IMG/VR virus record: IMGVR_UViG_3300031707_000119 | Coordinates: 1-29,827 of that record | Source of the DNA: a virus | Reading direction: 5' to 3' (one strand) | Length of the DNA stretch: 29,827 nt | Shown here: positions 1 through 29,827 of the stretch, piece by piece | Numbering within the stretch: the stretch's first letter is position 1 | Layout of the letters: each line of letters begins with the position of its first letter | The notes under the pieces: generated by a model | What the model saw: only the letters and a program-made list of their open reading frames with translations | Databases searched by the model: none | What the model was told of the DNA's origin: nothing | Position numbers and translations under genes: made by a program

Positions 1-61
1 GGGGAAAATCGGTATCTTATTGCTTTAAAAACAATTCAAAAAGTAGGAGTTTGGGAGTATT

Positions 62-352
62 ATGGTTAGAGCAGAAGAAGTTTTCCGCACCATCGGAGGC
101 AACATCATCCGTTTTCGTACTGGAGGCGGAATGTCTCAAGAAGACCTAGCAAAGAAGTCGGGAGTGGGTCGCAGTACCATCCAAAGCATGGAACGTGGTG
201 AACCCTGTACAGTTACTCATTTAATCAAAATTGCCGAAGCGCTCGGCGTGAACCCGGCCGATCTTTTCTTGTCGCCAAAGGATCACAAAGAGATTACCTA
301 TAAGACCAAGTTGCTTATAGAAAAAATCACGGAGGTTCTGAATCTAAAATAA
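62..352 (+). CDS. XRE/Cro-family helix-turn-helix regulator
   Basis: A 96-residue DNA-binding protein, probably the lysogeny repressor or a Cro-like switch protein. Residues about 12-67 form an HTH_3/XRE domain; the helix-turn-helix is visible at about 24-46, with the typical MSQEDLAKKSG start followed by GRSTIQSMERG, and the domain closes with the usual IAEALGVNPADLF. The last 25 residues are short and charged, with no peptidase or ligand-binding domain, so it is not a LexA/CI-type self-cleaving repressor. The ATG is preceded by a purine-rich GGGAG a few bases upstream. It is the first gene of the plus-strand cassette that ends in the integrase, which fits a role in lysogeny control. No operator or promoter can be assigned in the 61 bases before it. 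The family assignment is firm; the specific role is inferred from context. Confidence 0.85.
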   Translation: MVRAEEVFRTIGGNIIRFRTGGGMSQEDLAKKSGVGRSTIQSMERGEPCTVTHLIKIAEALGVNPADLFLSPKDHKEITYKTKLLIEKITEVLNLK

Positions 353-368
353 ATTTAGGGGGTAAACC

Positions 369-578
369 ATGATTCAGATCATTGGCTTAATGGGGGCCGC
401 CTATATTTTTACAAGGATGTTTATTGAGTTTATCCGAAATCATCCGGGTGAATCTAAGTCCACCGATTTTATTATAAAGGCGCTCGCATTATTGACGGCT
501 TTTTTCGCGGCCGCCTGTGCCTTTTTCCTCCTCGTTCAAGGTACTGATATAGACCCGGCTAAAATTTTGGGGAGGTAA
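369..578 (+). CDS. small two-helix membrane protein
   Basis: A 69-residue protein with no recognised family. Two hydrophobic stretches are visible, at about residues 2-19 and 34-58 (the second rich in Ala, Leu and Phe), separated by a short polar loop that contains RNHPGESKST. It is probably an inner-membrane hairpin protein. A GGGGG-type Shine-Dalgarno site lies just before the ATG, and the gene sits 16 bases after the XRE regulator and 2 bases before the zinc-ribbon gene, so the three are likely co-transcribed. Membrane proteins in this prophage position are sometimes superinfection-exclusion factors, but nothing in the sequence proves that here. Confidence 0.6.
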   Translation: MIQIIGLMGAAYIFTRMFIEFIRNHPGESKSTDFIIKALALLTAFFAAACAFFLLVQGTDIDPAKILGR

Positions 579-580
579 CG

Positions 581-772
581 ATGTCCATCATGGCATTGTT
601 TCAGGGGTTCCCATGCCCGGAGTGCGGGCAGATGATCATGGCCTCGGAGGTCAAGGGACTGAATGAGCCCGGCCTAGCCGTGACAACCTGCCAATGGTGC
701 GGCGCGGAGATTCAGGTCACTACCGATCCCGCGTCCGGGGAGATACGAGCGGAGAAGAAGAAGCCAAGTTGA
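581..772 (+). CDS. small zinc-ribbon protein
   Basis: A 63-residue protein with two CxxC knuckles, C12/C15 in the context CPECGQ and C37/C40 in the context CQWCGAE. They are separated by about 21 residues, the pattern of a zinc ribbon that binds one structural Zn. The C-terminus is lysine-rich (EKKKPS). The start is well supported: GGGGAGGTAACG precedes the ATG, and this Shine-Dalgarno site overlaps the stop of the previous gene. The integrase ATG follows the stop by only 3 bases. A role as a DNA- or RNA-binding accessory factor, possibly an excision or regulatory partner of the integrase, is inference from its position. Confidence 0.6.
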   Translation: MSIMALFQGFPCPECGQMIMASEVKGLNEPGLAVTTCQWCGAEIQVTTDPASGEIRAEKKKPS

Positions 773-775
773 GGC

Positions 776-1879
776 ATGGGCGCTTATCTCAGGGGCCGCT
801 GGTGGTGGTATCGGCGCATGATCGACGGGCACCGCGTCTATCGTTCGCTCAAGATCAAGCGCGGCCAGGAGGCGCTCCTCTCGGGTCGTATGCGCCAGGT
901 CGATGATGAGATAACGGCGGCGCATTTCGGCCTACCCGCGATTGGCCGCGGCGCTATCCGATTCTCTAAATATACAGAAACCTACATTGAACAGAAGCGC
1001 CATAATAAGTCCGCCTACCAACTCCAGCATCGGCTAGGTATTATCTGTAGATCATGGCCGGACCTACCGCTCGGGCAATATGCGCCCGCGCACGTGCGCG
1101 AGCTGGAAGCGGCCCTATTCGAGCGCAATCTAAAGCCCGCAACCGTGAACAGGTACATGGAGCTTTTGCGCAACCTGTTCAACTGCGCCATCGGGGACGG
1201 GGCGGCGACAGCGAATCCTATCCGCGCATATCAGCCGTTCGCCGAGGAGGGTGAGCGATGCGCACTCTCGGATGATGAGCTTGGCCGGATCATTGAAGTC
1301 GCCCGCCGGATGGCAGAGAAGCCCCTGAACGGAGTCCAGGCCGTGTTTTTAGACATGGCTCTCCTATCGCTGGCGACGGGGATGAGGTTGGGGTTGATTG
1401 TGAATCTTAGGCGGGAATACGTCCGCGAGGACTTATTGGTCGTCCCGATATCGCAGACGAAAAGCAAGCGGCGCGGGGCCGGGATGGGCCACGGCGAGAA
1501 AGTCAAGATCATCGTGCTTTCACCGCTCGCACAAGAGATCATAGGCAGGCAGGAATCGAAGGATGATTACGTTTTCCCGATGAAGTGGCGGGACAGCAAC
1601 GCCATCGGGCTCACCGTTCTTAAGATAAGAAAGGAAACGGGGATCCCGGACTTCACCTTCCATCAGTTCCGGCATACGGCGAGTACCTTCGTCGGCGAGC
1701 ACTCATCCCTGGCTGTGGCGAAGGCGATCCTGGGCCATGCAGACCTCAAGACGACGCTCCGATACACGCACCCCGGACTCGCGGAACAGAGGGAATCGGT
1801 GGCAAAATTGGGGACACACCTTGAGGAGTTGACGCGCAAAAGATTGATAAATCAGGATGATACGGAAAAGCTCGGATAG
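776..1879 (+). CDS. int: phage tyrosine integrase
   Basis: A 367-residue tyrosine recombinase that would integrate the phage at attB and, with a directionality factor, excise it. Residues about 60-155 look like the SAM-like core-binding domain. The catalytic domain follows at about 163-345: Arg I is R204 in ATGMRLG, the likely Lys is in the beta-hairpin near 229-231 (TKSKRR), box II is H296-x-x-R299 in FHQFRH, the second His is H321 in ILGHAD, and the nucleophile is Y330 in TTLRYTHP. All key residues are present, so it should be active. The N-terminal 55 residues (basic, WWWYRR) resemble an arm-binding domain. The frame has a stop at 770-772, so ATG 776 is the first possible start. The stop codon is immediately followed by the putative attP core. 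Confidence 0.93.
   Translation: MGAYLRGRWWWYRRMIDGHRVYRSLKIKRGQEALLSGRMRQVDDEITAAHFGLPAIGRGAIRFSKYTETYIEQKRHNKSAYQLQHRLGIICRSWPDLPLGQYAPAHVRELEAALFERNLKPATVNRYMELLRNLFNCAIGDGAATANPIRAYQPFAEEGERCALSDDELGRIIEVARRMAEKPLNGVQAVFLDMALLSLATGMRLGLIVNLRREYVREDLLVVPISQTKSKRRGAGMGHGEKVKIIVLSPLAQEIIGRQESKDDYVFPMKWRDSNAIGLTVLKIRKETGIPDFTFHQFRHTASTFVGEHSSLAVAKAILGHADLKTTLRYTHPGLAEQRESVAKLGTHLEELTRKRLINQDDTEKLG
1801..1816 (+). repeat. left copy of 16-bp direct repeat, possible integrase arm site
   Basis: GGCAAAATTGGGGACA lies inside the 3' end of the integrase gene. It matches GGCAAATTTGGGGACA at 2001-2016 in 15 of 16 positions, in the same orientation, with starts exactly 200 bases apart. The two copies flank the putative attP core at 1881-1900. 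Flanking direct repeats are expected for the arm-type binding sites of tyrosine integrases. The match is seen; the binding role is inferred. Confidence 0.5.
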
Positions 1880-1880
1880 C

Positions 1881-1900
1881 TTCGAGTCCCCTCTTCGGCA
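1881..1900 (+). other. attP: putative attP core: 3' end of a tRNA-Leu-like gene
   Basis: TTCGAGTCCCCTCTTCGGCA begins 1 base after the integrase stop codon. It reads as the T-loop (TTCGAGT), the 3' strand of the T-stem (CCCCT), the 3' strand of an acceptor stem (CTTCGGC, partner GCCGAAG) and discriminator A of a tRNA. The GCCGAAG/CTTCGGC acceptor is typical of bacterial tRNA-Leu genes, a common phage integration site. The matching 5' T-stem strand is absent (GATAGC stands there), so this is not a whole tRNA gene. Phage genes lie on both sides, as expected for attP rather than attL or attR. Confidence 0.55.
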
Positions 1901-1957
1901 TTCCCCCATCCCGCCTGAAAGGGCGCTCCATATCAGGGGAGCCCGTGTTCATTGCGT

Positions 1958-2000
1958 ATCATTTTACATCAAAGTATTCAATGTTCCAGAATAAAATGAT
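1958..2000. repeat. inverted repeat ATCATTTTA / TAAAATGAT
   Basis: ATCATTTTA at 1958-1966 and its exact reverse complement TAAAATGAT at 1992-2000 are separated by 25 bases of AT-rich sequence. They lie between the putative attP core and the right-hand arm repeat. A binding site for a bending or excision protein in the att region is possible. Without a following U-tract it is not an obvious terminator. The function is unknown. Confidence 0.4.
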
Positions 2001-2016
2001 GGCAAATTTGGGGACA
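2001..2016 (+). repeat. right copy of 16-bp direct repeat, possible integrase arm site
   Basis: GGCAAATTTGGGGACA is the second copy of the repeat at 1801-1816, with one mismatch and the same orientation. It lies 100 bases to the right of the att core, between the inverted repeat and the late-operon terminator. It fits a P'-type integrase arm site; this is inference. Confidence 0.5.
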
Positions 2017-2043
2017 AAAAAAGCCCCCGGTTTCCCGGAGGCC
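2016..2043 (-). terminator. rho-independent terminator of the late operon
   Basis: Read on the minus strand, GCCTCCGG pairs with CCGGGGGC (8 pairs, one G-U) around a GAAA loop and is followed directly by seven T residues. It stands about 40 bases after the stop of the last late gene and faces the convergent integrase. There is no T-run on the plus-strand side, so it acts on the late transcript only. Confidence 0.85.
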
Positions 2044-2083
2044 AATATGTCACTCTGATTAGACGCGGTGCAATGCGCGTGCA

Positions 2084-3199
2084 TTATGGTTTATAATTCT
2101 TGGGCCATGCCCCAAATTTTGTCCTATATGCCCCACTTATTGCCTTGATCGTCGCGGTCTGGCAAACCGTATCCGGCGGATAGACGCCGGGGAGATGTTC
2201 GAAGTTTATTAGTCTGTCCCTGCCCCCCCTCGTGGTCGGATAGTTCGATAGGATATACGTCGCCATCTTCGCCCATGTCTCCGCCGAAGGCCGCGCCCCC
2301 TTGTCCCGCTTGTCGCACTTACTGTTACCCGAATAGCACCCATCATCGGAGAAGATTTTGCGGATGGGGTTCTTGCCCCATCCCCAGAGTGCTTGGTCAA
2401 CATCGGCTCCGAATGGACGCTCCGGCCCTTCTGCCGCGCCCCCGCACCCGTGAATCTCTCGATACATATCGAGCTTGGCCTCTTCCCCGAATGCTACGCC
2501 GACATCCTTCTTGATGAAATCGAGCGGGCAATATCCGGTGTCGTCATATTCATTGTTGCCGAGATACTTCCGTTTCATCATCGTCGCGCCATAGGTCATG
2601 CGGTTGAAGTCCAGTTTGCGGAGTTTGATGTAGGGGAAGATGACGCGCTTGGCAAACGCGGGGAAGGCCGCATTATTCATCTCGTTCCCAAATGCCCAGA
2701 TAATGTCCGCGTCCTTGAACCTGAGAGTCATTGTCGACACCCACCGCTTTGTGTAGACGTCGGCGGCGGGGTCATAGAGCGTCGTGATGCCCTGCGTGTT
2801 CGAGACCCAGGGCGACCACTTGGAATAGCCGCCGTGGAACTGGCAGTTGTCGAATAGGCAAAACATGACCGTCATATTCAGGCCGTTTATAATCTCGATG
2901 ACCCGCTTAACGATAGGGAAGTAATGCGTGTTAAATGCGCTCAAGTCCCATTTGTCCCGTGAGGTATCGAGGAAGTAGGGCTGGAATTGAGACGCCTTGC
3001 CGTACTTGTGCGACCCCCAGACTCCCCACGGAAGGCAACGGACGAAGTTGGCCCCGGCATCGGCAATCGCCTTAAGGTGTTTCGTCAGCGCCGTTTCGTC
3101 CAGAATCCATGCCTGCCCGTTGAAGGTTACAAACTTCGCGTCATCCTGGAATAGGCCCATGAGGCCATAGCCGATCCCGCACTTGTCATCAGCGAACAT
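2084..3199 (-). CDS. glycoside hydrolase-like (GH clan A type) tail-associated protein
   Basis: A 371-residue protein resembling a TIM-barrel glycosidase. In residues counted from the alternative GTG start at 3202, the features are: early beta-strand with FVRCLPWGVWG (53-63), TVMFCLFDN (111-119), and WAFGNEMN (169-176), in which N173-E174 matches the Asn-Glu acid/base pair at the end of strand 4 in GH5-like enzymes. INFEHLPG with E335 is a candidate nucleophile region. The enzyme would cleave a surface polysaccharide during adsorption, as phage tail depolymerases do. GGAGGAGTG precedes the start; ATG at 3199 has better spacing than the GTG at 3202. It is the last gene of the late operon, just after the tail-fibre cluster. 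There is no signal peptide, consistent with a virion protein. The fold is moderately supported; the substrate is unknown. Confidence 0.55.
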   Translation of the reverse strand: MFADDKCGIGYGLMGLFQDDAKFVTFNGQAWILDETALTKHLKAIADAGANFVRCLPWGVWGSHKYGKASQFQPYFLDTSRDKWDLSAFNTHYFPIVKRVIEIINGLNMTVMFCLFDNCQFHGGYSKWSPWVSNTQGITTLYDPAADVYTKRWVSTMTLRFKDADIIWAFGNEMNNAAFPAFAKRVIFPYIKLRKLDFNRMTYGATMMKRKYLGNNEYDDTGYCPLDFIKKDVGVAFGEEAKLDMYREIHGCGGAAEGPERPFGADVDQALWGWGKNPIRKIFSDDGCYSGNSKCDKRDKGARPSAETWAKMATYILSNYPTTRGGRDRLINFEHLPGVYPPDTVCQTATIKAISGAYRTKFGAWPKNYKP

Positions 3200-3208
3200 C
3201 ACTCCTCC

Positions 3209-3619
3209 CTAGACACAGCAGTAGGCCACTCGGCAGGTCGCCGTATTGGCATCCGCCTTGTGCTCTATTTTTAGACTAATATTAAAATTCCAAACCCCCC
3301 AATAAAGCTCATTTACGGCAGGGGATTCCCCGGCTATCTTGGCCGCCATGTCCGTTATTATGGCCGTCCCATCAACCGTTATCTTGAGGAGTTGGTATTT
3401 TGCATCGGCCATGTTCCCCCCGGTGAACAGGATGGCTTGACCTTTTCCCGTAAGATCGACGACGGTCTCATAGGCCCCGCCCCCGCTGTGCGTGTCTGTA
3501 GCCGCCGTTGTGTAAATCATTTCCCCTCCCCCTGCCCCCGCCGTTAGTGAGCTAAGGCGTGTGTTGATATTTCGGAGTGCAGCTTCGTATTCTTTTTTAC
3601 TGGGCCAGGCATCGCTCAT
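3209..3619 (-). CDS. small phage tail-associated protein, unknown function
   Basis: A 136-residue protein. It starts with a helical segment (SKKEYEAALRNINTRLSSL, about residues 6-24), then a Gly-rich linker (TAGAGGGE), then a beta-rich C-terminal domain with VDLTGKGQAILFTGG and YQLLKITVDGTAI, ending in CCV. A short helix followed by a beta-sandwich is the usual layout of trimeric phage receptor-binding or fibre-tip proteins, but I do not recognise a family. ATG 3619 is chosen because GAGGAGG lies 6 bases upstream; a longer reading to 3658 ignores this site. It overlaps the end of the upstream gene by 23 bases and sits just before the glycosidase-like gene, in the tail-fibre part of the operon. 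Confidence 0.6.
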   Translation of the reverse strand: MSDAWPSKKEYEAALRNINTRLSSLTAGAGGGEMIYTTAATDTHSGGGAYETVVDLTGKGQAILFTGGNMADAKYQLLKITVDGTAIITDMAAKIAGESPAVNELYWGVWNFNISLKIEHKADANTATCRVAYCCV

Positions 3620-4499
3620 GCGCGTCCTCCTCGAATGGAAAGCCGATCCCCCGGACACTCTCTCGCGGCCGGAATGGCGGGTCGCTCACGAGTTCCACGA
3701 CGTGCCGCTCCGCCGCCGGGACCGAGGGCACGATAAGATCAAATATCGGCGTGCGCACGACAGCGATCCCGTGGTAAACGTCCCAGCTCATCGGCATCGA
3801 AAGAAGCCCCTGGAGGATATCGGCCAAAGCCTTATTCGTCGTCCAGGCCAAATCCATCCGCTCGGCCGCAACTAGGATCGTATCCTGACAATAGAAGGCG
3901 TGGGGAATGTGGAACCCAACCCGCAGGCCCGCATAGCGAAGGACGGGATTCGCAAATGGATGGCCCTGGACTCTTATATGCCTTTCGCCGACAATCGTAT
4001 GCTTGGAGTTCAGGGCCGCCTGCCATATCGGGTCAAAATATCCTTTGGCCCAAGTCGCGCAAAAGAACTCCCGGCAGCATTTTGGGAACCCCAGAAGTTC
4101 GCCCTGTGCGTCATTATCGCCCCGCTCGAAAGCCGCCTTGAACCTCAGGGTATCCGCAAGCGTCTTGGATATGATGACGCACAGGCTAGCCCGCTCGCCC
4201 GCCCGTGGCTCCTCGTGCCGGTGAGCAAATCCGTTAAAGTTTCGAACTCGCTTGATCGGCAGACTGACAAGCCCCTGTTCAGCCCAAGTCGCCGCAAGTC
4301 TCGGGAATTGGTCCTCGCCTATCGTCTGCCATGCGCAAGGCCGATGTCCCGCCGCGACGCTCGAAACTTCAAGGTCCGATACCATCGCCCCGATTTTGGG
4401 GATGATAGGAGCCCATTCTTTTCGCGCCTCTTCGCTCAGCCAGACAGTCCGGCATGACGGCGCCAGGTCAAGTCCCGGAATCAGTTTCATTTCAGACAT
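3597..4499 (-). CDS. unknown protein with GFPKCC motif next to the radical SAM enzyme
   Basis: A 300-residue protein beginning MSEMKLIPGLDLAPS. The gene overlaps the radical SAM gene by 8 bases. Its middle has ELLGFPKCCREFFC, a Gly-(Phe/Tyr)-Pro-x-Cys-Cys pattern reminiscent of uncharacterised DUF483-like proteins. Later it has VGFHIPHAFYCQDTI, giving further His and Cys residues that could bind a metal. The N-terminal part has another Cys (APSCRTVW), plus PCAWQTI. There is no signal peptide or membrane segment. Its position between a peptide-modifying enzyme and tail genes suggests an accessory or partner in the same modification (substrate binding, second-step enzyme or scaffold), but that is inference. 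A longer reading to 4712 would overlap the SPASM region of the neighbouring gene in another frame and was rejected. The family assignment is weak. Confidence 0.6.
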   Translation of the reverse strand: MSEMKLIPGLDLAPSCRTVWLSEEARKEWAPIIPKIGAMVSDLEVSSVAAGHRPCAWQTIGEDQFPRLAATWAEQGLVSLPIKRVRNFNGFAHRHEEPRAGERASLCVIISKTLADTLRFKAAFERGDNDAQGELLGFPKCCREFFCATWAKGYFDPIWQAALNSKHTIVGERHIRVQGHPFANPVLRYAGLRVGFHIPHAFYCQDTILVAAERMDLAWTTNKALADILQGLLSMPMSWDVYHGIAVVRTPIFDLIVPSVPAAERHVVELVSDPPFRPRESVRGIGFPFEEDAHERCLAQ

Positions 4500-5691
4500 C
4501 GGTATGATCTCCGTGTGGCTTATCCCCGTGCTCGTCGCCGTGCGCATCGCCGTGGCCGGAGCCTCCGGCCCATTTTCGCGCCCGTTCGTTCGAGTCCTTG
4601 AACTTAATATCCGGCATGATACCCCGCAATCTGGCCCGGACATGAGCGAAGAGCATCTTATATGCCTCGCAGAACCGGGTCCGGTTCCGCCAATCATTGT
4701 CGATACCCGCACCTCCGCAACCCCCGCTGCAAATACTCCAGAACTCGCATCCCTTACAGCCGCCGAGTTCCTGGGGGATCATCGCCAGGGCATGAACCCT
4801 TTCAGCACCGGGCCCCTCTGCGGCGAGCGCCTGAATCCCGTCCAGGGCCGCCCCCCCCTTGAGGCAGACACCGATGCCGCCGTCCTCCATGATGGCCGTC
4901 TCGGCTTGGGTCCGCCAGATATCGCAGCCGTTGAACGTGCAGGTCGAATCGCCGCCCTCGATGAGCATCTTCACGACGTCCCGGTAGGGATACCAGGCCC
5001 GCCCCGGATCCCCGAAGCAGAGATTCGCAAGCTGGACGAAAGCCGATCCCAGCTCATTGGGCGTCAACTCCTCATCCCGGAACCGGTCCTCATAAACGAT
5101 GACTTCATTAGTTCGGACTGACCGGATTCCCATGTTCTCCAGCCGGAGCAGGAACATCTCCGTAGAGCCAATAATATCCGGGGCCGCGTTGTATCGGCGG
5201 AGAAGCACGATAGCCGATACGCACAGTCCGGCTTCCACGGCCCGCTCCATATTTTCGAGCGTCTTATGTGTCAGCTCTTGAATCTTGCCGGGTGTCAGGT
5301 TGCCGTCATTCCAGCGGCCCTGATTCGTCACCGCCGTATCACCATCGATTGAAACCCCAACCCCGACGTTGAACTCCTTGAACATCGCCAGGTGTTCATC
5401 GGTTATAAGGACGCCGTTTGTCTGGATGGATGCCTTCCCATAAAGTTCGAACATCGTTTTAAGAATCGTTCGCAAATCGGTCAGCGGGAAAAGAAGCGGC
5501 TCGCCGCCGTGGACGCAGGGGGCCGAGTATTTTCGCCGGTTCTCCGGCGTCTCTTTCTCTGCCTCCCGGCGCAAGGTCGCCAGCATGGCTTCGAGATTAT
5601 AGGCGACTTTACCTTGCGTCTTTCGTATCCGCCGCTCATAGCAAGATCGACAAAGCCCGTTGCAGTCCATCAGCTTAAAATGCAGTCCCAT
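4492..5691 (-). CDS. radical SAM/SPASM peptide-modifying enzyme with His-X-Asp tail
   Basis: A 399-residue enzyme. C10-x3-C14-x2-C17 (CNGLCRSCY) is the canonical radical SAM [4Fe-4S] site; HGGEP at 61-65 and SIQTNG at 88-93 are the SAM-binding strands. The C-terminal SPASM domain is complete: C256-x14-G-x4-C276, then C312-x2-C315-x5-C321-x3-C325, then C341, so two auxiliary clusters are expected. Enzymes of this class, such as anaerobic sulfatase maturases and RiPP maturases, modify protein side chains. Residues 380-398 carry HGD four times and HTD once, copying the repeats of the tail protein encoded just upstream. The ATG shares one base with the TAA stop of that tail gene (TAATG), so the two are translationally coupled. 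The substrate is inferred to be the repeat tail. An anaerobic host and a ferredoxin or flavodoxin partner would be needed. Confidence 0.9.
   Translation of the reverse strand: MGLHFKLMDCNGLCRSCYERRIRKTQGKVAYNLEAMLATLRREAEKETPENRRKYSAPCVHGGEPLLFPLTDLRTILKTMFELYGKASIQTNGVLITDEHLAMFKEFNVGVGVSIDGDTAVTNQGRWNDGNLTPGKIQELTHKTLENMERAVEAGLCVSAIVLLRRYNAAPDIIGSTEMFLLRLENMGIRSVRTNEVIVYEDRFRDEELTPNELGSAFVQLANLCFGDPGRAWYPYRDVVKMLIEGGDSTCTFNGCDIWRTQAETAIMEDGGIGVCLKGGAALDGIQALAAEGPGAERVHALAMIPQELGGCKGCEFWSICSGGCGGAGIDNDWRNRTRFCEAYKMLFAHVRARLRGIMPDIKFKDSNERARKWAGGSGHGDAHGDEHGDKPHGDHTDV
4495..4554 (-). repeat. C-terminal His-X-Asp repeats of the radical SAM enzyme
   Basis: The last 20 codons encode five aromatic-X-Asp triplets (HGD, HGD, HGD, HGD, HTD) with 0-2 residue spacers, the same pattern as the C-terminus of the neighbouring tail protein. 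This may be a substrate-mimicking dock, an automodification site or a metal-binding tag. Confidence 0.75.
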
Positions 5692-8600
5692 TAATACTCC
5701 GAATCTCCGTGGGCGATATTTCCGTGCAGATCCTGGTGGGTGACGTCCTCGTGGGTTACGTCCGCGTGCGCTTCGTCCAAGTGCGTATCGTCGGCGTGCG
5801 TATCGACGTGCTCCCGGTCCCAGTGCTTGTCCAGATGCGCCGTGTTCAAGTGTTCATCTGTATATTCATCAACGTGGGTATCCGTGTGGCCATCCGCGTG
5901 CGTGTCCGTATGGTCAGTGTCTACATAAGCTGTGTTGGTGTGTCCGTGATCGTCATAGGCAACATTCTCGTGGTCGATGTCCGTGTAAGCGCTATCCTTA
6001 TGGGCATGGTCGTTATGCTCGAAGTCGGAATAGTGATCCCCGTGACCTACATTGGCATGATCTACATAACTGTCCTGGTGCGGAATATCGGTATGCGGGA
6101 CATCTGAATGGCTCCCGCTATCTTGGTGCGGCGTATCCTCGTGTGGGGTATCCGTGTGCGAAGCGTTCCCGTGAGGCGTATCCGTATATGCCGTATCCCC
6201 ATGAGAATTAGCATGAGTAACATTCGCGTGGGTGTCATAATGGGATTCGACGTGATCCTCGTCGGAATAGGGCGTATCGTCGTAGCTGTCGGCGTGGGGG
6301 ATGTTCGTCCAGTCATTCGCGTGGGTGTCGTCGCCGTGGCTGTCCTCATGGGGAACGTCTTCGTGGATATCGGTATGACTGTCGGAATGGGTGACATCAT
6401 TGTGCATGGCCCCCGTGCTCTGGATGTCCAGAACCGCTTCGACTTCGACCGTCGCCCGACCGGCGTTTTTTACCAGCGTCAACGCTCGGTAAACGTCCTC
6501 ATCAAGAACGGTCTGTGCGTTCCCCTCGCCGTCACGGATGGCTTTCGATATGACGATTTTCTCCGCTGGCCGGTGGCCCAAGAGTAGCGCCGGGACCGAT
6601 CCGGTTACACGCTTTTCCGGCGAGCGGATGATATTCAAATAGAACTGGGCCAAAAGCGTCGCGTCGGAATCGACCGTCAATAATGTTTCCTTCTCCAGCA
6701 CTTCGGCCTGGTCATATCGGAGCGCTATCTTCGCGTCCGTCACCTCTTCCGCCAGCCAGTTCTGGGTCGTGGGGTCTTGGCCGTACTTTACGACAACGGA
6801 TTTGCGGACCGGCGCTGTGTCATAAGCCAGGGAGAACGAGGCCATATCGAGTTGGTCAATCCGGGTCTCGGTCCCCGTTGTCCCTGCCGCATAGCGGAAT
6901 GCGCCGAATGTCCCGTTCGCCAACGGGATAAGGTGGAATACATTCGAGTCCTGGAGCTTCCGAATAAAATCCAAAACGCCGCCGGAAGGTTGGTCTGTCA
7001 AATAGGCGGCCAGCGGCTGGACCCGGTTCGCCTGAAGGTCCAGGAATGATTCCAGATCGATTTGGCTCTTCGGGATTGCCGGAGAATTGAACACGGTCAG
7101 GACTGCGTATAGGATATCCGCGCCGATGTTGCTGTAGGTTGCGTCCTGAATCTTGCACTTCGCGCCCTTCGCCTTGCAGGTAATGACGGCTCCCTCCGGG
7201 TCTGCAACAAGCTGAAACCAGCCATTAGCCAAACTTACGGAATAGTCCGTAGTCAGCGTGAGCGTGGCCCCGTTCTTATAGACTGCACTTATGGCTTCCA
7301 GCGCGTGCCCGGCGATCTTGTATTTCCAAATCGTCGTGTCGATACAGACTGGCGTAATATTATCCAACTCGCCGAAAAGGATAGGGATGGCCCGGCCGAC
7401 GGCCGTCGGGTCCAGGTTTGCGTAAGTCGTCGTATCATAGAGGCCCGCCGGGAGTGTGCCGAAAAGCCCCTCCCGCGCGTCCACGATCTCGAAAGTCGCT
7501 TCCTTGTCGTTTATGGAGGGCCTTGACGTCCGGCCCAAGAAGAGCGTCCCGAGCTCCGCGTAATCCGAGTCGATGGCCCCGGCCTTCAGCCAGAACTTCT
7601 TTAAATGCCAGATGTAATCTTCGAGCGCTTCATACCACCAACCGTCGTTCCCATATCGGAGCCCGCCCGCGGAGAACGCGACGTCCCCGATGTAATAGTC
7701 CCCGACGCTCTGGGTTATTTCCGGCGCTCCGCCCTGCGGGATGATGGCCCGATAGGGCGTCGGCTCAAGGATTCTCACCAGTGAAGCGTCGTCCAGGTAA
7801 AAGTAATAGACTTCGCCGAGGTCGATCGTTCCGGTTTTTACAGTGAATTTATAATCCGAATAATCATCATCAGCCGTGAAGGGAACCTCAACCTCAGTCC
7901 ATCCGGCGCTCGTGACACCAGTGACCTCATTATCGACCACCGCGCCCCATGTTCCGACCGTCGCGTTATACCAGACGTTTCCGGCGCTATCCTCCAAGCG
8001 CCACTTGACCATGATGCCCGGCGAGGCTACCGAACTCTTGAGATAAAATTTCACCCGACCCTTACATTCCGGGCGAAGGATTATTCCTGATTGATAGAGC
8101 GAAAGCGCCCCGGTCGTCGCGGCCGGGAGATACCAGTTGTCCAGGTAAAAAGTATTGGCCGCGTCTGCGTTGACGACCGTGACGATGATCTTGTCGATGG
8201 CGTCCTTATTCGCGTCCGAAACGCCGGAGATGTCCCAGGTGACGGTCTGCCAGGTATCGACCACGAGAACATTCGGCGTCGTTTCGGTCGTCGTCCCGCC
8301 GCTGTCGTGAATACCGATCTTGATATTCGATCCGGTCCGCCCGGCGTAGATGTCAAACTTTATGGTATCAATCCCAGTGAGGTCAATCGGCGTCGTGATC
8401 GTCCGGGTCAGCGTCTTATTTAGGCTTGTCGTGATGGCCCCGACCGCCTTCAGGGAATATGTCCCCTCCTGCTTTATCGTGCCTTCGGAATAGGACTGAA
8501 GCGCCGGGGTCGTAAGTGCGACCTTAATGATAACAATGCCCTTGCCACCGTTTCCGCCCGCGCCATTATCGAGCGCCCCGCCGCCGCCGCCACCCGTGTT

Positions 8601-9902
8601 GGGCGTCCCGGAATTGGCCGCGCCCGCCGAATATCGACCATTCGCCCCGCCGCCCAGGCCGCCGAGGCCATAGCCGAATCGACCCGCCCCGCCGCCACCG
8701 CCACCGTAATATTCCCCGAAATACTCTAGGCCGTCTCCCCCGTCGCCGCCTATTTGACTGGCTCCATCAGCTCCAACCGTATCGGCTCCGCCGCCTCCGC
8801 CCCCAGCCAGGTAATTACTCGTCACGCCAAAGGGCATTGCATCGCCGCCGTCATTGCCCTGGAGGGCTGTCCCGGCACCACCGGCCGCACTCGCCCTTCC
8901 ACCACCACCGCCGCCCGACCCGCCGGGATCACCCGCAATTTCGCGTCCGCCCCCGCCGCCCCCACCTTTCGCGGTCATCACTCCGAAGATTGAATCGCCG
9001 CCGGTTGCGCCCTTGAGATCCCTGTCCGTGCCGCCGAGTCCACCTTCGCCGATCGTTACGGCCATCACCCCGCTGACCGAATAAACATCGTCGTATAGCA
9101 GTCCGCCCCCGCCCCCGCCTCCACCGCCGCACTCGGAGTTTATGTCACCGCCCCCCCCACCCCCGCCCGCGACGACCAAGACCTCGGCATCAACCGAGCC
9201 GGACAAGACCGTAAACGTCCCGCTCTCATAAAAGGTGTGGATGCGATAGCCACCGGCCATCGTTACGGTCCCGCCCGTCGTGTTATACTCAGCGATATAA
9301 GCCGCCTGAGCCAGGGCGTCCGTCGCGTACTCCATGCGCTCGAACCACTTGTCCCCGGCATCGACCGTGAATTTGGCCGCATAGGCCCCGCCGTGGACCT
9401 CCGTCGCCTCGCGACTTATAGATGAACCCGACGATTCGCTCTTCGTCCACTTAGCTAATGCGGTCGCACTTGTCCAGTCCTCCAACCCGCCGTCAAGTAG
9501 CTTCTCAATCTCCGGCTCAAATACCGGGTCCCTGCCGCTTGAATCCATGCGGTCGCTGAATCCGATTAGGAAATACCCCAAGATGCAAAAATCATAAACA
9601 CTAAGTGTCTGATGATTCGGGATGTCATCGGTTGAAGTGTGAAGATAAATTCGCGGGTCCGCCGGATCCAGGTCCATGAAAAACGTAGATTGCGTCGCAT
9701 CGCAATCCGCCACTGAAAAAACCTCGGCATATTCGGACCCGTCCTCGATGACTTCGATGATCTCCCCGTCCGCCATCGGCGTGTAATATGAGCCGCCCCC
9801 ACTGGCCGTCCACTCCAGATATTCCAACTCGATGGCCGGGTAGTGCTCGCAGACGACGAGCCGCCGGGAGTCGGGGAGTTCGAGCAGATCGGCGAAATTC
9901 AT
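5691..9902 (-). CDS. large tail hub/fibre protein with Gly-rich domain and aromatic-X-Asp tail
   Basis: A 1403-residue virion protein, placed after the tape measure and distal-tail-like genes where the tail tip hub is usually encoded. Residues 1-120 are hub-like. About 130-190 begins a carbohydrate-binding-like beta-sandwich. Residues about 210-462 are a phage fibre Gly-rich domain (GGYRIHTFYESGTF, LVVAGGGGG, long Gly runs). About 463-600 and 605-715 are further CBM-like segments, each ending in YLDN/YLDD. About 720-1160 is a hub/baseplate-like region (TDQPSGGVLDFIRKLQDSN). Residues 1167-1403 are about fifty H/Y/W-x-D/N triplets. It would form the tip of the tail and contact the host surface. 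Its stop overlaps the start of the radical SAM gene, and the gene begins 2 bases after the preceding stop. The hub role is inferred from gene order; the domains are seen. Confidence 0.85.
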   Translation of the reverse strand: MNFADLLELPDSRRLVVCEHYPAIELEYLEWTASGGGSYYTPMADGEIIEVIEDGSEYAEVFSVADCDATQSTFFMDLDPADPRIYLHTSTDDIPNHQTLSVYDFCILGYFLIGFSDRMDSSGRDPVFEPEIEKLLDGGLEDWTSATALAKWTKSESSGSSISREATEVHGGAYAAKFTVDAGDKWFERMEYATDALAQAAYIAEYNTTGGTVTMAGGYRIHTFYESGTFTVLSGSVDAEVLVVAGGGGGGGDINSECGGGGGGGGGLLYDDVYSVSGVMAVTIGEGGLGGTDRDLKGATGGDSIFGVMTAKGGGGGGGREIAGDPGGSGGGGGGRASAAGGAGTALQGNDGGDAMPFGVTSNYLAGGGGGGADTVGADGASQIGGDGGDGLEYFGEYYGGGGGGAGRFGYGLGGLGGGANGRYSAGAANSGTPNTGGGGGGALDNGAGGNGGKGIVIIKVALTTPALQSYSEGTIKQEGTYSLKAVGAITTSLNKTLTRTITTPIDLTGIDTIKFDIYAGRTGSNIKIGIHDSGGTTTETTPNVLVVDTWQTVTWDISGVSDANKDAIDKIIVTVVNADAANTFYLDNWYLPAATTGALSLYQSGIILRPECKGRVKFYLKSSVASPGIMVKWRLEDSAGNVWYNATVGTWGAVVDNEVTGVTSAGWTEVEVPFTADDDYSDYKFTVKTGTIDLGEVYYFYLDDASLVRILEPTPYRAIIPQGGAPEITQSVGDYYIGDVAFSAGGLRYGNDGWWYEALEDYIWHLKKFWLKAGAIDSDYAELGTLFLGRTSRPSINDKEATFEIVDAREGLFGTLPAGLYDTTTYANLDPTAVGRAIPILFGELDNITPVCIDTTIWKYKIAGHALEAISAVYKNGATLTLTTDYSVSLANGWFQLVADPEGAVITCKAKGAKCKIQDATYSNIGADILYAVLTVFNSPAIPKSQIDLESFLDLQANRVQPLAAYLTDQPSGGVLDFIRKLQDSNVFHLIPLANGTFGAFRYAAGTTGTETRIDQLDMASFSLAYDTAPVRKSVVVKYGQDPTTQNWLAEEVTDAKIALRYDQAEVLEKETLLTVDSDATLLAQFYLNIIRSPEKRVTGSVPALLLGHRPAEKIVISKAIRDGEGNAQTVLDEDVYRALTLVKNAGRATVEVEAVLDIQSTGAMHNDVTHSDSHTDIHEDVPHEDSHGDDTHANDWTNIPHADSYDDTPYSDEDHVESHYDTHANVTHANSHGDTAYTDTPHGNASHTDTPHEDTPHQDSGSHSDVPHTDIPHQDSYVDHANVGHGDHYSDFEHNDHAHKDSAYTDIDHENVAYDDHGHTNTAYVDTDHTDTHADGHTDTHVDEYTDEHLNTAHLDKHWDREHVDTHADDTHLDEAHADVTHEDVTHQDLHGNIAHGDSEY
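5694..6404 (-). repeat. aromatic-X-Asp/Asn repeat region of the tail protein
   Basis: Codons 1167-1403 encode about fifty triplets of the form H-x-D, with Y in place of H in several (YDD, YSD, YTD, YVD), W once (WTN), and N in place of D in about ten (HAN, HGN, HTN, HLN). Spacers are 1-2 residues, giving a period of 4-5. More than forty His residues are present. The middle residue varies freely, and codons vary between units, so selection acts on the protein pattern rather than on a recent DNA duplication. There is no Cys in the region. Confidence 0.9.
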
Positions 9903-9904
9903 GC

Positions 9905-10663
9905 TTACATTTCCTCAGAAAGGGTCAGTGTCAGGTTCCAGACGTCCATGTGAATTTGGTCCCACTTCCAGGCCAGGGCGACTACATATTGGGTTTTCGT
10001 GTTTGGATCGTCCGGGTCCTCGCAGAACCAAAACGGGAGCGACCTTCCGACGGCCGCCCGGATAGTCTCAAAGTTGACTTTCTCCGATGTCCTGAATACA
10101 TACTGCCAGGCTCCCGGCTGATCCTGGATAACGACCGCTCTCTGTCCGCCCGCGCTCGTCGTGATGATGCTCAAGTCCTCGGGCGTGAAGGCGAACCCGT
10201 TCTTGTAATTGATCAGGGGCGTAAAGGATGGCCCGATAAAAATTGGTCCGACCTCGATATATCCATCCGGGTTTGCGGCGTCCGAAATAAGGAGACGCCA
10301 ATATTGATAGGATACCGGATCGTCGAAATAGGCCGCCATCACCCGTTCGTTAATAGGACTCAGGATCGCCTCGAATCCGGGGTCGGCCCAAACATCCGTA
10401 TCGTTCCCTTGAATTGTAACCACGGCGGCGGCACTGAAGTTATTCCCCCGGAGCGCGAATGCCTGAATAGTGACTGCGGCATAAAAGTTGACCGTGATGG
10501 TCTGGTCGTCAACACAATTCGTTGATCTCCACCGTCGGCCGGGAATCCGGCGCTGGGTATTTGTAACCGGGAAGTTTGTTTCCTCGGTCAATGCAGTCAT
10601 CGTCAGGTCCGTTCCCTCAATGCCCTTCCAGAGATTGTCATATAGGAATTTGCAGGTTGCCAT
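9905..10663 (-). CDS. distal tail-like protein with discoidin-like N-terminal domain
   Basis: A 252-residue protein encoded between the tape measure and the tail hub, the position of distal tail or baseplate-wing proteins in siphoviruses. Residues about 1-140 look like a galactose-binding/discoidin beta-sandwich (VTIQAFALRGNNFS, then SYQYWRLLISDAANPDGYIE, a usual ending of such folds). Residues about 150-252 are a second beta-rich domain ending in WNLTLTLSEEM. The single base between the preceding TGA and this ATG indicates coupling, and the next gene follows after 1 base. It probably forms the ring joining tail tube to hub. The role is inferred from gene order; the fold is only suggested. 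Confidence 0.6.
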   Translation of the reverse strand: MATCKFLYDNLWKGIEGTDLTMTALTEETNFPVTNTQRRIPGRRWRSTNCVDDQTITVNFYAAVTIQAFALRGNNFSAAAVVTIQGNDTDVWADPGFEAILSPINERVMAAYFDDPVSYQYWRLLISDAANPDGYIEVGPIFIGPSFTPLINYKNGFAFTPEDLSIITTSAGGQRAVVIQDQPGAWQYVFRTSEKVNFETIRAAVGRSLPFWFCEDPDDPNTKTQYVVALAWKWDQIHMDVWNLTLTLSEEM

Positions 10664-10664
10664 G

Positions 10665-12782
10665 TCAGTATGCCCTCACCGCCCGTGGATGGATTTGCAT
10701 GAGTTCGGTTCGGCTTAACTCCCGGATAGTTTTTGAGATGAATACCTTCATCTCATGACCATCCAGATAGATATGATTCTCGATAGTAATCGGCTGGCCC
10801 ATCCCTCCGCCCGGTCCCATGATGGCCTCTCTGAGCTGGCGCGGCGAGCTGACGATCTCCGCCTCCCCGCCCTCGGCGACCTCATATTCCTGGCCGCTGG
10901 CTTGGGACATGAGCATGGCCCTCTGCTTGAAAATGGCCCCCTTCGCTGCGCCGACAGGTTGGCTCTTGATGAGTGCGATCTGGACGGCTCCCATCGCGGC
11001 AATTATCCCGGCTAAGATCGGACCGATGATGGGTCCGGCCGTCAGCGCTTTCGTGAATGCCTCGGCCACATTGATGATGGCCATCGCTATGGCGATCATC
11101 TTCTGTTGTCTTGCCGCCGCAATCTGGGCCGCCCGGCGTTTCATTTCATACTCGGCCTCAAGCGCTGTGATGGCCGTCTCTTTTTCCTTCTCGTTCATCA
11201 CGCTGTTTTGAATCAGCTCCAGCCGCTTTTGATATTCCTGATCGAGCATGAGCATCCGGTTTGTCGTTGACTGTTGCATGATGGCTTCGATCTGGCTAAC
11301 GACCGATTGGGCTCCGCTGAGGATCTGCTGAAACGAAACCTTCTGAGCGCCCGCCGCGTCTCGGGCGGCCTTCTCCCACGCCTTCGCTGTCTTGGGCGGG
11401 TCCTGAAGCATCCGACCTGTCGCCGCCGCAGAGACCGTCTGCATATTCCTGAAGGCTGGGATTACGGTATCGATGATCGTTTCTCCGAAAGCCGAGAGCG
11501 ATTTCTGCGCGGCATCCATGCCGATCTTGTAATCCGCCGCGCTGATGGTTCCTGCTTTCCAAGCCGCTGTCAGCACCTTCTGCTCATTGAACACGGCCTG
11601 CATCGCCGCCTTCAGCGGATTATATTTGTTGATGATCTCCTGGGCCGCAGCCGCCAGCTTATGCTTCGCGTCCGCCGCTTCCTTTGCCGCCTTGATCTCC
11701 GCCGCCGTCAAGTTATGGACGGCTGTCCCGGTTTGGTTAATCTTCGCGGGTGCACTCGTGAACATCCCCACTAATGCACCGAAGTCAACACCGAATATCT
11801 TCACCATCGGGGCCGCCTTCGCAAAAGTCTTACCCACGACATCGACCGCGATGGCCAACCCGGCATTGACCTTCGAGGCGTGCTCCGCCTTCGCGGATTC
11901 AAGACTCAATAAAAGCGTGATCTGCTTCAAGCCCGTGGTGAAGTGATCGAGAATCGGGCTTGACCTGACAAGTTGGTTCAGGAAGTTTGCAAATGCGCCG
12001 GAAGCCACGAAGCCTCCCATAGCTTGATTGAGGGCCACGATGGCTGTGCCAAGTCCTTCGGTCTTAATGACCGCTTTTCCGGCCGCCTCCTTGACCTCGT
12101 TCCAGTTATTGGCTAATTGTTTCAGCGCCCCACCGAAGGTCTCTGTCTCAGCCGTGGAACGCGAATAGAGTTTATTCAACTGATCGAGGAGTGATGCTTG
12201 CTTCTGTTCCGTCGTCAAGTTCTCGGCAACCCTGATTCCGACCCGGCCGAGTGCCGTATAATTCCCCTCCATCGCCTTTGTGACCATCATGGTCGCACTG
12301 TGAAGGTCTATCCCCATCGTCGATGCCAGGCCCATCGCGCCTTTCGTCGCCCGGTCAAGTCCCTGCTGGTCAAGGCTCGTGAGCTGGAGGAGCAACGCCT
12401 GGCTAGCCATGACCTGTTCGTCCGTGTAGGTCGTCGCCCGCATCTGCTCAGCGGCAAACTTCTTATAGTGCTGGATGTTCCCTTCGACAGTCCGGCCCGT
12501 GATCTCAAGTGCCGCGCTCAGGTTATTCTCGGCCTGCTCGGATTCGATTGCCGCCGCGATCGAACTGGTAACCATATCCTTGAGCGCACCAATCCCTTTC
12601 CGAAGCGCCCCGGCTACGAGTGTTCCGGCCGTGAATTGAGCAAAGAGGCTGCCGAATGGACCGCTTGAGCCTGCGGCCTTGGCCGTCGTTCCAGCCGCTT
12701 GGTTAATGGCCCCGTCTAAATCCTTAATGCTTTTGAGCGCACCGGTAGCATCGCACTCTACGATGTACTTGATGTCGGCCAC
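10665..12782 (-). CDS. tail tape measure protein
   Basis: A 705-residue protein that sets tail length and passes through the tail tube during DNA delivery. Residues about 25-60 are Gly/Ala-rich, followed by long helical stretches typical of tape measures (ESEQAENNLSAALEITGRT, MGIDLHSATMMVTKAMEG, a TMP_N-like segment). A hydrophobic block near 575-620 (AMAIINVAEAFTKAL, PIIGPILAGIIAAMGAVQI) could be the membrane-inserting part. The start is GTG 12782, directly after the TAA of the frameshifted chaperone reading frame, with AGGAGG 5 bases upstream. It is short for a tape measure, predicting a fairly short tail; usual proportionality is about 1.5 angstrom per residue. Following the G/G-T pair is the standard siphovirus order. 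Confidence 0.88.
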   Translation of the reverse strand: MADIKYIVECDATGALKSIKDLDGAINQAAGTTAKAAGSSGPFGSLFAQFTAGTLVAGALRKGIGALKDMVTSSIAAAIESEQAENNLSAALEITGRTVEGNIQHYKKFAAEQMRATTYTDEQVMASQALLLQLTSLDQQGLDRATKGAMGLASTMGIDLHSATMMVTKAMEGNYTALGRVGIRVAENLTTEQKQASLLDQLNKLYSRSTAETETFGGALKQLANNWNEVKEAAGKAVIKTEGLGTAIVALNQAMGGFVASGAFANFLNQLVRSSPILDHFTTGLKQITLLLSLESAKAEHASKVNAGLAIAVDVVGKTFAKAAPMVKIFGVDFGALVGMFTSAPAKINQTGTAVHNLTAAEIKAAKEAADAKHKLAAAAQEIINKYNPLKAAMQAVFNEQKVLTAAWKAGTISAADYKIGMDAAQKSLSAFGETIIDTVIPAFRNMQTVSAAATGRMLQDPPKTAKAWEKAARDAAGAQKVSFQQILSGAQSVVSQIEAIMQQSTTNRMLMLDQEYQKRLELIQNSVMNEKEKETAITALEAEYEMKRRAAQIAAARQQKMIAIAMAIINVAEAFTKALTAGPIIGPILAGIIAAMGAVQIALIKSQPVGAAKGAIFKQRAMLMSQASGQEYEVAEGGEAEIVSSPRQLREAIMGPGGGMGQPITIENHIYLDGHEMKVFISKTIRELSRTELMQIHPRAVRAY

Positions 12783-13513
12783 TTAATCCTCCTGGGGTCT
12801 TTGCATTCGTTCAGCCGAGACGGATTGAAATGTTTGATGGATGGCATTCAGACCGCGAAGCATTAGGCTCCGGGCCTCCCGGTCAAGGCCGGTCTGTTGA
12901 AATTCAGAAGCGACGATCCCGGTCTCAAGCGCGAAGGGATTGATTGTCGCTTGATACCAATTCCAGATACCGATCTCGAATGCGCTCAGCTTCGCCGCCT
13001 CTACGTCCAGGATGCAGTTGACGCATTCGCCTGTCGGTTCGCCTATCCCGTGCTGGTGATCCTCCGGCTTCAGGATGCCCTGCCAACGGTCCGCGTAGAG
13101 CGCGAGATAGGCTCTTAATTTTTTAGGAAGTTCTCCGGGTTGCCTGCGAACTCCGCAAGCTCCCGCACGAGGACGGATGCCGCCGGATCGACCAGCACAT
13201 CGTCCACCACGGCCTCGGGCTTCTGCACCTTGAGCCCGAATAGGAGCGGAAGATACTTGTCTTTGCTCTCACGCGTGCAGGGGAGCGGCGCGTCGCCTTC
13301 GGTCAAGTCCCATCCGCGTATGGCGTCGCTCACGGCCCGCCGGATAACGTCCGAGATGCGAGGAGGGCGCGTGCCGTCCCTGGATTCGTTGACGTAATCC
13401 TGCACCGCATCAAGCGCGATAAAGCCGACACGGAAGGTGATGGTGATCGGCTCGCCCGTTGTTTCGAGGGCATAGGTAACCTCAGCCTCCGGCTGTAGTT
13501 TTTTTATATCCAT
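12783..13513 (-). CDS. tail assembly chaperone G-T fusion made by -1 frameshift
   Basis: The reading frame at 12783-13121 has no start codon of its own at the 5' end, yet encodes a convincing protein segment (LRAYLALYADRWQG, FEIGIWNWYQATINP, LMLRGLNAIHQTFQ). It lies in the -1 frame relative to the upstream chaperone gene. A slip at A AAA AAT (13118-13124), two codons before the upstream stop, gives a fusion of about 243 residues: about 131 from G, then KLRAYLA onward. This mirrors the lambda gpG/gpGT arrangement, in which G coats the tape measure and the T part recruits tail-tube subunits. The stop TAA abuts the GTG of the tape measure gene. Two Cys in ECVNCI could bind metal. The slip site is seen; actual frameshifting is inferred. 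Confidence 0.78.
13115..13513 (-). CDS. tail assembly chaperone G (unshifted product)
   Basis: A 132-residue protein encoded between the tail-tube genes and the tape measure, the conserved place of the lambda gpG-type chaperone. It has a short beta-rich start (MDIKKLQPEAEVTYALE, ITITFRVGFIAL) and a helical rest (ISDVIRRAVSDAIRGW, SVLVRELAEFAGNPENF). It would coat the tape measure before tube polymerisation and is absent from the finished virion. It ends FLKN at TAA 13115-13117, right after the slippery run A AAA AAT, so most ribosomes would yield this form and a minority the G-T fusion. Family membership rests on position, size and the frameshift rather than on strong motifs. Confidence 0.75.
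   Translation of the reverse strand: MDIKKLQPEAEVTYALETTGEPITITFRVGFIALDAVQDYVNESRDGTRPPRISDVIRRAVSDAIRGWDLTEGDAPLPCTRESKDKYLPLLFGLKVQKPEAVVDDVLVDPAASVLVRELAEFAGNPENFLKN
13118..13124 (-). promoter_or_regulatory. -1 ribosomal frameshift slippery heptamer A AAA AAT
   Basis: In the zero frame the codons are CTA AAA AAT TAA. After a -1 slip both tRNAs re-pair on AAA AAA and the ribosome continues TTA AGA GCC into the 111-codon open frame that ends at 12783. The heptamer follows the X XXY YYZ rule. A small GAGC...GCTC hairpin follows within a few bases and could be stimulatory, though it is weak. Confidence 0.75.
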
Positions 13514-13522
13514 GTTCTCCTC

Positions 13523-14893
13523 TTATGCGAGATAATCCGCACTCCGGCTATTCTGGAGCACAACATAGACGGGAAGTAATAGGGCTGTCATGCCCGTCGG
13601 GCCGGGACTGTCTGCCGTCACTCCGCGCAATACGATCTTGGCCGGAATGATTTTGCTGTCCGCATACTCAACGTCCTCGACAATGAGCCGCGGGAAAACG
13701 AACCTCAGATAGTAATTGTATGCCCCATCGATAGCCGGGCCGGTGATCGTGATGTCCGCCTTTTTCTCCGTCGCGGCAATCCAGTCCGCGAAGTAGGCCG
13801 CATTGGTGGTGTCCATACGCGGAAATTCCATTGTCAGCTTGACGGATGGCTTGTCATTTTCAACCGGCTCAACGATTGTCTGGACGCCCGCGACGTGTTC
13901 CGAGTCCATCTTCCGCTCGATCTCAAGCGAGAATGACTTGGGCCTTATGATATCCGCACCCCCACCGTCGAAATCCAAGCCGGTCTGTGCGTTCATCTGG
14001 AACACGGCCTGGGTGAACTTCGCACGTGCGTGCGTGTTACCAGTGACCGTCGTCGAGGTAAAGGCCGTAGGGAGCGCCGAATTGTCCACGACGCTGATGC
14101 CCCGCAGGTTGAAAGCCGCCTTGATGAGCCCTGCGTTCACGGAGAATGAACCTTTCAGAACCTTGAACGTCGGCACGGTGTGGATCTTCGTCCCCTTCTC
14201 CGTCGCGTAAGTCCCGAATATCCCGAACGCCTTATTCAGCAGGACGAGGGAATGAAGGTAATTGAGCGCGATGCCGACACCCGCAACGTCCGACGTGTAG
14301 GTTGCCGCCCCGGTGTCGTCGGCCGCGTCTGAGTAACCCAGGAGCGTACTGCAATCCGTCGCCTTGCTTGTCCCCGAGAACCATTTCAACTCGAAATTCC
14401 CGCCCGCCGAAATCGTGAACTTCCTGGTCGTCGCGTCATGCGTGACGGTATAGGTCAAGGCTCCAACGGAGGCGTCGAGCTTTGCCTTGATTTCCGCGCA
14501 GAGCGCGGTTGCCGTATAGGTTCCGTTCGACAACGTAGCTTCTATTTGTGCCCCACCCTCCCCGAAGTCGAGTTTGTTGTTTGCGGCGCTCACGATGAAA
14601 TACATCCCCGGCAACCCGGCTGTCCCCATGAGCATCGCCAGGAGCAGATTCTCGCGTCCGTCCCATCGGTAGTCAAAATCGAGCGCGAAGTCCGTCGGAT
14701 TGATTACCCCGACATCGAGATTTGTCTCGAACGCTCCGTAACTTTCATCATCCATCATCTGGACTGCCGCCTTCGGAGCGCCCGGATTCAAGGGCAAGAA
14801 TCCCATCCCTGCCGCATCGGTATCGACGGCCGTCCCCCAGATCGCAGCCTTTTTGACCGCTGCCTTATTTAGCCTTTTCTCAATGTCCGCCAT
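13523..14893 (-). CDS. major tail tube protein paralogue 2, with inserted domain
   Basis: A 456-residue virion protein clearly paralogous to the one encoded just upstream (14906-15946). Shared features include the start MADIEKRLNKAAVKKA, FDYRWDGRENLLLAMLMG, HTVPTFKVLKGSFSVNAGL, SLEIERKMDSEHVAG, PSVKLTMEFPRMDTTNAAYF and VEDVEYADSKIIPAK. It differs by an insertion at about residues 97-208 (NNKLDFGEGG, GTYTATALCAEIKAKLDA, ATTRKFTISAGGNFELKW), a beta-rich module also found in other phage structural proteins. Gene order just before the chaperone pair fits a tail tube subunit. The insertion may be displayed on the outside of the tube. The tube function is inferred; the paralogy is plain. Confidence 0.75.
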   Translation of the reverse strand: MADIEKRLNKAAVKKAAIWGTAVDTDAAGMGFLPLNPGAPKAAVQMMDDESYGAFETNLDVGVINPTDFALDFDYRWDGRENLLLAMLMGTAGLPGMYFIVSAANNKLDFGEGGAQIEATLSNGTYTATALCAEIKAKLDASVGALTYTVTHDATTRKFTISAGGNFELKWFSGTSKATDCSTLLGYSDAADDTGAATYTSDVAGVGIALNYLHSLVLLNKAFGIFGTYATEKGTKIHTVPTFKVLKGSFSVNAGLIKAAFNLRGISVVDNSALPTAFTSTTVTGNTHARAKFTQAVFQMNAQTGLDFDGGGADIIRPKSFSLEIERKMDSEHVAGVQTIVEPVENDKPSVKLTMEFPRMDTTNAAYFADWIAATEKKADITITGPAIDGAYNYYLRFVFPRLIVEDVEYADSKIIPAKIVLRGVTADSPGPTGMTALLLPVYVVLQNSRSADYLA

Positions 14894-14905
14894 GTTGTCC
14901 TCCCC

Positions 14906-15946
14906 TTACGCGATGAAGCTCGTTGTGCGAAGGTTGGTAACGAAAATCCCGATCGGCAGGAGCCCCGTCAATCCCGTCTGGGCCACGTCCGCCATAGCAC
15001 CCCTGAGCACAACTTTAGCCGGGATGATTTTGGAATCGGCGTATTCGACATCCTCAATGATGAGATGCGGAAGTTGGATATTCAGGACGTATGGAAAAGC
15101 ACCAGCACAAGTCGGCCCGGTAACAATGATGTCGGCCTTCTTATCGGTTGCCGCCGTCCATACCGCGAAGTATGCGGCGTTCGTCGCATCCATGCGCGGG
15201 AATTCCATCGTGAGTTTCACGCTCGGTTTGTCGTTCTCGATGGGTTCGAGGACGACTTGGCTCCCGGAAACGTGTTCCGCATCCATCTTGCGTTCGAGTT
15301 CGAGGCTGAACGCCTTTGGCTTGATGATATGCCCGGACCCGAGTGTCGTACCCCCGCCTGCGAGCGTGTAATCATTCATCCTGAATACGGCCTGCTGGAA
15401 CTTGGCCCGGATGTGCGCGTTGGCAGGGACGGCCGTTGAGCCGAGAGTTGCCGTTCCGCTGGTGATATGGCTTCCCCGTAACGCAAATGCCGCCTTTATC
15501 AAGCCCGCACTGGTTGAGAACGTCCCCTTCATCACTTTGAATGTCGGGATTGTATGGACCTCGGTCAACTTTTCAACGGCATAGGAGCCGAAGAGTCCGG
15601 CGGCAGAGTTCACCAGGGTGACGGTATGCAGAATGGCTGCCGTGCCACCTTGCGGAGCCGGAGCCGTATCGACACCCATGAGGAGTCCGAGTAGGATATT
15701 CTCCAGGCCGTCCCAACGATAATCGAAGTCCAGGCTGAAATCTGAGACGGCATAATTGCCGACGTCCAGGTTGACGTCGAATGCCGACGCACTCTCATCC
15801 TCGATCATCTGGACATTTCGTTTCGGGACACCAGGATTCAACGGCAGGATCCCATTCCCCGCGCCGTCCAATCCCGCGATGACCGTTCCCCAGTCCGTCG
15901 CCTTTTTAATGGCCGCCTTATTGAGTCTTTTTTCAATGTCACCCAT
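14906..15946 (-). CDS. major tail tube protein paralogue 1
   Basis: A 346-residue protein, the shorter of two tandem paralogues. It lacks the roughly 110-residue insertion of the downstream copy and otherwise aligns over its length: MGDIEKRLNKAAIKKA, FDYRWDGLENILLGLLMG, HTIPTFKVMKGTFSTSAGL, SLELERKMDAEHVSG and IEDVEYADSKIIPAKVVLRG. As the first of the pair, upstream of the chaperone and tape measure and downstream of the tail terminator and ferredoxin genes, it is probably the main tube subunit, polymerising into stacked rings around the tape measure. GGAGGTCAAC precedes the ATG. Which copy is the true tube subunit cannot be told from sequence. Confidence 0.75.
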   Translation of the reverse strand: MGDIEKRLNKAAIKKATDWGTVIAGLDGAGNGILPLNPGVPKRNVQMIEDESASAFDVNLDVGNYAVSDFSLDFDYRWDGLENILLGLLMGVDTAPAPQGGTAAILHTVTLVNSAAGLFGSYAVEKLTEVHTIPTFKVMKGTFSTSAGLIKAAFALRGSHITSGTATLGSTAVPANAHIRAKFQQAVFRMNDYTLAGGGTTLGSGHIIKPKAFSLELERKMDAEHVSGSQVVLEPIENDKPSVKLTMEFPRMDATNAAYFAVWTAATDKKADIIVTGPTCAGAFPYVLNIQLPHLIIEDVEYADSKIIPAKVVLRGAMADVAQTGLTGLLPIGIFVTNLRTTSFIA

Positions 15947-15958
15947 GTTGACCTCCTA

Positions 15959-16306
15959 TTATTCCTCTATCGGCTCTATCGCTTCGACGGGACAGACAGC
16001 AACGCATTCGGCACAGCCGTTGCAGGTGTCCTCATCGATTGAATAGGGATCTGGCGTAATTGCCTCAACCGCACAGACTTCGATACACGCCGCACATTCA
16101 ACACAATCATCCTGATTAATCCTGTATTTCACGACAGGTGGTTCCACGACCTGTGATGCAAACCCTTCGGCAATCCAGGCACTCACCACGTTGTCCGGGA
16201 TGCTTTCCGGGATGCCGGGTTCTCCCGTATCGATGGTGGCTCCGACATCGAACCGTATCATTGTCGGAGGATAATGCTGATTTGATTTCTGCCACATGAT
16301 TTTCAT
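15959..16306 (-). CDS. phage-encoded 2x[4Fe-4S] ferredoxin-domain protein
   Basis: A 115-residue protein. Residues about 62-110 are a bacterial dicluster ferredoxin: C68-x2-C71-x2-C74-x3-C78 and C95-x2-C98-x2-C101-x3-C105, the second with the usual CP after the last Cys. All eight ligands are present, so two low-potential [4Fe-4S] clusters are expected. Residues about 15-60 (TMIRFDVGATIDTG, IPDNVVSAWIAEGFA) form a small non-ferredoxin domain that resembles short phage head-tail proteins. The gene is embedded between a tail terminator-like gene and the tail tube genes, 1 base after its upstream neighbour. It could donate electrons to the radical SAM enzyme of the same operon, or be a structural Fe-S protein in the virion. 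The motif is certain; the role is inferred. Confidence 0.88.
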   Translation of the reverse strand: MKIMWQKSNQHYPPTMIRFDVGATIDTGEPGIPESIPDNVVSAWIAEGFASQVVEPPVVKYRINQDDCVECAACIEVCAVEAITPDPYSIDEDTCNGCAECVAVCPVEAIEPIEE

Positions 16307-16307
16307 G

Positions 16308-16793
16308 CTAAACCCCCATGACTCCCGCGATTGATATTCGGACCTTTTGGTCGAAGAACCCGAATCCTTCCAAGCTCAGGTATCCGTCGTCCGTCTCGGG
16401 TGAGTCCTCGATCCTCGTCTGTACGGCCAGGACGCCCAATGTCCCTGCGGCCCCGCTCCGTGAGTCGGCGTCAATAGCCTTGCGCACGTCCGCGATACAG
16501 CGCTCCAACTTTGTCACCGTATCCGTGCTGTCCTTAACAATCCCCTTGACGGAGACGAAGAAGTCCTCGGTATATTCGCTATCGTCCCCTGCCGCCCCGC
16601 TCAATTCGACTGTCCCGCCGGGTGCGGAGAACACCATGTAGGTCGGGAAGGACTTGGCCTCGCTCCAGTGGATGAATCGTTTGGCAACGTCACCGGGCGT
16701 GTAAAAGTACGTTGCGCCCGTTGTAATACCTTGTAATACATCGACAATGCGATTGATGATCTGGAGGCGGAGCGGAACGGCTGGCGTTGTCAT
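16308..16793 (-). CDS. tail terminator/minor tail protein-like
   Basis: A 161-residue protein whose layout fits the tail terminator (lambda gpU-like) family that caps the tube. It has an N-terminal helix (VPLRLQIINRIVDVLQGI), beta-strands with SFPTYMVFSAPGGTVE, a central TEDFFVSVKGIVKDS followed by the helix TKLERCIADVRKAID, and a C-terminal strand pair ending FFDQKVRISIAGV. It lies upstream of the tail tube genes as in most siphoviruses. ATGA overlap with the preceding gene indicates coupled translation. Family assignment is by size, pattern and position. Confidence 0.6.
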   Translation of the reverse strand: MTTPAVPLRLQIINRIVDVLQGITTGATYFYTPGDVAKRFIHWSEAKSFPTYMVFSAPGGTVELSGAAGDDSEYTEDFFVSVKGIVKDSTDTVTKLERCIADVRKAIDADSRSGAAGTLGVLAVQTRIEDSPETDDGYLSLEGFGFFDQKVRISIAGVMGV

Positions 16794-17083
16794 ATTACCC
16801 TCACATAAATGGCGTCATGGTCGGGTGAACAATAGACGCTCAGGTCTGTGGTCGTGATGGTAAATTGAACCAGGTAAAGCGCCCCTGATGTCCCGCCGGA
16901 TATTGTTTGGAGAACTTGCGAGCCGGAGATTGCAACAGCCCCGTCAAGTGTCAGGCCCGCAGGCGTGGAGACGGCTGTCGCCGTACTGATTGTATTTGTC
17001 GCACTCACATCGGGTGGCCAATAATAGAGGCCGATCTTGAACTTTTCCATGTGTGCTTTTTCCACGAAAAACTGTGTCGCCAT
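16790..17083 (-). CDS. small phage virion protein, unknown function
   Basis: A 97-residue protein, MATQFFVEKAHMEKFKIGLY at the start, then Thr/Ser/Ala-rich beta-strands (ATAVSTPAGLTLDGAVAISG) and an end YCSPDHDAIYVRVI. There is no Cys cluster, signal peptide or membrane segment. It is coupled on both sides: TAATG with the repeat-protein gene upstream and ATGA with the tail terminator-like gene downstream. The beta-rich composition suggests a small structural or decoration protein. No family is recognised. Confidence 0.55.
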   Translation of the reverse strand: MATQFFVEKAHMEKFKIGLYYWPPDVSATNTISTATAVSTPAGLTLDGAVAISGSQVLQTISGGTSGALYLVQFTITTTDLSVYCSPDHDAIYVRVI

Positions 17084-20000
17084 TATCGGCCCCCTATGCT
17101 CCGCACATTGAAAATCCGGCGTCTCGGTTCGGTATCATGCGCTCCCGATCTGTGAAGCAGCGCCAGTTGAAAGACGAACTCTTCGCCGGTATCTACGAAC
17201 GTATCAAGTGATGCGATTCCAACCAAGATGCCGCCGACAATACCTGACAACACGGAGCGTTGATTCAGGAGTGCTGTTGCCGAAGATAGCCCCGCGCACG
17301 ATCCATTCTGAGCCAGTTTTGCGAGCGGACTTGCCGTAGTGGTGGATGTGCTTGCGACCGCGCCCGCAAGATATTTGCCCCAAGACGGACTTGCTGTAAC
17401 CGCGCTAATCGCGGCAATCGATCCGGTTAGGGAATGTTGTACGACCAGGTTTCCCGATATGCCCGATGTTCCCGAGGATGCGCCTATGAGGACATAATCT
17501 GTCTTGAGAATACCCGAAGTGGAAGAGACGCCGTTGCATGAACCGGCAAGACGGCGGGTTATTTCAAATGCGGCCGCGACGTTCGATATCCCAGCGCATG
17601 ATCCACTGTAAGCCGGACGATTGACTAGGTTTGCCGTAGTCGTGGATATGCCGGATGCACCCCCGATCAATGGGTGAGTGACAACCAGGTTGCCGGAAGT
17701 GGAAGAGGTTGCCGCGCTTGTCCCAGCGAGTTCGGGCAGGCCTAAAACGTCAACCGAACCCGTGACGCTCGATATCCCTGCCGATGAACCCACCAGGGGG
17801 TGAAGGACTAGCAGGTTTCCGGTGACGGATGAAAGCCCTGCCGCAGAGGATACAAGGGGACGGCTGACTGCGAGGTTACCCGATACCGCCGACAATCCAT
17901 TAGCAGAACCGGCCTCAATAATCGTCAGGACAAGATTGCCTATCGCCGCCGAAGTCCCGGCAGATGATCCGGCCAATGCTTTGGTAACGACCAAGCCGGA
18001 CGAAACGGCAGATGTACCAGTCGCAAATCCGGCAAAACCGCTCCCTGCGGAAGTTAAGTCACCCGTCACGGACGATATGCCAGCGGCTACCGCTCGCTGG
18101 TTTTCGTATGCGCCGATATCGGGGAGTGGGTAATTAAGCGAAATAATTAAGACGAGATTGCCCGAATCCGCGGAAGTCCCGGTCATGATCCCCGTGAATA
18201 GATGGGTAGTCGATAGGATACCACTCGTCGTTGACGTTCCGCCCAATATCCCATTAAGTGCGATGGCTCCCTGGATATCAACCGCGCCCGTGACGCTAGA
18301 GATGCCAATCGCGGCTCCGAAAAGATTATAATCAATGACCAAGCCTCCGGCGACTGTCGATATTCCACTGGCAGGGCCGGATAGCGTTAATCCGCCGACA
18401 AGATTACCCGCTCCTGTAGAAGTGCTGGCGGCACTACCAATCAGGGTAACGGAACTTGCTAAACTACCCGTTGCTGTCGATGCCCCGGCCGCTGAGCCGA
18501 CGATGGGACGGGTGACCAAGGCGTCACCAGTTGTACCAGATATCCCGCCGGCTGTTCCGACTAAGGTAACCGAACCGTTGACATTAGCGGTGGCAGTTGA
18601 TGATGAATCGGCGGCGCCGGATAAAGGATGCGTGACAACTAGATTACCCTGGGCCGAAGTCGTCCCCGATGCCTGTCCCGCAAGAGCATAATTAACAAAA
18701 AGGTCGGTTAATGCCCCACCTTGATATTCATAGGCTCCGATATCCGGGATGCCCGTATAACCTAATCCGCCGATATTGGAGATCGCGCTTATTGAACCCA
18801 CGAGTTCATGAGCAGAGGAAGTGGTGATTGACCCCGATACCGAAGAAAGACTTTCAACTATTCCCGCCAGGGGGCGGGTGACGGCTAAATCTCCGGCGGT
18901 CGTGGATGCTCCATCCGCAGACCCGGCGAGTAGATGCGTTGCAGACAGGTTGCCGCCAACCGTTGATAATCCATCGGCAGGGCCGGATAGGATCGACGTC
19001 GCGGTCAGATCGCCCGTTACCGAAGAAGTGCCGGATGATTCGCCGACAAGTAGATCCAGTATAGAGAGATCGGCTTGAACCGTTGATATTCCATCTGCTT
19101 GACCCTCGAATATATCATCAACCGAAACGTCAGCCGCAGTAGACGATACGCTTATAGGCGCACCCGCGAGAGAATAGAGGGCGACAAGTTCGCTATCAGC
19201 CGATGATATCCCGATGGTGGTCGAATTGAATGGATAGGTGACTACAAGGTCGCCAGTCGCCGTCGAAATACTGGCCGATGGACCTGCAAGTATTTCCGAT
19301 AACGATACGTCGGCGACAACCGCCGATTGCCCCGTTGCCGATCCGCTAAATGAAATACCTGTCGTAAGTACCGCGTCCGCGCCGGATATCCCGGCTGATA
19401 CCCCTTCGCAGAGCTGGTCTACCCCAGCTAAGATGACGGCCAAATCACCCGTGACAGATGATGCGCCAGCGAGGATCGTTCCTTGATATTCGTATCCCCC
19501 AATGTCAGGGATGGGGAAGTTCAGGAATACGATTCTTTCTGCGTTGCCTGCAACGGCGGAAGTCCCGGCTACGGCTCCCGTGAAGGGAGCAGCCCCGGAT
19601 AAACCACCAGCGCTCGATGCCGCTCCCGCTGATGCGCCCCCAAGCGAATACTCAGACGTCAGCTCGCCCTCGACCGTCGGCGTCCCGATGCACGCACCAT
19701 ATTGAGCAAGCGAAGCGTTGATAGCCGCAACGCAGGATGACTGAACCACAGATGATCCGACAAGCGGGCGGGGGACGGATAATTCACCCGCCGCCGCCGA
19801 TACCCCCCATACCGCCGCCACATTAGCAACACTCAAGGAGGCCGATACCGCGCCCGTCGCAACCCCGGCGGCGGCGCCGCCCAGGACGAGCGATGCCGCA
19901 AGTACGGCAGCCGCCACGCCCGCCCCCGCCGATGCTCCGGCGCATTCTTGGGTTGTTCCATAAGAGGCATAACCGGTTGAATCTATGCCGATTAAATCAA

Positions 20001-20598
20001 GATAAGCCGTTAGCGTGTATGCATTGGCGGAGTCTCCGAAACTGAATTTTACCGGTCCCGTATAATGTGTACCAGTAATAGACCCGCTTCCCTTTGATAC
20101 GCCGTCTATTTTATATTCCCAAAGATGATTTGTGTCGTCATATAAGATATCGATTCTATACCACGCGCCGAGAGTCAGGTTTCCCGCCGCAGGATAATCA
20201 ATAGTAGTGTTGGCCCCGTTATTATATATAATAAATCTTAAAATCAGTTGTGTCGTAGTTTGACGCAGAATTAATTGGGTCGGTTGCTGAACAGCCGTAT
20301 TTAAGGCCTGATATAAATATACCTGAGTTGCAGAACCCAATCCATGTGCCGTGGGACAGACATAAAAAGTTGTATATGTTATAGGTTGGTCTTCACCGGC
20401 GAGCCATTTTGCAACGGCATTAAAGTTCGGACTAACCTTTTGGATTTTTAATATCTGCGATCCACCCGCCGTAGGGCGTGCAATATCGGTACTGTCTTCA
20501 TCAACAACGCTTCCAGCTCCGACGGTTTCGGTCCATCCAGCCGCATCATATCCGGGGTTGGCCTCGAAGGACTCATATAAGATATTTGGCGTTGCCAT
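17083..20598 (-). CDS. 1171-residue virion protein with LamG-like domain and 20-residue repeats
   Basis: Residues 1 to about 215 resemble a LamG/concanavalin-type lectin fold (AHGLGSATQVYLYQAL, GAWYRIDILYDDTNHLWEYK, VKFSFGDSANAYTLTAYLD, IGIDSTGYA). From about 220 to 1135 there are roughly forty units of 20 residues, for example LVGESSGTSSVTGDLTATSI; the consensus is L-x-G-x-x-x-G-x-S-S-x-x-G-D/N-L-x-V-T-x-x. Such regular Gly/Ser/Thr repeats probably form a beta-solenoid. The array is broken three times, near residues 366, 619 and 829, by PDIGxYExQ, a motif from the end of beta-helix proteins. The last about 35 residues are unrelated and basic. It is likely a side-fibre or surface decoration that binds carbohydrate, following the beta-helix gene by 13 bases. 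Confidence 0.75.
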   Translation of the reverse strand: MATPNILYESFEANPGYDAAGWTETVGAGSVVDEDSTDIARPTAGGSQILKIQKVSPNFNAVAKWLAGEDQPITYTTFYVCPTAHGLGSATQVYLYQALNTAVQQPTQLILRQTTTQLILRFIIYNNGANTTIDYPAAGNLTLGAWYRIDILYDDTNHLWEYKIDGVSKGSGSITGTHYTGPVKFSFGDSANAYTLTAYLDLIGIDSTGYASYGTTQECAGASAGAGVAAAVLAASLVLGGAAAGVATGAVSASLSVANVAAVWGVSAAAGELSVPRPLVGSSVVQSSCVAAINASLAQYGACIGTPTVEGELTSEYSLGGASAGAASSAGGLSGAAPFTGAVAGTSAVAGNAERIVFLNFPIPDIGGYEYQGTILAGASSVTGDLAVILAGVDQLCEGVSAGISGADAVLTTGISFSGSATGQSAVVADVSLSEILAGPSASISTATGDLVVTYPFNSTTIGISSADSELVALYSLAGAPISVSSTAADVSVDDIFEGQADGISTVQADLSILDLLVGESSGTSSVTGDLTATSILSGPADGLSTVGGNLSATHLLAGSADGASTTAGDLAVTRPLAGIVESLSSVSGSITTSSAHELVGSISAISNIGGLGYTGIPDIGAYEYQGGALTDLFVNYALAGQASGTTSAQGNLVVTHPLSGAADSSSTATANVNGSVTLVGTAGGISGTTGDALVTRPIVGSAAGASTATGSLASSVTLIGSAASTSTGAGNLVGGLTLSGPASGISTVAGGLVIDYNLFGAAIGISSVTGAVDIQGAIALNGILGGTSTTSGILSTTHLFTGIMTGTSADSGNLVLIISLNYPLPDIGAYENQRAVAAGISSVTGDLTSAGSGFAGFATGTSAVSSGLVVTKALAGSSAGTSAAIGNLVLTIIEAGSANGLSAVSGNLAVSRPLVSSAAGLSSVTGNLLVLHPLVGSSAGISSVTGSVDVLGLPELAGTSAATSSTSGNLVVTHPLIGGASGISTTTANLVNRPAYSGSCAGISNVAAAFEITRRLAGSCNGVSSTSGILKTDYVLIGASSGTSGISGNLVVQHSLTGSIAAISAVTASPSWGKYLAGAVASTSTTTASPLAKLAQNGSCAGLSSATALLNQRSVLSGIVGGILVGIASLDTFVDTGEEFVFQLALLHRSGAHDTEPRRRIFNVRSIGGR
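17150..19940 (-). repeat. about forty 60-bp (20-residue) tandem repeats
   Basis: The DNA encoding the repeat part of the 1171-residue protein consists of diverged units of mostly 60 bases, recognisable on the plus strand as recurring blocks such as GTCGTGGATA, GTGACGGATGA and GACAACCAGGTT. Units differ enough that the array is old, but homologous stretches remain that could recombine. A few units are longer where PDIGxYExQ islands or extra hydrophobic segments are inserted. Confidence 0.75.
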
Positions 20599-20611
20599 TG
20601 TTAATTCACCA

Positions 20612-22687
20612 TCATCTTATGGGGTTCCCTTCGATATCTTCCGTCAATCCGACATCCACCCCGGCATTGATGCAGGGGGACGCGGGGAGCAGGTGGAAGT
20701 CGGGAGTGGCCGCAGATGTAATCAGGGGGTCTTCCCATAAACCATGAGTATCCCATCCAGTCGCGGCTTTGTAGGCGGCGAAATCGTCGGAGTGGTAAGA
20801 CACGCCATCGATAAGAGTATAAACCGTCCCGGTCGTTGTGTACCAACAGTTGTAATCGCAATCAGAAATAACCGCCTTGTCCGGCGCGAAAAGGCCACCC
20901 AGGGCAGAGTCAACGATAATGTTATTCTTGATAATGTCCCCGGACGACCCCGTCGGGGGAACCGAAATTCCATATCCGACCTTGGCCGTTATGTCATTGT
21001 TATAAACCTTAGCATTAGTAGTATAATAATATAAAAGAATCCCGGTCTTATATGCCCTAATAATATTCTGATAGATTTCAAAATCGTCGGCAGCTGAACC
21101 CGACCTACCTTCAATCAAAATACCGTTTCCGTAAGTCGCTGTCGGCACATAGGAGTCGGTATAATAAAGATTGTTGTATCTAATGATATTAGAGGCACAG
21201 GTGGCATCGGCGTCAGCGGATGTTATGAATTTTATTAGAGTGATTCCGCAATCATAAACTGTATTCGATTCGACAATAACGCCTTCTGTCGTATGTGGGT
21301 CATAATGTCCCGTCGAGTAAATCCCGGCAACAAGGACTTCGTAGATTGTATTGTGTGATATTGTCGAATCCGTGCCGCAGTTGACTTCTGCTCCGTATGA
21401 ATGATTCGCTGTGTCTATGCCCAGATGATGAATAGTATTATTGGTTATTGTGCTGTATTCTCGTAATACAATTCCATTGCCAGAAATGAAGGCAATTTCA
21501 AAGCCGTCTACGATGATGTAGTTATAATAATGGGACTGGTCCACCCAAATACCTCGGCCATTATCCAAGGACACTTCAACGGACGAATATCTGGTCGCCG
21601 GGTCGGTGGCCGCATAAACATAGAGCCTGTTGTTTGGGTCATCAAACCACCAATCGTATTCGGCCTCCAACTCATCCTTTGATGCTTTTGATGCCCCCCA
21701 GTGTATAGCCTCATCAATACCTACAAACCAATTTGTAATAGGGGTCGTTAGCTGGTCGGCATAATAAAGACTCCTACTGCCCTCGTCCGACTTAAATGTT
21801 GCGATGCACCCGCCCGCATACCGAGCCGTCGTCCAAGATAGCGTTGTTTCTATGGCGGCGGCCGCCGAAGTGGTTAAGGAACCCACAACATCGACAGGCG
21901 TAGATGAAGTTCTCCATAAAGTAGCAAATGAATTACTCCACGATTCTGAAGAAATCGTATTGCCGAGCTTAATGGCCGCAATACAAAGCTCTACGGCGGC
22001 GGTTATCGTATCCGTGGTTCCGCTAGACCGAGATGTTACTGTCCCGCCGGTATGGTCGGTTTTGGCCGTCTTATCGAGAACGGGATTCAAAATTCCAGAA
22101 TACTCAAATGCCTTTACGGTTGTGGTCGTAGAACTCGTCCATGTTACTGTCACATCTTTTGATTCGGCGGCCCCGGCAACCTTATACCAAATGCTTAGCG
22201 TGGCTGTCGTGGAGTAGAGCGCCGAAATCGCTAGCGTCCAATTGTTCTCTATGGAAGCATTGCCGATGACCGTAGTTCCAGTCGCATAACAAACGAGTAG
22301 ATTCCCTTCCGTGGGAGTGTTAGTAAAGGACGACGTGACTGGCGTTGTGCCGATTGTGGCGGCTGATCCCTGTGCCAACGCCGGGACGGGGGTGGGAACA
22401 TAGGACTCGGATATCCAGCTAACGGGAACGGTAGAGCCATATATCTTAGGCTTATCTCCTGTCCCATAAGACGAAAATGTAATAGGATGTCCGTTTGTTC
22501 CTGCCGATGGGATGACTAGGGTTTCCCGCCACGTACAGCCACACTTGAACAGGATGCTATCGCCAGGCGCAAACGTCGCCGCATTTACGTCGGCTATCGT
22601 GTCCCAGGCACAATGCACCCCGGTCAAGTCGGAGGTTGTCCCGTCGCCGCCAGCATCAGCCGCCGTATCGACAAAATGGTTTGCCAT
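20612..22687 (-). CDS. right-handed beta-helix tail spike-like protein
   Basis: A 691-residue protein. Residues 1-85 (MANHFVDTAADAGGDGTTSD, FAPGDSILFKCGCTWRETL, GTNGHPITFSSYGTGDKPKI) are the usual start of a parallel beta-helix of the pectate lyase/NosD type. Residues about 105-305 are an inserted beta-sandwich-like domain. From about 380 to 640 helix coils with Asn ladders are clear (YNYIIVDGFEIAFISGNGI, NTIYEVLVAGIY, NNLYYTDSYV, IIRAYKTGILLYYYTTNAKV, NNDITAK, IKNNIIVDSALG). The end DFHLLPASPCINAGVDVGLT is family-typical, but the usual final PDIGAYEY is missing. It probably binds or cleaves host glycan. GGGGGATAACA precedes the ATG. Confidence 0.8.
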   Translation of the reverse strand: MANHFVDTAADAGGDGTTSDLTGVHCAWDTIADVNAATFAPGDSILFKCGCTWRETLVIPSAGTNGHPITFSSYGTGDKPKIYGSTVPVSWISESYVPTPVPALAQGSAATIGTTPVTSSFTNTPTEGNLLVCYATGTTVIGNASIENNWTLAISALYSTTATLSIWYKVAGAAESKDVTVTWTSSTTTTVKAFEYSGILNPVLDKTAKTDHTGGTVTSRSSGTTDTITAAVELCIAAIKLGNTISSESWSNSFATLWRTSSTPVDVVGSLTTSAAAAIETTLSWTTARYAGGCIATFKSDEGSRSLYYADQLTTPITNWFVGIDEAIHWGASKASKDELEAEYDWWFDDPNNRLYVYAATDPATRYSSVEVSLDNGRGIWVDQSHYYNYIIVDGFEIAFISGNGIVLREYSTITNNTIHHLGIDTANHSYGAEVNCGTDSTISHNTIYEVLVAGIYSTGHYDPHTTEGVIVESNTVYDCGITLIKFITSADADATCASNIIRYNNLYYTDSYVPTATYGNGILIEGRSGSAADDFEIYQNIIRAYKTGILLYYYTTNAKVYNNDITAKVGYGISVPPTGSSGDIIKNNIIVDSALGGLFAPDKAVISDCDYNCWYTTTGTVYTLIDGVSYHSDDFAAYKAATGWDTHGLWEDPLITSAATPDFHLLPASPCINAGVDVGLTEDIEGNPIR

Positions 22688-22689
22688 TG

Positions 22690-22884
22690 TTATCCCCCTC
22701 TAAGAATAGCAAGGTGTTCCTCAAGCGTTCTGCGAATAGGGGTCAATGGAAATATGACCCCAAAGTGCGGCGACATTGCAGTCGCGGTATTCACGCTTCC
22801 CGACAATGAGCGATTTATTACTAGAATACCCGACGAGGTTGAACGACCCCCCGCCTGCCCGACAATGCTATATTTTTTAGCCAT
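22690..22884 (-). CDS. 64-residue protein with a single 20-residue repeat unit
   Basis: A short protein whose residues about 7-26 (SIVGQAGGRSTSSGILVINR) match the repeat unit of the 1171-residue protein, followed by the start of a second unit (SLSGSVNTATA). It then diverges into a helical end (TPIRRTLEEHLAILRGG). The gene overlaps the end of the glycosyltransferase-methyltransferase gene by 8 bases and ends 2 bases before the beta-helix gene, a normal operon arrangement, so it is likely expressed. It could be an adaptor that caps or docks the repeat solenoid, or a decayed remnant. No independent family is recognised. Confidence 0.55.
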   Translation of the reverse strand: MAKKYSIVGQAGGRSTSSGILVINRSLSGSVNTATAMSPHFGVIFPLTPIRRTLEEHLAILRGG

Positions 22885-24055
22885 TCCCTACTTCCGTTTT
22901 CCTCTTCCACAGTTCGCACCGCTGTTGATGCAGTCCGTTCGTCCCGACTACCTCATAATCCTTCCAGAGATATTCCTTCGCCCAAACAATCTCGCCCTCG
23001 CGTCCGCTGTCGTGCGTAAGGATGAATGGTGCGCCGGACCTGCTCGCCGCCTCATAGGAATACTTCCGCCCATGCTCCGACCCGCCCGGAGGTCCATCGA
23101 TGAACACCATATCGAATCCGGTAATATCGGGAGGCGTCTTCCCATCCCACAGTCTTATAGTCAGACGATTCTCCGGCGTGATCTTGGCCGTCATCGTTTC
23201 CATCGTTTTGGGATCGGTCTCATAGGACACGACTTCCGCCCTCTCGCTCATCAGCAAAGATGACAGCCCCGTTCCGAACTCCACGACGCGCTTAATCCCT
23301 TCCTCCCGGAACACGTCCTTGATAAACCGCCAGTCCTTTTGAAGGATGCACCAATCCCCCCAATAAAGTTGATATTTGGTATTGTCATGACAAAAGTAAT
23401 CGCTATCGTCATACCCTGTCGACCCCAACAGGCCGTCCTCCTTGACGTGTTCGCAGACGCGGTGCGGTGTCGTGTAGACCTCGAACCCTGCCGCCCGCGC
23501 CCGCTTGCAGAACATGAAATCGGTCCCCCATTTGCAGACGCCGAATTCATCGTTCTCAACCGTAAAACAACCAGGTCCAAGCGTTTCGATAACCTTCCGC
23601 TTGATGCAGATTAGGCCCGTTCCCACGATGTCCACGGGCACAAGATCGGCGTTGCTCGGGCACGTCGCCATATCTATGGCATAATAACCGTCCCGGACCC
23701 TATCGAGACAAAATGCAACCCAGTTATTCTGCTGTCCCTCCTGCTTCACCTTGGCCGGAGATCCGACGATATCCTTGTCCATCCATACCATCTCAGCCGG
23801 GTTATGCCACGGGATAATGTCATCGTCCTGCATCATCAGGAAATCGCAATCGGTCTTGAGGAACCGCTGGACGATGGCGTTCCTGTTGCTGTAAATAGGA
23901 TGTCCCCAAGACTTTGCCGGATTCTCCCACACCAACTCCACCCCCTCCGTCCTGTTCATTCGAGGTAGCTGGGTGGATGCGAACTCGCGTCGAATCCACC
24001 CGCTATTCAAAAGGGCGAAGTAGAGTTTCTTCCTAGGGGTTGTTTCGAACGTCAT
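22877..24055 (-). CDS. glycosyltransferase-methyltransferase fusion
   Basis: A 392-residue two-domain protein. Residues about 8-230 look like a GT-A glycosyltransferase: CDFLMMQDDDIIPW places a metal-binding DDD motif at 77-79, DIVGTGLICIKRKVIETLG is a typical acceptor-side segment, and WGTDFMFCKRARAAGFEVY resembles the ED-containing catalytic helix (here TD). Residues about 240-385 resemble a class I SAM methyltransferase: VVEFGTGLSSLLMS (motif I, 257-270), VVSYETD (acidic end of strand 2), FDMVFIDGPPGG (314-325). It would add a sugar and methylate it, or modify two targets. Start ATG 24055 shares a base with the previous stop (TAATG). Placement among fibre genes suggests glycan decoration of a virion protein or host glycan mimicry; that is inference. 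Confidence 0.75.
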   Translation of the reverse strand: MTFETTPRKKLYFALLNSGWIRREFASTQLPRMNRTEGVELVWENPAKSWGHPIYSNRNAIVQRFLKTDCDFLMMQDDDIIPWHNPAEMVWMDKDIVGSPAKVKQEGQQNNWVAFCLDRVRDGYYAIDMATCPSNADLVPVDIVGTGLICIKRKVIETLGPGCFTVENDEFGVCKWGTDFMFCKRARAAGFEVYTTPHRVCEHVKEDGLLGSTGYDDSDYFCHDNTKYQLYWGDWCILQKDWRFIKDVFREEGIKRVVEFGTGLSSLLMSERAEVVSYETDPKTMETMTAKITPENRLTIRLWDGKTPPDITGFDMVFIDGPPGGSEHGRKYSYEAASRSGAPFILTHDSGREGEIVWAKEYLWKDYEVVGTNGLHQQRCELWKRKTEVGNG

Positions 24056-24471
24056 TATGCGAGTGTGACGTCGATGGCACCGGTAGCGAACTTGGCCGTA
24101 TCACCTACGCCGATGGCCTTGGATGTGGTCAGCGTCCCAAAGGCTATGACATTGCCCTTGGTGAGCTTGTCGCAGATAGCGAACGTCTTGACCGTACCCC
24201 AACTCGCCGTCGCCGTGGCAAACGTCACAACCTGCGTGTTCTCGGTGTCCCCGCCTGTGGCGCTTGAAGCGTCCCACGTTTTGCATTTCTTGCGGGCATA
24301 GCCTTTTGTTGCGCCCGTTCCCACCTCGCCATTGAGGGCTGCACCATCCGCCGTGTCGGTCAACGTCTTGGTTGACAGTGCGATATACAGACTCGTTGCC
24401 GCCGTATAGGCCGCCGTCCCAAATACGTGATCGATCACCTTCTTTTCAAGATAGTCTGAAAAACTACCCAT
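24055..24471 (-). CDS. conserved phage virion protein (GSFSDYLE family)
   Basis: A 138-residue protein with the recognisable start MGSFSDYLEKKVIDHVFG, then YTAATSLYIALSTKTLTD and GYARKKCKTWDASSA. This pattern is widespread in phage structural modules, in proteins annotated as tail fibre-like or gp80-like. The rest is beta-rich (TASWGTVKTFAICD, KGNVIAFGTLTTSKAIG, DTAKFATGAIDVTLA). It is probably a small fibre or capsid-surface protein. GGAGGTTAAC stands before the ATG. The upstream gap of 57 bases, with a hairpin, is one of the few in the operon. Confidence 0.65.
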   Translation of the reverse strand: MGSFSDYLEKKVIDHVFGTAAYTAATSLYIALSTKTLTDTADGAALNGEVGTGATKGYARKKCKTWDASSATGGDTENTQVVTFATATASWGTVKTFAICDKLTKGNVIAFGTLTTSKAIGVGDTAKFATGAIDVTLA

Positions 24472-24502
24472 GTTAACCTCCTAAAATTAAGCCAATTTTC
24501 CT

Positions 24503-24528
24503 GCGGAGCTTGATGCCATCATCTCCGC
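24503..24528 (-). other. intergenic hairpin after the gpG-like gene
   Basis: GCGGAG (24503-24508) and CTCCGC (24523-24528) form a 6-bp stem, with inner GAT/ATC pairing possible. It starts right after the TGA of the gene at 24529-25074 and is not followed by a T-run on the minus strand. An RNA-stability or processing element is more likely than a strong terminator. Confidence 0.35.
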
Positions 24529-25074
24529 TCATGTAATTTCTGACCTCATTCCCACGGCTCCACTTGCCATGATTTCGGCAACCGTGAGCACTACATTAGG
24601 TTGCATCATCGCCGAGAGAATCGGTTCTTGCTTTGCTATGACATTGCTAAACCAGCCAGAAGCCGGAATGTTTGACCCCGGATGATGGACATGACGCAGA
24701 AATCTCATTTCCGATCCGACCATGAAAGCCAGAGCTTTTCCTGCCTTCGCCTGAATGAGATGGGGTTTCGTTATCCCGCCCTTATCCTGAATGAGCGCAT
24801 AGGGGACTGTTTTCTTGCCGCCAATGCCCGTTCCGATGGCGATTTGCCAGCGATTATCACCCGACTGAATTTCCTTCCCGATGTTCCGCATCAGCATCGA
24901 GGTCTTCTTCTTGTACTTGGATGACTTCTGCATATTGGCCGCAGAGCGCATGAGGAGCCTGATCGTCTCCGCCGTCCAGGATGTGCATTGATACTTAGAG
25001 GCTTTTCCGAGATTCAAGAGCACGTTAGTTTTCTTGATCGCCCCACTAAAATCAGCCCTTAATCCAATGGTCAT
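24529..25074 (-). CDS. Mu gpG/HK97 gp10-like virion morphogenesis protein
   Basis: A 181-residue protein of the phage virion morphogenesis type that acts at the head-tail junction. The basic helical part has MQKSSKYKKKTSMLMRNIG. The conserved stretch YALIQDKGGITKPHLIQ, then KALAF, then HHPGSNIPASGWFSNVI, is the hallmark of the family: HPG-x-x-xPARPW, here with SGW in place of RPW. The first ATG overlaps the upstream HNH gene stop as ATGA. It lies between head-tail connector and tail genes as usual. The C-terminal 40 residues are helical and less conserved. Confidence 0.75.
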   Translation of the reverse strand: MTIGLRADFSGAIKKTNVLLNLGKASKYQCTSWTAETIRLLMRSAANMQKSSKYKKKTSMLMRNIGKEIQSGDNRWQIAIGTGIGGKKTVPYALIQDKGGITKPHLIQAKAGKALAFMVGSEMRFLRHVHHPGSNIPASGWFSNVIAKQEPILSAMMQPNVVLTVAEIMASGAVGMRSEIT

Positions 25075-25529
25075 ATCCTCTCCAAATAATCAGCGGCATC
25101 CCTTAATGTTTTCGGATTATCACGGAGAAGACCGATGCCCGTATTACATCTACCGCAAAGAATTCCGCGAATGACTCCGGTAATATGGTCGTGATCCACG
25201 TTTGGCCCGACTGGCCCCCAATCGGTCGATTTACATATGGCACATACATTGCCTTGTCCAGAAATCAAAGACATAAGAGCCTCCGGCGTCAGTCCGTAAT
25301 ATCTCCATAATTGCCGGGCCTTGAGCTTTTCTTTAATCTCCGGTCGTTGATTGTGGGCTTTATAGTAGGCGCTGTGTTTTGCCTTAATCTCCGGCTGTCG
25401 GGCATAGGCTCTATTCCGAATCTTGTGTCGCTCTTTGACTTCCTGTCTCTGACCATAGGCCCTGATCCGCTCTTTAACTTCCGGTCGCTGGCGGTAGGCT
25501 TTTTGCTGAGCCTTTTCCTTTATCGTCAT
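25071..25529 (-). CDS. endonuclease VII-like HNH nuclease with N-terminal repeats
   Basis: A 152-residue protein. Residues about 92-152 match the recombination endonuclease VII family: C96-x2-C99, then D112-H-D-H115 (NVDHDHITG), RGILCGRCN with C125-x2-C128, then GIGLL and the C-terminal helix DAADYLERI. The four Cys bind zinc and DHDH is the beta-beta-alpha-metal active site. Residues 1-70 are a basic helical array with at least four repeats of R/Q-P-E-V/I-K-E about 13-17 residues apart. It is coupled by ATGA overlaps to both neighbours, which is unusual for a freely mobile homing gene. It may resolve branched DNA before packaging or act as a homing-type nuclease. Confidence 0.85.
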   Translation of the reverse strand: MTIKEKAQQKAYRQRPEVKERIRAYGQRQEVKERHKIRNRAYARQPEIKAKHSAYYKAHNQRPEIKEKLKARQLWRYYGLTPEALMSLISGQGNVCAICKSTDWGPVGPNVDHDHITGVIRGILCGRCNTGIGLLRDNPKTLRDAADYLERI

Positions 25530-26092
25530 AGGATCGGCCTCTTGAACTTCGTCAACGTCAACTGCTGAGCCTTCGTTATCTCGAAAGCCGCGCTAACCGT
25601 GCTTGTAGACCCATCGGGCATCGTCCGCCCGCTCTCACCCCAACCCTGCTCCTTCATCGTCTTCCACGCCCGTGCGATCATCTCATAGCAGACCAATGCG
25701 ATATCGGTCGGGATTGTCGCGTATCCCGCCTCATAGCTGACGGTGAAGTTTCCAACCCCTTTCTCCCAGACATATCCACCGACCCGGCGAAGGCAAAACG
25801 TCTCTACGACGTATGCCTTATCGTACCCGACTAGATAGGTCACCCCTTCCTGATCGGCAACCGTATCAGCAACCGCCGTGATTGGCCAGTTTGGGAGGAG
25901 CAGGTCCGTTGTGCCGCGCCCGCTGACTTTGCTGGATGTATAGTGCGTGTGCTCTATGTCGCATCCCACTTCGCGCTTGACCCGATCCGAAACGGCCGAG
26001 ATGATTGCCGGGAGGATGGCGTCCCAGGTTGTGATAGACTCCCCCGGCCAGAGATAGCTCTTGACGTTTGCCAGTGTTACGAGATCGGCCAT
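25526..26092 (-). CDS. head-tail connector protein (gp6-like)
   Basis: A 188-residue protein of the phage head-tail connector type that extends the portal and joins it to the tail. The family-typical beginning is LVTLANVKSYLWPGESITTW with a following helix (LPAIISAVSDRVKREVGCDI), then LPNWPITAV, then FTVSYEAGYATIPTDIALVC followed by the helix YEMIARAWKTMKEQGWGESG, as in HK97 gp6 and SPP1 gp15 relatives. Its start shares a base with the TAA of the 67-residue gene (TAATG). It is the expected gene after the capsid region. Confidence 0.82.
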   Translation of the reverse strand: MADLVTLANVKSYLWPGESITTWDAILPAIISAVSDRVKREVGCDIEHTHYTSSKVSGRGTTDLLLPNWPITAVADTVADQEGVTYLVGYDKAYVVETFCLRRVGGYVWEKGVGNFTVSYEAGYATIPTDIALVCYEMIARAWKTMKEQGWGESGRTMPDGSTSTVSAAFEITKAQQLTLTKFKRPIL

Positions 26093-26295
26093 TATTTCCT
26101 CCGTTTGCGCTTGGGCGCTTCGGGTTCAGCTTTTGTCTCCGGCGGCCCATCGAGCATCTTGTCCTCTTCCGCGAGCCCGCCCTTGAGCCAACTTAGGGCC
26201 GTCGCCTCATCGATATCATCGGGGATGTGTAGTACTGTTCCGCATGGGAGCGCCCCCCATTGCCGGGCGATACGCTTTAGCGTTCGGATACGCAT
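26092..26295 (-). CDS. 67-residue protein between capsid and connector genes
   Basis: A short protein with a basic start (MRIRTLKRIARQWGALPCG), a middle TVLHIPDDIDEATALSWLKG, and a charged tail rich in Pro, Glu and Lys ending KRKRRK. The IPD...W..G pattern is also present in the N-terminal part of the ferredoxin protein of this phage. Small proteins of this kind are common between capsid and connector genes; their function is not established. TAATG coupling to the connector gene supports that it is real. Confidence 0.6.
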   Translation of the reverse strand: MRIRTLKRIARQWGALPCGTVLHIPDDIDEATALSWLKGGLAEEDKMLDGPPETKAEPEAPKRKRRK

Positions 26296-26318
26296 TGGGT
26301 CTCCATTTGAGAAGTGCA

Positions 26319-26342
26319 GGGGGAGAACTTGCGCCCTCCCCC
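26319..26342 (-). other. intergenic hairpin upstream of the 67-residue gene
   Basis: GGGGGAG (26319-26325) and CTCCCCC (26336-26342) form a 7-bp GC stem with a 10-base loop, in the 77-base gap after the putative decoration gene. No T-run follows on the minus strand, so it is at best a partial terminator or an mRNA 3'-end stabiliser that lets capsid and decoration messages exceed downstream ones. Confidence 0.4.
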
Positions 26343-26372
26343 CGACTTTGAATTACCGTGTTGTGCGCGTGC

Positions 26373-27194
26373 TTATGCGCCGAGTTGCAGCATGAAGAAC
26401 GTGGTGCCGCCGCCGGTCGTCAGAATGTAACCGGCTCTCTGATAGGACTTGTACGCTTCCGCTCCGCTCTGCTTGGGCGTGATGATTTCGCCGAAACCCG
26501 TGAGATAGACGTCACGATCGCCTGGGGGACCAATGGAACCAGGATAGGCCAAATTGTAGTGACCCATGCAGGGACCCCACGTCTGAACCCAACCGTAGGT
26601 GCTGGCCTGATGATCTCGGCAAGGGAATCCTACGAAAACCTCAGCACCGGTATTGGTCGGCTTGCCCATCTTGGAGAAGTTTGACGGCGTAGCAGCGACA
26701 CCCGTGACGCAGACGCTGGTCAACGGATAATCAAGCCCGAGAGTGATGGTTGTCCCGCCCCCGCCCGCGTTAACTGTCGAGGATGTAATCCTCCGCCATT
26801 GGTCGTGGTTTGTCGCCGACTGAGCAGCCGCCGAATGGAACAGGTTGACCCATCCACCCTTGTAGTGATTCAGTGCTCTCGCGGCAATATCGCGGATTAC
26901 GACCGTCTTGTCTCCGACAGCCCCGGCAACCAAGTTGGTCGCCTCATAGAAGCCGTCGGCGGCATCGGTGTTCTTATCGACCACGGCATAAATATCCGTG
27001 GTCCCGGTGTTGAAGTACCCATACCGGTACACGCGCTCGCCAAGTTGCAGGCGAGTCCCGATGTCAAAGACCTGGACAAGACTAGTCTCGTGGGGATCTT
27101 GGAAGGGCTGATCGATCAGCTGGTCACCATCCGAGAGGATGTAATCCACCTTGATCCCGGTCTTAAACCGTTCTGGAATATAGTGTGCGTTCAT
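26373..27194 (-). CDS. putative capsid decoration/head protein
   Basis: A 273-residue protein encoded directly after the major capsid gene, where decoration or head-fibre proteins usually stand. AGAGGAG lies 6 bases before the ATG, a strong site that fits an abundant product. The sequence is beta-rich: DIGTRLQLGERVYRYGYFN, VVIRDIAARALNHYKGGWVN, TTITLGLDYPLTSVCVTG and YILTTGGGTTFFMLQLGA. There is no signal peptide or enzyme motif. I do not recognise a family; the structural role is inferred from position, strong ribosome binding site and composition. Confidence 0.6.
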   Translation of the reverse strand: MNAHYIPERFKTGIKVDYILSDGDQLIDQPFQDPHETSLVQVFDIGTRLQLGERVYRYGYFNTGTTDIYAVVDKNTDAADGFYEATNLVAGAVGDKTVVIRDIAARALNHYKGGWVNLFHSAAAQSATNHDQWRRITSSTVNAGGGGTTITLGLDYPLTSVCVTGVAATPSNFSKMGKPTNTGAEVFVGFPCRDHQASTYGWVQTWGPCMGHYNLAYPGSIGPPGDRDVYLTGFGEIITPKQSGAEAYKSYQRAGYILTTGGGTTFFMLQLGA

Positions 27195-27219
27195 TGTTTT
27201 CTCCTCTTAGCCTTCACAC

Positions 27220-28422
27220 TCAAGGCTCAATCAAGATTGCCAGGGCGTTGGGATTGATGACCGATCCGCCAACGCGCCTGCTGGCCAAGAAGCCAACTAA
27301 ACCCGACGTGGCATAAATCTCCGTGAGTCTTTGAATGGTCATCCCAACCCTGTCGATGATCCGGTAGGCCGTCCTGAAGTCGCCGAATGCCACAACTCTC
27401 ATCGTAGTTCCGGGAGCGGGCAACGTGAACGTCGGCATAGAATCGCAAACCACGACCGGATAACCCATCAGTTGATTCGGTTTGCCCGCCTGAAGAGAGG
27501 GTTCCCACAGATAGCGCCCGGTTGGAACGTCCAGGAGAATCCTGAGTGCCTGTTCAATCGCCGAGTTCATGACAAACGTCCCGTTCCGTCGATACTGAGC
27601 AGGAACCGTATAGATGAGATCCATGATGTCGTTCATGACAATCGCATTGGCGCCCGCCAAAGGATGCGTAGGAACTCCGGCAGCCGCGGGCAGGAAGCCC
27701 AGGGGCTGTTGGGTCGCATGACCCGTACCATTCACAAACGCATTCTCTTCCTCGTCAGCCATCGCCCGCGCGAAGCTGTCCGCGACAATCGGTTCAAGCG
27801 AAACGTCGCTGTCGCTCAGTTCATCCTTGCCGAGTTTGGTCAGACCTTCGAGGTCTTCCACATACTGCCATGTTTCGAGCGGCACCAACGTGGTTTCGAC
27901 CGGCGCTCCGCCAAGTTCCAGCTTGCCCCATCCGACCTGGGTCTCAGTGATGCCGCGCAGCCGGATTCTGTCACGATTGATTGTGCGCGAGGAGCATAAT
28001 GGCCGGATGACGTTGAGTTGCGGGAGAGTCCGATAAATTTCCGCGTCAACTTCTTCAGGAACGAGGATCTGGCCCGTCGCGTCCTCAACGAGCGCCTTCC
28101 GTTCGAGGTTGAAATAGTGCTTCGCCTTTTCGCCGAGCTCGAAAATGCCCGTGCGCATGAACTGGAAGAAGTTCTTCTTGTACTCAGCCTTGCCGTCCAG
28201 TTTGTCGCCTTCGTCGCCGCTGAGGTTTGGCTTCTTCAGCTTGGCGATCTCGGTATTGATTTCGACCATCCGGGCCTCGATCTTTGCCGAGAACTCTTTG
28301 AAGTCGGACGCCGGGAGCCTGCCTTCGAGCTTCTTTTCGTTGGACGCCCGTTCATCCGTCAGGAGCTTCTTGAATTCAGCTTGAAGCTCTTCTACTTTCT
28401 TGACAATTTCGTTGTCCATCAT
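27220..28422 (-). CDS. major capsid protein, HK97 fold
   Basis: A 400-residue protein that forms the icosahedral head. Residues 1 to about 75 are a coiled-coil delta (scaffold) domain (VKKVEELQAEFKKLLTDE, FSAKIEARMVEINTEIAKL), expected to be removed by the adjacent protease. The HK97 body follows: AEYKKNFFQFMRTG, GQILVPEEVDAEIYRTL, GGAPVETTLVPLETWQY, LTKLGKDELSDSDVSLE, ADEEENAFVNGTGHATQQP, GFLPAA, then QLMGYPVVVCDSMP and VVAFGDFRTAYRIIDRVG. Length is typical. GGAGG precedes two consecutive ATG codons (28422 and 28419); the second has the better spacing. It lies 9 bases after the protease gene. Confidence 0.95.
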   Translation of the reverse strand: MMDNEIVKKVEELQAEFKKLLTDERASNEKKLEGRLPASDFKEFSAKIEARMVEINTEIAKLKKPNLSGDEGDKLDGKAEYKKNFFQFMRTGIFELGEKAKHYFNLERKALVEDATGQILVPEEVDAEIYRTLPQLNVIRPLCSSRTINRDRIRLRGITETQVGWGKLELGGAPVETTLVPLETWQYVEDLEGLTKLGKDELSDSDVSLEPIVADSFARAMADEEENAFVNGTGHATQQPLGFLPAAAGVPTHPLAGANAIVMNDIMDLIYTVPAQYRRNGTFVMNSAIEQALRILLDVPTGRYLWEPSLQAGKPNQLMGYPVVVCDSMPTFTLPAPGTTMRVVAFGDFRTAYRIIDRVGMTIQRLTEIYATSGLVGFLASRRVGGSVINPNALAILIEP

Positions 28423-28431
28423 TAACCTCCG

Positions 28432-29037
28432 TTAAAGGTTTTCCCTGGCCTGCTCAATATCGAGCCGCCAGGATTCGAGCAGATGGATAATCTCCGTTGT
28501 GCCCGATATGTCTTTATCTTCCTCGGCGGGGTTGGGGTTTCCCGTGTCCTCATCCGAGGGGATAATGTCAGTCTTCACTTCCCCCGCCAGCGCACCAGGG
28601 CAAGCCTGAAAGACGCATGGCGAGATTTCCCATAATTTGGCCTCAGTTAGCCGGCGAGTCCCGGTATCCTTGTCCTGCTCATCGCGGACGGTTTGGAACC
28701 CGATACTCAATCCGGTGACTGCGCCCTGGCGCATGAGGGAGCGGATCTCGCGCCCGCGCTGCACGTCAACATTGAGCTGACCCTGAACAGCCAGGCCGCG
28801 AACATCCTCTTTAGCCTCGATGACGCCAATGGGCTCCATGAGGTTATGCGACCATAGAAGCGGGAATTGCTTGTTGTCTTTCAGCGTCCGCTTGAATGCG
28901 CCCTTTACCACGACATCGCCCATTGAATCGACAACATCCCAAATGGACGCATAACCCCGGAAGGTGCCTTTCTCTTCATCGACACCTTCCAATGTGAACT
29001 TGAATTCTTTGGTCTCGGTCTTGCGTGTAGTCATCAT
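28432..29037 (-). CDS. HK97-type prohead protease (S78 family)
   Basis: A 201-residue serine protease that cleaves the delta domain of the capsid protein during head maturation. FRGYASIWDVVDSMGDVV and KGAFKRTL are the family start; H64 in LLWSHNLMEPIG and S111 in GAVTGLSIGF are the catalytic pair. LTEAKLWEISPCVFQACPGA corresponds to the usual LxEISLVTFPANP segment, with Cys at two places that normally are not Cys. The last about 45 residues are acidic and helical. ATG 29037 overlaps the stop of the upstream gene and has AGGAGG just before it; a longer reading to 29223 would run through the upstream gene and was rejected. Confidence 0.92.
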   Translation of the reverse strand: MMTTRKTETKEFKFTLEGVDEEKGTFRGYASIWDVVDSMGDVVVKGAFKRTLKDNKQFPLLWSHNLMEPIGVIEAKEDVRGLAVQGQLNVDVQRGREIRSLMRQGAVTGLSIGFQTVRDEQDKDTGTRRLTEAKLWEISPCVFQACPGALAGEVKTDIIPSDEDTGNPNPAEEDKDISGTTEIIHLLESWRLDIEQARENL

Positions 29038-29827
29038 TCTCCTCCTGTTCCCCCCACCACCGGATAGGTTCCGCACAGGCAATTGCAGACCTCGCCCGCG
29101 CTTGCCTTCGGGTCGCCGGGATATGCCATAACCTCCCCGCCAACCGTAAAGTCCTCGTCCAATGCGACCTCTTGGCCGTCCGCCGCGATGTGCGTTTCCC
29201 GGCTGTCCGGCACGAATGAGCACATCCAGCCCTTCAACTCCACGAACTCGGTCTCCTTGAACCCCTCAACCGCGCCGTAGTTATCGACCTTCGCGCTCTC
29301 CGTCCGCGCCCACAGCCGCGCCCTCCACGGCCCGGGGTCGGTCGCCTTATCGCTCAAGTTCTGCGCGAACTGCGCAACCGTCCAGTTTGAATCATTGGCC
29401 TCGTGAATCATGCGCTCAACAATCTCAAGCGTTGTCTCGCTCACCTTCGTGCCCGACTTGAAGATCATGTCCTTGAGCTTTGCGTCCTGAGCGGGCGTCA
29501 TCGTGAACATCCACGATGTCGGCTTCTTCGGATCGCCTTTCCATGCCAGCGATTTGAACTCGCCATCGTCGAACAGTTCGCCCTTCGATGCTCTCATGCC
29601 CGCGTTGCCTGCGCGGATGAAGTGATCGACATACCAGGGCGTGAACGTACGAGCATATCGCTTCGCCTCTTCATTGATGCTGAAGATATCGGCGGCGATA
29701 ACCCCGCTTGTTGAGATGAGCTTGGATGCCTTTTGCCGGAGCGCATCGGCTTGGGCGCGAAGATAGCCTTTCGCCAACTGCTCGAACGATTTCTCGCGTG
29801 TCTTGACCCGCGCTTCGAGCGTCAGCC
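29034..29827 (-). CDS. Mu gpF-like head morphogenesis protein, 5' end outside the window
   Basis: The frame stays open to the right edge, so the N-terminal part is missing. The visible 264 residues end in a phage Mu gpF-like (minor head) domain: WRARLWARTESAKVDNYG, then GWMCSFVPDSRETHIAADGQ, ALDEDFTVGG, AYPGDPKASAGEVCNCLCG. The DsRExH and AGEVCNCxC signatures are diagnostic. In many phages this domain is fused to, or follows, the portal protein, so the missing part may be portal. Internal TTG/ATG codons near 29777 are not a convincing start: upstream codons continue in frame with helical coding sequence. It is coupled to the protease gene by overlap. Confidence 0.85.
   Translation of the reverse strand, partial: LTLEARVKTREKSFEQLAKGYLRAQADALRQKASKLISTSGVIAADIFSINEEAKRYARTFTPWYVDHFIRAGNAGMRASKGELFDDGEFKSLAWKGDPKKPTSWMFTMTPAQDAKLKDMIFKSGTKVSETTLEIVERMIHEANDSNWTVAQFAQNLSDKATDPGPWRARLWARTESAKVDNYGAVEGFKETEFVELKGWMCSFVPDSRETHIAADGQEVALDEDFTVGGEVMAYPGDPKASAGEVCNCLCGTYPVVGGTGGE

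Follow-up and report, generated by a model that had tools for sequence, protein, structure and literature searches.

Described systems closest to the locus

Triceptide maturases, including XncB/XyeB, OscB/GrrM, YxdB, YhhB, and HaaB, are radical SAM (rSAM) enzymes with a SPASM domain, encoded next to a substrate with motifs of the aromatic-x-Asp/Asn type. Among such three-residue-cyclophane synthases, YxdB joins Tyr to Asp and OscB joins Trp to Asn or Asp, a Phe-Asn pair is also known, and HaaB and YhhB link the C2 of His to a beta-carbon (PMC11002830). In the TvgA/TvgB poly-cyclopropylglycine system, an rSAM enzyme modifies many tandem repeats of one substrate (PMC11002830), and the His-Xaa-Ser system (HxsABCD) pairs repeats that have His at position 1 with an rSAM partner. 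In Thermus phages, Kolesnik et al. (2024) described an rSAM module of Cumys and phiMa, consisting of an rSAM gene, a DUF483 gene, and a third gene of unknown function, and suggested a role in DNA modification; the accessible part of that article does not mention an array (PMC11437467).

The window, by which we mean the whole stretch of DNA that was analyzed, is a 29.8-kb IMG/VR viral contig and contains the same type of module as Cumys and phiMa, encoding an array protein, an rSAM/SPASM enzyme, and a DUF483-like protein. An earlier note on this DNA had known of no described phage with this arrangement, a claim to be qualified by the 2024 description of the module in Thermus phages, the accessible part of which is silent on the array (PMC11437467). 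A literature search on rSAM enzymes and tail fibers, with most subscription journals outside its coverage, found no report of a phage tail protein modified by an rSAM enzyme.

The module shares with the triceptide maturases an rSAM enzyme with a CxxxCxxC core and a two-cluster SPASM domain, an adjacent substrate with an aromatic-x-(Asp/Asn/other) motif, and the same residue rules. It differs from them in lacking a short precursor peptide with a leader, since the proposed substrate forms the end of a large structural protein, in most cases one from the tail region that carries about 10 to 90 triplets, and in having a DUF483 partner and, in the window, an enzyme that scores below all family cut-offs and carries a mini-array of its own. 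Compared with HxsABCD, the third residue is Asp/Asn rather than Ser and the partner genes are different, whereas TvgA/TvgB has another motif, another chemistry, and a precursor peptide instead of a structural protein.

Gene organization of the window

The structural genes of the window lie on the minus strand, in the order prohead protease and HK97-type capsid, tape measure, phrog_8610 gene, tail protein, rSAM, and DUF483-like (Table 1). The array gene directly follows the tape-measure and phrog_8610 genes, and the position of the tape-measure gene places the three-gene module in the tail cluster. Within TAATG, the array and rSAM genes overlap by one base, and the rSAM stop in turn overlaps the ATG of the DUF483-like gene (GATGTCTGA, 4500-4492).

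Table 1. Coordinates of the module and of neighboring tail genes in the window
Feature	Position	Strand	Basis
Array-bearing tail protein, 1403 aa	5691..9902	-	ORF; Pfam Gly_rich_2, E 1.5e-22; phrog_8917 and phrog_2295
Array, 50 [HYW]-x-[DN] triplets, residues 1167-1403	5694..6404	-	triplet count and shuffles
Tail domain in common with phrog_8917, residues 718-1018	6849..7751	-	E 7.7e-21; also in the array protein of locus L057
Gly-rich domain, residues 228-460	8523..9221	-	Pfam PF21722
TAATG stop/start overlap of array and rSAM genes	5689..5693	-	TAA 5693-5691, ATG 5691-5689
Radical SAM/SPASM enzyme, 399 aa	4492..5691	-	C10xxxC14xxC17; seven-Cys SPASM C256-x14-G-x4-C276, C312xxC315x5C321x3C325, C341
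C-terminal mini-array of rSAM (HGDAHGDEHGDKPHGDHTDV), HGD type	4495..4554	-	sequence; predicted disordered by AlphaFold2
rSAM stop/DUF483-like start overlap (ATGTCTGA)	4492..4499	-	sequence
DUF483-like partner protein, GFPKCC motif	3597..4499	-	DUF483 family relationship
phrog_8610 tail gene, upstream of the array gene	9905..10663	-	E 1.8e-21
Tape measure protein	10665..12782	-	phrog_1506, E 1.4e-5

The C-terminal 237 residues of the tail protein contain 50 non-overlapping triplets, with His (40), Tyr (9), or Trp (1) at position 1 and Asp (40) or Asn (10) at position 3, separated by spacers of two residues (29 times) or one residue (17 times). Asp or Asn follows at +2 in 40 of the 44 His, and the array holds 13 Glu, yet Glu is found at +2 of His only once. 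In 5000 shuffles that kept the composition of the array, the triplet count averaged 13.5 and never exceeded 24, and chance composition was rejected as its source. The earlier note had thus correctly described the array, its residue use, the TAATG overlap, and the coordinates of both genes, which are located on the minus strand.

Several other genes of the window were recorded in passing, those at 13523-15946, 15959-16306, 17083-20598, and 25071-25529 on the minus strand. A small structural-region protein (15959-16306) carries a fused ferredoxin domain with two 4Fe-4S clusters (Pfam Fer4), a possible electron donor to the rSAM enzyme; the ferredoxin part was not found in close relatives, whose matches cover only the first 54-63 residues, and it was rejected as a conserved part of the module. 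A 1171-aa protein (17083-20598) consists of Ser/Gly/Ala-rich repeats of the GISSVTGDL type, a short copy of which is also encoded at 22690-22884. Two tandem paralogous genes (13523-15946), whose products start with MADIEKRLNKAAVKKA and MGDIEKRLNKAAIKKA, perhaps encode major tail proteins, and an HNH-endonuclease-like gene, read by eye, lies within the head-tail cluster (25071-25529).

The radical SAM/SPASM enzyme

The window enzyme is an intact SPASM rSAM protein of the peptide-maturase type, and its CxxxCxxC motif and seven-Cys SPASM pattern are invariant in a 39-row alignment of members of its clade. Its AlphaFold2 model has a pLDDT of 89, with a C-terminal tail predicted to be disordered, and a Foldseek search with this model returned anSMEcpe, an anaerobic sulfatase maturase (anSME) with the same two-cluster SPASM architecture, as the closest solved structure (TM 0.68), together with ChlB. 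None of the curated NCBIfam models names a clade member, and the family cut-off that a cyclophane synthase should reach is not attained: the best match of the window enzyme is YhhB, with 73.8 bits against a cut-off of 445, and all others, including HxsB (E 1.7e-5, 23.8 bits vs 370), fall far below theirs. Most of the near matches are to models of cyclophane maturases or related peptide maturases (YhhB, DynA, FxsB, AmcB, and GrrM/OscB). The DynA, AmcB, and sulfatase_rSAM models match 39 of 39 members tested and YhhB matches 38 of 39, with the sulfatase maturase model scoring about equal to the cyclophane families. D277 of anSMEcpe, which we take to be the catalytic Asp, is the residue after a SPASM Cys (C276 in the window enzyme). 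This position is Asp in only one of 39 clade members and mostly Gly; with the catalytic Asp not conserved, identity as a sulfatase maturase was rejected. No sulfatase partner was seen.

The enzyme itself ends in a mini-array, which was absent from the earlier note, as was the third coupled gene. Such mini-arrays occur in the C-terminal tails of 44 of the 64 distinct clade members with a recognized SPASM end; HxD/N motifs, their middle residue mostly Gly, reach a density of 3.3 per 100 residues in the tails vs 0.19 in the cores. By inference, the mini-array may serve recognition or self-modification.

The DUF483-like partner

Glu, Asp, and Cys residues are invariant in the DUF483-like protein, two of the Cys forming a vicinal CC, and its core is predicted by AlphaFold2 with a pLDDT of 92. 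Comparison of this model with the solved structures of the PDB found no similar fold (best E 0.16), and therefore no mechanism can be read from the fold. Many relatives carry an extra C-terminal class I SAM-methyltransferase domain. The gene is located within 6 kb of the rSAM gene in 66 of the 72 clade members compared below, and is fused in 4. The protein is, by inference, probably a second tailoring enzyme or a substrate-handling partner.

Conservation of the three-gene module

In a tblastn search of 50,697 phage records, the enzyme was matched over most of its length only in the Thermus phages Cumys, phiMa, and phiLo (approximately 34% identity). In Cumys and phiMa, an array gene (57 triplets) precedes the rSAM gene and a DUF483 gene follows it, the array protein of Cumys being encoded in the baseplate region, and phiLo encodes three array proteins a few kb from its rSAM. 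IMG/VR and a set with one genome per species were scanned by alignment, and the members gained in this way belong to viral contigs, Bacillota, Chloroflexota, Acidobacteriota, Planctomycetota, Bacteroidota, Pseudomonadota, a Thermoprotei archaeon, and candidate phyla. Two haloarchaea came from a plasmid collection, and in one of them an array and a gene for baseplate J/gp47 lie close by. The resulting 72 distinct clade rSAMs are split from 46 outgroup rSAMs with an SH-aLRT support of 100.

An HxD-array protein is encoded nearby or on the same contig in 65 of these 72. In 53, an array of at least 10 triplets lies within 7 kb, and 51 of those arrays are upstream of the rSAM and on the same strand; a further 7 carry 8 or more scattered HxD/N motifs in a single nearby protein, 4 (L185, L187, L199, and L258) have 7-16 HxD motifs in a large nearby protein, and one has an array elsewhere on its contig. 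No array was found near the remaining seven, of which L028, L029, and L186 are close to the end of a contig, L030 is on an 8-kb contig, and L188 has 83 bases left downstream. The other two are a Halorussus member (L269) and a cyanobacterial one (L267/L268, genome G039, 8223-9050, minus strand), which adjoins a coiled-coil-like protein with THDQ/AHDQ heptads in place of HxD. Of the 46 outgroup rSAMs, 45 lack an array; the lone exception is situated about 3 kb from a clade rSAM. The array protein, the rSAM enzyme, and the DUF483-like protein thus form a three-gene unit conserved across distant viruses.

Array proteins are open frames of about 110 to 1430 aa with roughly 10 to 90 triplets, mostly in the tail region and towards the C-terminus. 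At L024, the array is part of a tail protein (phrog_31, central tail fiber J), and at many other loci it is carried by a short fiber-like protein. Two different clade rSAMs stand in tandem at L036 and L094, the former also with two array proteins. In a cellular branch of Bacteroidota, Pseudomonadota, and SAR324 (L185, L187, L190, L191, L194, L199, L201, L202, L203, and L258), the rSAM adjoins a protein, mostly of about 900-1370 aa, with spaced C-terminal HxD motifs, along with a DUF483-like protein, and several of these loci also encode a protein with an HExxH-like motif (HEMAHNKLF). The two large HxD-ending proteins of this branch that were tested had no Pfam match, and location on a virion is therefore not universal.

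Searching from the array side

According to the earlier note, homologous arrays occurring mostly without an rSAM neighbor would refute the pairing, and a search run from the array side gave the opposite result. IMG/VR was scanned with three degenerate DNA patterns that encode HxD repeats and take no account of the enzyme, and a diversity filter that removed simple tandem repeats left 60 distinct arrays among the matches listed. Of these listed arrays, 56 have a clade rSAM on the same contig, 51 in the flanking DNA examined and 5 elsewhere, one of the latter being a 54-residue fragment at a contig end. Among the four listed arrays without an rSAM, L143 and L352 are cut off at the contig end. 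The L075/L139 arrays, two copies of one sequence, were judged to be not genuine but a translation of low-complexity DNA. L162, in which the middle residues are mostly Ser/Thr and which the filter had removed, is a genuine array on an 18.9-kb contig without an rSAM. A similarity search for arrays in the 50,697 phage records found only the three Thermus phages, all with an rSAM.

Residue rules of the arrays

Residue statistics were compiled from 61 array proteins with 2161 triplets and 1845 His; the regular expression that delimits the arrays favors [HYWF]x[DN] but does not force every His of the region to comply. Asp or Asn occupies +2 in 1800 of the 1845 His (97.6%), with Asp in 1660, Asn in 140, His in 14, and Glu in 7. 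Ser is found there in only 4 of 1845, so that the HxS repeat of the His-Xaa-Ser system is not matched. Pro accounts for 0.4% of triplet position 2 vs 9.3% of spacer residues (p 3e-51). Between the arrays of the window and of L002, position 1 has changed in 12% (4 of 6 changes among H/Y/W) and position 3 in 24% (11 of 12 between D and N), compared with 62% for the middle residue and 70% for the spacers. Arrays rich in Trp (WxN/WxD; L193 and L200, in a Thermoprotei archaeon and an unclassified bacterial MAG) or in FxN (L022 and L036) retain an rSAM. One array (L098, 1543-2789, plus strand) mixes HxD and HxE triplets. The arrays are thus under strict selection for aromatic-x-Asp/Asn; these rules match the known cyclophane pairs and are the rules of triceptide synthases rather than of metal binding.

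Proposed function and alternatives

We interpret the three coupled genes as a virion-protein maturation module, in which the rSAM/SPASM enzyme would act on the array that ends the tail protein. Each aromatic residue (His, Tyr, or Trp, with Phe also used in relatives) would be linked to the beta-carbon of the Asp or Asn at position 3 of its triplet. The product would be a chain of about 50 three-residue cyclophanes, 1-2 residues apart, and could form a stiff rod at the tail that resists proteases and heat, an inference for which no virion data exist. That the rSAM enzyme modifies the array is held with high confidence, although its action is inferred; that the product is a poly-cyclophane is the probable outcome, with the bond likewise inferred in the absence of chemical data. 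Co-occurrence and residue use support the proposal of the earlier note that the array is a poly-triceptide substrate, while the reaction itself remains an inference. Counterpoints are the missing curated family match, anSMEcpe as the closest solved structure, the absence of a leader peptide, the solitary array of L162, and the Halorussus and cyanobacterial members.

An unlikely but still viable alternative is that the rSAM enzyme modifies the array by another reaction, such as oxidation or decarboxylation of Asp/Asn, epimerization, or inter-chain His/Asp crosslinks, and that the methyltransferase which DUF483 often carries possibly completes the modification. The same co-occurrence and substrate rules speak for such a reaction, the sequence is as similar to those of anaerobic sulfatase maturases and AmcB as to those of cyclophane synthases, and methyltransferase domains are frequent. 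However, an aromatic residue at position 1 together with Asp/Asn at position 3, a free middle residue, and the avoidance of Pro fit better with a side-chain bond between positions 1 and 3, and the anSME catalytic Asp is not retained.

There is little to recommend the view that the array is a metal-binding or iron-capturing fiber tip and that the rSAM enzyme is present for something else. The array is rich in His and Asp, and HxH motifs of phage and pyocin fibers have been linked to iron binding in the portions of the two reports available (PMC11705849, PMC6116203), but HxH is rare here (14 of 1845) and the iron-binding pattern is lacking, Tyr, Trp, or Phe can stand in for His and Asn for Asp, whereas Glu and Cys do not serve as replacements, and arrays co-occur with rSAMs even where they are rich in Trp-x-Asn or Phe-x-Asn. 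Metal binding alone is consequently disfavored.

Modification of DNA by the module, as proposed for the Thermus phages by authors who cite cyanobacterial homologs beside deazapurine DNA-modification genes, is most improbable, since the third gene in Cumys and phiMa encodes an HxD-array protein that goes unmentioned in the accessible part of their article (PMC11437467), the module is located in tail or baseplate clusters, and the contexts seen gave no support, with a clade member in only one of 339 cyanobacterial genomes and no DNA-modification gene recognized there by eye.

Significance for viral fiber biology

Because the pairing of array and enzyme recurs in many unrelated bacterial and archaeal viruses, phages probably build chemically cross-linked tail fibers, for which the literature covered has no description. 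For the full proposition, namely that tailed viruses of bacteria and archaea use a dedicated rSAM maturase to turn a tail C-terminus into a covalently stiffened poly-cyclophane rod, and that the cellular branch does likewise on large surface-like proteins, we consider the chances to be even. A natural substrate with at least 50 predicted cyclophanes per chain would go far beyond the triceptides known to us. The aromatic-x-Asp/Asn array with a SPASM rSAM provides a searchable signature, cultured members exist in the Thermus phages Cumys, phiMa, and phiLo, and a puzzling rSAM/DUF483 locus becomes a testable protein-modification system in which DUF483 gains a context. If the proposal is true, viruses would have a new way of building fibers, in which an enzyme cross-links a virion protein through radical chemistry.

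Follow-up and report, generated by a model that had tools for sequence, protein, structure and literature searches.

The window analysed here is the whole 29,827-nt stretch of an IMG/VR virus record (IMGVR_UViG_3300031707_000119), in which Pfam and PHROGs matches identify integrase, capsid, prohead protease and tape measure genes, together with a tail tube gene match just below the cut-off. On the minus strand, the tape measure gene (P0005) is followed by P0004, by the gene of an array-bearing tail protein (P0002), by that of a radical SAM/SPASM enzyme (P0001) and by a DUF483-like gene (Table 1). As the tape measure gene lies nearby, we assign this cassette to the tail module. The stop codon of P0002 overlaps the start of P0001 by 1 nt and the stop codon of P0001 overlaps the start of the DUF483-like gene by 8 nt, so that the three genes are probably translationally coupled. 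Two other minus-strand genes of the window are worth recording: positions 2084-3202, where the tail module ends, give a weak, sub-cut-off match to Apiosidase-like glycoside hydrolases, and positions 20612-22687 encode a right-handed beta-helix protein, possibly tailspike-like.

Table 1. Features of the cassette and its surroundings (positions in the window).
Feature	Position	Strand	Basis or remark
DUF483-like partner	3597..4499	-	ATG start at 4499; 8-nt overlap with enzyme stop
Radical SAM/SPASM enzyme P0001 (putative maturase), 399 aa	4492..5691	-	Pfam Radical_SAM, invariant Cys columns, fold search
H-x-D tail of P0001, residues 380-399, HGDAHGDEHGDKPHGDHTDV	4495..4554	-	Sequence; AlphaFold disorder; kept in homologues
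GGSG linker preceding the H-x-D tail	4555..4566	-	Sequence
Array-bearing phage tail protein P0002, 1403 aa, tail-tip region	5691..9902	-	Gly-rich domain and C-terminal array
Aromatic-x-Asp/Asn array of P0002	5703..6404	-	~40 H-x-D/N plus Y-x-D, W-x-N; no cysteine
P0004, tail gene upstream of P0002	9905..10663	-	phrog_8610
P0005, tape measure protein	10665..12782	-	Places cassette in tail module

The enzyme and its DUF483-like partner

P0001 scored 32.1 bits against the Pfam Radical_SAM model (cut-off 29.5). The CxxxCxxC cysteines within its CNGLCRSCY motif (C10, C14 and C17) are invariant in the alignment, as are the SPASM auxiliary-cluster cysteines (C251, C256, C276, C312, C315, C321, C325 and C341; n = 44 sequences). 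In the AlphaFold model the core is predicted with confidence (mean pLDDT 87), residues 376-399 being disordered with a pLDDT below 50, and a structure search placed anSME and ChlB about equally near to the fold. Among the NCBIfam models listed, the best curated score was that for YhhB (73.8 bits for a cut-off of 445), followed by FxsB (53.2 for 370), AmcB (49 for 425), GrrM/OscB (39.7 for 310) and HxsB (23.8 for 370); all of these values lie far below the cut-offs, including those of the curated cyclophane maturases. With such scores, and with a fold as near to anSME as to ChlB, the assignment of a reaction class rests on the motif described below.

The DUF483-like protein of the window scored 11.6 bits against Pfam DUF483 (PF04467; gathering score 25). 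Among 29 family members, 23 matched DUF483 at E<=1, the best with an E value of 5.7e-6. By these profile scores the partner is related to DUF483 without being a clean member. Its structural model had as best match the uncharacterised 2guk (Z 7.1, residues 31-150), and this search gave no clear fold. A C-terminal methyltransferase domain is frequent in DUF483-like partners (e.g., L025, L028 and L064), the copy in the window being without it. Fusions of radical SAM and DUF483 domains occur in L058, L059 and L061 (Nitrospinaceae, SAR324), next to genes for large proteins whose C-termini carry HxD motifs.

Linkage of the enzyme to aromatic-x-Asp/Asn arrays

A profile of the enzyme gave two separate sets: the family, at E<= about 1e-91, and the remaining radical SAM proteins, at E>=6e-35. 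We compared 46 deduplicated family loci with 72 loci carrying other radical SAM enzymes. An array, defined as at least 8 H-x-D/N motifs, was present in 36 of the 46 family loci and in 0 of the 72 controls, the thresholds of this comparison and of the array-first scan below having been set after the data were seen; the corresponding counts for a DUF483-like gene were 45/46 and 0/72. Ten family loci failed the automatic array cut: the contigs of L032 and L034 are truncated; in L061, 5 of the 9 motifs cluster at the C-terminus of a nearby protein; L060, L062 and L071 have sparse motifs only; and at L069, L070, L072 and L078 no array was found at the locus. L069, L070 and L072 are from Bradyrhizobium, and the ORF upstream in L069 resembles another radical SAM-type protein. 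Viral contigs were also scanned from the array side with a DNA pattern for (HxDx)4, retaining ORFs with at least 13 H-x-D/N motifs. A family enzyme accompanied 11 of the 13 ORFs, nine in the fetched stretch and two elsewhere on the contig; the remaining two are Arg-rich low-complexity frames. The contig of L179, one of the nine array-first loci, is identical with that of L039. The preliminary description of the window had claimed a functional link between the enzyme and its neighbour: the distribution of arrays between family and control loci, together with a scan that starts from arrays and returns the same enzyme, strongly supports such a link.

The linkage spans unrelated candidate substrates: phage tail proteins, a relative of the central tail fibre protein J (L028), a lectin-domain protein (L066), and large proteins of Nitrospinaceae and Bacteroidota. 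Pfam and PHROGs provided no name for most array proteins. The Myxococcales array protein of L066 (1-4050) contains Tectonin and Tachylectin lectin domains, and the arrays are therefore not parts of phages only. The same kind of array, with nearly the same enzyme tail, is found in L002-L005 (79-93% identity) and in L057 and L204 (about 70-72%), and the trio persists at 30-36% identity in L006 and in the Thermus phages Cumys and phiMa. In phiLo the enzyme and DUF483 genes are together, and the arrays are found on the opposite strand at a distance of 4-8 kb.

The composition of the motif was determined in 53 arrays (9,112 aa) picked by HxD/N density. The residue at +2 of His is Asp in 90% and Asn in 6% of cases, the resulting 96% being partly by construction as the arrays were selected on that density; the counts are 1435 HxD, 101 HxN and 4 HxE. 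Outside HxD/N motifs, a free Asp or Asn is found at +2 of Tyr in 45%, of Phe in 42% and of Trp in 24% of cases, compared with at most 10% for every other residue. YxD occurs 133 times (18 expected) across 26 loci, FxN 40 times (7 expected) and WxN 9 times (1.9 expected). Proline occupies the central position in 1 of 1536 motifs, for 95 expected. The array rule is thus aromatic-x-Asp/Asn, its Tyr/Phe/Trp part being independent of how the arrays were selected. The His-X-Asp pattern initially proposed stands as the dominant form, but is better written [His/Tyr/Phe/Trp]-x-[Asp/Asn]. Cysteine is rare, and arrays that are nearly Cys-free disfavour thioethers. Many phage arrays (L025, L026, L027, L029, L035, L036, L042 and L007) share a short end cap, e.g., HxD-QPVLVG or QPVYVG, which is perhaps a recognition or capping element. 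Downstream of the DUF483 gene, L025 (10509-11717) encodes an additional protein with Pro-rich HND repeats.

The H-x-D tail of the enzyme

Residues 380-399 of P0001 (HGDAHGDEHGDKPHGDHTDV) come immediately after GGSG. Shuffling the whole protein 20,000 times never gave five HxD motifs in any 24-aa window tested, and when the tail alone was shuffled 4 of 100,000 trials reached five. The tail that the preliminary description had placed at 4495-4554 is present at exactly these positions and exceeds chance. It lies outside the SPASM domain, as had been claimed, the last SPASM cysteine being C341, and the repeats that the neighbour was said to share are indeed there, with about 40 HxD/HxN motifs in the last 234 aa of P0002.

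The tail is identical in L002-L005 and near-identical in L057 and L204. Across its 20 codons, close relatives show 0 amino-acid changes and synonymous changes only, compared with 12-15 amino-acid changes across the preceding 60 codons. This substitution pattern indicates that the tail is under purifying selection. In the family as a whole, 25 of the 46 loci carry a tail, which is accompanied by an array in 24. L034, the one without, is a phiLo-type contig 8 kb long, and in phiLo itself the distance to the arrays is 4-8 kb. Twelve array loci have a tail-less enzyme (L014, L016, L020, L023, L031, L068, L058, L059, L063, L065, L066 and L067). The expected co-occurrence of tail and array therefore holds almost always from tail to array but not from array to tail; tail-less homologues beside arrays exist at the family level, whereas all close homologues (70-93% identity) keep the tail. 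The enzyme tree, in which one row counted as tail-less (the second copy of L172) is truncated where the locus ends, requires the tail state to change 10 times, and well-supported branches impose 7 of these changes: the tail is recurrently gained or lost. We regard it as accessory, under selection and mostly present in phage enzymes, and not as a requirement of the chemistry; an obligatory role is not supported, given the twelve array loci above. Enzymes with more tail motifs tend to accompany arrays with more motifs (Spearman 0.49, p 0.002; 0.42 in phage-like loci), values that are uncorrected for phylogeny. Among the other genes of the family loci, none carries a convincing cluster of this kind besides the array proteins and the Pro-rich HND protein of L025, the remaining listings being sparse or overlapping coding genes in another frame.

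Proposed function and competing explanations

Among known radical SAM systems, one of the closest parallels is with the triceptide enzymes (XncB, OscB, YxdB, HaaB and YhhB), which are likewise radical SAM/SPASM proteins encoded beside a substrate with aromatic-x-residue triads. Their crosslinked pairs, all i to i+2, are Trp-Asn/Asp (OscB), Phe-Asn, Tyr-Asp (YxdB), His-Ala (HaaB) and His-Arg (YhhB) (PMC11002830). The donors and acceptors in the arrays are mostly precedented in that set (PMC11002830); a His-Asp crosslink is an extrapolation, as this pair is absent from those given there. In the present family the adjacent protein has the aromatic-x-acceptor triads expected beside a cyclophane enzyme but, unlike in triceptide systems, these triads number dozens within one large tail or surface protein, His-x-Asp is dominant among them, the DUF483 partner is constant, the enzyme often bears the motif itself, and its scores are below the NCBIfam cut-offs among the models listed. 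The His-Xaa-Ser system also combines a radical SAM maturase (HxsB) with a His-x-residue repeat; here the third residue is Asp/Asn instead of Ser, and P0001 reaches 23.8 bits against 370 for HxsB, so that neither its enzyme nor its repeat corresponds. The anSME enzymes provide the closest solved fold and the SPASM cysteine pattern. The target of an anSME is one Cys or Ser of a sulfatase, which it oxidises, and the setting differs in that no HxD arrays were found among the 72 control radical SAM loci. A literature search that covered few subscription journals returned nothing relevant on HxD repeats with radical SAM enzymes or phage tails.

Since the aromatic-x-Asp/Asn rule is the i,i+2 signature of triceptide enzymes, the best reading is that of a maturase stapling tail fibres. 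We put at roughly 0.6 the probability of the whole, i.e., a cassette for the maturation of a tail protein, formed by the array protein, the radical SAM/SPASM enzyme and the DUF483-like partner, that staples the array at dozens of sites, with the enzyme tail as a substrate-like peptide. The enzyme would crosslink the ring of His, and also of Tyr, Phe and Trp, to the beta-carbon of the Asp or Asn two residues on; such i,i+2 crosslinks (three-residue cyclophanes), repeated dozens of times, would make a stapled rod of the C-terminus of this tail-tip or fibre protein. Its components differ in strength: the array is very probably the substrate of the enzyme, while a cyclophane as product is favoured with clearly less assurance. 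The DUF483-like protein may share this substrate, either as a partner in its recognition or as a second modifying protein. If correct, this reading describes a new way of giving phage fibres rigidity or heat stability; the radical SAM crosslinkers known so far act mostly in the maturation of short peptides, whereas large virion structural proteins would here be modified at dozens of sites.

The arrays could instead be metal-binding His/Asp needles, with a tail that serves as a common metal tag and an enzyme that catalyses another change, such as hydroxylation, epimerisation or a formylglycine-type oxidation. In favour of this, His and Asp bind metals well, phage fibres include iron needles built on HxH (T4 gp37) and the fold is close to anSME; yet His is swapped for Tyr, Phe and Trp and not for other ligands, Asp is swapped for Asn and not for Glu (101 HxN, 4 HxE) and Pro is excluded within the triad, all of which make this explanation improbable. 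Less probable still is that the trio modifies DNA and that the repeats are incidental. The trio of Cumys and phiMa (an unknown protein, a radical SAM protein and a DUF483 protein) was described in 2024 with a tentative proposal of DNA modification, in a paper that notes cyanobacterial relatives next to deazapurine DNA-modification genes as well as DUF483-methyltransferase fusions (PMC11437467), the latter being confirmed among the loci studied here. We find that it is the same trio: the unknown protein is an array, and the radical SAM protein has an H-x-D tail; the passages found in that report do not mention H-x-D repeats. A role in DNA modification leaves the arrays near 36 of 46 enzymes, the result of the array-first scan and the aromatic-x-Asp/Asn rule without explanation, and we consider it very unlikely. 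Under the maturase reading the conserved trio gains an interpretation in protein modification, one that isolated members (the Thermus phages Cumys, phiMa and phiLo) make directly testable.

For the tail itself, the maturase reading offers two roles, that of a substrate mimic and that of an automodified segment, and it is rather probable that one or the other applies: flexible and selected as it is, it might be modified, or it might serve as an internal mimic holding the enzyme to the array or to the partner, in either case as an accessory acting mainly in phages. The preliminary description had also raised the capture of a piece of the tail-protein repeats by recombination. The coming and going of the tail, seen in at least 7-10 changes on the enzyme tree, agrees with a neutral piece of this kind, but the amino acids of the tail are unchanged despite synonymous changes in close relatives, and the tails have a Gly-rich consensus of their own (Gly at x in 56% of tail motifs, 15% of array motifs). 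Neither is there special DNA similarity to the adjoining array: tail and P0002 array match at 40 of 72 positions, codon-permuted controls at about 35-39, and the longest exact match is 11 nt. A recent capture is thus not supported, and neutral capture is quite unlikely. A refinement of the maturase reading, in which the array is still the substrate, makes the tail a docking peptide for a DUF483-like partner that recognises H-x-D. The partner is present in 45 of 46 loci and the fusions L058, L059 and L061 are tail-less, with DUF483 at the tail position; as a tail is also missing from many cellular members whose DUF483 gene is separate, we hold docking to be possible but on the unlikely side. 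More tentatively, and with somewhat less than even confidence, the family may constitute a previously undescribed stapling system, present in many phage lineages and several bacterial groups, whose phage enzymes would carry and staple their own copy of the motif as a tether or control. Tandem radical SAM genes of the family are found in L040 (7968-11415) and L172 (10403-13315), the tails of the two L040 copies having 12 and 25 H-x-D motifs.

Follow-up and report, generated by a model that had tools for sequence, protein, structure and literature searches.

A bacterial-type 2[4Fe-4S] ferredoxin domain fused to a small tail-block protein in a single phage lineage

An Fe-S protein from a tail gene block has been described in phage lambda. 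This protein, gpL, sits at the tail tip and has a single cluster, held by four Cys residues; its function is given as still unknown in PMC10721106, which cites Tam et al. 2013. An Fe-S role at virion entry or in stabilization was once proposed for gpL. A second relevant system is the radical SAM and DUF483 module of Thermus phages, for which DNA modification is suggested in the passages of PMC11437467 devoted to it. A third comparison is offered by the clostridial-type 2[4Fe-4S] ferredoxins, including 1fdn and 1clf.

The stretch of DNA analysed here, termed the window, comprises all 29,827 bases of an IMG/VR record. It encodes a fusion in which a domain of the tail module is followed by a ferredoxin. 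The gene occupies a slot between a tail terminator-like gene and a presumed tail tube gene, and its Fe-S protein comes, as gpL does, from the tail gene block. Nevertheless, gpL as described in PMC10721106 is a conserved tip protein with one four-Cys cluster, whereas in the window two clusters are predicted in a small slot protein of a single phage. The features of the locus are as follows.

15959..16306, minus strand: fusion ORF, tail-module domain plus 2x[4Fe-4S] ferredoxin (ATG start, 115 aa, stop-free frame)
16136..16306, minus strand: N-terminal domain, aa 1-57 (stand-alone homologues in 25 relatives; AlphaFold pLDDT about 80-96)
15962..16135, minus strand: ferredoxin domain, aa 58-115, standing where relatives have a variable, usually Lys-rich tail
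16073..16105, minus strand: first CxxCxxCxxxC motif, C68, C71, C74 and C78 (motif reading)
15992..16024, minus strand: second motif, CxxCxxCxxxCP, C95, C98, C101 and C105 (motif reading)
16308..16793, minus strand: gene preceding the fusion, resembling a tail terminator (Pfam Phage_tail_terminator_7 4e-5, below cut-off; PHROG 3907 1.6e-3)
14906..15946, minus strand: presumed tail tube gene, following the fusion (by position only; conserved in 27 related records)
2022..2043, minus strand: terminator-like hairpin closing the late gene string (consensus match only)

All eight ligand Cys are present in the fusion ORF, in two CxxCxxCxxxC motifs (aa 68-78 and 95-105). Comparison with Pfam gave matches above the gathering cut-offs for Fer4 (E=6.8e-12, 45.1 bits against 21.1), Fer4_7 (E=3e-10, 40.8 bits against 27) and Fer4_21 (E=6.3e-10, 39.5 bits against 35), while the cut-off of the FdxA_fam equivalog (NCBIfam NF058577) was missed with 42.4 against 65 bits. 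Matches among solved sequences include the classical ferredoxins 1fdn and 1clf, and the domain is 55-59% identical to a ferredoxin of 62 aa encoded in a bacterial genome (L130). With the clostridial-type ferredoxins (1fdn, 1clf, L130) the domain shares the two motifs, the length and 48-59% identity; it differs from them in being fused to a phage N-terminal domain and in having Ala for Pro after the fourth Cys of the first motif. The Pfam E-values together with the same-frame fusion to a conserved domain exclude a chance origin of the signal. Judged by its sequence, aa 58-115 is thus a bacterial-type 2[4Fe-4S] ferredoxin domain, in agreement with the original prediction of a dicluster ferredoxin with all eight Cys.

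The start of the fusion gene lies 1 nt past the tail terminator-like ORF, and 12 nt separate its end from the next structural gene. A site between tail terminator and tail tube genes had been proposed; the location in the tail block stands, while the terminator match lies below its cut-off and the tube label is positional, as the protein encoded at 14906..15946 matches no Pfam or PHROG family and is named from its position alone. Two tandem genes at 13523-15946 (minus strand) encode clearly similar proteins (346 and 456 aa) that match no family and are presumed to be tail tube paralogues.

Relatives of the locus were collected with the presumed tube protein, which gave 23 viral records, and with alignment-based scans, which contributed three further viral records and a bacterial MAG contig. 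The interval from terminator to tube was readable in 25 of these 27 records, and every one of the 25 has a stand-alone slot protein of 57-86 aa that aligns with aa 1-57 of the window protein at 34-53% identity. This bears out the original reading of a small phage-type N-terminal domain, since the homologues hold the same gene position. Where the window carries the ferredoxin, these proteins have a variable C-terminal tail, mostly Lys-rich (e.g. KPKKIKKAIGG). An Fe-S motif is absent from the slot proteins of all 25 readable relatives, no intact-frame CxxCxxCxxxC was found in the related loci, and a Fer4_7 HMM search over the whole related records matched the window only. The relatives thus share the N-terminal sequence and lack the ferredoxin, and the window protein is therefore a fusion with an additional C-terminal domain, known to date in one phage only. 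Alignments of N-domain subsets (A4, A5) scanned against viral contigs returned known contigs only, none of them with a ferredoxin; a further alignment, A2, was too divergent for scanning.

AlphaFold with the family alignment modelled aa 1-57 as a confident small fold of strands and one helix, and the ferredoxin half with pLDDT <65, which is low because the relatives carry no ferredoxin part. A single-sequence model of the whole fusion was poor (mean pLDDT 49.9) and was set aside. With the N-domain as query, a PDB fold search found nothing at E <0.001, while Foldseek against BFVD found small uncharacterised phage proteins with probability up to 1.0 and best E 0.015. Bacillus subtilis YqbF (2hjq) was a weak match (Foldseek E=0.9, VIA Z=3.9), and neither YqbF nor the BFVD proteins, similar in fold only weakly, contain a ferredoxin domain. 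The window encodes a second small protein of this kind:

26092..26295, minus strand: small protein of the N-domain kind, beside the gene for the head-tail adaptor (hhalign E=6e-6, probability 85%)

It has a Lys/Arg-rich tail, and the neighbouring adaptor belongs to PHROG 442. The N-domain appears to represent a small domain common in phages, followed by a C-terminal tail that varies.

That the N-domain brings the ferredoxin to the tail, inside it or on its surface, and that the clusters there have a stabilizing role or act at entry, is suggested by the slot between the terminator and the presumed tube and by the conservation of the N-domain in every readable relative. Against this, the ferredoxin is missing in relatives whose tube proteins are 90% identical, and neither Pfam nor PHROG gave a match to the gpL family. 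The eight-Cys Fer4 architecture and the gene position, upstream of the tube and tape measure genes, likewise differ from gpL, so that the analogy originally drawn with that protein is unsupported. We regard a virion Fe-S protein as unlikely.

Ferredoxins were also sought beyond the relatives. A close-relative scan seeded with the full fusion protein gave no matches, nor did tblastn of the fusion against public phages. A ferredoxin search of 50,697 public phage records gave no convincing match; at loose limits only partial matches appeared, at E 0.1 or worse and mostly in unannotated fragments. A general ferredoxin scan of viral contigs yielded 41 pattern matches, none of which was confirmed, and none was found in the plasmids searched. 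The fusion protein has a weak match to PHROG 16249, a family of phage proteins that bears the name ferredoxin. This match and the nearly complete, ordinary character of the domain would fit a host-directed auxiliary metabolic gene, the product of which serves as a free ferredoxin and sustains host electron flow in infection. A late structural gene string is nevertheless an unusual site for a metabolic gene, and the fusion was seen in one phage only, which makes this role distinctly unlikely.

The slot itself differs from its surroundings. The window and its relative L003 are 95% identical in the terminator and 90% in the tube but 52% in the slot protein, and in general the flanking proteins are 90-95% identical to those of relatives and the slot protein about 50%. 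At the DNA level, divergence from a relative begins right after the slot start codon and the match resumes at the tube gene. The relatives L009 and L002 compare in the same way (terminator 93%, tube 86%, slot 40% identical), and in two others HNH endonuclease genes lie beside the slot (L006, 481-1029; L045, about 5650-5991). An endonuclease VII-like gene of the window sits elsewhere, at 25071-25529. Because the flanks are conserved while the slot diverges, and because HNH genes adjoin it, the slot appears to behave as a recombination hot spot. Base composition was considered as a sign of foreign origin and rejected: third-position GC is 0.50 in the ferredoxin part against 0.70 ± 0.07 in other genes, and the slot genes of relatives are also below their flanks, so that a low value is not diagnostic of import. 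The same low value, in a single metagenomic record, could point to an assembly chimera in which a bacterial ferredoxin gene was joined to a phage contig. However, the frame is kept, the ORF has its own stop and ribosome-binding sites are in place, and both flanks are continuous with the relatives; given same-frame junctions and exact gene borders, a chimera is very unlikely.

Radical SAM enzymes require a low-potential one-electron reductant, and such an enzyme is encoded in the window next to a large tail protein.

4492..5691, minus strand: radical SAM/SPASM gene, proposed electron acceptor (Pfam Radical_SAM 1.6e-7; family alignment)
5691..9902, minus strand: large tail protein with a His-x-Asp repeat array at its end (about 5694-6415); a possible substrate of the radical SAM enzyme

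The fused ferredoxin could accordingly have been a dedicated donor, reducing the [4Fe-4S] cluster of an enzyme whose target would be the His-x-Asp repeats in the tail protein. That general requirement for a reductant speaks for this proposal, as does the arrangement of the two genes on one strand in one tightly packed gene string, as originally stated for the operon, and the sole ferredoxin-bearing record does encode the enzyme. On the other side, the genes are 10 kb apart, the radical SAM gene lying downstream. Moreover, 6 of the 28 tube-family records carry the enzyme, so that a single ferredoxin would fall beside one by chance with a probability of 0.21, and its presence in the ferredoxin phage is for this reason uninformative.

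Co-occurrence across phages, proposed earlier as a check, was examined with a Fer4_7 HMM search over the whole of 44 other phage records with the radical SAM family: five of the tube family, in which the enzyme is 71-93% identical to that of the window, L029/G024, the Thermus phages Cumys, phiLo and phiMa, and 35 further viral records. The search was positive in 14 of 14 control genomes and gave no match in the 44, a number that overstates the independent cases because some records are fragments and some near-duplicates. The weightiest ferredoxin-free cases are G009 (42.6 kb, enzyme 93% identical) and the three complete Thermus phage genomes. Radical SAM gene and Fer4_7 thus occur together in 1 of 45 records, the window itself, and regular co-occurrence failed. 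The dedicated donor was not borne out, and we consider it doubtful. Evidently the enzyme is kept without a phage ferredoxin; in such carriers it presumably draws on host reductants. Since none of the 44 other carriers has Fer4_7, the ferredoxin is a one-off accessory fusion with no fixed enzyme partner, although in this one phage it may be a helpful but optional donor. A more specific version, in which a ferredoxin tethered to a tail-assembly protein feeds the enzyme locally and the His-x-Asp repeats of the tail tip are modified, is very unlikely; were it true, Fe-S redox chemistry would be coupled to tail maturation.

The radical SAM gene is part of a cassette (3597-6415, minus strand) consisting of the tail protein with its long [H/Y]-x-[D/N] array, the radical SAM/SPASM enzyme, which most resembles cyclophane-forming peptide maturases, and a GFPxCCxxF (DUF483-like) protein; related cassettes are found in L025-L029, L031 and L077-L118. 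A His-x-Asp-rich ORF lies near 37 of 42 related radical SAM loci. In the Thermus phages Cumys and phiMa (PMC11437467) the enzyme belongs to the radical SAM family of the window and again has a DUF483-like neighbour; their genomes, unlike the window, have no ferredoxin. The repeats find no mention in the passages of PMC11437467 on the module. Their presence suggests a protein substrate rather than DNA. A short His-x-Asp tail is also present at the end of many of the radical SAM proteins (in the window GHGDAHGDEHGDKPHGDHTDV, 4492-4570, minus strand; L031, 13170-13215; L029, 11040-11098), as if the enzyme bears a piece of its own substrate. In the 178.5 kb Thermus phage phiLo (L074) the radical SAM relative adjoins a gene annotated as methyltransferase and has His-Asp-rich stretches in its C-terminus too.

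Taken together, the probable explanation is accessory capture in this phage lineage, in which a small conserved tail-block protein (57-86 aa) would have been extended at its C-terminus by an entire 2[4Fe-4S] ferredoxin domain of bacterial type. The ferredoxin is absent from every relative found. The fusion protein would be made late, alongside the tail genes, and its N-domain would retain its usual role; the predicted ferredoxin part should fold with two clusters and could carry single electrons. More tentatively, the ferredoxin domain may be a passenger or an optional accessory in a slot prone to recombination, needed neither for tail assembly nor for the radical SAM pathway. Were the domain in use, its likeliest recipient would be the co-expressed radical SAM enzyme, for which host ferredoxin or flavodoxin presumably serves as reductant in relatives. 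Counting against an accessory, the ligands and the reading frame are intact, which suggests selection or great youth, two causes that look alike in one sequence. On the sequence comparisons made here, the ferredoxin part was most likely acquired recently and is either an optional electron carrier or a passenger domain.

The ferredoxin-slot fusion is real, unusual and specific to a single lineage. Among the searches made here there was no second fusion of a ferredoxin with a tail-module protein, and the case illustrates how a redox domain can be acquired by a small gene of the tail module. Of greater importance in the window is the cassette of His-x-Asp repeat, radical SAM enzyme and DUF483-like protein. 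Other carriers retain the radical SAM system and have no phage ferredoxin; its electron donor should therefore be sought in the host, and this sharpens the test of the cassette.
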